Source: a virus. Taken from it: 38,310 bases of DNA. This document shows, one piece after another, positions 1 through 38,310 of the stretch. The position numbers were made by a program, and so were the translations under genes. Numbering within the stretch: position 1 is the first letter of the stretch; each line of letters starts with the position of its first letter. The notes under the pieces were generated by a model that worked only from the letters and a program-made list of their open reading frames with translations, was not told the DNA's origin and made no database searches. Location: positions 1-38,310 of the IMG/VR virus record IMGVR_UViG_3300017749_001886; one strand, given 5' to 3'.

Positions 1-70
1 AGTGAAGTAAATCTTCTCTTGCAGTTGCTGTACCTAATGAAGTTAATGCCGTGATTTTCTTATCAGCCAT
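1..70 (-). CDS. virion structural protein, N-terminal fragment (cut by window edge)
   Basis: Only the first 23 codons are in the window; the gene runs on past position 1. The start is the ATG at 68-70, preceded by GGAG and a 10-base AT-rich spacer. The visible N-terminus (MADKKITALTSLGTATARED) resembles the start of tail or neck structural proteins in marine T4-like phages, so I call it a virion protein, but the fold cannot be judged from 23 residues. It follows another structural-type gene (200-883) and has a TATAAATA late box upstream at 183-190, which fits late expression. Confidence 0.6.
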   Translation of the reverse strand, partial: MADKKITALTSLGTATAREDLLH

Positions 71-93
71 TTTATTTTTTCTCCATATTTAAA

Positions 94-111
94 CCCCTTA
101 TGTATTCGGGG
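94..111 (-). other. short stem-loop in the leader of the structural gene
   Basis: CCCC (94-97) can pair with GGGG (108-111) around a 10-base loop, about 25 bases upstream of the ATG at 70. The stem is only four pairs, so it may be chance. It is recorded because it stands out in an AT-rich gap. Confidence 0.25.
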
Positions 112-130
112 AATGTTAGCCCATACATTG

Positions 131-159
131 ATATTATCTCGTAAGGGATCAAGTGTAAA
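131..159 (-). promoter_or_regulatory. host-type (sigma70-like) promoter
   Basis: On the minus strand TTTACA (154-159) is followed after 17 bases by TAATAT (131-136). It lies 61 bases upstream of the ATG at 70. The boxes are imperfect and the downstream gene looks late, so this may be secondary to the late box at 183-190. Confidence 0.35.
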
Positions 160-174
160 GGGCACGAATGCCCT
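159..174 (-). other. UUCG-capped stem-loop at the predicted 5' end of a late transcript
   Basis: AGGGCA (159-164) pairs perfectly with TGCCCT (169-174). Read on the minus strand the loop is TTCG, the very stable UUCG tetraloop. It begins about 9 bases after the TATAAATA box at 183-190, so it would form the extreme 5' end of that transcript. It is also downstream of the gene ending at 200 and could act as its terminator, but the following TTTACACTT is a poor U-tract. Confidence 0.6.
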
Positions 175-182
175 CTACAAAT

Positions 183-190
183 TATTTATA
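183..190 (-). promoter_or_regulatory. T4-type late promoter box TATAAATA
   Basis: This is an exact match to the T4 late -10 consensus on the minus strand, in the gap between two virion-type genes and 113 bases upstream of the ATG at 70. T4 late promoters consist essentially of this box, read by a phage sigma factor (gp55). Confidence 0.65.
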
Positions 191-199
191 AACTTTTTA

Positions 200-883
200 C
201 TACGCAGCTACAGTAATTGTACCAGCAGCGGTTCCGATACCGACTACACTAGTAATTGTAGAAGCTGTGTTGTTTTCTTGTGTTAAACGACCTGCACCAG
301 AACCTTCTAGTTCTATGAACTCGTCAGCACTACCAGAGTTTGTTCCTTCTTCTAAAACGAAAGTTTCAGTAGATTTCTCATTGATAGTACCACTATTCAA
401 TGCAACACAGTTAGCCGCAATTGAAAGCACATCTGAAGCATTTGTAGCACTATTAGCAGCTGCAATTGCAAGTTCGAATGTAAGTCTGTTTGTTCCAGAA
501 CCACTAGCATAAACTAATGCGTGTGGACCTCTACCTGTACCTGAACCTTCGTTACCGTTAGTTACGGCCAAAGTAGGAGTACCGCCGTCTGTAGCAACTT
601 CAACTTCTTCATTGAAAGTAGCTGTTACACTTAGCGTTCCACCATCAGACTTATCAAACGCTGATATATTCCAATCAATAGCTGTAATGTCTGCAAGGTT
701 TAGAGAGGTATTTAAGTCACCAATCGCTACAAGCACTTCTTCTTGTATTCGACCAGCGCGTCCACCAGTTCCTGTAATTTTCTTAACCCACCCTTTTTCG
801 GTAGCATAAGTATTTAATTTTTCAGCGTCTGTCAAATGTTTTGGTTTTGCTTCGACAGCATCTGAATTTCCCCATAAAGGCAT
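200..883 (-). CDS. virion structural protein with surface-protein-like repeat
   Basis: This 227-residue protein starts MPLWGNSDAVEAKP, an N-terminus I associate with conserved structural proteins of marine T4-like phages (MPLWGN...). A short segment (about 25-55) rich in TGTGGRAGR and EEVLVAIGDL is followed by a low-complexity beta-rich region (about 75-200). That region has the pattern SDGGTLSVTATF, then GGTPTLAVTNG, YASGSGTNRLTFE and AANCVALNSGTI, like the swm_rep/SwmB repeat of bacterial surface proteins. Together this suggests an exposed, perhaps adhesive, virion protein. The start has a strong AAGGAGA site. A late-like box (AATAAATA, 934-941) precedes it. The repeat assignment is from pattern memory. 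Confidence 0.65.
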   Translation of the reverse strand: MPLWGNSDAVEAKPKHLTDAEKLNTYATEKGWVKKITGTGGRAGRIQEEVLVAIGDLNTSLNLADITAIDWNISAFDKSDGGTLSVTATFNEEVEVATDGGTPTLAVTNGNEGSGTGRGPHALVYASGSGTNRLTFELAIAAANSATNASDVLSIAANCVALNSGTINEKSTETFVLEEGTNSGSADEFIELEGSGAGRLTQENNTASTITSVVGIGTAAGTITVAA

Positions 884-933
884 ATTATCTCTCCTTATTA
901 ATAAGATTTATTTCTTTTGTTATATAACACTAC

Positions 934-941
934 TATTTATT
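934..941 (-). promoter_or_regulatory. late-promoter-like box (one mismatch)
   Basis: AATAAATA on the minus strand differs from the late box TATAAATA at the first base. It overlaps the stop codon of the upstream gene and lies about 50 bases before the ATG at 883 of a virion-type gene. A chance match is possible in such AT-rich DNA. Confidence 0.3.
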
Positions 942-1467
942 AAAAACCTAATCTCTTGAGCTGGGAAATAGTGTTAGAAGCAGAAATATGTAATATACCA
1001 ATGCCCCCAGCGGCCTTAAATTGATCGACATTTTTAGGATAATCGTCAATTAAGATTGCAGGTTGTCTTTTATCATCGCTACTTTTCATGGCAAAGTCCT
1101 TCTTTTCTCTACGCCTCACTAAGTTTATCATAAAATTTTGCGTATACCCTAAATTTTTTCTTAACCATTTCATTTTACCTGGTTTACAATTAGGATCTTC
1201 AATCGTGTATGCAGATAAGATATGCGGATTATATTTCTTAATATAATTCCAAAGTTGTTTACCATCTCTCATCCAAGGCATATTTGCCCAAAAGTTTTTA
1301 GTATTTCTTATCGTCTTCCAATGTTTATCAGACTGATCTTGGGTAAATGTTGTGCCTGTTGCCTTTCTTGAAGCAACCATAAAATCAGCTAAGACACCAT
1401 CCATATCACAGTAGATACGAGGCAAATCTCCTTTTGCCTCTCGATAAAGAATTCGATAGTCTTTCAT
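940..1467 (-). CDS. HAD-superfamily phosphatase (5'-nucleotidase-like) with possible capsid-targeting leader
   Basis: 175 residues. HAD motif I is DMDGVLAD at 21-28 (nucleophile D21, acid/base D23), and the late Asp motif ILIDDYPKN lies near 138-146. The length and layout fit the 5'-deoxyribonucleotidase type C/YqfW-like group, which hydrolyses (deoxy)nucleoside monophosphates; the substrate here is inferred. The first ten residues MKDYRILYRE sit ahead of the HAD fold and resemble the T4 internal-protein leader MKTYQEFIAE, with Glu at position 10. The gene is last in a run of genes with similar leaders, so virion packaging is possible. It starts three bases after the stop of the upstream gene, with AGGA as ribosome site. 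Confidence 0.75.
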   Translation of the reverse strand: MKDYRILYREAKGDLPRIYCDMDGVLADFMVASRKATGTTFTQDQSDKHWKTIRNTKNFWANMPWMRDGKQLWNYIKKYNPHILSAYTIEDPNCKPGKMKWLRKNLGYTQNFMINLVRRREKKDFAMKSSDDKRQPAILIDDYPKNVDQFKAAGGIGILHISASNTISQLKRLGF

Positions 1468-1470
1468 AAA

Positions 1471-2073
1471 CTATCCTAGATTAGAAGTAGGTACTTTCGT
1501 TCCGTCAGAATATTGACCTACATCAACATCTGGATCAACATCTACTTTAGTTTTACCACCAACCTTCATTTCTTTTTTCTTTTTCTTGACATCGGGCATA
1601 GGCGTATCCTTGTCAAGAAGAGCTTGTGCAATACCAGTTCTTAAAGGAACTTCTCCAGTATCTTTATTAGGTTCAGGTTTTACAGTTTTATTCTTTTCGT
1701 TTTCTAATTCAATTTTTAAAAGTTGAATTTGATTTTTTAAACTTTGTATATCATCTTTACCTTTATCTTTGGATGATGCTGAACGAGAACCTCTATTACG
1801 ATTAATGTCGTCAAAATCTTCAGTTGTAGTTGAAGGTACTAAAAGATAATCTCGTAGTTTATTCATACTGTTTGCCGCAATTGCAATCTTATTCATCCAC
1901 CAACTTGGTAAATCACCTTCTGGATTCATACCTTGAAGTTTAGATAACATTTGAGAAGCGTCCTCTATTGCTGTTTTACATTGTCTAACAGCAGAGGAAA
2001 CATCAGTATGCCCATCTTCTTTTAGTTTACTAACCTCTCTAAGAGCTTCAGTAAATGTTTTACTGTATTTCAT
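1471..2073 (-). CDS. conserved phage protein of unknown function with head-leader-like N-terminus
   Basis: 200 residues. The N-terminal half contains DGHTDVSSAVRQCKTAIEDA and LPSWWMNKIAIAA, a helical segment I recognise as recurring in marine phage proteins without a known function. The middle (about 105-130) is a short coiled-coil-like stretch (SLKNQIQLLKIELENEKNK). The C-terminus is Lys/Asp-rich. It begins MKYSKTFTEALREV, where L11-x-E13 fits the T4 prohead protease cut rule. The gene is packed between a HAD gene and a Cys-rich protein gene, with AAGGA before the ATG. A prohead core or internal protein role is inference. Confidence 0.55.
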   Translation of the reverse strand: MKYSKTFTEALREVSKLKEDGHTDVSSAVRQCKTAIEDASQMLSKLQGMNPEGDLPSWWMNKIAIAANSMNKLRDYLLVPSTTTEDFDDINRNRGSRSASSKDKGKDDIQSLKNQIQLLKIELENEKNKTVKPEPNKDTGEVPLRTGIAQALLDKDTPMPDVKKKKKEMKVGGKTKVDVDPDVDVGQYSDGTKVPTSNLG

Positions 2074-2081
2074 ATTTTTCC

Positions 2082-4349
2082 TTAGTCAGTTTTTTTAGTT
2101 GAAACAGATTTCAATACTGCTGCTTCTAATGAACCTTCTTTTGTCGGCAAGTATTTTTCATACTGAGCTGTAATTTTTTTCTTATCATTCATTTGTACTT
2201 TTTTCATAGCATTCATCATTTCTTTTCCAGCGTCTTTCATAGCATACATAGGATTAGCGTCTTTCATAGCATTCATTCTTTTCTTAGCAGTTTCTTTTTT
2301 CATCATTTCGTCTTTTTTCATCATCATCGCCTTCATCATTTCCATGCTTGGTGTTTCTGTATCGTCATTATTTTTTGCCATGTCCATTTCCATTTTCTTC
2401 ATCGCTTTGATGTCATCGTTGGAATGTTTCTTAATCATATCCTGTTTAGGATCTTGCATAGTCATAGCATTCATTTTCTTTGGATCAGTCATAGCTTTAA
2501 TCATTTCTTTTTTCATTGGTGACATTTCAGCCATTTCAGCAACATCTTCTGTTTCTTCTTTTTTCATCTTCATTTCTTTTTTAGGTTCTTCACCTTTTTC
2601 TTTTTTAGAAATTGCGATTGCTGCCTGTTGTGCAGGTGAAACTGCTTCTTTTTTATCGTCTTTAGTTTCGCCTTGTTTTTTAAGAATTGCTTTTTGTAAA
2701 GCAGGTGGTAGTTTCTTTTGTCCTGCTGTTAGTCCTTCTTCTAGACTATCAACATAACTAAAGAATGCTTTTTGTTCTTCTACCGACTCTAATTCGTCTA
2801 GGGAGTTAATCCCAAGTTCTTCCATAGCCGCGTTGAAGTTATCTTTATAAGATTCGTTCATTTCGTTCTCTCCCTTTATTAAATTTTCTGCAACACCTAG
2901 TTTCTTTTTAACCATGTTTGTTGCGGTTGCAAATCGTACACTATCGCCATCTTTACCATATCGTTTGATAAAATCATTCTTAGGTAAGTCATCTGCTTTT
3001 TTGTGTACCATTTTAATTTGTGTTTTAGTTAAGTCTGCTTCGTCTGCAATATCTTTTTGTAACTGTTTAGCCTGTTTATCATGTGCCTTAACTGATTTCT
3101 TTAATTGTTTTATGATAGGTTCAATAGTTTCTTTATCTTTACTATCCAGGTCTTCATTTGCCATTTTTAAAGCAGCAGCAACATCTGGGTGTTTAGATAG
3201 ACCTCTTACCATTTTCTCTATTTCTTTTACAGCACCAGTCATATTACCTGCCATCTTTTTTGCAATCTCTTTTGCTTTAGTAATTTTATTTTCTTCTAGA
3301 TTTTCTTTTAATTTGTTGTAATACTTACTGACTAAAGAATCTCTTGTTCTTTGATCTTCTCTAGAAATATGACCTTTCATATTATGTCTTGCATTTATAG
3401 CATCAATTTTCATTTTTTCTGCTGATGTGCCAAACATATCTACAACTTTTTTTGCATTTAATCCGTGTTCGTTATCGTTTTCATTGTTTTTGAAATCTTT
3501 TTTAGTAAACTTTTCTTCTAAAAAGTTAAATTCTATTTCTTCTTTACTTACATCAAAAGAAGTCCAGTCACCAGTTTTGATTGCATGGTCGAGTTTCTTT
3601 TTCATTATAGCATTTGTAGCAGCATTACCTAAATATCTTCTTCTACCTTTATCGTCAAACCAGCCTTGTTTAGTTTTGTCGTATTTAACTTTTAATGCTT
3701 CTTCTAAAGAATCACATATACATTCTTCACCACCACAGCACTCATGTACTTTACCTACTTCTGGAGTTGCACATTGACACTCTCCGCCATTGCAAGTAGG
3801 ACAATCAGGATCTTCAAATAATTTTTCTTCTGGTACACAATTAGGTACTTGTTTACCACCTTTAGTTTTCATACCAACTTGTTTAAATCCTGTCCAACAT
3901 GCCTCGCATTGTAGTTCGTCTGCTTCTGCCATGTCTAATGGTTCTTTAAAGTCTGACCATTTCTTACCTCTTTTAATAACCAGTTCTGATTTTGCAGCAG
4001 TTGAAAGAAAAGGTATATCACCTTTTGCTAATTTCATAAGCATATCAGTTGAATACTTTTTCAACATAGTATTCATTTTATCAATAGCGCCAACAGGTAA
4101 TCTTTTACCTTTTAGAGGTTCGTATTCTTTTTTAAGTTTTGTTATTTGAGCAGAAGTAAATTCTGTAAGGTCATCATTAACTTGAGTTGATTCAGCTTGC
4201 ATCCATCCCTTTGCCTTGTAAGTTGGCCAATCAGACTTATCTATAACTATAACTTTATTGTTTTTGACAACCTTTAAATCAACTTTAGGATCTCTAAATT
4301 GTCTTGCTTCCTGCAAGGATTCTCGCATTGTCTTAAAATATTTTGTCAT
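2082..4349 (-). CDS. large Cys-cluster, Met/Lys-rich phage protein, candidate internal head protein
   Basis: 755 residues of unknown function. Visible parts: a leader-like start MTKYFKTMRESLQEA with possible cut sites at MRE (8-10) and LQE (12-14); a cysteine cluster at 148-212 holding 11 Cys, including CEAC, CPTC and CQC, likely a metal-binding knuckle; charged helical segments; and a low-complexity tail (about 590-720) dominated by Met, Lys and Asp, with repeats such as MKDANPMYAMKDAGKEM. The segment CWTGFKQVGMKTKGG followed by VPNC is familiar from marine phage proteins annotated as hypothetical. Its start overlaps the stop of the upstream gene (ATGA). A role as a prohead-core or packaged protein is inferred from the leader and basic composition. 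Confidence 0.5.
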   Translation of the reverse strand: MTKYFKTMRESLQEARQFRDPKVDLKVVKNNKVIVIDKSDWPTYKAKGWMQAESTQVNDDLTEFTSAQITKLKKEYEPLKGKRLPVGAIDKMNTMLKKYSTDMLMKLAKGDIPFLSTAAKSELVIKRGKKWSDFKEPLDMAEADELQCEACWTGFKQVGMKTKGGKQVPNCVPEEKLFEDPDCPTCNGGECQCATPEVGKVHECCGGEECICDSLEEALKVKYDKTKQGWFDDKGRRRYLGNAATNAIMKKKLDHAIKTGDWTSFDVSKEEIEFNFLEEKFTKKDFKNNENDNEHGLNAKKVVDMFGTSAEKMKIDAINARHNMKGHISREDQRTRDSLVSKYYNKLKENLEENKITKAKEIAKKMAGNMTGAVKEIEKMVRGLSKHPDVAAALKMANEDLDSKDKETIEPIIKQLKKSVKAHDKQAKQLQKDIADEADLTKTQIKMVHKKADDLPKNDFIKRYGKDGDSVRFATATNMVKKKLGVAENLIKGENEMNESYKDNFNAAMEELGINSLDELESVEEQKAFFSYVDSLEEGLTAGQKKLPPALQKAILKKQGETKDDKKEAVSPAQQAAIAISKKEKGEEPKKEMKMKKEETEDVAEMAEMSPMKKEMIKAMTDPKKMNAMTMQDPKQDMIKKHSNDDIKAMKKMEMDMAKNNDDTETPSMEMMKAMMMKKDEMMKKETAKKRMNAMKDANPMYAMKDAGKEMMNAMKKVQMNDKKKITAQYEKYLPTKEGSLEAAVLKSVSTKKTD

Positions 4350-6790
4350 TGTAATTGATTCCTCATTTTTACAAGTGTTTTATTAAGTTCTTCTTTCCAA
4401 CTTTCGCCGTATCGTTTCTTATATTTATCTATTGTATCACCTTCATTGGCAAATTTTTCAATATCTTTTTCATCTATCTTCATAGTGTATCGTCTAAAAT
4501 TCTGTATCGGTTGACCTGGTGTCATTGACATAGTGTGATGAGCAGACTGATCTGTACCTATTTCATAGTATTCTAGTAGTCCTACTCTAGTTAAAACATC
4601 TTGAAACTCACGATATCCAACTCCAACTTGTCTTGCTATATCTGCAGCAAGTCCATATTTGTCTTTAAATACACTGGCAGACTTCATTGATTGTTTGAAT
4701 AGACTGATACCTGTTTGTACTGCCTTACGATCAACTGTTATACTTTTTAAGTAATCAGTCATTTTACCACCTGGTAGTTGAAATTCTTTAACAAGTTCGT
4801 CTATAATTGAATCTTCTTTCTGCATTTCTTTTGTTTTCTTTTTCATCTGATCAATATATGTACGATATATCTTTGCTTCAGCAGACTTACCCATCTCTTT
4901 TGCTCTTTGTTCCATTGCAACAGCAGCTTGAATTTTGTGGGCGTGTGTCTTACCTGAATTTTTTATCTTGTTAACACTTGCTCTTGCAGTTTCTACATCT
5001 TTGAATCCTAGACCGTGTATTGTGCCTTTTGGATTCTCGTCTGTATATAAGTCAGAATGTTTATCTGAACCTGCAGGTTGACCTTTCTTTCTAGGTATTC
5101 TCGGTGCCTCATCTAAAGTTTGAATATCATATAACCATGCCTTCTTAATTAGTCCGTCACAATCATATGATACATAATTAGAACCTCGTCTAATAATCAT
5201 ACCTTTAGAACCATCCATATGTTCTACCATATCTCCAATATTAAATATTTTCTCTTGATGATATTCTTCTCGTAAATCGTTATTAATAAAGTTAGTAAAA
5301 CTTTCTACTCTCTCATTAATACCCATTCCTTTTTTAACCGCATTGAATAGTGCCTTACTATCTGTAGCAGATAGACCTTCTACACCTAATTTGAAGTTTC
5401 TATAATCATCATTCTTTGCCATCTCTCTCATTTTACTTGCACTCATACCAGCAACACCTTCAGCGTCAGGATCTCTTTCGCCAGATGATACAACTTTGAT
5501 AGATTTATAATTGTAATCTGTACCATTGTATTTGTCTGCAAGTTTTTGAAACTCATTAATTCTATCGCTACCAGCAATCATAATAATTTCACCATACATC
5601 TTATCATAAAACTTTAGTATCTCCATGAATGTTCTTTGTGTACCTCCAGCAGCCTGTATCTTATTCTGTGGAAACATCTTTTTCATAAATTTAACTTTAG
5701 TTTTTACATCTAATGGATTCTTTCTTTTGTCAGTAGAGGCACTAGCATAAACAATGTGATTAGCATTATTCTTTCGGGCTTGTGTAATCACTTCTTTCAT
5801 AAGTTTACCGTGGCCAGTAGTAGGAGGGTTAAACCTACCAAAAGCGAAAATCAGTTTGTTGCCTTTATCTAATGCCTCGTTGACTGCCCTAGTTTTACTT
5901 TGGGCATGTTCGTTTCGTAATGAATCTATTTCAGCATCTGAAACTTCTCCATCATCTAAAATCTTTTTACATTTTTTATAGAATGTTAGATAGTGATATT
6001 TCTCTAACATTTTGTATATAACATTTTTAGGTAGTCTATTCTTAATACCAAATGTTCTAATCTCGTCTGGTGTCATATCGGTATCAAATGCTGATCTTCT
6101 TTCAGCGTCAAGTAAATCACCCATATCAATTATATCTTCTAAACTGTTTTGTATTTCTTTTACTTTTAAATCGAGTCTATCTTTTAGATTTGTAACCTCA
6201 TTAGGTTTTAATTCTGTTAGTTCATCATAGTCAATTATATCTCTTTTTAATTCACCTTTAACAACATCTAATTCTTGTACTTTCTTTTCAAAGTCTTTAA
6301 TATATAAATCTATATCAAATACAAAATCTTCTGGTCGTTTGATAAACTTATTACCTCTAATATCAAATACTGCATCCGCCTTAGCATTTTGATCTTCGTA
6401 AGTTTTCTCGTCTGTAATAAAATAGTAGTTGACAGGATGTTTACTGCCTGGTATTTCTTTACCTTGAATATTGTCTGGATTTTTAGAAGATAAAAACTTT
6501 TTAGATAATCTTAATCTTTCATCTTCTGCCTTATCACTTGGTACATCAAATAAAACATTGATATCTAAGTCAGCGTCATTTCTATATCTCTTTGTAAGAA
6601 TAGAACCTATCAATGCAATTCTGATAACAGGATACTCTATTTCAAATTCTTTAATCTGATCTTCGATCATATCTAGTACTGATTGTTTTATTTTAGGATC
6701 TGAAGTATCAGCGTCATCAAATACAAGAGGAGCATAGGTACTTCTAGGAATATCAATAATAGATTCTCTTAACTGTTTAAATGTTTTCAT
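4346..6790 (-). CDS. fused nucleotidyltransferase and cytidylyltransferase/NMNAT-like protein with capsid-leader-like N-terminus
   Basis: 814 residues, multidomain. A pol-beta-type nucleotidyltransferase domain shows GS at 62-63 and DADLDINV at 72-79 (metal-binding Asp pair). A second catalytic domain begins at 317 with FGRFNPPTTGHGKL, the T/HxGH motif of cytidylyltransferases and nicotinamide-nucleotide adenylyltransferases, and has GMSASKMREMA (about 447-457), like the ISxTxxR motif. The C-terminal third carries segments shared by marine phages (GDMVEHMDGSKGMI, and a helical KIQAAVAMEQRA stretch) and ends near a TDQSAHHTMSMTPGQ motif. The start MKTFKQLRESI contains L7-R8-E9, a prohead-protease-like site. 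It overlaps the adenylate kinase gene by 14 bases. The substrates are unknown; NMN adenylylation is one option. Confidence 0.65.
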   Translation of the reverse strand: MKTFKQLRESIIDIPRSTYAPLVFDDADTSDPKIKQSVLDMIEDQIKEFEIEYPVIRIALIGSILTKRYRNDADLDINVLFDVPSDKAEDERLRLSKKFLSSKNPDNIQGKEIPGSKHPVNYYFITDEKTYEDQNAKADAVFDIRGNKFIKRPEDFVFDIDLYIKDFEKKVQELDVVKGELKRDIIDYDELTELKPNEVTNLKDRLDLKVKEIQNSLEDIIDMGDLLDAERRSAFDTDMTPDEIRTFGIKNRLPKNVIYKMLEKYHYLTFYKKCKKILDDGEVSDAEIDSLRNEHAQSKTRAVNEALDKGNKLIFAFGRFNPPTTGHGKLMKEVITQARKNNANHIVYASASTDKRKNPLDVKTKVKFMKKMFPQNKIQAAGGTQRTFMEILKFYDKMYGEIIMIAGSDRINEFQKLADKYNGTDYNYKSIKVVSSGERDPDAEGVAGMSASKMREMAKNDDYRNFKLGVEGLSATDSKALFNAVKKGMGINERVESFTNFINNDLREEYHQEKIFNIGDMVEHMDGSKGMIIRRGSNYVSYDCDGLIKKAWLYDIQTLDEAPRIPRKKGQPAGSDKHSDLYTDENPKGTIHGLGFKDVETARASVNKIKNSGKTHAHKIQAAVAMEQRAKEMGKSAEAKIYRTYIDQMKKKTKEMQKEDSIIDELVKEFQLPGGKMTDYLKSITVDRKAVQTGISLFKQSMKSASVFKDKYGLAADIARQVGVGYREFQDVLTRVGLLEYYEIGTDQSAHHTMSMTPGQPIQNFRRYTMKIDEKDIEKFANEGDTIDKYKKRYGESWKEELNKTLVKMRNQLQ

Positions 6791-7385
6791 TTTCTATACC
6801 TTTAATAATTTTATCTGCAATATCTTCTGGATCTGCACCTTCTGCTTTTATCTTTAAGAATGTTTTATTAATATCATCTGAACTGTCTTTTTCTAATTGT
6901 CTTAGAACTGGACCAGTTTCTTTTTCATACACACCTATTCTATTCTTAATAATTTCTGGTTTATCATCTTTTCTACCACGAGCAGATAATCTTTTAATAA
7001 CTTCTTTTTCTGATACATCAAGAAAGACAACATAGTCATAATTTATATTTTCTTTTTTCATTATAGATAACTGTTCTGAATTTCTAGGAAATCCATCAAG
7101 TATGTAACCTTTTTCTGTATCAGGTTTATCTAGTCTATCTTGTAATGCTTTCATCACATATTTTATAGGAACTAGATTGCCAGAGTCCATAATCTTTGCA
7201 ACTTCTGGATTTGTTTTTTGTAATTCCCTCATCATATCGCCTGTATAGATATGAGGTATATTAAAATGTTTACTTATATATTTTGAGTAAGTTGATTTAC
7301 CAGAACCAGGACCACCAATCATTATGATACGAGTCATAATGGTATCAATCTCAATCGCTTCTAGAAATTGTTTTAGTGTTTTCAT
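6777..7385 (-). CDS. adk: adenylate kinase with capsid-leader-like N-terminal extension
   Basis: 202 residues from the ATG at 7383-7385, which forms a TAATG overlap with the upstream stop and has AAAGGA nearby; the longer TTG start is less likely. The Walker A is GGPGSGKS (24-31). The NMP-binding segment YTGDMMREL, the substrate motif GFPRN and an Arg-rich region (LSARGRKDD) mark a short-LID adenylate/UMP-CMP kinase, which interconverts NMP and NDP using ATP. About 18 residues precede the kinase fold and begin MKTLKQFLEA, close to the T4 head-protein leader. Bacterial Adk usually starts directly at the P-loop strand, so this extension is unusual. Confidence 0.85.
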   Translation of the reverse strand: MKTLKQFLEAIEIDTIMTRIIMIGGPGSGKSTYSKYISKHFNIPHIYTGDMMRELQKTNPEVAKIMDSGNLVPIKYVMKALQDRLDKPDTEKGYILDGFPRNSEQLSIMKKENINYDYVVFLDVSEKEVIKRLSARGRKDDKPEIIKNRIGVYEKETGPVLRQLEKDSSDDINKTFLKIKAEGADPEDIADKIIKGIENENI

Positions 7386-8617
7386 TATCCTTTTACCCAA
7401 TCTTTTGCCATCGTAAAGTTAGCACGACTAAACTCTAATCTATCTACAAGTTTAACTGCACCACTCTTTTTGATTGCAACATATCCTTCTGGATTTGTAA
7501 CTTTATATCCATTCTTCGTTCTTAAAAATGAACCGATACTTTGTATTTTATTTAACTTATTTAATAATAAAGACTTTGCCGTTTGCATTGTAATATAAGT
7601 TGCAACTGCAAAATACAATCCATCTCTATTTGGTCGTAATATCTTCATACCCACTTCAAGTATTTCTTCATACTTTTGTTTAGTGGCAGCTGTTTTCTTA
7701 CTATTTATTTCTTTTTTTAATCTATCTCTAAAATACACTTCAAAATTATTTGCAAGTGCTCTAGTGTTCTCAATCTTTTGACCTTGTCTTATGTATGTAT
7801 TGAAAAATGTTTTAAGTTGTACACCAAGAGATAATGGTCCTTTATCTTTTTTAAGTTTATCAATAAATGCACCTGCCTTGTAAGCAGAACCTTCTGCCAT
7901 TTTAATAACATTATCGAATGACGCTTCTTCATCTGAACTAAAACCCGGGTCTTCAACTTGTTTATAACTAGCGTCATCAAAGAATACATTTTTATTTTTT
8001 CTTAAAGAACCAACACTTGCACCAAAACTTGCACTTAGTCCTTTCATTGTTTTACCTGAATATGAAGTGTGAAAGATAATACCAATCTTTGCATTTTTGA
8101 TATTGGTATACATAGAACTACCAAATAGTCCAGTCTTAACTACTGGTACTGCATATGTGATTGTATTAGGAGTAAATATGATTGAAGGTTGTCCGCCAAC
8201 TTTTGCCATCTTCTTATCACCACTAGTGAAAAGTAAATCGCCTTGAAGAACACCTTTAATACCAAGTGATGGAAAATACTTTAGTGCTACTTTTAATTTA
8301 TCTGCAAGAGCGCCACCGTGATTACGAGATATATCAGAATTAGTATAGTTGATTTTAGGAGTTGCGTTGAATATAGATTTAGTGCCGACAAAGAACTTAC
8401 CATTTTCAGGATTTATACCAGCAAATATAGCAGGTGCACCATCCCATTTGACGGAGACATTTGACCCACCAGATCCGCCTTGCAACATCTTTTTAACAGA
8501 CTTTAAAAACCCTATTGAATTTCTTGCACCAATACTTCCATTATTTATTATTTCGTCTTCCAGATGTTCAAGATGAGTATTCTTACCTTCGGTAAGATAT
8601 TCTTGAAACCTTTGCAT
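7385..8617 (-). CDS. KxDG-motif ligase-like nucleotidyltransferase with T4-type capsid-targeting leader
   Basis: 410 residues. KWDGAPAIF at 57-65 matches motif I (KxDG) of ATP-dependent DNA/RNA ligases and capping enzymes; GVLQGDLLFT and IIFHTSYSG could be later motifs. I place it near the DUF6267-type phage proteins; ligase activity is not proven by sequence. The first ten residues, MQRFQEYLTE, align position by position with T4 MKTYQEFIAE (aromatic-Q-E-aromatic-L/I-x-E), the best leader in the window. It is the first gene of the leader-bearing block. Its own gap holds both a host-type promoter and a TATAAATA box (8653-8688). The ribosome site is GGAAAGAG. Confidence 0.65.
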   Translation of the reverse strand: MQRFQEYLTEGKNTHLEHLEDEIINNGSIGARNSIGFLKSVKKMLQGGSGGSNVSVKWDGAPAIFAGINPENGKFFVGTKSIFNATPKINYTNSDISRNHGGALADKLKVALKYFPSLGIKGVLQGDLLFTSGDKKMAKVGGQPSIIFTPNTITYAVPVVKTGLFGSSMYTNIKNAKIGIIFHTSYSGKTMKGLSASFGASVGSLRKNKNVFFDDASYKQVEDPGFSSDEEASFDNVIKMAEGSAYKAGAFIDKLKKDKGPLSLGVQLKTFFNTYIRQGQKIENTRALANNFEVYFRDRLKKEINSKKTAATKQKYEEILEVGMKILRPNRDGLYFAVATYITMQTAKSLLLNKLNKIQSIGSFLRTKNGYKVTNPEGYVAIKKSGAVKLVDRLEFSRANFTMAKDWVKG

Positions 8618-8652
8618 TTACACTCTTTCCATTTAATAATATTTTACTTGAA

Positions 8653-8688
8653 TATTTATATTATAACATATTTCAATCGGAAAGTCAA
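8653..8688 (-). promoter_or_regulatory. tandem early and late promoter for the leader-bearing block
   Basis: The minus strand shows TTGACT (8683-8688), a 17-base spacer and TATAAT (8660-8665), directly followed by an exact TATAAATA late box (8653-8660) sharing one base. Host polymerase and the phage late sigma could both use this gap. T4 internal-protein genes are likewise expressed before and during head assembly. Confidence 0.75.
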
Positions 8689-8706
8689 GCGTTTATCCGA
8701 TTTAAT

Positions 8707-9888
8707 TTACTTAGCAATCACGAATTTACCCGATAATGGTGTTCTAGAGGTGATATATTCAAACATCAATTTTAAAAATTGATTCGCCTTGTCTTTCGGA
8801 TTATTTTTAAAAAATCTTTTAAGATCAGGCATTATAGCATTTATTATATAGATCGCACTTATAGCACCTCTTTCAAAATCAAATCTCTTTTTATCTTTTC
8901 TTAAATACTCTATTTTTTCTAACGCTTTAAAATACTTCTTTTCTCCTGCCTCATAGTCTGCTAATATCTTTCTTGCTAAAGCAGGATCTACAAATTTTAA
9001 TATTTCACAAAAAACTTTTATAGAACCAATAGATCCTCCTCTTGCTTCTGCTTTATCAAAAATAGCTTCAGCAACAAATCTTTTAGCAGAGGGATCATGT
9101 CTTAATTTTATCTCGCCACCAGTTTTTAAAAATATTCTCATATCTCTTGTTTCTGCTTTTTTTCCATATTTCACTTTTTTATATGGTTTCCAATCCGTAA
9201 CATCTTTTATAGATATATTTTTAATTATTTTTATTTCATTTTTTCTATCGAAATTAACTTTCTGTAATCTAACATCTGTTTTTGTAACTTTTTTTAAAGA
9301 CAATGGTAGTAAATCGCCACTATCAATTAAATCAGAGGTTACAATATTTAAATCTTGAAATGTATATACTTTAGGTTTTGCGTTTTTTAGTTCCTCTGAT
9401 ATTATTTTTTTTGCTTTATTACTCGCTAAATATATATCTGCAGGACTCCATTTATTAACATTACCAAATTTTGCTTGAGATTTATATCCTGATTTATTTG
9501 CTATTTTAAATAGACCCTCAATATTACCCATTACATCATCATCGCCACGCAAGTAAAATAGTTTTTGAAATCCTTTAGCAGCAATACTTAAATCAGGATC
9601 TATTTTATTAATATCATTTACTAATTTTTTTGCAATAAGAATAGAAGATGTATACCAAGGTATATCATTATTTAAAAAATTTTCAATATCAGATGAACTA
9701 ACACCCGGTGTTTCAATTCTTTTGAATGATTCTTTTAATGTTTTTGCACCAACGACTGATCTAAATGAAGTATAATCTTTATACTTTTTAGTATCGAAAA
9801 TTTTATTAGTTTTTGTCGCACCTATATAGTCTGCAATTGCACAAAATAGTGCCTGCGAACTTTCTGCTAATGCTGTTCTATCTGCCAT
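8707..9888 (-). CDS. conserved T4-like phage protein of unknown function, predicted leaderless mRNA
   Basis: 393 residues. The start MADRTALAESSQALFCAIADY and the segment AKFGNVNKWSPADIYLAS (about 140-157) recur in marine T4-like phages, where I know the family only as hypothetical or possibly structural. Predicted mostly alpha/beta, with many Lys in the C-terminal half and no catalytic motif I can name. The ATG at 9886-9888 is only seven bases from the -10 box (9896-9901), so transcription should start at the A of ATG. No Shine-Dalgarno sequence precedes it and the next in-frame Met is far downstream. L7-A8-E9 could be a prohead-protease site, but the start is otherwise unlike the head leaders. 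Confidence 0.6.
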   Translation of the reverse strand: MADRTALAESSQALFCAIADYIGATKTNKIFDTKKYKDYTSFRSVVGAKTLKESFKRIETPGVSSSDIENFLNNDIPWYTSSILIAKKLVNDINKIDPDLSIAAKGFQKLFYLRGDDDVMGNIEGLFKIANKSGYKSQAKFGNVNKWSPADIYLASNKAKKIISEELKNAKPKVYTFQDLNIVTSDLIDSGDLLPLSLKKVTKTDVRLQKVNFDRKNEIKIIKNISIKDVTDWKPYKKVKYGKKAETRDMRIFLKTGGEIKLRHDPSAKRFVAEAIFDKAEARGGSIGSIKVFCEILKFVDPALARKILADYEAGEKKYFKALEKIEYLRKDKKRFDFERGAISAIYIINAIMPDLKRFFKNNPKDKANQFLKLMFEYITSRTPLSGKFVIAK

Positions 9889-9893
9889 AACAC

Positions 9894-9924
9894 TATTTAT
9901 ATAATATTATGGAAGAAAAGTCAA
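9894..9924 (-). promoter_or_regulatory. host-type promoter giving a leaderless transcript, with an embedded TATAAATA
   Basis: TTGACT (9919-9924), a 17-base spacer and TATAAA (9896-9901) on the minus strand. The -10 is also part of an exact TATAAATA (9894-9901). Seven bases (9889-9895) separate it from the ATG at 9888. Confidence 0.75.
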
Positions 9925-9928
9925 GCGA

Positions 9929-10204
9929 TTATTGGTCGTCTATTTTGCCGAGTGTGAGGAATTTGACAACACCCCCATTGGGTTCCCATTGTCTATGTTT
10001 GTTTTGATGTTTAGTTATTTTATCCACATCTTCTCTAAAAAAACTTTCGCATATAATAGATCCTGTGGGTTTCTCAATACACTGCCACAGGATCTTTCTA
10101 TCCTTTTTAACCATTACGGTTTCATAAGACAACTTAATATTTTTTTTACTAAGTTTCTTTTCTTTTTTAGAAGAACTGATTTGTCTGGATCTGGATAATC
10201 TCAT
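9929..10204 (-). CDS. small basic protein of unknown function
   Basis: 91 residues. The N-terminal 27 residues are strongly basic (MRLSRSRQISSSKKEKKLSK), followed by a compact segment with WQCIEKPTGSIICESF. It may bind nucleic acid, but no family is recognised. It lies four bases after the preceding gene (10209-10424) and 40 bases before the next start, and its stop region abuts the promoter at 9894-9924. The ribosome site is weak (AGAAAT). Gene status is supported by length, tight spacing and shared strand. Confidence 0.5.
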   Translation of the reverse strand: MRLSRSRQISSSKKEKKLSKKNIKLSYETVMVKKDRKILWQCIEKPTGSIICESFFREDVDKITKHQNKHRQWEPNGGVVKFLTLGKIDDQ

Positions 10205-10208
10205 TCTT

Positions 10209-10424
10209 TTATTTCTTCTTAGTTTCTAGAGGTGAATCGTATAGCGCTACAAGTGTTCTATACTTACTTTGAGCAAGTGTTAGTGCTTCAACTTTCTTTT
10301 CAACTGTTGATATATAATCTATATGTTCAGCAACACCTTGTGGGTTGTCAAAGAATGTTCGCAATTCTGCCTTACCCATTTCGATATCTGCTTCAACTTT
10401 TTTTATTAGTGCTTCTTTAATCAT
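10209..10424 (-). CDS. small helical protein of unknown function
   Basis: 71 residues, predicted almost wholly helical, with a charged heptad-like pattern (IKKVEADIEMGKAELRTF and STVEKKVEALTLAQSKYRTL) that suggests a coiled coil. No catalytic motif is seen. The start ATG at 10422-10424 has GGAG with an A-rich spacer, and that GGAG lies immediately after a very stable hairpin (10440-10465). The gene sits in a run of small genes between the cold-shock protein and the 393-residue unknown. Confidence 0.55.
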   Translation of the reverse strand: MIKEALIKKVEADIEMGKAELRTFFDNPQGVAEHIDYISTVEKKVEALTLAQSKYRTLVALYDSPLETKKK

Positions 10425-10439
10425 GTTTATTTTTTCTCC

Positions 10440-10465
10440 GAAGAGTCTGCTTACGCAGACTCTTC
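10440..10465 (-). other. GNRA-capped 11-bp hairpin holding a stop codon in its loop
   Basis: GAAGAGTCTGC (10440-10450) pairs perfectly with GCAGACTCTTC (10455-10465). On the minus strand the loop is GTAA, a GNRA tetraloop, and contains the TAA stop of the gene ending at 10451. GGAG of the next gene begins right after the stem. There is no T-tract, so it is more likely an mRNA-stability, processing or translational-coupling element than a terminator. Confidence 0.7.
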
Positions 10466-10717
10466 CGTTGCTGGTGCTTCATCAGCAGGTGCTTCACCAT
10501 TAGTTACTGGTGCTGCTTCCTCTTTGATTTCAGCGTCTGCATTAACATTATCTGTTAAGTGCTTTGCATAGTGATTCAATACAATCTTTGCTTCATTGAT
10601 TTGAAGATTCAATTGATTGATTCTATTTTGAGCATCCTGTGCTCTTACGATAGCAACTTTAGAAGCGTCATCTAATTTTTGCTCATCATATTGTTTGTCG
10701 TTTATAGTTACAGTCAT
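10451..10717 (-). CDS. DUF6447-like small phage protein
   Basis: 88 residues. The N-terminal two-thirds (MTVTINDKQYDEQKLDDAS, then a helix through QDAQNRINQLNLQINEAKIV) matches the small phage family I know as DUF6447, function unknown. The C-terminal 25 residues are an Ala/Glu/Pro tail (EEAAPVTNGEAPADEAPATE). The start has AAAGGAA nine bases upstream. The last six codons and the stop form one arm and the loop of the hairpin at 10440-10465. Confidence 0.65.
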   Translation of the reverse strand: MTVTINDKQYDEQKLDDASKVAIVRAQDAQNRINQLNLQINEAKIVLNHYAKHLTDNVNADAEIKEEAAPVTNGEAPADEAPATEESA

Positions 10718-10744
10718 TTTACTGTTCCTTTCTTTGTTATTAAT

Positions 10745-10948
10745 TTATAATTTTACTACATCACTAGCGGACATCTTGCCTCGCTGTTCAGTAAGTTCGT
10801 ATGTGATTATATCACCTTCGTCAATACTAGATATATTTGACGCCTGTAATGCTGAAATATGCAAAAATGCATCCTTAGTTCCATCATCAGGTTCAATAAA
10901 CCCATAACCTTTTTTAGTATCAAACCATTTTACTTTGCCTTGTGCCAT
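10745..10948 (-). CDS. cspA: cold-shock protein (CspA family)
   Basis: 67 residues, full length for the family. It binds single-stranded RNA/DNA through RNP1 KGYGFI (13-18) and RNP2 DAFLHIS (26-32), preceded by GKVKWFD. The rest of the OB-fold, GDIITYELTEQRGKMSASDV, is also typical. CspA proteins melt RNA structure and can act as antiterminators. Here it lies directly downstream of the gp41 helicase gene (12 bases) with a very strong AAGGAGG ribosome site four bases before the ATG, implying high expression. Confidence 0.95.
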   Translation of the reverse strand: MAQGKVKWFDTKKGYGFIEPDDGTKDAFLHISALQASNISSIDEGDIITYELTEQRGKMSASDVVKL

Positions 10949-10960
10949 TGTGCCTCCTTT

Positions 10961-12340
10961 CTAAATTTTAAAGTCTGAAAACTTACCCTGCTTTTCAAAC
11001 TTACTTGTTATAGTAGATGACTTATCTTGTCCACTATCTACTAAATCTTCTTGAGCGATCTGTTCTACATCATACAGTCGCATTTTAGAACGATCAACAC
11101 CAATGATAAACTTACGATTTAAAGTTGGGTCGTTATATCTATTCTTCAATTGTTTAACCAGTATCTGATTCTTTTCTTCAAGTTCTTCATTTGATATCAA
11201 AGCAAACATAAAGTCTGCTGTTGCAGGTAAACCAAAACTTTCAGATGTATCTTCTAATCCTACATCACTACTTACATAACCACCACGAGTCGTTTGGGTT
11301 GCAGAAAAGATAGGTATATCATTTTCTACTGCCAGACCTCTAAGTTCTTCAGCGATTGATTTTATGTATGTGTATGAATTAACATTTGAACCTGCTTTAA
11401 ATCTAGAACTTGCACATATATTTAAATAGTCAATAAACACAATGTCTGGTTTAAAAGACTTCTTTAATGCCAGTTCATTTATCAATGATTTGAAATGACC
11501 TGTGTGAGCAGAAGCAGTTGGATATTCTTTTATAATCAATTTACCTGTTGTCTTACTTTGTAGTTTATTTATCTTAGTTTCATACATTTGATATGGCAAT
11601 TCTTCTAGATCACTCATACCTACATTCAATAGATTAGCGTCAATTCTTTCTGCAATTCTTTCTTCTGCCATCTCCATTGTGATATATAAAACATTCTTAC
11701 CTTGTAATAAGATTGAAGAAGCAAGGTGTGTCATAAACATTGTCTTACCAACACCAGTACCTGCAAGACAGATATTCAAAGTCTTACTTGGTATACCGCC
11801 TCTTGTTATCTTATTAAAATAGTCTAAGTCTAATTCAAGTCTTTCTTCTTTTGTCCTATAGAAATCAAATCTTTCTTTTGATTCTTCTAAATAATCATGC
11901 CCTACTTTTTGATCAAACGATACTGCCAAAGCATTCGATAACATTTCTGGCAAATATTCTGGAGTATGTTGTTTATCTTTACCATCAATAATCTGAATAC
12001 CACCTAATATAGCATTATGTATCGCACGGTCTTTACAAAACTTTTCTGTTGTTTCAACTAACCAATTTAAATCTACTTTAGTAGGATCTAATGATGATAT
12101 AATATCTGTAATCTTTTTGTATTCATCTTCATTAACAGTTTTGTTAGAGTTGATTTCAATAGATAAAGATTCTTTTGTCGGAAGATTATTGTACTTAGAA
12201 ACAAACTTTTCAATTTCATTGAATAAAATCTGCTCATGTCTATCTGAAAAATATTCAGGTTTTAGAAAAGGTAAAACCTTTCTTGTATATTCTTCATTAT
12301 GAATTAAATTTTTAAGTGCTGTAGTTTCAATTCTTTCCAT
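10961..12340 (-). CDS. 41: replicative DNA helicase, T4 gp41 type
   Basis: 459 residues. A DnaB/RecA-like hexameric helicase that unwinds DNA at the phage fork and partners the primase. The N-terminal helical domain (1-165) is followed by the RecA core with Walker A AGTGVGKT (193-200), VLYITMEMAEERIAER (Walker 1a region), Walker B IVFIDYL (300-306) and ATQTTRGG (sensor/H3 region). Length matches T4 gp41. It starts two bases after the stop of the unknown gene downstream of uvsX, the same neighbourhood as T4 uvsX-40-41. The ribosome site is weak, suggesting translational coupling. Confidence 0.93.
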   Translation of the reverse strand: MERIETTALKNLIHNEEYTRKVLPFLKPEYFSDRHEQILFNEIEKFVSKYNNLPTKESLSIEINSNKTVNEDEYKKITDIISSLDPTKVDLNWLVETTEKFCKDRAIHNAILGGIQIIDGKDKQHTPEYLPEMLSNALAVSFDQKVGHDYLEESKERFDFYRTKEERLELDLDYFNKITRGGIPSKTLNICLAGTGVGKTMFMTHLASSILLQGKNVLYITMEMAEERIAERIDANLLNVGMSDLEELPYQMYETKINKLQSKTTGKLIIKEYPTASAHTGHFKSLINELALKKSFKPDIVFIDYLNICASSRFKAGSNVNSYTYIKSIAEELRGLAVENDIPIFSATQTTRGGYVSSDVGLEDTSESFGLPATADFMFALISNEELEEKNQILVKQLKNRYNDPTLNRKFIIGVDRSKMRLYDVEQIAQEDLVDSGQDKSSTITSKFEKQGKFSDFKI

Positions 12341-12342
12341 AG

Positions 12343-12711
12343 TTATTCTATTGGTTCCAATTCTAGTTGCATTTTTTCAGACTCAGATTGCTTTTGTTGT
12401 TTCATTTGCTCATCTAATAATACAACTAATATATCACCTAGATGATCTATAAAGTCTTGACTATCGGTGTCTGCCATGATATTATTTTCAATAACAGTAT
12501 AATCAAACTGCATGGGTAAAGCACCTTCTGGTGTCTTTTTAGATTCATCAGCAAATCCTACATTACCATATTTGTAAACTATACTTGCATACGGTCCACT
12601 AATGAGTTTAAGTGCTGTAAAGTCCTCTCCAGGTTTCTCTACAAACACATAATCCTCTCGGTGTTTAGGATTCGTTGTCTGGTGTATCGGTGTTGGCGGT
12701 GTTAATGTCAA
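12343..12711 (-). CDS. conserved phage protein between uvsX and gp41
   Basis: Up to 122 residues. A short beta-rich region ([28 protein letters not shown]) is followed by FDYTVIEN and an acidic helical C-terminus with [17 protein letters not shown]. Similar proteins occur beside uvsX in marine T4-like phages, function unknown. The start is uncertain: the longest frame uses TTG at 12709-12711, preceded by GGAG, and overlaps uvsX by 47 bases. A GTG about 20 codons later, with GAGAGGA five bases upstream, would shorten the overlap. T4 gp40 occupies this position, but I see no clear similarity. Confidence 0.6.
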
Positions 12712-13726
12712 TTACATCTCCATATTTAAATTCTTTTGCACAAACTTGATCTAACTGTTCTAGTATTTCTGGTGTGAAATATTTTGTTGGATCATTATTA
12801 ATAGTTTTACCAAAGGTTTTAGAACCATCTGGTAGTTCAATTCGTGTAGAAACTTGTTTAAATATATTGTGTTTCAATGCTAAATCTAGCAGACCATAGT
12901 ATCTATCTAAACCTTTATCGTAGGTTAATCTAACATCCACAACTTTATTCTCTTTTGTCAATCGAGATTTGTAATTTTTACAATGAATGATATTGCCAAT
13001 AATTTCTGTGCCATCTTTTTCTTTTCGTTTAGAAAGATAGACAATGGAACTAGCCGCATATTTGAGACCAGAACCACCGCCCATTTCTTTTTGAGGGAAC
13101 ATACTACCAACAACATCGTAGGTGTGGTTAGTGATAATAAGAGGAACTTTTGCTTTTCCTAATTTAAGTGTCAATACTCTAAAGGCAGCTTTTACAATTT
13201 GTGCCCTTGTCATATCTTTTGTTTCTTTACCTGCTTGTGTGTCTTCCATTTCTTTAGTAGTTGATAACATACCTAAAGAGTCTAATACAAGTAATAATGG
13301 TTTTCTTTCAGAAGCATCTTGACCAGTATATTTGTCTAATACTGTAATCGCCTGATGTCTAAATTCTTGGACAGTAGTTACAGGCATGATAACCATTCTA
13401 CTACTATCAATATCTCTATCTTCAATAATCTCTTTTGTTATTGCAGATTCACTTTCAAAGAATATAATACCACCATCTGGATTTTGATCTAAGAAGTTTT
13501 TACACATACCTAGTACAAAGAAAGTTTTACCTGTCGCACTTTCACCTGCAATCGCAGTTATCTTATTAGATGGTAGACCTCGATGAATACTACCACCGAG
13601 TAAAGCATTGAATATATATGAACCTGTATCTATAAATGAATCAACATCACCTGTTGAACCATCCGCTACTAGACTTGCATATTCATTACCTGTTTCTTTA
13701 ATTATATCTTTCAAAAAATCACTCAT
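12665..13726 (-). CDS. uvsX: UvsX recombinase (RecA-like)
   Basis: 353 residues from the ATG at 13724-13726, with GAGG six bases upstream; a TTG four codons earlier is less likely. UvsX forms the presynaptic filament for phage recombination and recombination-dependent replication. Walker A is GESATGKT (61-68); [11 protein letters not shown] is Walker [28 protein letters not shown] covers the L2/DNA-binding region in pieces ([12 protein letters not shown], then GGGSGLKYA). The acidic C-terminus is typical. The 48-base gap to the upstream methyltransferase holds a near-consensus promoter whose -35 box overlaps that gene's stop codon. Confidence 0.94.
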
Positions 13727-13749
13727 ATTATTCCTCAATTCAAATTACT

Positions 13750-13778
13750 ATTATACAATATTTATACGCCATTGTCAA
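13750..13778 (-). promoter_or_regulatory. near-consensus host promoter for uvsX, with TATAAATA in the spacer
   Basis: TTGACA (13773-13778), exactly 17 bases, then TATAAT (13750-13755). The -35 overlaps the last codons and TGA of the methyltransferase gene (GCTTGACA). The spacer contains an exact TATAAATA (13759-13766), which may be a second, late start or chance. Confidence 0.85.
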
Positions 13779-15082
13779 GCAAAAAATTCATCTAAAGTTG
13801 CTTTTCTAGAATATCTAAACAAGTCTAAATCTTTGTCGCCGAAGCACCAGACATTCTCGATAAACATTTTATTCATATTCTCATCTAGTTTCTCTTTACT
13901 AAAGTTACCATCTTCATCTTTGAATACTGCCTTACCTTGTGGGCGTTGCATAATTCTCATACCGATTTGACCTAAGAATTTATCTTTCAGATGATTTACT
14001 AATTCATCGCCAGAACGATATCTTGTACCTTTGATTTTAGGATCCATAATATTACAGAACATAAATCTAGATACTTTCATACTTTTTTCTGCAACTGGTA
14101 AATAGAAATCATCACGCCATTTCTCATACTCATTGAACTTAAACCAAGATTGATTTTCTTCTAACTCACCACCTTTGTTATATTCTTCGGTAGAGAAGTA
14201 AGGCGGACTTGTAAATGCAACATCTATTGCTGGTAGTTTATCATAAGGTATATCCTCTGCACCACAATTCCATATCTGAACTTTCTTAGGTTTAGGTAAT
14301 AGTTTATTATAAGTAGAAATCTGTTCTTGATATCTTTGATATGTATTTGGATTAGGATCACAACCATAGTATTCTTCAGCATCGCTGGCAAAGAAACCTG
14401 CAAGTCTATCACCCCAACCACAACTTGTATCGAGAACTCTTTTAGCGTCTGTAATATCATAGATTGCTTTTGCAACTACTGGTTTAAATTGTGTTGCAAT
14501 ATATGTACCTAATCTAAACGCTGATATATAACTCTTTTCATTCAACTCACCACCGATCAATTCTTCTTTACCCTCGATCATAACTTTCTGAACACCATTG
14601 ATACCACGCCAGATAGGACCAAAACACTTCCAGATATCTTTTGCTGTGCCATTCTCCCATACTTCTTTCGGTGCTCTAAATCCATAACTACCACATTCTA
14701 ATCTCAAGTCTTGATGAAAATAATTTGATACATCATTAAATGTACTAGCACCATTTATCAGACCAAGACCATATTGTGAATATGGATATTCATAGTCATC
14801 ATATTTTTCATAGACTTCTTTTTCGATTTGCTCTTGTGGAATACAGATTGTATTAGTATTAAACTTCTTTAATTTACCGAAACTATCTCGCATATCATCA
14901 TACGAAATTTCTTTCAAAGGAAATACAGGTCGTTCAGTTGCTATGTATTCAGCAAGGGTTTCTCTAAAGATTTCTTTACCGTACTGAGCGTTCAGTAATT
15001 CAAACGACTTGTTATCTAAGATAGGTAGTTTACCGTCATTAGCGGCGTCTAGAAGGCGTTTATATAGTGTTTTATCGACCAT
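13775..15082 (-). CDS. DNA methyltransferase (TSPPY amino-MTase) with large N-terminal domain
   Basis: 435 residues. Motif I (SAM binding) is VLDTSCGWGDR at 216-226, followed by an acidic strand end YYGCDPNPNTYQRY. Motif IV is TSPPYF at 291-296, typical of N6-adenine/N4-cytosine methyltransferases that act on exocyclic amino groups. The N-terminal 200 residues, without a known motif, may be the target-recognition part. The same arrangement (PSMGYGGR then TSPPYF) is found in the 360-residue protein at 29620-30702, so the two look like distant paralogs. Ribosome site GGGAG. The target sequence is unknown; no cognate restriction enzyme is adjacent. Confidence 0.85.
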   Translation of the reverse strand: MVDKTLYKRLLDAANDGKLPILDNKSFELLNAQYGKEIFRETLAEYIATERPVFPLKEISYDDMRDSFGKLKKFNTNTICIPQEQIEKEVYEKYDDYEYPYSQYGLGLINGASTFNDVSNYFHQDLRLECGSYGFRAPKEVWENGTAKDIWKCFGPIWRGINGVQKVMIEGKEELIGGELNEKSYISAFRLGTYIATQFKPVVAKAIYDITDAKRVLDTSCGWGDRLAGFFASDAEEYYGCDPNPNTYQRYQEQISTYNKLLPKPKKVQIWNCGAEDIPYDKLPAIDVAFTSPPYFSTEEYNKGGELEENQSWFKFNEYEKWRDDFYLPVAEKSMKVSRFMFCNIMDPKIKGTRYRSGDELVNHLKDKFLGQIGMRIMQRPQGKAVFKDEDGNFSKEKLDENMNKMFIENVWCFGDKDLDLFRYSRKATLDEFFA

Positions 15083-15164
15083 TTGTTAGTCTCCCACAGT
15101 TTATACAGAATACTCCTACTTTTATTTGTCGGCACTTACAATGTTTACAGATTATTAATCTCAC
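15072..15164 (-). CDS. 30-residue zinc-ribbon mini-protein overlapping the polymerase stop
   Basis: The GTG at 15162-15164 overlaps the polymerase stop as GTGA. It is preceded by GAGGAG eight bases upstream, a strong ribosome site inside the polymerase 3' end. The frame runs 30 codons and stops inside the start region of the methyltransferase gene (10-base overlap). The peptide begins MRLIICKHCKCRQIK and continues with FCINCGR: two CxxC knuckles (C6-C9 and C20-C23) ten residues apart, a classic zinc-ribbon spacing. It fills what would otherwise be a gap in a gapless operon. Function unknown; a small DNA- or polymerase-binding factor is possible. Confidence 0.6.
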   Translation of the reverse strand: MRLIICKHCKCRQIKVGVFCINCGRLTNGR

Positions 15165-17653
15165 CCAAAGAACTCCTCTAGACTTGCTTTCTTTTCAAAA
15201 TTCCAGCTGATTGCATTTAGAATAAACTTCAACGGTTCAAGAAAAGATTTATTAAACTGTTCATCATAATCAATATATTTGTGAAGATCAAACTCTTTCG
15301 GTAATGTAGATATAAAAGATATCACATTTTCATGGAGTGGATTAGGTTCTTTCAATGTAATAAACTTAATCTTATCACCTTCATTGACCGCCTCATACTT
15401 CACTAGTTTTCGTTTCTTCAATTGATGATTATATAATAAAGCACCTCTTACATGAATCGGACAAGACTTTTGATATATGTCTTTTGATGAAGTATATTTT
15501 TTAAGATTATTACAAGAACGAGGATAAGCAATTTCTTCTGGTTGTAACTTTTTGAAATGAACTCTAAAGTCATCAATGAATTGAATCAATGCTGATTCAT
15601 CTTTAGTCATAATCACTTTCAATGCCTCTTTAATTTTGATACGACAAGGGGCAGGAGTTGAACTCTTAACTGCTTCAATGCCCATAATTTTTAACTTAGG
15701 ATCTTTTAAATCAACACCTTCTTCATTAAACACATTCAGAATATATCTTTTCTTGGCAGTCCATATACCTTTGTTTGCAATCACTTCTCGTTTCATAATC
15801 ATTTTTTGTTCATATGCATTAACATATTTAGCAAGTCTAGCAAAACTCGAATCAATAAATGGTTGTAGTTTTTCTTCACAGAATTTATCCATAACTTTCA
15901 CAATCTTTCTAGTGTCAGATTGATCTTTGAATATTCTACTCACAACTTCACCTAATCGAATATAGATTGAGTCAGTATCAGAGGCAACAACATAAGATAC
16001 ATTTTCTGTTTTGAGTAAATTATTTAGAAACTTATTCACATCATTTTCAATCCATCGAATTGTCAATTGACCTGCCATTGTAATACCTTCTGCATGGCGA
16101 ACATCAAAATATCTAAAATACTGATTGCCAATAGCACCGTAAGCACTATTCAATGCAATCTTTCTTGCCAACTGTATGTTGTGATTTTTTGCAATATCAT
16201 TCTTTAATCTTTCATCACCAGTTTCTTCATACAAAGATTTTGCGGCTAACATCTTATTCTTATAGATAACTCTTTCTTGATAGAGTTTATCCATCAACTC
16301 TGGAAGAAAACCTCGTTTGTCTGTTCGAAATTGAGCACCGTTAGGAGTTATAGTTCGACTATCTAAATCAGATAGATTAACCTTTTCATTTAACATATCT
16401 ACCACATTTACTTTACCTGGATCAAACCCGACCATAGTCTCCGGCGATATATTATACTGCATAATTAAATGCGGATACAAACTATTTAAATCAAAACTAC
16501 AAATCCAATCGTGAAAACCTACAACAGGATCTTTTACATATGCACCTTCAAAGCCATCAGACTTTTTAGATTCAACAACTGCAGGTACAACTACATTCTT
16601 TTCTTTTAAATGATTAAAGATAATACTATCCCACATACGAACTTGACCAAAGCAATCTTGATAATTAACTTTTGCCTCATATGCCATTGTCAAATGTAAT
16701 TCAATTAGTTTCATTTTATCTTCTAACTTGTCAACTAATTCTACATCTTGAATATTATATTCAATAAATCTTTGATAGTCATTAGAATAAAACTCTTTGA
16801 AAGTATCATATGGATTTTCATTCTTGTTTTCGCCTACTTCTACTTCACCAATATAATCTAGTTTATAACTCTCACGCCTAACGAAAGTGTGTTTACGATA
16901 TAGGTCTAGATAATCTAAAGTTGCAATGCCAAGTAAATCAAAATACTTTTCTTGTCTATTATATCCTAATCCTAGAGCAGTACCTTCATTGACAATACCC
17001 CAAGGACTAAATTGAGAAATGTATTCTTCGCCCATGAGATTTTTAAATCTATTCATTAGATAAGGTATATCAAAGAACTTAACATTCCAACCTGTAACCA
17101 CATCAGGTTTATAGAAGTTCCAGAATTCAGCAAACTTAGCAATCATATCTCTTTCAGTTGCACATTTTTTATAATGCACATCTGGTCGATCATTAACAAA
17201 GTTGCCCATACCAAAAACTAGAATATTTTTTGTTGTACTATCTCTTACTGTAATTGAAATTAAAGGTTCTTCTGCCAGACTTGGATCAGGAAAACCATTC
17301 TCACTCTCACACTCGATATCAATTGTAAGAATTCTAATCTGTTTTATATCCCAATCAATCTTATCTGAAAATGTATCTGCAATATATGGATATTGATATC
17401 TTGTATTACCAAAATATTCGAAGTTGGTGACGCCTTGATATTCTTGAATCCACTTTTTTGCTTCAACAATACTATCGAATTTAATTTTGTCTAAATTACG
17501 ACCATCAAGTGTCTTGTATTTTGATTCTTTTTGAACTGGAATGAAAAGGGAAGGTTCATAATTAAGTCTATACTTTTTGCGAGCACCATCTTCATTGACA
17601 CCACGAACTAGAAGTTTGCCGTGATAGGGTAGAACGCTGGTGTAGAATTTCAT
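15161..17653 (-). CDS. 43: family B DNA polymerase, T4 gp43 type
   Basis: 830 residues. The replicative polymerase with 3'-5' proofreading. Exonuclease motifs: Exo I DIE (112-114) in TIDIECESE, Exo II VTGWNVKFFDIPY (186-198), Exo III YNIQDVELVD (299-308). Polymerase motifs: A DLNSLYP (388-394), B KIALNSAYG (498-506), C DTDS (559-562). All catalytic Asp residues are present. T4 gp43 is 898 residues, so this is a compact version, like those of marine T4-like phages. The ATG at 17651-17653 lies seven bases from a TATAAT box and has no Shine-Dalgarno, so the transcript made from that promoter should be leaderless. Only 45 bases separate it from the upstream RimK-like gene. Confidence 0.96.
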   Translation of the reverse strand: MKFYTSVLPYHGKLLVRGVNEDGARKKYRLNYEPSLFIPVQKESKYKTLDGRNLDKIKFDSIVEAKKWIQEYQGVTNFEYFGNTRYQYPYIADTFSDKIDWDIKQIRILTIDIECESENGFPDPSLAEEPLISITVRDSTTKNILVFGMGNFVNDRPDVHYKKCATERDMIAKFAEFWNFYKPDVVTGWNVKFFDIPYLMNRFKNLMGEEYISQFSPWGIVNEGTALGLGYNRQEKYFDLLGIATLDYLDLYRKHTFVRRESYKLDYIGEVEVGENKNENPYDTFKEFYSNDYQRFIEYNIQDVELVDKLEDKMKLIELHLTMAYEAKVNYQDCFGQVRMWDSIIFNHLKEKNVVVPAVVESKKSDGFEGAYVKDPVVGFHDWICSFDLNSLYPHLIMQYNISPETMVGFDPGKVNVVDMLNEKVNLSDLDSRTITPNGAQFRTDKRGFLPELMDKLYQERVIYKNKMLAAKSLYEETGDERLKNDIAKNHNIQLARKIALNSAYGAIGNQYFRYFDVRHAEGITMAGQLTIRWIENDVNKFLNNLLKTENVSYVVASDTDSIYIRLGEVVSRIFKDQSDTRKIVKVMDKFCEEKLQPFIDSSFARLAKYVNAYEQKMIMKREVIANKGIWTAKKRYILNVFNEEGVDLKDPKLKIMGIEAVKSSTPAPCRIKIKEALKVIMTKDESALIQFIDDFRVHFKKLQPEEIAYPRSCNNLKKYTSSKDIYQKSCPIHVRGALLYNHQLKKRKLVKYEAVNEGDKIKFITLKEPNPLHENVISFISTLPKEFDLHKYIDYDEQFNKSFLEPLKFILNAISWNFEKKASLEEFFG

Positions 17654-17660
17654 ATATCTT

Positions 17661-17689
17661 ATTATAACAAATTTTTAGTGTTTTGTAAA
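17661..17689 (-). promoter_or_regulatory. host-type promoter giving a leaderless polymerase mRNA
   Basis: TTTACA (17684-17689), 17-base spacer, TATAAT (17661-17666) on the minus strand. Seven bases (17654-17660) separate the -10 from the ATG of gene 43, so +1 should fall on the A of ATG or within a base of it. Confidence 0.75.
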
Positions 17690-17698
17690 GCGAAAAAC

Positions 17699-18745
17699 TT
17701 AATTATTCCACACTTCACGATTTTGTAGTTTTACGAGAATCTTCTCGACTATACTACCTTCAGTTTTTAATGCTTCTTCAATACCGATTAAACCTGGCGT
17801 TGAATTAACCTCAATAAAATGTGGACTATCTTTTTCTCTATTCTTTGCAGGAATAAAATCAACTCCAACAATCACACCTTCAACTGCCTTGGCAGCTCTA
17901 AGTGATTCTTCTGCCTCTTTAGCAGTAAGTTTATGTGTCGTTGGTTCAGAACCTTGTGATACATTACTTCTAAAATCACCCTCAATAATAGGTCGTTTCA
18001 TTACACCTATGATTTCTTCACCACAGATAATTACTCTTACATCATACTTTGTTGGTAGTTTCTCTTGTAGAATAATATCTATGAATTCATTTTCTCTATA
18101 CAATAACTGTACGATTGATTGGCAAGAAGCAGCACTCTCTACTAGAATAACACCAACACCTCTTGAACCAGAACCTGTTTTCAAGATGATAGGAAAATCA
18201 CTATCTAATTCTTTTAGTGCATTTTCTGATCCTTCTGAATGTAATACACGAACTGTTTTAGGTGTGTTTATTTTATTTCTCTCAAAGATAATCTGATTCA
18301 TCCATTTGTCTGAACATATATCATGGCATTCTGCTGAATTGATAACTGCAAAACCTCTATGTTCAAGGTCTTTTGTCATAGCATACCAAGAACGATTACC
18401 ACTTACACCAGGAGTACCTAATCCTCGTATCATTATGATTGTATTTTTAGCATCAATCTCAAATGGTTTATCGTAAACAATATCTTTTTTAGGATCAGGT
18501 TCTGCAACTGCACCACCTTTTTCAACAGGAAAACTATTCATGTATAGTTTATCATTTTCTTCACTAACAAAAGCACCTATGAACTCGGCAAGTAATACTT
18601 TAATGCCTAGTGCTTTAGCTTTCTCTCTTATTAGATCACCTGTCTTATTAGGGTCGTCAGCGTCATCATGGGAAAGTATAACCAAACGATATGGTTCTTC
18701 TACTTTCTCCTCAGAAATAAATTCTTTAAACTTCGGTGCCTTCAT
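17699..18745 (-). CDS. RimK-like ATP-grasp ligase with capsid-leader-like N-terminus
   Basis: 348 residues. ATP-grasp enzymes join a carboxylate to an amine via an acylphosphate; RimK adds glutamates to the C-terminus of ribosomal protein S6. Visible: an N-terminal Rossmann-like part; FPIILKTGSGSRGVGVILVES (ATP-binding Lys and Gly loop, in pieces FPIILKTGS and GSRGVGVILVE); LQEKLPTKYDVRVIICG; and metal-binding HFIEVNSTPGL near the C-terminus. The start MKAPKFKEFISEE contains E-F-I-S-E, matching E-F-I-A-E of the T4 head leader shifted by two residues. It sits between regA and the polymerase gene, where T4 has no such gene, and overlaps regA by 20 bases. The protein substrate is unknown. Confidence 0.8.
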   Translation of the reverse strand: MKAPKFKEFISEEKVEEPYRLVILSHDDADDPNKTGDLIREKAKALGIKVLLAEFIGAFVSEENDKLYMNSFPVEKGGAVAEPDPKKDIVYDKPFEIDAKNTIIMIRGLGTPGVSGNRSWYAMTKDLEHRGFAVINSAECHDICSDKWMNQIIFERNKINTPKTVRVLHSEGSENALKELDSDFPIILKTGSGSRGVGVILVESAASCQSIVQLLYRENEFIDIILQEKLPTKYDVRVIICGEEIIGVMKRPIIEGDFRSNVSQGSEPTTHKLTAKEAEESLRAAKAVEGVIVGVDFIPAKNREKDSPHFIEVNSTPGLIGIEEALKTEGSIVEKILVKLQNREVWNN

Positions 18746-19157
18746 CTTCTGGTTTCTTACCTATGTTATATTTTGCTTGTAAATCCCATTCACCTTTTTC
18801 TTTAAATGCAAGAACTTTAATTTGTGATAATGGTGCTTTCTTTTCTGCAATATCTTTATTTAAAATAGCAATCAAACCCCAATCACTTAATAATTGAGCA
18901 ATCGTATTTCTTCTTTCACAATCATTGTCAGATATGTTTGCTTCTTTACCATCTAAAGCAAATAACTCTTTAAAATGGACTATAAAATATCTACCTTGTT
19001 TGTGTAATATGTGGCAAGATTGAAATAACTTTTTGTCTTTTCTAGACGCCACGCCTATTCTTGTTAATGTTTCTCTAACTTTGAGAAAATCATCTGGTTC
19101 TTTTAACTGAACTTCGAGCATTAACTCTGGTTTCCAGTTGTCTACTAATTCATTCAT
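18726..19157 (-). CDS. regA: RegA translational repressor
   Basis: 143 residues (T4 RegA is 122). RegA binds near start codons of early mRNAs and blocks ribosomes; in T4 targets include gp44, gp45 and regA itself. Highly conserved core: KEPDDFLKVRETLTRIG (19-35), LFQSCHILHKQGRYFIVHFK and LFALDGKE, then DCERRNTIAQLLSDWGL. The extra length is a basic/acidic C-terminal tail (GKKPEDEGTEV). The ATG overlaps the gp62 stop as ATGA, and the position between gp62 and gp43 is as in T4, apart from the RimK-like insertion. Confidence 0.95.
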   Translation of the reverse strand: MNELVDNWKPELMLEVQLKEPDDFLKVRETLTRIGVASRKDKKLFQSCHILHKQGRYFIVHFKELFALDGKEANISDNDCERRNTIAQLLSDWGLIAILNKDIAEKKAPLSQIKVLAFKEKGEWDLQAKYNIGKKPEDEGTEV

Positions 19158-19540
19158 TTTGTCCCACCTTTGAATAACTTTTCTTTAATTAATTTAATTT
19201 GTTCCTTGGTGAGTATATCAAGAGCGGACTTTGCCTTCTCATTATTATATCCATAATACTCTTTTACACACTCAATGTCTTTCAATTTAGACGCTCTAAG
19301 AAAAGGACTAAACCTCTTCTTCGCTCTAATACTATTTAGTAGAAATTGGAATTGCATATCTTTATCTAAGAAGTGATTACGATTTACTTCATTAGCAAGC
19401 ATTACAGTATCAGAAAAACCTGATAATATCTTATTGACTATAAATGTAGGATACTTTTTGACCCAGTCTTTATCTTCTGAATCCATTAGATTCTTCTTTG
19501 TAAAGTTTATAGCATTTAAATATTCTTTTAATTCATACAT
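19154..19540 (-). CDS. 62: clamp-loader small subunit, T4 gp62
   Basis: 128 residues. With gp44 it forms the ATPase that loads the gp45 clamp. The sequence (MYELKEYLNAINFTKKNLM, KYPTFIVNKILSGF, ANEVNRNHFLDKDMQFQFLL) matches the marine T4-like gp62 pattern, shorter than T4 gp62 (187). It has no ATPase motif, as expected for this subunit. The start overlaps the stop of the methyltransferase gene by one base (TAATG). In T4 gp62 directly follows gp44; here a methyltransferase gene and a tRNA lie between. Confidence 0.9.
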   Translation of the reverse strand: MYELKEYLNAINFTKKNLMDSEDKDWVKKYPTFIVNKILSGFSDTVMLANEVNRNHFLDKDMQFQFLLNSIRAKKRFSPFLRASKLKDIECVKEYYGYNNEKAKSALDILTKEQIKLIKEKLFKGGTK

Positions 19541-20316
19541 TATAATATCTTTGTTATTTTTTCATTTGCAAACTTACAATAATCTTGATCTATCTCACAA
19601 CCAACATAATCTAAATTATAATGTTTAGCAACAACAGCTGTTGTACCTGTTCCCATAAATGGATCGAACACAACTCCTTTTTTCAAACCAGATACTTTCA
19701 AACATTTCTCAACTAAAGTTTCTGGATAAATTGCTGGGTGTTTATTGCTACCTGCAATCTCTTTTGTTATCTCTTTTGTTGCTTTACTTTTGTATGTAAT
19801 ATGCCAACAATTTGTAGTTGCTCTATAATTTTTACCACTTCGTTTTGCATTTCTTTCTGCATTATTATAATCCTCATTGTAAGGTACACCCGACCATTCT
19901 ATATCGATAGGTGTATTACCATTCTTTGTAAAATGAAATAAATGTTCCCAACCATTTTGCAAATATCTTTTACTTGAATGTGGTGTGCTATAACCTCTTA
20001 CTCTACCATCAATCTCTACTGCCTTTGCCCATATAATATTATTCTGTAATAGCCATGGCACATTTTCTGCAACTTTATATGTATCAAAAGGATTGTCTTT
20101 AGAATATCCTAAATTTAAAAATAAATGACCATCTGGTTTTAATACTCTACAAACTTCACTCCATACATCTTTCATCCACTCTATATAATCAACTCTTGTA
20201 TCCTCATATTTACTATATCTAACTCCTAGATTATACGGTGGACTAGATATACAAACATCAAAAGATTCGTCTGGTGTTGTTTCTAAAAATTTTAAACAAT
20301 CTATATTATGTATCAT
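19540..20316 (-). CDS. DNA methyltransferase (SSPPY, N6A/N4C type) inserted between gp44 and gp62
   Basis: 258 residues. The catalytic motif SSPPYN is at 24-29 and the SAM-binding motif DPFMGTGTT at 218-226. This order (catalytic first) is that of the beta class of amino-methyltransferases such as CcrM-like and restriction-associated enzymes. GWEHLFHF and HPAIYPETLVEKCLK are also typical. The gene follows the tRNA-Thr by nine bases and has no strong ribosome site. Its placement, with the tRNA, inside the otherwise conserved clamp-loader operon suggests later insertion. The target sequence is unknown. Confidence 0.9.
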   Translation of the reverse strand: MIHNIDCLKFLETTPDESFDVCISSPPYNLGVRYSKYEDTRVDYIEWMKDVWSEVCRVLKPDGHLFLNLGYSKDNPFDTYKVAENVPWLLQNNIIWAKAVEIDGRVRGYSTPHSSKRYLQNGWEHLFHFTKNGNTPIDIEWSGVPYNEDYNNAERNAKRSGKNYRATTNCWHITYKSKATKEITKEIAGSNKHPAIYPETLVEKCLKVSGLKKGVVFDPFMGTGTTAVVAKHYNLDYVGCEIDQDYCKFANEKITKIL

Positions 20317-20325
20317 ATATTTCTC

Positions 20326-20401
20326 TGGTGCCCCTTGACAGATTCGAACTGCCGACCTATTGATTACAAATCAATTGCTCTACCAACTGAGCTAAAGGGG
20401 C
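20326..20401 (-). tRNA. tRNA-Thr (anticodon TGT)
   Basis: 76 bases including an encoded CCA (20326-20328). The acceptor GCCCCTT (20395-20401) pairs with AAGGGGC; D-arm AGCTCAGTTGGTAGAGC; anticodon stem ATTGA/TCAAT around loop TTTGTAA, giving anticodon TGT, which reads ACA; T-arm with GTTCGAATC. All arms pair, so it looks functional. It sits between gp44 and the methyltransferase gene. ACA is expected to be frequent in this AT-rich phage, so it may supplement the host pool. Confidence 0.97.
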
Positions 20402-20406
20402 AGACA

Positions 20407-21342
20407 TTATTTAAATTTAACTTGGGACATTAATTCAGTCAAACAAGCAACTAGATTAATTTCTTGATCTGCAACAAAGGCAGACTTGTATTGATAGTCA
20501 GCGATAATCAAAACAGCATGAGGTATTGTTTCTGGTTGTAAATTCTCATACATACTATCATAGATTTTACGAAAGACTTTCACAGGATCATTATCAATAT
20601 TATTTACTACCCACTTTCTCATATCACCGAACTCTTTACCTTTAAGATGAGATACTAATGTCTTTAGATTTTCATCCGAAACATTTACAAGAATACCTGC
20701 GTCAATAGTTCCTGCAACAGAATATCTTTGCAATTCATTTATAAGTTTTCTAAAGTCTGGAAAATGTTTTTTGATTAATTCAGCAAGTACCTTTTCTTCA
20801 AAGTCAACATTCTGTTCTTTCAGAATATAAGTTGCTCGCTCAAACAATTTACTTGCCAACTTAGGTTTATCTTTGTTGGCAATCTTAAATTCTATGTTTG
20901 AAAATCTACTATGTAAAGGTTCTATGATTCTATTCTTGAAATTACAAGTGAGAATAAATCTACAATTCTTATGAAACTCCTCGATGAAACCTCTTAGAGC
21001 AGGTTGTGTAGATTGTGGATTAAGATAATCTGCCTCATCTAGTATCACTACCTTTTTACCACCAGATAATGATACAGTAGAAGCAAAGTTCTTAATCTTA
21101 TTTCTTAGTACATCAATGCCACCTTCTTCGGAACCATTAATCATAATCCAATCACAATTCAATTGCTCACATAATGCTTTTGCAACTGTGGTCTTACCTA
21201 TACCAGCAGTACCAGAGAATAGTAAATTAGATAGTTCACCTTTTTCTATAAAAGATGTAAAGAGAGTTTTAAGAGATTGTGGTAATATACAATCATCTAT
21301 TGTTTTAGGACGATACTCCTCGACCCACAGAAAATCTGACAT
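20407..21342 (-). CDS. 44: clamp-loader ATPase, T4 gp44
   Basis: 311 residues (T4 319). A AAA+ ATPase of the RFC/gamma type: WVEEYRPKTIDDCILP at the N-terminus, Walker A GTAGIGKT (44-51), Walker B LDEADY (101-106), and SRFSNIEFK, near the position of the SRC motif of clamp loaders. It loads the gp45 clamp together with gp62. It starts 29 bases after the gp45 stop and has GGTGA before the ATG. The tRNA gene begins five bases after its stop, so the tRNA must be processed from the operon transcript. Confidence 0.95.
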   Translation of the reverse strand: MSDFLWVEEYRPKTIDDCILPQSLKTLFTSFIEKGELSNLLFSGTAGIGKTTVAKALCEQLNCDWIMINGSEEGGIDVLRNKIKNFASTVSLSGGKKVVILDEADYLNPQSTQPALRGFIEEFHKNCRFILTCNFKNRIIEPLHSRFSNIEFKIANKDKPKLASKLFERATYILKEQNVDFEEKVLAELIKKHFPDFRKLINELQRYSVAGTIDAGILVNVSDENLKTLVSHLKGKEFGDMRKWVVNNIDNDPVKVFRKIYDSMYENLQPETIPHAVLIIADYQYKSAFVADQEINLVACLTELMSQVKFK

Positions 21343-21371
21343 TTTTTATTCACCTTATTCATTATATAAAT

Positions 21372-22046
21372 TTATTTAGTAATAGAACTATCTGGTTCTA
21401 AAGCAATCCAATATTGAATTGGCAACTTCTTATTTTGAAAATGAGAGATTGATTTTGAAGATACAGATACATCATAATCACCAGAAAACATTTTCATATT
21501 CTCTACTTTAAAATAGAATTTGAAATCAGCAGTAGCGCCTTCAGCAACATCTATTGAAAATTTATTTGATGTATCATTTTTCTTATCACATACAGTAAGT
21601 GAAATAGTACCACCGTTAGTTCCTACTAATGCAAGATCAGGTGTTTTAAGAATAGCAGCCATCTTCAATAACTCTTTTAGATTAGATTCAGATAGGGTAA
21701 AGGTTACTTCTGCCTCAGGCATATTAACTTCTTTTGTTGGTGCTACAATTACTGATGGATCAGAATAGAAATATTTTGCCTTTGACTTACTACCTTCAGC
21801 AGCAATGGTCATAAACTTATCTTCTAGTTTAAGTTCAGGTTTGTTAAGACTTGTAACCACAGATAAAAATTCATTCAGATCATAGATACCGAATTCATTT
21901 GTAAATTCTTCTGTAATTTCTGCCTTGGCAAAAATGTTTCTCATAGTTGAGATTGTTGACAACTCTTTACCAGGTTTAATCAATATATTAGTATTGATAT
22001 CAGCAAAGTTTTTAAGTGTGTCTAATGTGTTTTGATTTAGTTTCAT
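21372..22046 (-). CDS. 45: sliding clamp, T4 gp45
   Basis: 224 residues from the ATG at 22044-22046 (MKLNQNTLDTLKNFADIN), matching T4 gp45 length (228). A longer frame to 22088 would run through the promoter, so I reject it. The clamp encircles DNA and tethers the polymerase; in T4 it is also the activator of late transcription. Two-domain clamp fold, no catalytic residues. It has a leader of about 25-40 bases but no clear Shine-Dalgarno (AAAGAATC). RegA control, as in T4, would act here. Confidence 0.92.
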   Translation of the reverse strand: MKLNQNTLDTLKNFADINTNILIKPGKELSTISTMRNIFAKAEITEEFTNEFGIYDLNEFLSVVTSLNKPELKLEDKFMTIAAEGSKSKAKYFYSDPSVIVAPTKEVNMPEAEVTFTLSESNLKELLKMAAILKTPDLALVGTNGGTISLTVCDKKNDTSNKFSIDVAEGATADFKFYFKVENMKMFSGDYDVSVSSKSISHFQNKKLPIQYWIALEPDSSITK

Positions 22047-22078
22047 TATATAGATTCTTTCATTTAAGTTATAATAGT

Positions 22079-22107
22079 ATAATAACACTTATGAGGGGTA
22101 ATGTCAA
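22079..22107 (-). promoter_or_regulatory. host-type promoter for gp45
   Basis: TTGACA (22102-22107), 17-base spacer, TATTAT (22079-22084). The -35 box lies in the loop of the hairpin at 22092-22119, so the end of the hsp20 gene and the start of the clamp operon are physically interleaved. Confidence 0.75.
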
Positions 22108-22119
22108 GCACACCCCTCA
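22092..22119 (-). terminator. hairpin at the end of hsp20 with the next promoter's -35 in its loop
   Basis: TGAGGGGT (22092-22099) pairs perfectly with ACCCCTCA (22112-22119) around a 12-base loop, eight bases after the hsp20 stop. On the minus strand it is followed by TAAGTGTTAT, a weak U-tract, so termination may be partial. The loop contains TTGACA. Confidence 0.6.
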
Positions 22120-22126
22120 AAGTAAT

Positions 22127-22552
22127 TTATTTAATTTTAATTGTACGAGGTTTCTTTTCCTCTGGTACAATCTTTTCCACATCTATTAAAAGCATTCCAT
22201 CTTTCAATTCAGCAGCATTTACAACTACATCATCTGCAAGTGTAAAAGATTTGGTGAATTTTCTTTTTGAAATACCTCTATGTATGACCTCATCATCTTT
22301 CGAATCAGACTCACTATCAACCGATTGTATTTTCAGTTGACCGTTAGCAGTTTCAACAGAAATGTCCTTCTTGCCAAAACCTGCAAGTGCCATTTCAATC
22401 TGCCAATTGAAGTCATCTATCTTTTTAATATTGTAAGGGGGGAATGTTTGTGCCTTTTGATGTGTCAAATGCATATCAAAGTGTTCAAACAAGTTGTCGA
22501 AGCCTACTGAAAACGGTCGTAGGTCATTCCAGATTTGTAATGTTCTATTCAT
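22127..22552 (-). CDS. hsp20: small heat-shock protein (Hsp20/IbpA family)
   Basis: 141 residues. An ATP-independent chaperone that holds unfolded proteins. The alpha-crystallin domain spans about 40-130: FPPYNIKKIDDFNWQIEMAL, the GQLKIQ strand, RGISKRKFTKSFTLADDV and AAELKDGMLLIDVEK. The C-terminal IKIK fits the I-x-I anchor used in oligomer assembly. Hsp20 is common in marine T4-like phages. The promoter gap contains both TTGACA and TATAAATA, and the ribosome site AAAGGAG is strong. Confidence 0.93.
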   Translation of the reverse strand: MNRTLQIWNDLRPFSVGFDNLFEHFDMHLTHQKAQTFPPYNIKKIDDFNWQIEMALAGFGKKDISVETANGQLKIQSVDSESDSKDDEVIHRGISKRKFTKSFTLADDVVVNAAELKDGMLLIDVEKIVPEEKKPRTIKIK

Positions 22553-22583
22553 TTTGTTTCTCCTTTTTAAGCGAGTTATAATT

Positions 22584-22606
22584 TGAGTCCCATAATTGGC
22601 AACTCA
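22584..22606 (-). other. 5' stem-loop in the hsp20 leader
   Basis: TGAGT (22584-22588) pairs with ACTCA (22602-22606), extendable by two C-G pairs inside. It begins four bases after the TATAAATA box (22611-22618), so it would lie at or near the 5' end of the late transcript, as seen after the boxes at 183-190 and 22914-22921. Confidence 0.45.
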
Positions 22607-22610
22607 TAGT

Positions 22611-22642
22611 TATTTATATAAGTACGATTTAAAAAATGTCAA
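22611..22642 (-). promoter_or_regulatory. combined early/late promoter for hsp20
   Basis: An exact TATAAATA (22611-22618) plus TTGACA at 22637-22642. With an 18-base spacer the host -10 would be TATAAA (22613-22618); with 16 bases, TATATA. Spacing is less ideal than in the other promoters. Confidence 0.6.
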
Positions 22643-22650
22643 GTACTTAG

Positions 22651-22908
22651 AAAAAATATATTGGCGGAGGTAGGTCTCACCCTCTCTTATTCCTAACTTG
22701 TCTTACCAAGTATGTCAGTTTATCTTTCCTTGCTTGTTTTACCAAGTCTGTCAGTTTAAAACTGCTACGAAGACCAATGGGCCAATATAAAAACGGCGAT
22801 TGTTTCTGTCTGTAATAAATCACGACAAGGGACAATCGTCAAACCCTAAATGGTGTCTTTGCGGAAGACACTCTACCTCTTAATACCAGGACTTACGGAC
22901 TGCCTAGT
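22651..22908 (-). ncRNA. candidate structured noncoding RNA, late-promoter driven
   Basis: This fills the only gap over 300 bases. Reading the minus strand from the TATAAATA at 22914-22921: hairpin P1 (22882-22890 with 22903-22911, nine pairs, one G-U); perfect 7-bp hairpin P2 (22853-22859 with 22865-22871); long-range stem P3 CGATTGT/ACAATCG (22797-22803 with 22832-22838); then a closing stem of nine pairs (22657-22665 with 22781-22789) plus GGTCT/AGACC (22673-22677 with 22771-22775). The closing stem encloses two 36-base tandem repeats (22686-22721 and 22722-22757, 29/36 identical). Each repeat holds a small ACTTG...CAAG hairpin. Six T follow the last stem (22651-22656), as at a terminator end. 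No known RNA family is recognised. The 5' end is uncertain by several bases. Confidence 0.6.
22686..22757 (-). repeat. two 36-base tandem repeats inside the candidate RNA
   Basis: Copies 22686-22721 and 22722-22757 share 29 of 36 bases. The minus-strand core AAACTGACA-n-ACTTGGTAA is kept in both, and both can form the ACTTG/CAAG hairpin with a GTAARA loop. In the one open frame the seven differences fall on codon positions 1, 2 and 3 about equally, which argues against coding. Confidence 0.8.
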
Positions 22909-22913
22909 ATTAC

Positions 22914-22921
22914 TATTTATA
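22914..22921 (-). promoter_or_regulatory. late promoter box TATAAATA upstream of the candidate RNA
   Basis: An exact late box 13 bases after the stop of the HTH gene. No -35 is visible, as expected for a T4-type late promoter. The first candidate hairpin (22882-22911) starts within a few bases. Confidence 0.65.
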
Positions 22922-22933
22922 CAACAAATAGAC

Positions 22934-23248
22934 TTAGTTATTAGAATAAGCGTATTTTTGTTTGCCGTATAAAGCACGAATTCCTGCAGCAACTATTTCG
23001 TTAGTAGTACCTTTAAATACTTTCTTAACGCCAGCAGCTAGAATTGACTTAGTAGGTGTACCCATTCTATATGAAGTACCAGAAGCAGTTTGGTTTATGT
23101 AAACCATATGTCCTTCTGTTCTAAGTTGATCTACCATCGCTCTTGGTGATGTTAAATCGAACCTATTTCTTAAAGTAGTCCATGCAACAGGATTACCTTT
23201 TGATAAAAGGTTTATCACCTTTTGTTTTTTTGACAGTTTATTAGCCAT
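22934..23248 (-). CDS. small winged-helix-like DNA-binding phage protein
   Basis: 104 residues. KKQKVINLLSKGNPVAWTTL then RNRFDLTSPRAMVDQLRTEG and HMVYINQTASGTSYRMGTP read as a compact winged helix: helix, turn, recognition helix, then a beta-hairpin wing. Very similar proteins are common in marine T4-like phages without known function. The C-terminal 35 residues are basic. A strong AAGGAG site precedes the ATG, and the 86-base leader contains two mutually exclusive stems (23274-23323), which could control its translation. Confidence 0.6.
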   Translation of the reverse strand: MANKLSKKQKVINLLSKGNPVAWTTLRNRFDLTSPRAMVDQLRTEGHMVYINQTASGTSYRMGTPTKSILAAGVKKVFKGTTNEIVAAGIRALYGKQKYAYSNN

Positions 23249-23273
23249 TATATATTATCTCCTTCAAGATATT

Positions 23274-23323
23274 GTCGCCTAATTAAACGATATCAAATAC
23301 TGGCGACCGTTCGCATTTGATAT
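23274..23323 (-). promoter_or_regulatory. leader with two competing stem-loops
   Basis: ATATCAAAT (23290-23298) pairs perfectly with ATTTGATAT (23315-23323), enclosing a small GCGA/TCGC hairpin. Alternatively GTCGCC (23274-23279) pairs with GGCGAC (23302-23307), which breaks the first structure. The region lies between bS21 and the HTH gene, ending about 12 bases before that gene's ribosome site. Confidence 0.5.
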
Positions 23324-23334
23324 TTTAGTGAGAG

Positions 23335-23550
23335 TTATTCCGAAGAAATTTCTCTCAAAAACTTTAACCTCTTTGCCTTAGCAGACCTTCTTAAAGACTC
23401 TTTATGTTTTCTTTGTCTTTTAAGAGTAGGTTTTTCATAGTATTGTCTAAGTCTTAACTCTTGCATAAGACCATCTTTTTGTAATTTCTTTTTAAGTATT
23501 CTCAATGCCTTCTCGACATTGTTGCCTCTGACTTGTACACTAATTGACAT
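23335..23550 (-). CDS. rpsU: ribosomal protein bS21
   Basis: 71 residues from the ATG at 23548-23550, with AAGGAG four bases upstream and a one-base overlap with the previous stop; a 17-residue upstream extension is rejected. bS21 sits on the 30S platform near the anti-Shine-Dalgarno end of 16S rRNA and helps mRNA selection. The sequence is full length and typical: MSISVQVRGNNVEKALRILK, then KKLQKDGLMQELRLRQYYEK and a basic C-terminal helix. Phage-encoded bS21 has been reported in marine phages, including pelagiphages. It may favour phage mRNAs; this genome also has apparently leaderless genes, which makes the pairing interesting. Confidence 0.95.
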   Translation of the reverse strand: MSISVQVRGNNVEKALRILKKKLQKDGLMQELRLRQYYEKPTLKRQRKHKESLRRSAKAKRLKFLREISSE

Positions 23551-23915
23551 TAATCTCCTTGCCTCACATTTTGATATTTCTTTATATAATCTAACAACCA
23601 AGGATTATCTACAAAGACTGTACTCAATCCGTTTGCTGTAGTGTTAACTATTTTTTCTTCTTTGTCACCTACATCTTCACACAATCCAAACTGATAAAAT
23701 ATGCCATGTATAATTTCATGTAATAAAGTATTCGTGCCGTGTACTGATTCTAAACCAGAAGTCTTTAATCCAATCTTACCAGTTTGAGCAAAAAACTCGC
23801 CTTGTGCTTCTTCGGTAGTTGAAAAAGTATCTGGCCAAAAGTCAAATTGATAATCAACATAACCAATTTTAATTGAATTAGGTATCGGATAATTTTTAGT
23901 TTTGTTTTGTTTCAT
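23550..23915 (-). CDS. small HExxH zinc metallopeptidase-like protein, predicted leaderless mRNA
   Basis: 121 residues from the ATG at 23913-23915; a GTG five codons earlier overlaps the -10 box, so I reject it. LLHEIIHGIFYQFGL (about 64-78) carries the HEIIH zinc-binding motif, followed by an acidic helix (DVGDKEEKIVN) that could supply a third ligand. The size and layout resemble small phage and ImmA-like metallopeptidases; the substrate is unknown. The -10 box ends six bases before the ATG and there is no Shine-Dalgarno. It leads a short operon with bS21. Confidence 0.7.
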   Translation of the reverse strand: MKQNKTKNYPIPNSIKIGYVDYQFDFWPDTFSTTEEAQGEFFAQTGKIGLKTSGLESVHGTNTLLHEIIHGIFYQFGLCEDVGDKEEKIVNTTANGLSTVFVDNPWLLDYIKKYQNVRQGD

Positions 23916-23921
23916 ATGTTT

Positions 23922-23950
23922 ATTATACACTATTTAAGGGTTAAAGTCAA
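23922..23950 (-). promoter_or_regulatory. host-type promoter giving a leaderless mRNA for the HExxH gene
   Basis: TTGACT (23945-23950), 17-base spacer, TATAAT (23922-23927). The -35 overlaps the TGA stop of the ParB-like gene (GCTTGA). Only six bases (23916-23921) lie between the -10 and the ATG. Confidence 0.8.
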
Positions 23951-25167
23951 GCCCACACTAACTCGATAGATTTATTACCTTTATAGATATCGCCTAGTAG
24001 TATTCGGTACTTATCTTTTTCTTTATGATATCGGTTAAACCAATGTGATAATGTCATAGTTGCATTTGAATCTTTACCATCAGTTTTCCAATCATCTTTA
24101 TCCAAAGTAGTTATCATAATAAAATGTTTTTGCAATTGTTGATTATGTAATCCGATTATATATTCGTGAGGGGTGACCTTAACACTACCCATACCACCAT
24201 ATATAGCAGTAGAACTACAATTACCATTCCAACTTCCCATTTTAACTTCTATTCTTTCGGATAAAAATCTCTCATCAAATTTATTAGTTAAATTTTCAAA
24301 ATGAATATCGGCATAACCTTGTTTGTTTCTAGGTGTAGTACAATATAATTCATCATTTTGTAAACTATTAAATCCGAAAACAAAAGCAGACATACATATA
24401 TTTGATAAAGGACCAGTTATCTGATTATTTTCCCAACCCATATCATCATCAAATATAATACCATTACCGATACTTCTAAATTCTTTTACCATATCAAGAT
24501 ATTTTTTCAATGCGACTTCAACTATTTTAGGATTAGAATCTAATGTAGTAAAGAAATTGTGTCTATCTGGATTATATTCTTTATCTGGTTTTTGTTTACC
24601 TGCCAAACGCCATGCTTTACCTATGGTAATTTCACCAGCAATTAATCTTTTGTATATATTAGGGTGTTCATCATTTATGGTTACAATTTTTCTGAACTTA
24701 TCTTTATCTATTCTACTCTCAACAGCAAACTGATTTCTCTCTTTAGAATTAAACTCTCTACCATTTTTCTTTTCAAATGCCTTGTTTTGTTGATTATAAT
24801 TGTGAACTAATGTGTCTATTTCATATTCATCTCTTTTACCGTCTTTGTTAAACTTCTCTAAGAACTTCATTTCGTCATACTCATCATAATTAGAATCGAA
24901 TACTCTACCTGGTATCGCTCTTAAATATTCCCAACCGTGTAATAATGCTGACTTATATCTGAAGTTTCCTGAATTTAGTGTACCAGTTTCTGGACAATAA
25001 TCAACTGGTGTATGATTAGGAACACCAGACTGTTTATATTCTTCATCCATCTTTTCACCTAATAAAGCAATCTGGTGATCGTGTTTATCAGCGGGATATA
25101 ATTTTTCGTTGAGCGGATGCTCTTTCAAATCATTTACATTAACTAATCCGTTTTCATTTCTTATCAT
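23947..25167 (-). CDS. ParB-like domain fused to a putative PD-(D/E)xK nuclease domain
   Basis: 406 residues. The N-terminal ParB/Srx-like fold shows NVNDLKEHPLNEKLY (10-24) and the core GNFRYKSALLHGWEYLRAIP (67-86), like the ParB box GxHRxxA. A helical middle (about 120-200) contains an HTH-like KRLIAGEITIGKAWRLAGK. The C-terminal part has GYADIHFE (284-291) and RIEVKMG (305-311), giving D287, E307 and K309 in the PD-(D/E)xK spacing of restriction-type nucleases. This is an inferred nuclease; no experiment is implied. It overlaps the small membrane gene (ATGA) and has GGAG before the ATG. Confidence 0.6.
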   Translation of the reverse strand: MIRNENGLVNVNDLKEHPLNEKLYPADKHDHQIALLGEKMDEEYKQSGVPNHTPVDYCPETGTLNSGNFRYKSALLHGWEYLRAIPGRVFDSNYDEYDEMKFLEKFNKDGKRDEYEIDTLVHNYNQQNKAFEKKNGREFNSKERNQFAVESRIDKDKFRKIVTINDEHPNIYKRLIAGEITIGKAWRLAGKQKPDKEYNPDRHNFFTTLDSNPKIVEVALKKYLDMVKEFRSIGNGIIFDDDMGWENNQITGPLSNICMSAFVFGFNSLQNDELYCTTPRNKQGYADIHFENLTNKFDERFLSERIEVKMGSWNGNCSSTAIYGGMGSVKVTPHEYIIGLHNQQLQKHFIMITTLDKDDWKTDGKDSNATMTLSHWFNRYHKEKDKYRILLGDIYKGNKSIELVWA

Positions 25168-25370
25168 AATTTAACTCCTAATGTTATTAATATACCAAGC
25201 AGTAGCATTATTATAATTAATAATTCAAGTGCCATAAATGTATGATACCAAATCCACCTAGTCTTATATGCATTGTCGATGGATAGATCGTCAGGATCGG
25301 GTTCTTTATAACCTGTAATATCTGTTTTAGGATTTTGTTTCCAAAGTATTTCTATTGCTTTTTTAAACAT
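25164..25370 (-). CDS. small conserved membrane protein
   Basis: 68 residues. An N-terminal soluble part (MFKKAIEILWKQNPKTDITG, then PDPDDLSIDNAYKTRWIWYH) leads into a hydrophobic segment at about 47-66 (ALELLIIIMLLLGILITLG), one membrane span near the C-terminus. I recognise the pattern from marine T4-like phages, function unknown. It follows the cobS-like gene after a strong hairpin (25391-25416) and has a weak ribosome site. It shares four bases with the next gene. Confidence 0.65.
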   Translation of the reverse strand: MFKKAIEILWKQNPKTDITGYKEPDPDDLSIDNAYKTRWIWYHTFMALELLIIIMLLLGILITLGVKL

Positions 25371-25390
25371 AATAATTTTCTATGTTATAA

Positions 25391-25416
25391 GACGCCTGGT
25401 AACAACTCCAGGCGTC
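25391..25416 (-). terminator. strong 9-bp hairpin after the cobS-like gene
   Basis: GACGCCTGG (25391-25399) pairs perfectly with CCAGGCGTC (25408-25416) around an 8-base loop, 20 bases after the stop of the cobS-like gene. The following TTATAACATAG is a poor U-tract, so it may be a partial terminator or an mRNA-end stabiliser. Confidence 0.6.
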
Positions 25417-25435
25417 CACTACATTATGGATAGAT

Positions 25436-26638
25436 TTAAGAATAAATATCTTCCTCACTATCATTGGATTCGGTTTGTGTTTCTTCTACTTCAGGTTGTC
25501 CCCAAGCAGCAACATCTTCGCCACCATCAATCTTAGTATATAAATCTAAGAATGAAGTTTTGGTATCAAGGTCGAATCTGTTAGTACACATTTGAATTGC
25601 CTTCATCTTATCTTTGAAGATTGAGAATGCCTCGACTATGTGGACTAATCTTCTGGTAGATATAATCTCATCAACGCCACCTTCATAGAAAGTTTTACGA
25701 ATGATATCTGCCCAGTTGACTAGATCAGTAGCAAATTTCTCGTCTTGTTTACGAGTCAACTTTTTATCTGACATAACATTATCTAAAATTTTGTTTTCGA
25801 TCTTGTTAGTAGGATAAGACTGTTCGACTGTGATTGGAAATCTCTCAAGAAATGCCTCGTTAAGAACATTGGTACCGATGAACTTACCATCATCTGAACC
25901 CTGCCCCTTAGTATTGGCAGTTGCAATCACATTGAAACCGTTTGCAGGTTGAACGAACTTGTTTATCTTTTTAAGAAAGACGCCATTGCCTTCTAAGATA
26001 GGTTGTAAACACATAATCTTATTTGACGCAAGGTCAATCTCATCTAATAACAAGAGAGCGCCTCTTTCCATTGCCTCGATTACAGGACCATTCTGCCATA
26101 CAGTCTGACCGTCTTGTAATCTGTAACCGCCAAGTAAATCATCTTCATCGGTCTCGATGGTAATGTTAACTCTAATACATTCTCTTTTGGTTTGAGCACA
26201 TGCCTGTTGCACATTCATTGTTTTACCGTTGCCCGATAAACCAGTGATAAAGATTGGATAGAATTGTTTACTTGAAACAATTGACTTGATATCTTTGAAG
26301 TGACCCCAAGGCACGAATACATCATCTTTGGTTGGCACAATATTGCCAGTCAGCGATGAAATAATCATAGCGGCCTTGTTGACAGTATCAACAGACTCTG
26401 CCGTTTCAACTTTCGATTTTTGTTTAACTTCTTTAACGACTGGAGAAACATCATTACCATCAACTGGTAAAGTGTAAACGCCTCTGCCGATTTTGTATTT
26501 GTCTGATTTTAACCAACCAGGATTTTTAAGACCATTGTCATCAATATAACTATTGATTTCTGATCTAGTCAATTCGGTCTTGCCGTACTTAGCAAATAAC
26601 GCCTCGACTAATTGTTTTTTGTTGTTATCTAATGTCAT
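25436..26638 (-). CDS. cobS: CobS-like AAA+ ATPase (MoxR/cobaltochelatase type)
   Basis: 400 residues. An N-terminal domain (5-60, with LKNPGWLKSDKYKIGRGVY) is shared with the separate small protein at 26829-27083. The AAA+ core follows: Walker A GLSGNGKT (133-140), Walker B LLLLDEID (195-202), NVIATANTKG (sensor 1 region), NEAFLERF (Arg finger region). The C-terminus is acidic (ESNDSEEDIYS). Marine T4-like phages often carry cobS, annotated as cobaltochelatase, but MoxR-type ATPases generally work with VWA-domain partners, and one is encoded just upstream (27103-29457). That pairing suggests a remodelling machine, with chelatase activity not established. AAAGG ribosome site. Confidence 0.88.
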   Translation of the reverse strand: MTLDNNKKQLVEALFAKYGKTELTRSEINSYIDDNGLKNPGWLKSDKYKIGRGVYTLPVDGNDVSPVVKEVKQKSKVETAESVDTVNKAAMIISSLTGNIVPTKDDVFVPWGHFKDIKSIVSSKQFYPIFITGLSGNGKTMNVQQACAQTKRECIRVNITIETDEDDLLGGYRLQDGQTVWQNGPVIEAMERGALLLLDEIDLASNKIMCLQPILEGNGVFLKKINKFVQPANGFNVIATANTKGQGSDDGKFIGTNVLNEAFLERFPITVEQSYPTNKIENKILDNVMSDKKLTRKQDEKFATDLVNWADIIRKTFYEGGVDEIISTRRLVHIVEAFSIFKDKMKAIQMCTNRFDLDTKTSFLDLYTKIDGGEDVAAWGQPEVEETQTESNDSEEDIYS

Positions 26639-26679
26639 TTTTTACCTTTCATAATGTAGTTTTTTTTAGATATACTACT

Positions 26680-26708
26680 AGCTTATCACTATTTTAGCAC
26701 TTTTTCAA
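26680..26708 (-). promoter_or_regulatory. possible promoter for the cobS-like gene
   Basis: TTGAAA (26703-26708) and, after 17 bases, TAAGCT (26680-26685), a poor -10. The -35 is in the context GTGCTTGA, also seen at the cobT-like promoter. Confidence 0.45.
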
Positions 26709-26715
26709 GCACTAT

Positions 26716-26753
26716 CGGGCATATAAAAGCATTGTATTTCAATGACTTGCCCG
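26716..26753 (-). other. nested hairpin upstream of the cobS-like promoter
   Basis: An outer stem CGGGCA/TGCCCG (26716-26721 with 26748-26753) encloses an inner stem CATTG/CAATG (26730-26734 with 26740-26744). It lies between the dyad at 26762-26782 and the -35 box and includes part of a shared AACTTTCGGGC element. Confidence 0.5.
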
Positions 26754-26782
26754 AAAGTTTGTGTTGTATTTTTGCAACACTC
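26749..26782 (-). promoter_or_regulatory. shared cis elements upstream of the cobS-like gene
   Basis: AACTTTCGGGC (minus strand, 26749-26759) and the dyad GTGTTG-N8-CAACAC (26762-26781). Both also occur upstream of the cobT-like gene (29503-29513 and 29562-29581). The dyad looks like a dimeric-protein operator and lies 54 bases upstream of the -35. Confidence 0.55.
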
Positions 26783-26787
26783 TGAAA

Positions 26788-26811
26788 AATGGGGGTTTTT
26801 GCCCCCATTTC
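26788..26811 (-). terminator. intrinsic terminator after the small cobS-domain gene
   Basis: AAATGGGGG (26788-26796) pairs perfectly with CCCCCATTT (26803-26811) around a 6-base loop. On the minus strand a T run follows (ATTTTTC). It starts 18 bases after the stop at 26829: a convincing rho-independent terminator. Confidence 0.85.
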
Positions 26812-26828
26812 TCACTAAAGATTCGTTA

Positions 26829-27083
26829 TTATTCCGAATCATTAACTATCTCCGATTGTAATTCATCGGTAGATTCTGATACAGTTTCAGCAAAAGTCGG
26901 TAAGTTATACTGACCTCTTCCGATTCTAAATTCAGGAGACTTCAATAACCATACTGGATACTGAACGCCTTTGGTGTTAATCATTTGAACTACATCCTTA
27001 CGACTAACTTGAGTTGTATTTTCGCCAAACATTTCTTTAGCAACTGCTACGAACTCTTTTTGTTTTGTTTCTATATTTTTCAT
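26829..27083 (-). CDS. stand-alone copy of the CobS N-terminal domain
   Basis: 84 residues from the ATG at 27081-27083, with AAGGGA upstream; a TTG-started form overlapping the previous gene is less likely. The core (QVSRKDVVQMIN, then YPVWLLKSPEFRIGRGQYNL) lines up with residues 21-58 of the cobS-like protein (ELTRSEINSYIDD, PGWLKSDKYKIGRGVYTL): same length, W-L, and IGRG-x-Y-x-L-P. The C-terminus is acidic. It sits between the VWA protein and the ATPase in one cluster. It could be an adaptor or competitor for whatever the ATPase N-domain binds. Confidence 0.75.
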   Translation of the reverse strand: MKNIETKQKEFVAVAKEMFGENTTQVSRKDVVQMINTKGVQYPVWLLKSPEFRIGRGQYNLPTFAETVSESTDELQSEIVNDSE

Positions 27084-27102
27084 AATATATTCCCTTTTCA
27101 AT

Positions 27103-29457
27103 TTAAGCAACTTGTGTAATAAACTTATTCATTACTATTCTTGAAGAACGATTTGATTTTAGATTTTGTGTAAACAATCTCTTAATCTCACCTTTCTTAG
27201 CATTATCAGATGGTGTTGCCATTTGACCATCTGTAATTTTCATATCATCTCCAGCAAGGAGATAAAATTCGTCATAACCTGTATTTTCTTTTACAACTAA
27301 ACATTTATTTTTTCTAAACTCTGCCATAACTTTTGGTCTATCAAAGACTTTTGTATTATTGTCATAGTGATTATACTGAGGAAAGTATTTGTCTAAAGTA
27401 TATCGGTCAAGTCTTTTTGTACCCGAGATAAAGAAACCAGTAAGAGTAGTACCAGTATGATCTTTCAATGCCTGTAATAATGACTCTGTCATACCGTCTC
27501 GGTAATTACTATTTGAGTTATAGTTTTTCTTATTTGATTTATTTCTTAGAATAAGATTTGAGTCATAACTAAAAGACGAACAATAATTGCCGTCATCATC
27601 TGTACTCCATCGTCCAGTATTTAATTCTTGTCTTTCTTCTGCTTCTTCTTTACTTAAAATTATATATTCATTACCATCAGAACAACCATCAGTCAAGAAA
27701 ATTGTATTCATCTTATCAATTGAATATTTGTTTTGAAACTGAGGTACCATTGTCATAGCAGCAGCGATTGTACAATTTAATGGAGTAGAACTTAATCCAT
27801 AACCTTGAGGTATTTCTAATGCATAAGTTTTCCATGCGTCATTCGTATCATCATTATACCCTCGATATCTTCTACTACCCATATAATCTTCATACTTAAT
27901 ACTAACACCATAAAGATTTGACATCGCCTCTTCATGTTCTTTAGCAGTCATTCTGGAAGAAGCAAAATTGATTAGTTTTAAATATGAATCTATTGTTAGA
28001 TCGCCTGGTTGATACTTAGGTTTTTTAGATCGAGTATCAGGTTCATCAGACCAACTATATCTTCCTTGACGACCAGAGTTAGAAAATGCATATACTTCAT
28101 AAGGTATATTTACTTTTCTACAAAACATAACCAGGTTCATTAACTGGTGAATAGTCGGTGTAAGTTTATCTGCCATACTGCCTGACCAGTCAATAAACAT
28201 CATCATACCGTGGTTCTTACCATCAGGAGTAATTGTCAATCTTTTAAAGATATCGTCATTGTATTTGTAAGAATGTAATTTAAGAGGATCAACAACGCCA
28301 GACTTATCTTGTTTTGATCTAGTGTAAGCAGTAGCGGCCTTCTTCATTTCAAATTCTTTGACCATGTAATTAACTGATTTACTATTTGATCTTTGAAACT
28401 TTTTGTATTCAGCAATTAAAGTTGGATAAGACGATTTATAAGAACTGCCGTAAGCACTATCTTCTCTGAAACTATTAAATCTAGCAGATTTAAAATCTGA
28501 TAATACAGTTTTATAATCTAAAATGAAGTCTTTTATATTTTTAAACTGGTGAATATTTGCATAAACATTATCTTTACATTTTTCATCAATAAGTTTATCT
28601 TTATTATCTTCCCAATAGTTATCAGTTTCAGCAGATGGTTTGTATTCAGTACTTTCACCCTCATCAATATTTTGTTGACCTCTTTGACCAGTAGTTTCGC
28701 CATCATTATCTGAATCTGAATCTTCATTATCATCTGAATCATCATCTGAATATTTTGATTTGCCACTCTCATCTGAATCTTCATCATTGTTATCGGTGTT
28801 ATCTGAATCTGAATCTTGATAACCTGAATCTTCATCATCATAATCTTCGGTATCTGCCATATCGTGTTGGTCAAGACCTTTTGTTTCTGCCTCGTCTTTA
28901 CAATATTCTGATAACTCTCTAGCAAGAACTACAACATCATTAAAAGTTTCTAGATTTTCCATCTTCTTAACTATTAACTGTTCGGCAGTTGTGAATTCTA
29001 CATCTGATTTTACAATCGAAGTTTTGAAATGCATATTTAATCTATCAATCAAAAGCATTTGGTTGACATCTTTATCTTTAGTACCGAAGAAATTGTTATC
29101 AATTAATTCTCTATAACCGTTTACGAATGATCTAACGATACCTGGATATTTTCTTTTAACTAATTTTTCGATACGAGCATCCTCAATAACATTTAAGAAT
29201 GAATGTGGAAGACCTTCATCTAAAGCAGATTTCCATTCGTCTAAGTGTGTATATAAAGCATGACCGATTTCGTGTGCAACTAATAGGTCGATAATATCAT
29301 TTGACATATGTTTCCATATAGGAAGAGTAAGTACTCTATTCTTTACATCAAAAGAAGCAGTCTTAACTTTTCTATGAACGACTGTTAGATTTTCAGTAGC
29401 AAGAAGATTCGCAAGATAACTCTTTGCTTCTGTATTGATAGTATTTTTCTTTGTCAT
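27103..29457 (-). CDS. cobT: CobT-like protein: gluzincin-type HExxH domain, acidic linker and VWA domain
   Basis: 784 residues from the ATG at 29455-29457. The N-terminal domain has HEIGH at 62-66 and NVIEDARIE (88-96), a plausible third zinc ligand, like gluzincin peptidases. A highly acidic Asp/Ser/Asn/Glu linker spans about 201-252. The C-terminal VWA domain has the MIDAS motif DWSGS (422-426) and later FLTDGCSDG. VWA proteins of this type partner MoxR/CobS AAA+ ATPases. The acidic stretch before a VWA recalls CobT and ChlD, but the HEIGH domain is a peptidase feature, so a phage-specific AAA+/VWA protease or remodeller is as likely as a cobaltochelatase. The -10 lies eight bases before the ATG. 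Confidence 0.8.
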   Translation of the reverse strand: MTKKNTINTEAKSYLANLLATENLTVVHRKVKTASFDVKNRVLTLPIWKHMSNDIIDLLVAHEIGHALYTHLDEWKSALDEGLPHSFLNVIEDARIEKLVKRKYPGIVRSFVNGYRELIDNNFFGTKDKDVNQMLLIDRLNMHFKTSIVKSDVEFTTAEQLIVKKMENLETFNDVVVLARELSEYCKDEAETKGLDQHDMADTEDYDDEDSGYQDSDSDNTDNNDEDSDESGKSKYSDDDSDDNEDSDSDNDGETTGQRGQQNIDEGESTEYKPSAETDNYWEDNKDKLIDEKCKDNVYANIHQFKNIKDFILDYKTVLSDFKSARFNSFREDSAYGSSYKSSYPTLIAEYKKFQRSNSKSVNYMVKEFEMKKAATAYTRSKQDKSGVVDPLKLHSYKYNDDIFKRLTITPDGKNHGMMMFIDWSGSMADKLTPTIHQLMNLVMFCRKVNIPYEVYAFSNSGRQGRYSWSDEPDTRSKKPKYQPGDLTIDSYLKLINFASSRMTAKEHEEAMSNLYGVSIKYEDYMGSRRYRGYNDDTNDAWKTYALEIPQGYGLSSTPLNCTIAAAMTMVPQFQNKYSIDKMNTIFLTDGCSDGNEYIILSKEEAEERQELNTGRWSTDDDGNYCSSFSYDSNLILRNKSNKKNYNSNSNYRDGMTESLLQALKDHTGTTLTGFFISGTKRLDRYTLDKYFPQYNHYDNNTKVFDRPKVMAEFRKNKCLVVKENTGYDEFYLLAGDDMKITDGQMATPSDNAKKGEIKRLFTQNLKSNRSSRIVMNKFITQVA

Positions 29458-29465
29458 ATACACTT

Positions 29466-29494
29466 ATCCTATCACTTTTCGGTGCATAAATCAA
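29466..29494 (-). promoter_or_regulatory. host-type promoter for the cobT-like gene, nearly leaderless
   Basis: TTGATT (29489-29494), 17-base spacer, TAGGAT (29466-29471). Eight bases (29458-29465) separate the -10 from the ATG, so the leader would be zero to two bases. There is no Shine-Dalgarno. The -35 is within GTGCTTGA, shared with the cobS-like gene. Confidence 0.6.
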
Positions 29495-29502
29495 GCACTT
29501 CC

Positions 29503-29583
29503 GCCCGAAAGTTGCCATTTTATCTTGTTGATTTTGTTGAGTTTTTTCGATTATCTCGAAAGTGTTGCAAAAATACAACACTT
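29503..29583 (-). promoter_or_regulatory. shared cis elements upstream of the cobT-like gene
   Basis: AACTTTCGGGC (29503-29513, minus strand) and a dyad GTGTTG-N8-CAACAC (29562-29581) that is the exact reverse complement of the one at 26762-26781, with one more matching base. The arms extend here to AAGTGTTG/CAACACTT (29560-29583). The gap between the MTase stop and the cobT-like start has no other gene. Confidence 0.55.
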
Positions 29584-29619
29584 TTCTCGGCATATTTTTG
29601 AGTTTTTTGCCGTGATTCG

Positions 29620-30702
29620 TTACTTTTGAAAGATAAAAGTAGGTTCAAATTTACGACCTGTAATATCAGGTCTAGTAAATTCACCCATATATTGTTGCTT
29701 TTGTTTGGTTTCTTGTATATCACCATCTATTGTTGATACAGCAGAACCCCCTTGTTGAGTCGATAATGATAACCACCAAGTGTCTGTATGTGTGAAACCT
29801 ACTGATTTTGCAAGGGAAACTGTATCCTCTTCAAATGTCTTATATTGTTTAGTGTTAGCAACATTCAATGCTAAGTACTTACCGTCCCTAAGACCCTTAT
29901 ATGCGTTGCTAATCGTCTGTTTTAAGAACATTTCTTTCCATGTATCAGAGGTTTCGAACTTGATACTTGACTGTTCTGGTTCATCACCGTATGCTTCCCA
30001 ACCGAAGTAAGGTGGACTTGTAAATACAAAGTCTAAAGATTGCTCTTCTGGAATGTATGTTTCACTACCTTGTCTTAATAGTGTATATGACTTATGAGAA
30101 TGACCGTATAAATCTCGTATCTGCTCTAACCCTTCATATGTAGGTATACAAGGATCAGTACCGATATAGTTTACACCTGCAGCGATTGCCCCTAGTAAAC
30201 GACCACCATAACCCATACTTGGATCCCATACTGTACCTGCTTCGGTACCTTCAAGTGGACTGTCTTTATCAACAAAGATATCATACATGGCAGCCGCAGC
30301 CGTAGGTCTAAAATTAGATACCATTTGAGTACCTGAATATCGTCTTAACATAGACCTCATATCTGAGTCTGTAATTTCGTGTGCTGGTTTTTGTTTGAAG
30401 AAAGTACCACTAAGTATTTTATTGATACCTTTCTTTAGATGTTCTTCATCATTCCATATTTCAATCGGTGTTCTCATCTTACCACACTTGATACCCCAAG
30501 CGTGTTCCATAAATGACCAAGCAAGATTTAATCCATGTGCTGATTGACCTATAATTTTATTTTTACGATCAACTAATGTATCTCGTCTATAATTTACTAA
30601 CTGATTAAAGATATCGTTTCGCCATTTTGTATCTGTAGGATAGTATGGAAAACCTTTGTCAATCCATTGATCATGGGTTTGTTGTAGTATGTCGTCTGTC
30701 AA
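29620..30702 (-). CDS. DNA methyltransferase (TSPPY type), paralog-like to the one at 13775-15082
   Basis: 360 residues. SAM motif WDPSMGYGGR at 159-168, then YIGTDPCIPTYEGLEQI, and the catalytic TSPPYF at 228-233. Motif order and the flanking pattern (D-P/T-S-x-G-x-G-x-R, acidic strand, TY, then TSPPYF) match the 435-residue enzyme near uvsX; both have a helical N-terminal domain of 150-200 residues. The start appears to be TTG (30700-30702) overlapping the previous stop as TTGA, since no Met occurs until residue 65. The target is unknown. It is last in the modifying-enzyme cassette. Confidence 0.85.
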   Translation of the reverse strand: MTDDILQQTHDQWIDKGFPYYPTDTKWRNDIFNQLVNYRRDTLVDRKNKIIGQSAHGLNLAWSFMEHAWGIKCGKMRTPIEIWNDEEHLKKGINKILSGTFFKQKPAHEITDSDMRSMLRRYSGTQMVSNFRPTAAAAMYDIFVDKDSPLEGTEAGTVWDPSMGYGGRLLGAIAAGVNYIGTDPCIPTYEGLEQIRDLYGHSHKSYTLLRQGSETYIPEEQSLDFVFTSPPYFGWEAYGDEPEQSSIKFETSDTWKEMFLKQTISNAYKGLRDGKYLALNVANTKQYKTFEEDTVSLAKSVGFTHTDTWWLSLSTQQGGSAVSTIDGDIQETKQKQQYMGEFTRPDITGRKFEPTFIFQK

Positions 30703-31505
30703 AATGTTATTCTTTCACCTCTAGGTAAAATTGGTTTCTCAACTTTATTATCTAAACAATCTTTAATTGTTTTTTCTAGATCACTAAAATATTCTACATT
30801 GTTTTCATATGTAAAGTTATAATTAAATGCTGTGTGTTTACCATATGTAACTTTACCTGTTGTCAATAATTCTTCTCTAAAATAACTATCTAATGTATCA
30901 ATATAAGCATGAGATATATTTTTTATATTTTTCATTAATGCATGGTTGTCTAATACACTTGCTCTACTAACTGATATTAATTTGCCTTTAAAATTTGAAA
31001 GTAAATTACTACCGATAAGATAATCATTACCTTCTGGCGGTACAGATACAACTATTGTATTAACTTCATCTGAAACTCTAGTGTGTCGACCTACAATCTC
31101 AACATAGTCTGTATGTTTTACTTTTCTACCTATTGCACCATAACCGATAAGAGCAAGTCTATCAGTATCTTCAATGTATTGATTTATCCAATCGGCAGTA
31201 GATTGAGCAAATGGTTTTGTATTGACAACACCAATGCCTCGTTTCTCACATTCTTCTAAATTTACATTATCAAATCCGTGTTGTCTAACTATAATCCATT
31301 CTAGATTGGGAAATGCTTTGTAAGTTTTTTCGCCTACTTTTGTGAACTGTACTGACAATACTTTTACATTTGGATTTACAAATTGTAAACTATCGTATTG
31401 ACCATGAGATTCCCATTCACATTCATTTAAAAATGTGTCTGGTGCAAACTTGATATCTTTCTTATCTTTTACTACAACTATTGATCTATTCCATATATCG
31501 GTCAT
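30699..31505 (-). CDS. D-2-hydroxyacid dehydrogenase-like protein
   Basis: 268 residues, short for the family (about 310-330). The NAD-binding motif is GYGAIG (121-126). RQHGFDNVNLE (74-84) resembles the conserved R-x-G-x-D-N-I segment; SVSRASVLDNHAL carries the catalytic-region Arg; and KHTAFNYNFTYEN retains a His like the C-terminal TPH motif. The family reduces or oxidises 2-hydroxyacids (SerA, lactate and glyoxylate reductases). The substrate here is unknown. It overlaps its neighbours by four bases on both sides, so it is part of one translationally coupled cassette. Confidence 0.75.
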   Translation of the reverse strand: MTDIWNRSIVVVKDKKDIKFAPDTFLNECEWESHGQYDSLQFVNPNVKVLSVQFTKVGEKTYKAFPNLEWIIVRQHGFDNVNLEECEKRGIGVVNTKPFAQSTADWINQYIEDTDRLALIGYGAIGRKVKHTDYVEIVGRHTRVSDEVNTIVVSVPPEGNDYLIGSNLLSNFKGKLISVSRASVLDNHALMKNIKNISHAYIDTLDSYFREELLTTGKVTYGKHTAFNYNFTYENNVEYFSDLEKTIKDCLDNKVEKPILPRGERITF

Positions 31506-32491
31506 TTTAATCTCTTATTTAATATCATTTCAAATTCTTTATAATAATCTAATTCACTCGGTAGTCTATCCACAAAGTCTTTCTTTATCTTGATTAACCG
31601 TTCATCTGATTTTCTTATCTCTCTTATTTTATCATAAAAATCATCTTTTGTAAAGCACCTCTGCCATTCATCGGTAATCAGTATATTATTTGTATCATAG
31701 TCTTTCCAAACAAACGGAACAACATTACACGCAAGCGCCTCGTGATATCGACCTGTAACCGCTGTTTGATCTATCCAATTAAAACATAAAGTAGATAAAC
31801 TTCTATCTAGATATCCTAATGTATCACCGAGTGTCATCCAGTTTCTTACAATCTTGATAGTCTTTGGCCATCTGCCGATAATTGCTGATGTTATTTCAGG
31901 TTCTCTACTAATATCTTTTATAATATTCGTTCTTTCATCACCAGAGTTTTTGCCGTTGATTGTTTTACTTTTATCAGAACCCCAATATACAAAGTCGGTA
32001 TCTTTGTCAACAGGAAATCTCCACTTATTGTGTATATAATGATACTTCAATCCTTGTAAACACATTGTAAAATCCATTTCATCTATTGTTTGAAATGATT
32101 TTGGTTTTACATGACCTTCGAATGTATAATCTAAAATTAAGTTTTCATCAACACCCCTATCTTGAGTTATTAATATGATATCTTTATTATTTAAATTATC
32201 ATACAACTCTCTAATCCATTGTTGAGACTCTTCTATAACTCTGGGACCTACAGCATTTGTAAAATAGATAAACTCTTGAACGGCAGGAAAAACAATTACA
32301 TCCGCTTCTTTAATTACCTGTTTATCTCTTGTTGCACCTTTTGATCCATAAGCAAAGTTGTAATAAGAGTATTCGTGTTGTGGATTGTTATCTTTATAAT
32401 ATCTAAAAGACTCATAGAATACATCCATACCATATTCTAAAACATCTGTATAATTAACTTTCTTTCTTAAACTTGCAAAACAGATTTTCAT
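31502..32491 (-). CDS. glycosyltransferase-like protein
   Basis: 329 residues. The C-terminal part has GRYHEALACNVVPFVWKDYD (in pieces GRYHEALAC, VVPFVWKDYD), the region that in GT-B glycosyltransferases holds the E-x-x-A-x-G/N-x-x-P donor-binding motif. The N-terminal half (MKICFASLRKKVNYTDVLEYG) is Rossmann-like, with IILITQDRG. Phage glycosyltransferases act on modified DNA bases or surface glycans; which applies is not visible. It overlaps the dehydrogenase and membrane-protein genes by four bases each. Confidence 0.6.
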   Translation of the reverse strand: MKICFASLRKKVNYTDVLEYGMDVFYESFRYYKDNNPQHEYSYYNFAYGSKGATRDKQVIKEADVIVFPAVQEFIYFTNAVGPRVIEESQQWIRELYDNLNNKDIILITQDRGVDENLILDYTFEGHVKPKSFQTIDEMDFTMCLQGLKYHYIHNKWRFPVDKDTDFVYWGSDKSKTINGKNSGDERTNIIKDISREPEITSAIIGRWPKTIKIVRNWMTLGDTLGYLDRSLSTLCFNWIDQTAVTGRYHEALACNVVPFVWKDYDTNNILITDEWQRCFTKDDFYDKIREIRKSDERLIKIKKDFVDRLPSELDYYKEFEMILNKRLK

Positions 32492-32688
32492 GCTCTTCTC
32501 TTTCTAAAAAATCTTCGCCATAATGCTGATCTAGTCATTGAAACACAGGTAAAAATTAATGCAATTTGAAAATTCTCGAAGATTGTAGGGTGTAAACCAA
32601 ATAAAGGAAATATTGTTATCTGAATTGCTACAGATAAAAAGAATCCACTACCTACATCTATTACACTTTCTATTACATCTCTACTCAT
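32488..32688 (-). CDS. small membrane protein (DUF7220-like)
   Basis: 66 residues. Two hydrophobic stretches (FFLSVAIQITIFPLFGL at about 16-32, and FQIALIFTCVSMTRSAL at about 40-56) and a basic C-terminus (WRRFFRKRRA). It matches a widespread small phage membrane family with a PLFGL turn, function unknown. Encoded within the enzyme cassette, overlapping both neighbours. Confidence 0.7.
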   Translation of the reverse strand: MSRDVIESVIDVGSGFFLSVAIQITIFPLFGLHPTIFENFQIALIFTCVSMTRSALWRRFFRKRRA

Positions 32689-33494
32689 ATATTACCTCCT
32701 ATATTCCAAAACAATATATCACCTTTCAAAGACTCAATATTATTTTCTAACCACCACCATGCTTTTCTATCCCAAGTACCATTACAAGGAAAAGGTATTT
32801 CATAATCAATCATCATATCATCAAATTCAAATTCTGTTTTATATACTTCAATAGAACTTGATGACATTGAATGACTCTTATATTTCTCATAGATTGTTTT
32901 TACATTCGATACTGTAATACTATGTGCCTGTTTTTGTGAGTTAGAAAACAAATCATTACCAGGTGAGAATGCCTGAATGATAGGCGAACTGGTCACACCA
33001 GAACCAGCAGATATAACTAAATGATCTACTAGATTTTCTTTAAACACTTCGTCTGCTCTTTGTTTTAAAATAGTACGATAATCAATATGGTCAAACGCAT
33101 ATGGTAACATCTGAATATCTTTTCGTCTTGCATAAGATTGAACTTGAGAATAAAGTATTGCCATCATATTAGGTTTCAATTCATAGAACTCACAATCATT
33201 TTCTTTTGCTTTGTCTAGTATGAACTGACTATATGTTTTCGATGGTGCATATGCATAGATAAACTTTATACCTCGTTGTTTACATAGATAAGACAATGCC
33301 CAACCAGACCAAGAACCATTGACTGCAAGATGTATTAGTGGATAGTTAGGGTTTAAATTTTCTAATAGTCTGTCTATACCTGCCATCTTTCCCCAGGGTG
33401 GTAATGTATCACCATCACCCATAAGGTCATCTCTTTTGACATAAACATTACGATCTTTTAATAAATGTAACTCAACTGGAGTATTTAATCTCAT
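32685..33494 (-). CDS. PLP-dependent enzyme, ACC deaminase/D-cysteine desulfhydrase-like
   Basis: 269 residues, short for the fold II family (about 330). NVYVKRDDLMG (16-26) is a family signature, and K36 in LPPWGKMAGIDRLL is in the place of the PLP-binding Lys. HLAVNGSWSGWALSYLCKQRG corresponds to the substrate/phosphate loop (in pieces NGSWSGWAL). VISAGSGVTSSP resembles the glycine-rich phosphate-binding loop. The C-terminus is truncated relative to the enzymes, so activity and substrate are unclear. Similar genes occur in marine phages. Possible roles are amino-acid metabolism or making a modification precursor. Confidence 0.7.
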   Translation of the reverse strand: MRLNTPVELHLLKDRNVYVKRDDLMGDGDTLPPWGKMAGIDRLLENLNPNYPLIHLAVNGSWSGWALSYLCKQRGIKFIYAYAPSKTYSQFILDKAKENDCEFYELKPNMMAILYSQVQSYARRKDIQMLPYAFDHIDYRTILKQRADEVFKENLVDHLVISAGSGVTSSPIIQAFSPGNDLFSNSQKQAHSITVSNVKTIYEKYKSHSMSSSSIEVYKTEFEFDDMMIDYEIPFPCNGTWDRKAWWWLENNIESLKGDILFWNIGGNI

Positions 33495-34576
33495 CTTAAT
33501 AATATATTTCTAACCTCATCATTTGCCCACACATCTGCAACTAAATGAATACGAATATCATCTCCGCCATTGATTGCTGTATGTGGTCTACGAGTATCTA
33601 GAAACCAACATTCTCCTTTGCCCATATTATATTTGTTTTCTTTGCCATCATTATTCCAAGAAGTAAATACAACTTTATCATTTGTCTTTAATGGCATATG
33701 AAATCTTAACATCTTTCCATTAGTAGTTCCCCATGTAGGGTCCGTTTGATCGGTGTGTCGAGCCAACTCACCTCCTCCTGGTTTCAAAGTCATAAATCTG
33801 ACCCGATCAAACTCGCCTGGTAATTGATTTAAAAAATGATCAACTTTACTTTCTAACTTATCATATAGATCAGTTTTGATAATAGGCCTATCTTCTTTCA
33901 AATCTGCTTTCTTATCTACATAGGTACTATCTTTTTCAAATCCCATTAATGATAATGCCTGCCAAGATTTCTTTTTATTATAATTACTGTTATGATTAGT
34001 ATATTCTAAATTCATAGTAATCAAATCTTCTACTAATTCATCTATAATATTGTGGTCAAACGATAGTGAAGTTTTACACATATTAATATTTTCTGTTTCA
34101 ACAACAGGAATAAATTTTCTACCACCTTTATAATATACACCAACAATATCACTAAATGTACTATACTTAGTTCCTATCTTTCTGAAACCTGACTCAAGAA
34201 CTGCTTCTTTGTGAGTTTGGTTTTCTTCAAAGATATGACACCAAGTTGGTTCATATATTGTTTTAAGTACATTTACTAGATTGTCTTTTGTACCTTTTTC
34301 AAGTATTGATAATTTTGTTATAACTCTTTCGCCTTTATGTATTTCAGCAATCTCTGGTCCTGCACGAAACATTTTTATTTTTGAAGCGGTCTTCGCTGTT
34401 CGCATTTCATATACGATATTACCTGTTTGATATAGATTATCTTTATCTATAGCAGACGCTATACCATTCTTCTTTGCTTTAGTAAATGGACTAAAACAGT
34501 ACTTATTATATTCTTCGAATTTATCTGTCCACTCTAAAAGAGTATCTAATTCAATTCCCTTTTGCCAAGGTTTCAT
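33491..34576 (-). CDS. GNAT-like domain fused to a 2-oxoglutarate/Fe(II) oxygenase (Asp/Asn beta-hydroxylase-like)
   Basis: 361 residues from the ATG at 34574-34576, with GGAG six bases upstream; an ATG four codons earlier lacks a good site. The N-terminal 150 residues read like a GNAT acyltransferase (HKEAVLESGFRKIGTKYSTF, SDIVGVYYKGG). The C-terminal domain has ELARHTDQTDP (HxD iron ligands H274, D276), RRPHTAINGGDD (distal H332) and R342 for 2-oxoglutarate, the pattern of aspartyl/asparaginyl beta-hydroxylases. A link of acyl transfer and hydroxylation in one protein is unusual. The gene overlaps the small unknown upstream by 26 bases and the PLP gene by four. Confidence 0.65.
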   Translation of the reverse strand: MKPWQKGIELDTLLEWTDKFEEYNKYCFSPFTKAKKNGIASAIDKDNLYQTGNIVYEMRTAKTASKIKMFRAGPEIAEIHKGERVITKLSILEKGTKDNLVNVLKTIYEPTWCHIFEENQTHKEAVLESGFRKIGTKYSTFSDIVGVYYKGGRKFIPVVETENINMCKTSLSFDHNIIDELVEDLITMNLEYTNHNSNYNKKKSWQALSLMGFEKDSTYVDKKADLKEDRPIIKTDLYDKLESKVDHFLNQLPGEFDRVRFMTLKPGGGELARHTDQTDPTWGTTNGKMLRFHMPLKTNDKVVFTSWNNDGKENKYNMGKGECWFLDTRRPHTAINGGDDIRIHLVADVWANDEVRNILLR

Positions 34577-34742
34577 CACCTTCTCCATATATTACTTCAT
34601 TTCCAGACGAAACGATAAAGTTGTTTACACCTAATGGTTTATTGTCTATCTCATTCATCTCTCTACAAATCTTGATTAGACTTTCTTTGTCGTCTGATGA
34701 CATTATTATTCTTCTATGTCTATGACTTTCTATTTGATACAT
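34551..34742 (-). CDS. small protein of unknown function
   Basis: 63 residues, MYQIESHRHRRIIMSSDDKE start, helical middle (SLIKICREMNEIDNKP) and a C-terminal NNFIVSSGNEVIYGEGDE. No family recognised. AGGAG eight bases before the ATG supports it as a real gene, and it begins 11 bases after the deformylase stop. Confidence 0.5.
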   Translation of the reverse strand: MYQIESHRHRRIIMSSDDKESLIKICREMNEIDNKPLGVNNFIVSSGNEVIYGEGDETLAKGN

Positions 34743-34753
34743 GATTATTTCTC

Positions 34754-35428
34754 CTATATTATAATCTTAGGTTTAGAAGGCATCATCGCTTGTTGTCGTG
34801 CTATCTTCTTCACCGCTTTCTTTTGTGCTTTCTTGGCTGTGTCTAGTTTTAATTTACTTACCAAGTCAGTAAATACATATCCGTTCATATGTTCGTTTTC
34901 ATGTTGCCATATTCTTGCTGGCATACCATGTAAATATTCATCAACTTCTTCACCATTCTCATCTGTATATTTAGCATGAACCCATTTAGGTCTTTTGATA
35001 GATAAGAATAAAAATGGAAATGTTAAACAACCTTCTTTCATTAGTATTGTTTCAGGACTTACATCTATAACTTCTGGATTAAAGCAGTATCTAAGTTTAC
35101 CTTCTTCAATCTCTGGATGACCACCCATGACAAACATACGATATGGCAAACCAACTTGATTACAAGATAATCCTATACCACCATAATTATACATTGTATC
35201 TTTCATAACATTACATAAGTCTTGTCTATCTTTAAAGTTAAACTCTTTTAATGTGTCGTCAAAGAAAGGTGCAATCTGCATTAATACCCTAGGATCAGTA
35301 GGTGGTATTAAAGGTAGTATTCTTTTACCATCTTTTTTCTTTTCAATAATAGGTGTCTTTTTACTTTGTAAATTATCAAAGTGTTTTGCTGCTTCTTCTA
35401 TGGTTTCTGCATTTAATTCTTTTGCCAT
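34754..35428 (-). CDS. def: peptide deformylase
   Basis: 224 residues (bacterial PDF about 170). It removes the formyl group from nascent peptides. All three motifs are intact: GIGLSCNQVG (84-93), EGCLTFP (132-138, metal-binding Cys) and QHENEHMNG (175-183, HExxH). An N-terminal extension of about 35 residues and a basic Lys-rich C-terminal tail are extra. Marine phages commonly carry def. The start overlaps the gp46 stop as TAATG. Confidence 0.95.
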   Translation of the reverse strand: MAKELNAETIEEAAKHFDNLQSKKTPIIEKKKDGKRILPLIPPTDPRVLMQIAPFFDDTLKEFNFKDRQDLCNVMKDTMYNYGGIGLSCNQVGLPYRMFVMGGHPEIEEGKLRYCFNPEVIDVSPETILMKEGCLTFPFLFLSIKRPKWVHAKYTDENGEEVDEYLHGMPARIWQHENEHMNGYVFTDLVSKLKLDTAKKAQKKAVKKIARQQAMMPSKPKIII

Positions 35429-37143
35429 TATTCTGCCATCCTTGTAAAGTTTTTATATTTCTCAAATTTCATCACTCTAGGAAATTTGTCTATTAGTGTA
35501 TCACCTTTATGAGATATAACAAATACATTTTCTTTTTCCATTGTGCTGTTTAATATTCTCATAAATTCATCTGTGCCTGAACTATCTAAAGAACTATCAA
35601 ATATTTCATCTAGTATTAATAGATTCGTATTTGTAGAATTCTTTAACTTAGCAATCTCTCGCCAAGTGAATAGTATTGCCAGATCAATTCTTAACTTCTC
35701 ACCCTCACTAAAAGAATGATAGTTAAACACATCACGGTGTCTGGACTTAATTGTTTCATTAAACTCCTCATCAAGAGTAAAGTTAACAAAGAAGTCCATA
35801 TCTGCTAGGTTCTTATTAATATACTGGTTCATTATGGGTAGGTATTGCTTAATGATTTTAGTCTTAATACCAGTATCTTGCATAAGAACTCTAGCAGTAT
35901 CAATATAAAGTTTTTCTTCTTTATATTTCTTTTTATCTAGATCCGCTTGCGTCAGGTTTTCTTGCAGCTGACTTAACTCGCCAGTGGCAACACCTGATGA
36001 AAACTTCTCATCTGATAATTCTTCTATCTCGCTATTAATCTTAGCGATATATTTCTGTATCTCATTTATTGAGGTTTGAAAACGATTGATTAATAACTCT
36101 TGCTCTCTTATTAATACCATCGTATCATTAATCTTTTTCAATCTAGTTTCTGTGGTTGTGATTTCTTTTTCTAGTTGTTGCATGCCACTTTCAATTTCAT
36201 CAACCTTACTTTTTTTCTTATCAATCATTTGAGATTTAAATGCTGAATCTATTGCCTGTTGACAAGTAGGACAATCATCATAAGTTTCAAAGAACTTTAA
36301 ATCTTTCTTATGTTTACTACAAGTATTTTCTAACTTTGCTTCCATTGTATGAAGTTTTTTATATCTCGTATTTACAGCGACCTCATCTAGTATTTGTTTT
36401 TGTAGTTTTGCCTTTTCAATCATAGTGTCATCAATATCTTTTTGATAATTCTTAATATCAGTTTCACTTTTTTTTATATCTAGTTTCTTAGTATCAATGG
36501 ACTCTAAATTATTCTGACTGATTTCTTCAATGTGTTTCTTTTGTGTATCTATTTTACTATCAAGCATTTGATAATCAAAGTCTGCCTGTTTGATAACTTC
36601 ATCTTGTGATTTTTGTTTTTCTCTAAACATTAGGTTCATCTTAGAAAAGATTTCAATGTCTAGTATATCTTCTACAACTTGGCGTCTGTATCTTGCCTTC
36701 AGTTGCATAAATGGTACGAATGAAGCATTACCTAGAATCACAACTTGAGTAAATGATCTAAAGTTTAATTTAAGAATTTGCTGTTCTAAATGTTTCTGAT
36801 AATCTCTAACCGCAGCGTCTTGATTTAGCATATCACCATTACACCATATCTCGAACTTATTAGGTTTGATACATCTGATTATCTTATAATCTTTTTTGCC
36901 GACTGTAAATTCAACTTCAACCACACATTCTTTTTCATTGATTGAATTAATTAATTGATCTTTTTTAATATTACGAAATGGTCTTTGAAATAGACCAAAA
37001 CACAATGCGTCTAACATTGTAGATTTACCAGCACCGTTTTCACCAACAACTAAAGTAGCAGGTGCTCTATCTAGTTGTATCTCTATGAATTGTTGTCCTG
37101 TACTTAAAAAGTTTTTATATCTTACTGTTTTAAATATTATCAA
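35428..37143 (-). CDS. 46: recombination exonuclease subunit, T4 gp46 (SbcC/Rad50-like)
   Basis: 571 residues. Walker A GENGAGKS (34-41); coiled-coil arms; the zinc-hook CPTC (291-294); signature HSFSEGEKLRIDLAI and Walker B LLILDEIFD near the C-terminus. With gp47 it resects DNA ends for recombination-dependent replication and host DNA degradation. The start codon appears to be TTG (37141-37143), with GAGG upstream; the N-terminus (MIIFKTVRYKNFLSTG) aligns with T4 gp46 there, so a later start is unlikely. It overlaps the MT-A70 gene by 14 bases. Confidence 0.94.
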   Translation of the reverse strand: MIIFKTVRYKNFLSTGQQFIEIQLDRAPATLVVGENGAGKSTMLDALCFGLFQRPFRNIKKDQLINSINEKECVVEVEFTVGKKDYKIIRCIKPNKFEIWCNGDMLNQDAAVRDYQKHLEQQILKLNFRSFTQVVILGNASFVPFMQLKARYRRQVVEDILDIEIFSKMNLMFREKQKSQDEVIKQADFDYQMLDSKIDTQKKHIEEISQNNLESIDTKKLDIKKSETDIKNYQKDIDDTMIEKAKLQKQILDEVAVNTRYKKLHTMEAKLENTCSKHKKDLKFFETYDDCPTCQQAIDSAFKSQMIDKKKSKVDEIESGMQQLEKEITTTETRLKKINDTMVLIREQELLINRFQTSINEIQKYIAKINSEIEELSDEKFSSGVATGELSQLQENLTQADLDKKKYKEEKLYIDTARVLMQDTGIKTKIIKQYLPIMNQYINKNLADMDFFVNFTLDEEFNETIKSRHRDVFNYHSFSEGEKLRIDLAILFTWREIAKLKNSTNTNLLILDEIFDSSLDSSGTDEFMRILNSTMEKENVFVISHKGDTLIDKFPRVMKFEKYKNFTRMAE

Positions 37144-37666
37144 ATTTATTTACCTCATTACCAAAGTTATCCCAACCTTTACGAGTCGTTCTTGCAAACA
37201 ATTCTATATAAGGTCCTTCTAACATCTTTTCTATATAACCATACATCTCGTCTGGCTTTCTACTATGTTCTCGTCTTTCTGATACAACCAATTGTCTAAC
37301 TGATTTATCAAATCTTTTTGGTTTACCTCTTGTTGCAAGTAAACACATTTCAGGATTAGATCGTGTCCAGTAACCCATACCTGTAAAATATCCTAAAGAC
37401 TTTTGTTTTGTTTTTACCCAAGTGAAACCTACCGTCTTATAAGTGAAGTTCCAAGATTCCAAAACTTTAAAGGCATCCAATAAACACGGATCAGTAACCC
37501 ACATAAGAAGAACACAATCTTTATCAGCAATACTATCGATATCCATATTACAAATATCGTTAATTGACATACAAGGATAGTGTTGAGTTGCATTTCTGCC
37601 TTCACCTTTTTTAGAATACGATTTAAAATACCATGGTGGGTCTGCATATATTACTTTATATTTCAT
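37130..37666 (-). CDS. MT-A70-family adenine methyltransferase inserted between gp46 and gp47
   Basis: 178 residues. The catalytic motif DPPW (9-12) in KVIYADPPWYF, then FTWVKTKQKSLGYFTGMGYW, NPEMCLLATRG and REHSRKPDEMYGYIE, all typical of MT-A70 enzymes (METTL3-like, bacterial and phage forms methylate adenine in DNA or RNA). It overlaps the gp47 stop as ATGA. In T4 gp47 and gp46 are nearly adjacent, so this is an inserted gene. Confidence 0.92.
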   Translation of the reverse strand: MKYKVIYADPPWYFKSYSKKGEGRNATQHYPCMSINDICNMDIDSIADKDCVLLMWVTDPCLLDAFKVLESWNFTYKTVGFTWVKTKQKSLGYFTGMGYWTRSNPEMCLLATRGKPKRFDKSVRQLVVSERREHSRKPDEMYGYIEKMLEGPYIELFARTTRKGWDNFGNEVNKFDNI

Positions 37667-38310
37667 TCTCCGCTAACGGCATCTGTATCTTGTGCCTCTA
37701 TAAACATTTCTTTTATCATAACTTTCAATCTGTCTTTATCTAAATCAACACTTAATTGATCCACATAATTATTAACAAGTGTAATTGTATCTTCGGATCC
37801 TTCAACAACATCATCACTTACATTGTGGTGTGATAAATCAGAATAATCTTCCAATATTTTTAGTTCATGTACACTTATGCTATTATACATCTTTTCTAGC
37901 AGTCTGTCAAACATTTCGTTATCTTTTTTATTAACCACTATTAATTTCACAAATTTTTGATTATAGTCCGAAATATCAAACTTATCATAATCCGTTTGCG
38001 AATCATCATACATTAATTTTTTGTAAATGGTGAATGGATTAGGAATGAACTCCACTTCTCTAGTATCGGTATCTAATATATGAAAACCTTTTTGTATATT
38101 GTGATCTGACCAATTCATTTCATATTGACAACCAAGATAATATATTTGACCATCATCACTCTTATTATGAAAATGACCACTATATGTTTTCTCAAATCTT
38201 TTAACAATACTTTTATCGTATCCGTGATATTGTGTAATAGTATCATGCATAACAAAACCATTTAGGTCTAGGTGTGCTAAACAGATATCTGCTTCAGCAG
38301 TATCTAACAT
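37663..38310 (-). CDS. 47: recombination nuclease subunit, T4 gp47 (SbcD/Mre11-like), C-terminal part
   Basis: The frame is open to the window edge; the N-terminal phosphoesterase motifs lie outside. At least 215 residues are visible. CLAHLDLNGF and YSGHFHNKSDDGQIYYLG (in pieces GHFHNKS, QIYYLGC) match the late metallophosphoesterase motif (GHxH) of gp47. The position upstream of gp46 agrees with T4. The rest of the C-terminal domain is helical and acidic. Confidence 0.88.
   Translation of the reverse strand: MLDTAEADICLAHLDLNGFVMHDTITQYHGYDKSIVKRFEKTYSGHFHNKSDDGQIYYLGCQYEMNWSDHNIQKGFHILDTDTREVEFIPNPFTIYKKLMYDDSQTDYDKFDISDYNQKFVKLIVVNKKDNEMFDRLLEKMYNSISVHELKILEDYSDLSHHNVSDDVVEGSEDTITLVNNYVDQLSVDLDKDRLKVMIKEMFIEAQDTDAVSGE

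What the first reader, a model, noticed from the sequence alone, without database searches (positions are those of the whole stretch)
940..8617. A block of enzymes that appear to carry T4-type capsid-targeting leaders, implying a head-packaged, injected enzyme set
T4 internal proteins enter the prohead through a ten-residue leader (MKTYQEFIAE), which the prohead protease removes after L/I-x-E. Six consecutive genes here begin with comparable leaders placed before the first domain: MQRFQEYLTE (ligase-like), MKTLKQFLEA (adenylate kinase), MKTFKQLRES (nucleotidyltransferase fusion), MTKYFKTMRE (Cys-rich), MKYSKTFTEALRE (unknown) and MKDYRILYRE (HAD). The first is a position-by-position match. The gap before the first gene holds an exact late box and an early promoter. 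If right, the phage delivers nucleotide-handling enzymes with its DNA, perhaps to counter defence or restart metabolism. The leader rule is established for T4; the application here is inference.
Basis: partly seen in the sequence, partly recalled or inferred. Interest (0 to 1): 0.93.

Follow-up and report, generated by a model that had tools for sequence, protein, structure and literature searches.

The report
Head-targeting leaders on packaged phage enzymes
A block of enzyme genes in a marine T4-like phage starts with the short address tag that T4 uses to load proteins into its head, and relatives of these enzymes with the same tag have been found by mass spectrometry inside purified marine phage particles, so these phages probably carry a ready-made enzyme kit into the cell with their DNA.

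Summary
Confirmed and extended. The window is a 38.3-kb piece of a pelagimyophage-like T4 relative. Five of the six reported genes start with a T4-type capsid-targeting leader. The Cys-rich gene carries a different, weaker leader, and an ATP-grasp gene outside the block also has one. A profile trained only on leaders of another family (cyanophage NMNAT) puts exactly these genes at ranks 1-6 of 44 window ORFs (P 3e-5). In T4 it ranks IPIII, IPII and IPI 2nd, 3rd and 5th of 253.

In relatives the leader precedes many unrelated domains, is absent from leaderless homologues, and conserves the positions that matter in T4 (4, 7, 8, 10). AlphaFold leaves it disordered in both proteins modelled. A late promoter lies upstream of the block in 83 of 101 relatives (5 expected).

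Published virion proteomes hold the NMNAT relative with this leader in four phages. In S-CREM2, all five proteins with a strict leader at their annotated start are virion-detected non-structural proteins (P 4e-5). The papers I read name no packaging signal for them.

Not shown: presence in this phage's own particles, cleavage, injection, and what the enzymes do. I read it as a new variant of the T4 internal-protein system, with a nucleotide/NAD-handling enzyme cargo.

The parts
8588..8617 (-). Capsid-targeting leader MQRFQEYLTE of the DUF6267 gene; predicted cut after LTE
   Evidence: F4 invariant in the 41-sequence alignment A3; strict pattern hit; pLDDT<50 for residues 1-14
7385..8617 (-). 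DUF6267 protein (PF19782, domain from residue 13), conserved KWDGAPA motif; 'ligase-like' is not established
7356..7385 (-). Leader MKTLKQFLEA of adenylate kinase; native ADK start is the internal MTRIIMIGG
6777..7385 (-). Adenylate kinase (PF00406) with P-loop and DGFPR motif
6764..6790 (-). Leader MKTFKQLRE of the nucleotidyltransferase fusion; predicted cut after LRE; E9 invariant in 29 relatives
4346..6790 (-). Pol-beta-type nucleotidyltransferase (GS...DxD) fused to NMNAT/cytidylyltransferase-like domain (TxGH, SxSxxR); family of the virion-detected T4-GC190
   Evidence: PMC3037559
4320..4349 (-). Leader-like MTKYFKTMRE (second class, M[ST][RK]Y.[KE]TM.EA), weaker support
   Evidence: not significant with the NMNAT profile
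2082..4349 (-). Lys-rich and Cys-containing protein of unknown function (CWTGFKQVGMK...VPNCV motif shared with cyanophage proteins)
2035..2073 (-). Leader MKYSKTFTEALRE of the 200-aa unknown protein
1471..2073 (-). 200-aa protein of unknown function
1438..1467 (-). Leader MKDYRILYRE of the HAD/NT5C protein; absent in many relatives
940..1467 (-). HAD-family 5'(3')-deoxyribonucleotidase-like protein (PF06941 NT5C)
18710..18745 (-).
   Evidence: conserved in relatives; rank 4 of 44
17699..18745 (-). RimK-like ATP-grasp ligase
8653..8660 (-). Late promoter box TATAAATA upstream of the block
   Evidence: box within 150 nt upstream of the DUF6267 gene in 83 of 101 distinct relatives, 5.1 expected
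8660..8688 (-). Sigma-70-type promoter TTGACT-17-TATAAT
8707..9888 (-). phrog_1462 protein; homologue of the virion protein SSCSM1_90; no canonical leader

Best explanation
The leaders are capsid-targeting sequences of the T4 internal-protein type. The block is transcribed late, each protein is drawn into the gp22/gp21 prohead core through residues 4 and 7 of its leader, the prohead protease cuts after the [L/I]-x-E-like end of the leader, and the enzyme bodies stay in the head with the DNA and enter the cell with it. The cargo is a nucleotide-handling set: adenylate kinase, a pol-beta nucleotidyltransferase fused to an NMNAT-like domain, an NT5C-like phosphatase, DUF6267, and probably an ATP-grasp ligase. 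It most likely acts at once on nucleotide and NAD pools or on damaged nucleic acid before phage genes are expressed. Shown here: the leaders, their modularity, their conservation and the late promoter. Shown by published mass spectrometry for relatives: presence in particles. Inferred: targeting by the leader, cleavage, injection, and the function in the cell.
For: (1) The profile trained on cyanophage NMNAT leaders recovers T4 IPI, IPII and IPIII in the top five of 253 T4 ORFs, ranks these window genes 1-6 of 44, and gives five top hits of 202 in a 165-kb relative, all in its syntenic block. (2) Strict pattern: 15 of 1738 ORF starts against 4 of 7116 internal Mets, P 4e-8. (3) The leader-bearing ORFs, compared on their bodies alone, fall into 17 clusters, two of them the T4 internal proteins themselves. 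(4) Positions 4, 7, 8 and 10 are the conserved ones, as in the T4 mutational work described in PMC9026906: all 152 codon differences at F4 of DUF6267 are synonymous. (5) HAD and DUF6267 homologues without leaders exist. (6) Mass spectrometry: NMNAT with leader in virions of S-SM1, S-SZBM1, S-SCSM1 and S-CREM2 (with 38, 59, 91, 99). In S-CREM2 the SAM hydrolase (MKDFDSFLEE), APH kinase (VKRFDAFLTE), cytidylyltransferase (MKNFSSFLTE) and two unknowns, all virion-detected, are the only strict hits at annotated starts, P 4e-5. (7) In S-PM2 the only NMNAT found is a leaderless fusion, and PMC3037559 says its T4-GC190 protein was not detected in the earlier S-PM2 virion study. (8) Late box upstream in 83 of 101 relatives. 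(9) gp21 protease present in relatives; the gp23 pro-region ends in the same F/I-L-x-E in T4 and marine relatives.
Against: No proteome exists for this phage or, in what I could find, for any pelagimyophage. HTVC008M, the nearest isolate, has no strict leader. A DUF6267 branch keeps F4 and F7 but has lost E10, so cleavage is not universal. The Cys-rich leader is not significant. Some virion proteins of the syntenic S-SCSM1 block have no leader, so other routes exist. The window itself does not contain gp21. Proteins in CsCl-purified particles could in part be carry-over, as the S-SCSM1 authors say.
Confidence: 0.85

Rival explanations
1. The N-terminal segments are ordinary first helices of the folded domains or translation-start composition (MK-T-F, A-rich codons), without a targeting role.
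For: Many phage genes start MK.; the short pattern occurs by chance at about 0.06% of internal Mets.
Against: Enriched at ORF starts (P 4e-8); disordered in AlphaFold models; absent from leaderless homologues; the same leader on unrelated folds; F4 under protein-level constraint.
Confidence: 0.06
2. The leader is a docking tag for another phage assembly or a host partner (for example membrane or replisome), and particle detection reflects carry-over.
For: The S-SCSM1 authors allow for carry-over of highly expressed proteins.
Against: In S-CREM2 the leader predicts virion detection; the leader ends in the gp23-type F-L-x-E site; late promoter; the same sequence class is the proven T4 head signal.
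Confidence: 0.06
3. The leader is a targeting signal, but the proteins serve as scaffold or core filler during head assembly, as proposed for T4 IPIII, and not as injected enzymes.
For: IPIII affects head assembly; the Lys-rich members 2082-4349 and 1471-2073 look like core or DNA-binding proteins.
Against: Catalytic residues of the NTase/NMNAT are invariant in 29 relatives and ADK keeps P-loop and DGFPR motif, which a filler would not need.
Confidence: 0.15

Closest known systems
T4 internal proteins IPI/IPII/IPIII and their capsid-targeting sequence (MKTYQEFIAE)
   Same: Ten-residue leader with the same key positions 4, 7, 8, 10, L/I-x-E end, late expression, unrelated bodies behind one leader; cross-detected by one profile
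   Different: Cargo here is enzymes, not small basic proteins; more genes; offset and shortened leader variants; cleavage unproven
T4 Alt (packaged ADP-ribosyltransferase)
   Same: An enzyme packaged in the head and ejected into the host
   Different: No sequence relation seen; different leader; here several enzymes in an operon-like block
Virion-associated NMNAT/cytidylyltransferase (T4-GC190) of cyanophages S-SM1, S-SZBM1, S-SCSM1, S-CREM2
   Same: Homologous domain, 40% identity to S-SCSM1; same leader; syntenic locus between the primase-helicase and gp61 regions in most of them; found in virions
   Different: In the window it is fused behind a pol-beta nucleotidyltransferase; the papers propose no packaging signal
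Giant-phage ejection proteins (SPN3US, phiKZ) and P1 DarA/Hdf
   Same: Proteins packaged and ejected with DNA; the giant-phage prohead proteases also cut after a short motif ending in E
   Different: Different propeptides; not a ten-residue T4-type leader

Membership tests
T4-type CTS-bearing internal head proteins | N-terminal leader with hydrophobic/aromatic residues at 4 and 7 | tested here: met
   DUF6267 F4/Y7, ADK L4/F7, NTase F4/L7, HAD Y4/L7, U200 Y3/F7, ATP-grasp F6/F9; profile ranks 1-6 of 44. Not met clearly for the Cys-rich gene (T7)
T4-type CTS-bearing internal head proteins | L/I-x-E prohead protease site at the leader's end | tested here: inconclusive
   Strictly met in DUF6267, NTase, U200, ATP-grasp; ADK (FLE/A), HAD (YRE) and Cys-rich (MRE) deviate; E10 is the majority residue in relatives
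T4-type CTS-bearing internal head proteins | Leader lies outside the folded body | tested here: met
T4-type CTS-bearing internal head proteins | Late expression | tested here: met
   TATAAATA upstream in 83 of 101 relatives, 5.1 expected; promoter sequence only, no transcript data
T4-type CTS-bearing internal head proteins | gp21-type prohead protease in the same phage | tested here: inconclusive
   Not in the 38-kb fragment; present in HTVC008M and two related contigs
T4-type CTS-bearing internal head proteins | Protein found inside the virion | not testable with these tools
   Only for relatives, from published proteomes
T4-type CTS-bearing internal head proteins | Leader removed in the mature particle; protein ejected into the host | not testable with these tools
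   Needs N-terminal mass spectrometry and infection assays
ATP/NAD-dependent ligase superfamily (for DUF6267) | Significant fold or profile match to a ligase adenylation domain | tested here: not met
   No PDB match with E<=0.001; weak local ligase hits only; conserved KWDG motif is suggestive

The most novel reading that the evidence does not exclude
Marine T4-like phages (Kyanoviridae and pelagimyophages) use a common ten-residue head-targeting code to load an exchangeable enzyme cargo (NMNAT, adenylate kinase, nucleotidyltransferases, SAM hydrolase, protein kinases, even Cas9) into the capsid and deliver it before gene expression, so that packaged cargo can be read from sequence alone.
Probability: 0.7. 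Interest if true: 0.9.

Novelty: new variant of a known kind. Interest (0 to 1): 0.82.

Why it matters
Enzymes such as an NMNAT, a SAM hydrolase, a kinase and Cas9 have been detected in marine phage particles without a named reason for being there in the papers I read. A shared leader gives a simple, testable mechanism, lets packaged cargo be predicted from genomes of some of the ocean's most common phages, and extends the T4 targeting signal from small anti-restriction proteins to a metabolic enzyme kit.

Tried and rejected
Peptidase_S77 (gp21) in the window itself: none found, and the search rang in no control, so uninformative. DUF6267 as a ligase: no significant sequence or fold match. NTase fusion against solved structures by sequence: none. 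Column statistics for NMNAT were contaminated by internal Mets of the pelagiphage fusion and are not used. The six late boxes as a raw count: not unusual; only their placement and conservation count. Homology of the Cys-rich protein to the virion protein SSCSM1_92: none. One strict hit in S-CREM2 (149169) is a false start inside an annotated gene. The ATP-grasp gene's place far from the block was checked as a possible chance hit and kept because its leader is conserved in relatives. Library searches for a paper joining capsid targeting and cyanophages found only a T4 review; the library holds open-licence papers only.

Full report
What the window is. The 38,310-base record is a virus contig. 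Its genes, all on the minus strand apart from chance ORFs, are those of a T4-like marine myophage: DNA polymerase, UvsX, primase-helicase, clamp and clamp loader, CobS-like ATPase and others. The DUF6267 gene is 51% identical to its counterpart in Pelagibacter phage HTVC008M and lies, as in cyanophages, downstream of the primase-helicase.

The observation. The six N-termini are as quoted and the starts overlap or abut the upstream genes. To test whether they are more than chance I trained a ten-position profile on 17 cyanophage NMNAT leaders only, a family whose leader region is not part of any window gene. In T4 it ranks IPIII, IPII and IPI 2nd, 3rd and 5th of 253 ORFs. In the window it ranks U200, ADK, DUF6267, ATP-grasp, NTase and HAD 1st to 6th of 44. 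In a 165-kb relative its five best of 202 ORFs all lie in the corresponding block (P values, 3.2e-5 and 3e-7, the second assuming 12 genes in that block). The Cys-rich gene does not reach significance; its leader belongs to a second class, M[ST][RK]Y.[KE]TM.EA, seen on many related proteins. A strict pattern is found at 15 of 1738 ORF starts and at 4 of 7116 internal methionines in nine genomes and records.

The leaders are modular. In some 400 loci, mostly from public viral contigs, the adenylate kinase is preceded by M-K-S/T-F-x-x-F/Y-I/L/F-x-E and then by its usual start RIIMIGGPGSGKS. DUF6267 carries MQRFQEYLTE, MYSFKQYLNE or MNNFNQFLTE; the NTase fusion MKKFKNFLKE or MRFKDYIKE; the ATP-grasp gene PKFKEFISE. 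The HAD family has a leader only in a close group and starts at its domain elsewhere; the cyanophage DUF6267 proteins examined have none. Leader-bearing proteins, compared on their bodies alone, fall into 17 clusters. AlphaFold leaves residues 1-14 below pLDDT 50 in both DUF6267 and the NTase fusion.

The conserved positions are those of T4. T4 work summarised in PMC9026906 places targeting at residues 4 and 7 and processing at 8 and 10 of the leader. In the ADK leaders, positions 4, 7 and 10 have the lowest entropy apart from M1 and K2, and in DUF6267 all 152 codon differences at F4 are synonymous. One DUF6267 branch keeps F4 and F7 but lacks E10, which would mean targeting without this cut. 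The gp23 pro-region of T4 and three marine phages contains the same F/I-L-x-E motif where the mature protein is expected to begin (the exact T4 cut site is from general knowledge).

Late expression. TATAAATA lies within 150 nt upstream of the DUF6267 gene in 83 of 101 distinct relatives, against 5.1 expected, and all six boxes in the window are intergenic and in sense. An 11-of-12 sigma-70 promoter overlaps the region.

Published particle proteomes. The T4-GC190 cytidylyltransferase was detected in purified S-SM1 virions (PMC3037559); that protein starts MKKFSAFLNEA. S-SZBM1_140 was detected and starts MRFRQFIIEA, while the leaderless DUF6267 next to it is not in the table (PMC9146016). S-SCSM1 NMNAT was detected and starts MKSFLQFLKEA, and six neighbours are labelled virion proteins in the GenBank record (PMC9602691). 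In S-CREM2 (PMC10665884) the SAM hydrolase, the APH-like kinase, the cytidylyltransferase and two unknown proteins, all detected in virions, are the only proteins with the strict leader at the annotated start (P 4e-5); the detected Cas9 has RFASFMAEAA near its start. S-PM2, whose NMNAT is a leaderless fusion, is reported not to show T4-GC190 in the older virion study. Detection depth differs between these studies, so the contrasts are suggestive rather than controlled.

Mechanism. The best reading is a T4-type head-targeting system with enzyme cargo. The leader, its modularity, its conservation and the late promoter are shown here by sequence; particle presence is shown for relatives by others; targeting, cleavage and delivery are inferred from T4. 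What the cargo does is open. The NTase/NMNAT active-site residues are invariant in 29 relatives and ADK keeps its motifs, so catalysis is likely; early repair of nucleotide or NAD pools is my preferred guess. NAD-depleting defences and phage NAD reconstitution are known (abstracts), but no link to this block was tested.

Relation to the known. As a member of the T4 internal-protein class the leaders meet the positional, modular and late-expression tests; the cleavage motif is met strictly in part only; virion presence and cleavage for this phage could not be tested. Hence 'new variant of a known kind'. I found no paper in the held library that applies the targeting sequence to marine phages, but that library is open-licence only.

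Noticed in passing
   Followed up: yes
8707-9888 (window): phrog_1462 protein homologous to S-SCSM1 virion protein SSCSM1_90, without a canonical leader; suggests a second way into the particle.
   Followed up: partly
L152 31627-31836 (SSCSM1_93): A virion protein of S-SCSM1 ends in KKRTFKEFLEYIE, a leader-like sequence at the C-terminus; S-CREM2 Cas9 ends in KTFRDFLN.
   Followed up: no
L412 663-3128 (S-CRM01): Serine/threonine kinase starting MISFDQFLSE, with several neighbours starting MNFSEFLEA, MKKLDQFLTE, MKLFNQFFKE; PMC10665884 says a kinase was found in S-CRM01 virions.
   Followed up: partly
L241, L256, L269 and others: A widespread family of about 145 aa (MKTFKQHIKEG... VNAFVGSIADKEY) with the same leader, near the HAD gene in many pelagiphage-like contigs; function unknown.
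   Followed up: no
L122 (Syn33) and S-SCSM1 44215-44535: Small leader-bearing protein MKSYNEFISESVNISGDLNGNLYINS near the terminase genes of cyanophages, perhaps a direct counterpart of T4 internal proteins.
   Followed up: no
L217, L220, L195 and others: DUF6267 branch with MFSFKGFITSNK: F4 and F7 kept, E10 lost.
   Followed up: no
13775-15082, 19540-20316, 29620-30702, 37130-37666 (window): Four methyltransferase-like genes (TSPPY or DPPW motifs seen by eye) in one 38-kb fragment.
   Followed up: no

Follow-up and report, generated by a model that had tools for sequence, protein, structure and literature searches.

We found that the gap upstream of hsp20 in a T4-like phage of SAR11 (Pelagibacter) carries two separable RNA domains, M1 in its 5' part and M2 in its 3' part, whose compensatory changes across homologues argue that they form a conserved structured RNA. 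On this evidence we take M1 and M2 to be real and new RNA families (strictly, two) among the phage-borne structured noncoding RNAs. An earlier note on this DNA had proposed one new structured RNA here and had named compensatory changes in homologues as the check on it; many such changes were found and the structure holds up, and the single unit proves to be a fusion of two domains.

The window, by which we mean the whole 38,310-base virus record, was assigned to a T4-like phage from its PHROGs gene content, which includes genes for DNA polymerase, sliding clamp, clamp loader, Hsp20, ribosomal protein S21 and a CobS-like protein ("porphyrin biosynthesis"). The closest named phage is Pelagibacter phage HTVC008M, which matches in one stretch at 78% identity. 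No open reading frame longer than 52 aa overlaps the gap. The minus-strand folding energy of the gap is about that of shuffled sequences (z of -0.46, with 65 of 200 shuffles equally good), only one of six M2 copies has a z below -2, and TATAAATA is not enriched within the window (6 found, 8.2 expected). Since energies and box counts are unremarkable, the case for a structured RNA rests on comparison across homologues. Despite a better single-sequence energy on the plus strand (z of -2.42), an RNA on that strand was rejected, as the late boxes, the flanking genes and the homologous M2 copies read on the minus strand.

Table 1. Features of the RNA-bearing gap and its surroundings. Positions are those of the window unless a locus is named.
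Feature	Position	Strand	Description
phrog_4973 gene	22934-23248	-	flanks the RNA gap
Gap carrying the RNA	22651-22921	-	between phrog_4973 gene and hsp20
M1 domain	about 22795-22921	-	late box, two hairpins, pseudoknotted hairpin
T4-type late promoter box TATAAATA	22914-22921	-	exact match; putative promoter
M1 hairpin 1, core GGC-n-YCRUAA-G-N-CC	22881-22912	-	about 11 pairs, one bulge
M1 hairpin 2, GUGUCUU..AAGACAC	22853-22871	-	7 pairs, from the sequence
M1 hairpin 3	22795-22840	-	7 pairs; RNAalifold stem with both-side changes
M1 pseudoknot pk3	22828-22847	-	AGGG (22844-22847) with CCCU (22828-22831) in the hairpin-3 loop
M2 module	22657-22789	-	covariance model R1 match 22660-22786, 90.8 bits
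M2 closing stem P1	22781-22789 with 22657-22665	-	9 pairs
M2 pseudoknot pk1	22673-22775	-	GGUCUU (22770-22775) with GAGACC (22673-22678); complementarity
36-nt tandem duplication within M2	22690-22758	-	units 22690-22722 and 22726-22758
M2 hairpin P3, ACUUG-GUAAGA-CAAGU	22696-22711	-	covariation
M2 hairpin P4	22667-22684	-	GAGG (22681-22684) with CCUC (22667-22670); loop holds GAGACC
T6 run	22651-22656	-	directly 3' of P1; probable 3' end, putative intrinsic terminator
hsp20 late box	22611-22618	-	downstream of M1/M2
hsp20 leader	22553-22618	-	conserved hairpin, then CTCGCTTAA..AAGGAG
hsp20 gene	22127-22552	-	flanks the RNA gap on its downstream side
Flavobacterium-1 RNA	L084:10376-10491; L135:5794-5911; L288:2443-2562; L455:3254-3374 (HTVC027P)		RF02976 model

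Structure and covariation of the two domains

The exact late box and the three stems that the earlier note had reported are all present on the minus strand, and together they make up M1. Across M1-type rows, ATAAATA lies 14 to 17 nt ahead of the GGC core of hairpin 1 in 47 of 59, and in the window TATAAATA stands at this near-constant place before the RNA, as in a T4-type late transcription unit, with a predicted start site. The usual spacing of T4 late promoters would place the transcript start inside the 5' strand of hairpin 1. Among M1 homologues the core of this hairpin is near-invariant and its stem varies, with 420 of 486 pair cells canonical in 54 sequences compared to 340.6 after shuffling, a value that none of 1,000 shuffles reached. 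The 54 sequences are those of 65 M1-core candidates that have a promoter-like box, a step that removed chance matches; the window's own M1 lies outside this set because the pattern missed its UCCGUAAG variant. Stem variants of hairpin 2 among homologues include GUAUC/GAUAC and GUGUC/GGCAC. RNAalifold, run on 35 sequences, independently recovered hairpins 1 and 3, and 9 of its 14 M1 pairs are altered on both sides in at least one sequence.

We also found covarying complementarity (pk3) between the bases immediately 5' of hairpin 3 and those with which its loop begins, in the combinations AGCAG/CUGCU, AAGAG/CUCUU, UAGAG/CUCUA, ACGGAG/CUCCGU, AAGG/CCUU and AGGG/CCCU. In 44 distinct upstream/loop pairs the mean run of pairing was 3.30, compared to 2.45 with mismatched partners (0 of 2,000 permutations); a looser version of this test gave a smaller difference, 4.04 compared to 3.54 to 3.60.

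M2, a domain of about 75 to 130 nt, comprises a closing stem, three arms and a pseudoknot between junction and loop; about 35 of its residues are near-invariant. We collected 105 distinct copies, of which 57 remained at less than 93% similarity, 34 of a "long" and 23 of a "short" class. Hairpin P4 has 276 of 285 cells canonical in the 57 sequences (186.6 shuffled), and hairpin P3 has 165 of 170 in the 34 long-class sequences (120.0 shuffled); in neither case did any of 1,000 shuffles reach the observed value. For the closing stem P1 the count is 305 of 342 cells in 57 sequences against 233.6 shuffled (0 of 1,000), with both-side changes at 5 of 6 pairs in alignment A5, figures that somewhat favor P1 because its register was picked for the longest pairing before A5 was made and the shuffles had no such choice, which makes it the least independent of the helices. 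A5 itself, 19 long copies in fixed columns, has 98.0% of cells paired compared to 83.7% when shuffled (0 of 500) and both-side changes at 13 of 24 pairs, and sliding the partners by 1 to 3 columns lowers the pairing to 35 to 51%.

What the earlier note had seen as a two-part closing stem ending in six T is there in all its parts, as P1, the pseudoknot pk1 and the T6 run. Because pk1 is nearly invariant, its rare changes serve as its test. It is complementary in 88 of 88 distinct copies, as GGUCUU/GAGACC in 84, GGCCUU/GAGGCC in 2 and GGCCUC/GAGGCC in 2, and no non-complementary combination occurs; the anchors of pk1 had been fixed in a first count, and for the 88-copy count three pattern positions were left free. 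RNAalifold, which draws no pseudoknots, preferred pk1 over P4.

The two M2 classes differ in architecture. In the long class, P3 is a local hairpin with the loop GUAAGA, and its 3' side is formed by a strand that ends in UUAG; the counterpart of this strand in the short class pairs with a loop starting AUG (pk2), with 92 of 92 cells canonical in the final register (20 of 92 in an earlier register) compared to 72.7 shuffled and 0 of 1,000 shuffles. A small stem next to pk2 in that class yielded no consistent pairing. A given genomic site may hold either architecture. Upstream of hsp20 the long form is found in L006 and the short form in L044 and L045; upstream of a primase gene L121 has the long form, L089 and L106 the short; and behind a siphophage-type gene of about 69 aa the long form occurs in L084, L086 and L087 and the short form in L097, L318 and L331. 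The occurrence of both forms at shared sites suggests that a common core (P1, pk1, P4 and UUAG) is carried on exchangeable scaffolds.

The two tandem repeats described earlier are also present, 88% identical and spaced 36 nt apart. They prove to be incidental, a lineage-specific duplication inside M2 by which the 3' strand of P2 and P3 recur once more in the window in degenerate form, with the loop GUAAAA and with CAAGC-AAGG in place of CAAGU-UAGG. Only the window and its nearest contigs (L001 to L003 and copies) were seen to carry the 36-nt repeat, and the close relatives L004 and L006 have a single unit. A protein sponge, one of the roles that the earlier note had offered for the RNA, is not supported in so far as it would be built on these repeats, and was rejected because they belong to a single lineage. 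In unrelated phages (L015 and L082, the latter Kolga), arm P2 of M2 is lengthened by one and the same extra hairpin, GGGTTAACACAGACAACCC or close to it; a GGGTTAACACAGACAACCC-like hairpin also stands alone at L057:2840-2875, where M2 is missing. A GUAAG/GCAAAG-like motif is common to three loops, those of M1 hairpins 1 and 2 and of M2 P3 (UCGUAAGNC, CCGCAAAGAC and GGUAAGAC). The motif, which is missing from the short M2 class, might point to a binding partner that the loops have in common.

Distribution among phages and hosts

To count the domains we used 80 IMG/VR loci encoding phage Hsp20, with upstream sequences read for 38, and scored M1 as a late box plus the hairpin-1 core and M2 by covariance model R1. 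M1 was found in 73 loci and M2 in 32, with both in 31, M1 only in 42, M2 only in 1 (L005) and neither by these criteria in 6. By eye and pattern, M1 also precedes hsp20 in HTVC008M and, in a more divergent form, in Melnitz-3, a phage of OM43. The hsp20 upstream regions of three cyanophages and of Marine virus AG-345-P14 showed no M1. For the M2 core pattern CATTGGTCTT-N35-65-GGGTGAGACCTACC, IMG/VR has at least 120 matching stretches, and no match turned up among 84,980 species genomes of bacteria and archaea.

Among cultured phages, searched by blastn with four M2 representatives and the window as queries, M2 was found in the siphophages Aegir EXVC013S and Kolga EXVC016S and the myophage Mosig EXVC030M, all of them on Pelagibacter; Mosig has both domains, and Kolga and Aegir have M2 without M1. 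In Mosig, at L334:2923-3171, M2 is overlapped by two small annotated CDSs, Mosig_00015 and Mosig_00014, that probably do not represent genes. Two further groups encode, next to M2, proteins similar to those of phage 023Pt_psg01 and of Pelagibacter phage HTVC027P. M2 is absent from the fetched stretches of HTVC008M, Melnitz-3, HTVC027P and 023Pt_psg01; the primase site of 023Pt_psg01 has a plain hairpin in its place, and L057 has a simpler hairpin inside the same P1-like stem. What lies downstream of M2 varies between hsp20, a primase gene, convergent genes and a separate sigma70-like promoter, and M2 is independent of any one downstream gene. Many relatives lack M2, unrelated pelagiphages have it without M1, and its two architectures are interchangeable, all of which marks it as a portable module.

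When R1 was run against 297 Pelagibacterales genomes, it gave 13 weak matches (E of 0.008 to 0.09 per genome), which is about chance, in a search with stricter filters that a diverged host relative could have escaped. All six matches inspected among the eight fetched lie in ORFs (L463 and L464 were left out). A host-derived RNA was therefore rejected, the matches being at chance level and those inspected lying in coding sequence, as was rRNA mimicry, host rRNA-operon stretches sharing only 12- to 13-nt matches. In the collections searched, the RNA is restricted to phages.

Known RNA families and neighboring elements

The earlier note knew of no matching family, and our searches agree: Rfam 15 covariance models gave no match to M1 or M2 at the curated cutoff or in permissive mode (E up to 5), and the Rfam matches in the scanned M1/M2 loci fall elsewhere. 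The arm order P1-P2-P3-P4 of M2 is merely reminiscent of a cloverleaf, and neither ARAGORN nor RF00005 called a tRNA on M2. No tmRNA, one- or two-piece, was found by ARAGORN in the window or in 12 M2/M1 loci, or by Rfam, and a tRNA or tmRNA remnant was rejected on the ARAGORN results. GOLLD and similar phage-borne noncoding RNAs are structured, encoded by phages, expressed in infection and unclear in function. They are far larger than M1/M2, to which the Rfam searches gave no sequence match.

Other structured RNAs of marine phages offer partial parallels. PMC2864571 describes manA and wcaG, marine structured RNAs in T4-like phages, and reports manA ahead of ibpA chaperone genes in marine sequences. 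We found no Rfam match to them here (for manA, RF01745, none in 22553-22960 of the window up to an E of 5), and M1/M2, in contrast, has its own late box and is followed by separate hsp20 promoters. The same catalogue of marine and cyanophage motifs includes "Ocean-VI", which has no Rfam number and so falls outside the Rfam comparison made here. Two-piece tmRNA and glutamine riboswitches are reported in PMC9004378 for SAR11 and OM43 myophages including Melnitz and Mosig; like M1/M2 these are structured RNAs of such myophages, but ARAGORN and Rfam find no two-piece tmRNA in the window. In the sections available, PMC7029224 reports that Riboswitch Scanner found no riboswitch in pelagimyophages, and PMC12753301, on the HTVC022P and HTVC027P transcriptomes, does not mention noncoding RNAs. 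In the literature on small and noncoding RNAs of pelagiphages, covering mostly papers open without subscription, we found no report of an M1/M2 RNA.

Several other elements lie near M1 and M2. Flavobacterium-1 (RF02976), which Rfam types as an sRNA and which, like M2, is a small structured RNA of pelagiphages, lies 8 to 10 nt from M2 in 3 of 15 non-myophage M2 loci scanned, downstream in L084 and L135 and upstream in L288. Neither M1 nor M2 matches its model, which picks out a separate neighboring stretch, and in HTVC027P Flavobacterium-1 occurs in a fetched stretch without M2. Glutamine riboswitches (RF01739) lie downstream of M2 at L188:3810-3863 and L101:2499-2547, on two contigs that both carry S21. 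In Mosig-type loci (L085, L105, L109, L120, L151, L291 and others) there is a third conserved, structured-looking stretch, M3, within about 110 nt 3' of M2, which reads AATTCAG..GCGAGAGT..CTGAAT and then GGCATTTGCGCC.., and in many such loci a further hairpin follows before the hsp20 promoter. The hsp20 leader of relatives, and not M1 or M2, has a weak likeness to the ROSE_3 thermometer (RF02523), with 34.1 bits in Melnitz-3 (L466:1717-1779) and 31.3 bits at L061:2935-2997 against a cutoff of 43, which suggests that the hsp20 leaders are phage-borne heat-shock thermometers.

Possible roles of the RNA

The reading we favor, with a probability of about 0.5, is that of a phage noncoding RNA, some 260 nt long, that acts in trans and has a portable domain directed at the host, its transcription, ends, trans action and target all being predictions. 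Transcription would take place late in infection from TATAAATA on the minus strand and would end at the T6 run behind the closing stem of M2. M1 would form the 5' domain, with the transcript's 5' end tucked into a hairpin and a pseudoknotted hairpin as its close, and could be a stabilizing or second binding domain. M2 would be a compact 3' fold of P1, the arms P2, P3 and P4 and 6 bp that join the P1/P2 junction to the loop of P4, and as the effector it would bind a factor common to infected SAR11 cells, which may be a host protein, an RNP or the ribosome. The late promoter, the base-paired 5' end, the compact 3' domain and the window's T6 after the last stem point to a discrete late RNA, and trans action is favored by loose coupling to neighbors, spread over unrelated phages of one host group, a heavily conserved folded core and adjacency to a known sRNA motif. 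Unremarkable minimum-energy folding, and the position of M2 at stop codons in some phages, count against a discrete trans RNA, as does the comparison with host rRNA-operon stretches, which yielded no target. Nothing was found in favor of a packaging-related RNA, which the earlier note had also suggested.

The stop codons bear on the main rival, in which M2 acts in cis, at a transcript end or between cistrons, as a knot that closes an mRNA (S21-M1 or the siphophage gene of about 69 aa) at its 3' end and either stops 3'-5' exonucleases or marks a site for processing. We consider this unlikely, although in several sipho-type loci, and likewise at the primase site, M2 starts at a stop codon or within a few nt of one, and a T-run lies directly behind P1 in the window family. 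In addition, 23 of the 45 non-redundant M2 loci with enough sequence have S21 on the same strand, within 900 nt upstream, so that a link of M2 to the S21 transcript is possible; S21 is never otherwise placed within 1.5 kb of M2, and none was found in 22 of the 45. However, a late box and M1 precede M2 in 31 of 32 myophage hsp20 loci with M2, one group has M2 between divergent genes, ahead of a promoter, and near-invariance at some 35 residues is more than a plain barrier should need.

That M2 might be a small self-cleaving ribozyme of a new kind, or a signal for the processing and trimming of phage transcripts, is rather improbable. A small pseudoknotted fold with a conserved core, variable arms and a closing stem of variable length, scattered in phages, would suit such an activity, but no Rfam ribozyme family matches, no invariant scissile position can be named, and the conservation of M2 is heavier than is usual for known small ribozymes. 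The position of M1/M2 directly upstream of hsp20 in this group, and the precedent of manA, could point to a leader element (riboswitch or thermometer) controlling hsp20, which we hold to be very unlikely, as hsp20 has a late box and a leader hairpin of its own downstream of M1/M2, the hairpin being ROSE-like by weak, subthreshold matches in relatives, and elsewhere M2 precedes other genes; leader control was rejected as the main role. A put-like RNA that alters RNA polymerase to read through terminators is highly improbable: as expected of an element acting on the host polymerase, M2 is common to unrelated phages of one host group, but it sits at the ends of units, after hairpin 3 and before the T-run, and not in leaders upstream of terminators. 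The chance of an ordinary terminator region with fortuitous hairpins is negligible, and for M2, although single-sequence folding is not significant, this is refuted by covariation that 500 to 1,000 shuffles never matched; conservation in unrelated phages also speaks against it.

Returning to the trans-acting RNA, we regard it as possible, at somewhat worse than even odds, that M2 represents a new functional class, a portable host-takeover (or catalytic) RNA of SAR11 phages that is exchanged among myo-, sipho- and other pelagiphages with its core on two interchangeable architectures, one of two hairpins and the other of a second pseudoknot, within a wider store of shuffled modules (M1, M2, M3 and Flavobacterium-1). 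The cultured carriers (Mosig on HTCC1062, Kolga and Aegir) open expression, ends and function to direct testing, and the natural pk1 variants and the two architectures are ready-made structure tests. SAR11 are among the commonest cells of the ocean and their phages among the commonest viruses, and to our knowledge the noncoding content of these phages is almost unstudied. Judged from its conservation, the M1/M2 RNA is probably useful during infection, and a fold under clear selection, common to unrelated pelagiphages and absent from the host genomes searched, points to an RNA-based function that many SAR11 infections need.

What the first reader, a model, noticed from the sequence alone, without database searches (positions are those of the whole stretch)
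29620..34576. Translationally coupled cassette: GNAT-2OG oxygenase, PLP enzyme, membrane protein, glycosyltransferase, dehydrogenase, methyltransferase
Most genes overlap by four bases, so they are made together. PLP enzymes, acyltransferases, oxygenases and glycosyltransferases occur in phage pathways that build hypermodified DNA bases, and also in surface-glycan or small-molecule pathways. No base hydroxymethylase is in the window, so the DNA route is unproven. I know of no described pathway with this set.
Basis: inference. Interest (0 to 1): 0.78.

Follow-up and report, generated by a model that had tools for sequence, protein, structure and literature searches.

The report
Phage DNA-base decorating gene cassette
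A T4-like phage fragment carries a co-inherited, frequently reshuffled enzyme set that most likely decorates the phage's own DNA bases with an amino-acid-like side chain and a sugar, a chemical disguise whose exact structure has not been measured.

Summary
The six overlapping genes are really there: five of five junctions are 4-base overlaps, against 3 of the other 34 junctions. (1) The glycosyltransferase model is closest to the T4 DNA glucosyltransferases (BGT Z 19.9; next non-T4 GT-B 15.3). (2) The PLP enzyme is a full-length relative of the one in the phage M6 thymidine-hypermodification cassette, where it lies directly after an amino acid:DNA transferase. (3) The GNAT-2OG protein has a relative in mycobacteriophage LilMcDreamy, again directly after an amino acid:DNA transferase. 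(4) PLP and dehydrogenase travel as a pair: 42 of 47 dehydrogenase loci have both; in the other five the dehydrogenase lies at the locus end. (5) In distant relatives an asparagine-synthetase-like ligase replaces the glycosyltransferase; a published carboxymethylcytosine system uses that ligase class (PMC12783734). Shown: anatomy, homology, co-inheritance. Inferred: that the substrate is DNA, the order of steps, the product. The base-activating step is unidentified. The small membrane protein is probably a passenger. New variant of a known kind.

The parts
33491..34576 (-). GNAT-like domain fused to a 2OG-Fe(II) oxygenase of the Asp/Asn-hydroxylase family
   Evidence: PF05118 1.2e-12 on residues 194-355; H278, D280, H336, R346 invariant in 24 of 24 rows; model pLDDT 91.3; 2OG domain closest to 7v4m (Z 17.2, 160 aa, 2.9 A) and L-proline cis-4-hydroxylase (Z 16.5); relative LilMcDreamy gp04 E 4.4e-27. 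GNAT half inferred.
32685..33494 (-). Fold-type-II PLP enzyme, relative of phage M6 gp52
   Evidence: phrog_7093 9.5e-26; M6 27% identity over 98%, E 6e-15; K36 invariant in 23 of 23 rows, taken as the Schiff-base lysine by inference.
32488..32688 (-). Small membrane protein DUF7220, probably a passenger
   Evidence: PF23858 2e-19; cluster c5 occurs in loci without the cassette.
31502..32491 (-). GT-B glycosyltransferase resembling T4 DNA beta-glucosyltransferase
   Evidence: Model pLDDT 88.9; the seven best Foldseek hits are T4 BGT/AGT (1j39 E 1.2e-8); BGT Z 19.9 over 296 aa; D111, R248, E251 invariant in 23 of 23 rows; 38% identity to HTVC008M gp104.
30699..31505 (-). Shortened D-2-hydroxyacid-dehydrogenase-like protein
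   Evidence: PF00389 1.1e-10; profile to glyoxylate reductase 2dbq 2.3e-16; G121/G123, R181, H224 invariant in 22 of 22 rows, no conserved catalytic Glu recognised.
29620..30702 (-). SPPY-type amino-group DNA methyltransferase-like protein; constant neighbour of the cassette
   Evidence: N6_N4_Mtase 0.0077, below cut-off; phrog_12517 7.1e-11; Vibrio phage 'N-4 cytosine-specific DNA methylase' 39.5% identity; relatives L090 and L218 exceed the Pfam cut-off.

Best explanation
The cassette is a post-replicative DNA-base hypermodification module. A base of the phage DNA receives a side chain with amino-acid character; the activating or attaching enzyme is not identified (candidates: the neighbouring SPPY methyltransferase-like protein, or an enzyme outside this fragment). 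The PLP enzyme transforms the amino-acid part (decarboxylation or deamination), the dehydrogenase reduces a resulting 2-oxo acid or similar carbonyl, the 2OG domain hydroxylates the side chain, the GNAT-like domain acylates or only binds, and the BGT-like glycosyltransferase caps a hydroxyl with a sugar. In distant relatives an asparagine-synthetase-like ligase appears instead of the glycosyltransferase, plausibly amidating the carboxylate. The likely benefit is resistance to host restriction or other DNA-targeting defence. Shown: the genes, their homologies, fold similarity, co-inheritance and swapping. Inferred: that the substrate is DNA, the order of steps and the product.
For: GT fold nearest to T4 BGT then AGT, ahead of cellular GT-B enzymes; GT motif TQDRG matches BGT FTDIR around D100, and R248/E251 pair with BGT R269/E272 in a weak alignment. 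PLP relative in M6, directly after ADDT (PF18724 1.4e-46) and beside HMUDK, radical SAM and a TS (SN1/M6 cassette described in PMC9476957, whole text read). GNAT-2OG relative LilMcDreamy gp04 directly after an ADDT (2.7e-12). 2OG domain nearest to amino-acid and nucleoside-antibiotic hydroxylases. Slot survey: 65 of 80 examined loci show the slot from gp46 to MT; the other 15 are cut and were dropped. 58 of 65 hold a 2OG and/or a PLP gene; the two co-occur only in the 6 full cassettes, and DH occurs only in those 6. PLP-DH pairing 42 of 47, the other 5 cut short. Operons MT-x-PLP-DH-AsnB-GNAT2OG (L203), MT-AsnB-x-DH-GNAT2OG-PLP (L221), MT-TS-like-AsnB-PLP (L218). The best-scoring phage-collection relative of the AsnB (TurkishDelight gp124) lies between an SPPC C5-methylase and a CmoA-like gene, the arrangement of the 5-glycyl-carboxymethylcytosine system (PMC12783734, parts 1-3 of 8 read).
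Against: No ADDT, HMUDK, CmoA or TS in the window. No ADDT, HMUDK or CmoA match in any cassette-bearing relative searched, including 168.8 and 134.5 kb records for ADDT and CmoA; the only above-cut-off TS-family match among cassette-bearing records is L218. The GT and MT sequence matches alone are below cut-offs, the GT profile has no PDB sequence hit, and its alignment to BGT is not significant by sequence (probability 1.1%). Fold similarity shows no substrate. Some loci carry DH-PLP without GT, AsnB, GNAT-2OG or MT nearby (for example L194), so the pair can work without the rest or with unlinked partners. No chemistry was measured.
Confidence: 0.62

Rival explanations
1. The genes make or modify a small molecule or a surface glycan (an auxiliary metabolic pathway): PLP and dehydrogenase interconvert amino and hydroxy acids, the GT attaches a sugar to a non-DNA acceptor.
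For: DH, AsnB and PLP families are metabolic in cells; GT-B folds are widespread, with many cellular enzymes at Z 13-15; DH-PLP occurs in some loci without an MT gene in view.
Against: GT nearest to T4 DNA glucosyltransferases; PLP and GNAT-2OG relatives adjoin amino acid:DNA transferases; a DNA-methyltransferase-like gene flanks every variant of the gp46 slot examined (loci were chosen by that gene); almost no bacterial DH relatives (2 partial hits).
Confidence: 0.17
2. Unrelated morons in a hypervariable cargo slot: each gene has its own function and they are together by chance and recombination.
For: The slot between gp46/PDF and MT is highly variable, and 2OG, GNAT, PLP and GT each occur there without the full set.
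Against: PLP-DH pairing in 42 of 42 loci not cut short, in different gene orders; full sets recur in distantly related phages outside this slot (L042, L090, L203, L221).
Confidence: 0.13
3. The module modifies RNA or protein (for example a tRNA or a ribosomal or phage protein).
For: GNAT, 2OG, methyltransferase and amino-acid transfer enzymes also serve tRNA and protein modification (recalled); the window has a RimK-like ATP-grasp ligase.
Against: The GT is BGT-like, the PLP relative belongs to a described DNA cassette, and the GNAT-2OG relative adjoins an ADDT and a weak Tet/JBP-like gene (PMC9476957).
Confidence: 0.08

Closest known systems
5-(2-aminoethyl)deoxyuridine (5-NedU) thymidine hypermodification of Pseudomonas phage M6/YuA/SN1
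   Same: Homologous PLP enzyme (27% identity, 98% coverage); amino-acid chemistry on a base expected.
   Different: No ADDT, HMUDK or TS found in the window, no radical SAM gene noticed there; dehydrogenase, GNAT-2OG fusion, BGT-like GT and SPPY methyltransferase have no counterpart annotated in the M6 region examined.
T4 DNA beta-glucosyltransferase (BGT) system
   Same: Fold and likely active-site Asp/Arg/Glu; both in T4-like phages.
   Different: 13% identity; no gp42-type hydroxymethylase in the fragment; accompanied by amino-acid-type enzymes instead.
CmoA-CmoX-CmoY 5-glycyl-carboxymethylcytosine system (Synechococcus phage S-B43, PMC12783734)
   Same: Methyltransferase-like gene near an asparagine-synthetase-like ligase in distant relatives of the cassette.
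   Different: Methyltransferase is SPPY amino type, not C5 SPPC; no CmoA in the records searched; window itself has no AsnB; PLP, DH and GNAT-2OG extra.
LilMcDreamy gp02-gp04 (weak Tet/JBP-like, ADDT, GNAT-2OG)
   Same: GNAT-2OG relative aligned over 252 columns, reaching into the N-terminal half.
   Different: Has an ADDT; the 10 annotated genes in the stretch fetched include no PLP enzyme, DH or GT by name. No modification reported in what I saw (one paper, listing only).

Membership tests
M6-type thymidine hypermodification | PLP enzyme of the phrog_7093 / M6 gp52 family | tested here: met
M6-type thymidine hypermodification | Amino acid:DNA transferase (ADDT, PF18724) | tested here: inconclusive
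   0 in the window and 0 of 20 records; M6, LilMcDreamy, L228 and L232 ring; the window is a fragment
M6-type thymidine hypermodification | 5-hmdU DNA kinase helical domain (PF18723) | tested here: inconclusive
   1 of 24 records, only the M6 control; the window is a fragment
M6-type thymidine hypermodification | TS-family hydroxymethylase (PF00303) | tested here: inconclusive
   none in the window; one cassette relative, L218, has an above-cut-off match between MT and AsnB
T4-type DNA glucosyltransferase | BGT/AGT-like GT-B fold | tested here: met
T4-type DNA glucosyltransferase | BGT D100, R269, E272 equivalents (roles recalled) | tested here: inconclusive
   D111, R248, E251 invariant in 23 of 23 rows; pairing rests on motif and a non-significant alignment
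T4-type DNA glucosyltransferase | Transfers glucose to a hydroxylated base in DNA | not testable with these tools
   needs an assay
CmoA-CmoX-CmoY system | C5-cytosine methylase with SPPC motif as the neighbouring methyltransferase | tested here: not met
   cassette MT has SPPY and matches N6_N4_Mtase models, weakly in the window; methyltransferases elsewhere in the phage were not all examined
CmoA-CmoX-CmoY system | CmoA (TIGR00740) | tested here: inconclusive
   0 of 24 and 0 of 9 at E 0.001; control TurkishDelight rings at 1.3e-26; the window is a fragment
2OG-Fe(II) Asp/Asn hydroxylase family PF05118 | Family score and HxD...H iron ligands | tested here: met
   48.4 bits against cut-off 22.6; H278, D280, H336 invariant in 24 of 24 rows
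D-2-hydroxyacid dehydrogenase | Catalytic and NAD domains | tested here: met
   PF00389 41.7 bits over cut-off 24.6; PF02826 23.2 just under 25.1, supported by the profile match to glyoxylate reductase 2.3e-16
D-2-hydroxyacid dehydrogenase | Catalytic Arg-Glu-His triad (recalled) | tested here: inconclusive
   R181 and H224 invariant in 22 of 22 rows; no conserved Glu recognised
GNAT acyltransferase | Fold and acyl-CoA motif | tested here: inconclusive
   order of secondary structure fits; weak profile match to the stand-alone GNAT; no clear acyl-CoA loop seen by eye; domain not searched alone
Amino-group DNA methyltransferase PF01555 | Family score | tested here: inconclusive
   window MT 16.6 bits against 26.7; relatives L090 27.2 and L218 29.9 pass

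The most novel reading that the evidence does not exclude
The SPPY 'methyltransferase' does not methylate: it transfers an amino-acid-bearing group (for example the 3-amino-3-carboxypropyl arm of SAM itself) to an exocyclic base nitrogen of DNA, and the PLP, dehydrogenase, GNAT-2OG, AsnB-like and BGT-like enzymes then sculpt that side chain. This would be a DNA-hypermodification route that needs neither a hydroxymethylated base nor carboxy-SAM.
Probability: 0.12. Interest if true: 0.93.

Novelty: new variant of a known kind. Interest (0 to 1): 0.72.

Why it matters
If right, environmental T4-like phages carry a modular base-decoration system in which a BGT-like sugar transferase, an amino-acid PLP enzyme, a hydroxyacid dehydrogenase and an amino-acid hydroxylase act on DNA. 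It ties three separately described chemistries (M6 amino-acid thymines, T4 glucosylation, CmoY-type amide ligation) into one swap locus and names two isolated phages, HTVC008M and LilMcDreamy, whose virion DNA could be tested directly.

Tried and rejected
Rejected: the methyltransferase and the DUF7220 protein as cassette-specific members. Rejected as a full label: 'M6 pathway', 'T4 pathway' or 'Cmo pathway', because partner enzymes are missing or different (Membership tests). Led nowhere: PDB sequence search with the GT profile and with the TS-like protein of L218 (two weak unrelated hits); window MT against the PDB (one weak hit at 0.81); bacterial genomes with the DH profile (310 pattern hits, 2 partial relatives); the DH in the phage collection (none); a viral scan with LilMcDreamy gp04 (only the phage itself); contexts of the MT relatives in Staphylococcus/Mammaliicoccus and Bacteroides phages (no cassette gene named); Limnohabitans phage DC33 2OG context (all hypothetical). 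VIA rows for the GNAT-2OG model covered mainly residues 141-361, so the N-terminal half is untested. Both structure predictions went to GNAT-2OG and GT; PLP, DH and MT were not modelled.

Literature: ten searches in a CC-licensed PMC library gave no listed paper describing this gene set; this does not show that none exists. The key papers on thymidine hypermodification (PMC8989533, PMC5889632), PMC3763556 and PMC11472151 are not held, so their content is recalled only. Read: PMC9476957 whole text; PMC12783734 parts 1-3 of 8; passages of PMC6449724, PMC11946847, PMC9599517.

Weak points in the counts: one search used 78 of the 80 loci (L095-L172) plus L005 and L017, leaving out L004; 15 of these 80 were dropped from the tally because gp46 is not in view. 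Loci overlap in contigs and are not independent. In one search the PLP model missed 3 of 9 M6-type loci and the 59-residue fragment in L225. Clusters are single-linkage.
Full report
What is there. On the minus strand between the gp46-type nuclease gene (35428-37143) with its following peptide deformylase (34754-35428) and the gene of a phage peptidase family (27103-29463) lie six genes: GNAT-2OG, PLP enzyme, DUF7220 membrane protein, glycosyltransferase (GT), dehydrogenase (DH), methyltransferase (MT). All five junctions overlap by four bases, against 3 of the other 34 junctions in the window. The window is a 38.3 kb virus record from a T4-like phage related to Pelagibacter phage HTVC008M: gp46 51%, gp47 51%, the peptidase 36%, and the GT 38% over its full length, in HTVC008M directly after gp46.

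Is it a unit? Scans of the viral collection gave relatives of each gene. The MT is a near-constant gene of the clade (104 relatives, best 80 kept). In 80 examined loci, 15 do not show gp46 and were dropped; of the remaining 65, 31 have a 2OG gene and 33 a PLP gene between gp46 and MT, and both only in 6 loci, which are exactly the 6 that also have DH. In 24 of the 65 a stand-alone 2OG gene stands with a small GNAT gene; in the window the two functions appear fused. GT accompanies PLP in 22 of the 65 (11 + 5 + 6), plus 2 with a different GT. So the slot swaps sets beside the MT: 2OG+GNAT, or PLP(+GT), or the full window set. 7 of 65 have neither this 2OG nor PLP: 4 with a second methyltransferase, 3 with the GNAT and another 2OG family.

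The tightest link is PLP with DH. With a DH profile, 42 of 47 loci also hold the PLP gene; in the other five the DH reaches the end of the locus or nearly so (L011 ends 44 bases later). With a PLP profile, 63 loci were found: 54 window-type and 9 M6-type. DH is in 43 of 54 window-type and 0 of 9 M6-type loci. Of the 11 without DH, ten have the PLP gene or its partner at a locus end; L218 is a clear absence nearby. GT occurs in 15 and an asparagine-synthetase-like (AsnB) gene in 18 of the 54, never both. Distant operons read MT-x-PLP-DH-AsnB-GNAT2OG (L203), MT-AsnB-x-DH-GNAT2OG-PLP (L221), MT-TS-like-AsnB-PLP (L218), MT-HNH-PLP-DH-MT-AsnB with GNAT-2OG further on (L042), and MT-ThiS-GNAT2OG-DH-PLP-GT (L090). 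Order changes while the set persists, which argues for joint function. Against: some loci have DH-PLP alone in view (for example L194, L010), there followed by a ThyX-like gene by eye in L009 and L014.

What the proteins are like. GT: AlphaFold model from 23 rows (pLDDT 88.9); Foldseek's seven best PDB hits are T4 BGT and AGT; VIA-align gives BGT Z 19.9 (296 residues, 3.7 A, 13% identity), AGT 16.4, and the first non-T4 GT-B enzyme 15.3. An invariant Asp-Arg after a strand (TQDRG) matches BGT's FTDIR with D100 by motif; the sequence alignment pairs R248/E251 with BGT R269/E272 but is not significant. PLP: full-length relative of M6 gp52, whose neighbours are ADDT upstream and radical SAM, HMUDK domains, Nmad5 and a TS downstream, the cassette described for SN1/M6 in PMC9476957. 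In Pseudanabaena phage Pam3 the PLP relative lies in a similar annotated cluster. GNAT-2OG: 2OG domain nearest to a nucleoside-antibiotic beta-hydroxylase and L-proline cis-4-hydroxylase; in LilMcDreamy the relative directly follows an ADDT. DH: recognisable 2-hydroxyacid dehydrogenase with conserved Arg and His, no conserved Glu recognised. MT: SPPY amino-methyltransferase type, weak in the window, above cut-off in relatives.

Why DNA. Three cassette families point to DNA by independent lines: the GT by fold, the PLP enzyme and the GNAT-2OG protein by their neighbours in other phages. The AsnB-like ligase of the distant variants adds a fourth: its best-scoring match in the phage collection (93% covered, 33% identity) is TurkishDelight gp124, flanked by a C5-methylase with an SPPC motif and a CmoA-like gene, the arrangement that PMC12783734 shows to make 5-glycyl-carboxymethylcytosine. 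[quoted passage not shown] the present MT is of the amino type and CmoA is absent from all 24 and 9 records searched, so a different donor would be needed.

What is missing. No ADDT, HMUDK, TS or CmoA in the window; ADDT in 0 of 20 and in 4 of 10 records (M6, LilMcDreamy, L228, L232; no DH was found in these); HMUDK 1 of 24, the M6 control; TS above cut-off in 0 of 20 and 3 of 9 (M6, L232, L218). Fragments cannot prove absence. So the first step on the base is open: an unlinked enzyme, host supply, or the MT itself (the section on the most novel reading).

Verdict. As a type it is a new variant of phage DNA hypermodification.

Noticed in passing
L090:5263-5514: ThiS/MoaD-like sulfur carrier (PF02597 1e-11) ending in GG, inside the MT-GNAT2OG-DH-PLP-GT operon; hints at a sulfur step in one variant.
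   Followed up: partly
L218:5814-6500: Divergent TS-family gene (PF00303 over cut-off) between an SPPY methyltransferase and an AsnB-like ligase, next to the PLP gene, in a 168.8 kb record.
   Followed up: partly
L104:7590-8231: ThyX-like gene (by eye) inserted between PLP and GT in one cassette; a ThyX-like gene also follows PLP in L009 and L014.
   Followed up: no
L243 (TurkishDelight gp121-gp125): ParB, ParB, SPPC C5-methylase, AsnB-like, CmoA-like: looks like a CmoA/X/Y system in a Streptomyces phage.
   Followed up: partly
window 13775-15082, 19540-20316, 37130-37666: Three further methyltransferase-like genes (weak N6_N4, N6_N4 4.1e-47, MT-A70 7e-33), so this fragment holds four.
   Followed up: partly
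window 17699-18745: RimK-like ATP-grasp ligase (PF08443 9.5e-31) near the DNA polymerase; amino-acid ligase of unknown target.
   Followed up: no
L042:9490-9993: HNH endonuclease gene between the methyltransferase and the PLP gene.
   Followed up: no
L228: Relative of the PLP enzyme with radical SAM and an ADDT, in a record other than the close M6 group; an intermediate cassette worth reading.
   Followed up: no
L158, L161 (cluster c22): A different, 465-residue glycosyltransferase-like gene takes the GT position beside PLP and MT.
   Followed up: no
L001:13569-14711 (HTVC008M gp106): Looks by eye like a DUF4338/Druantia-type protein in the homologous slot; label recalled, not searched.
   Followed up: no
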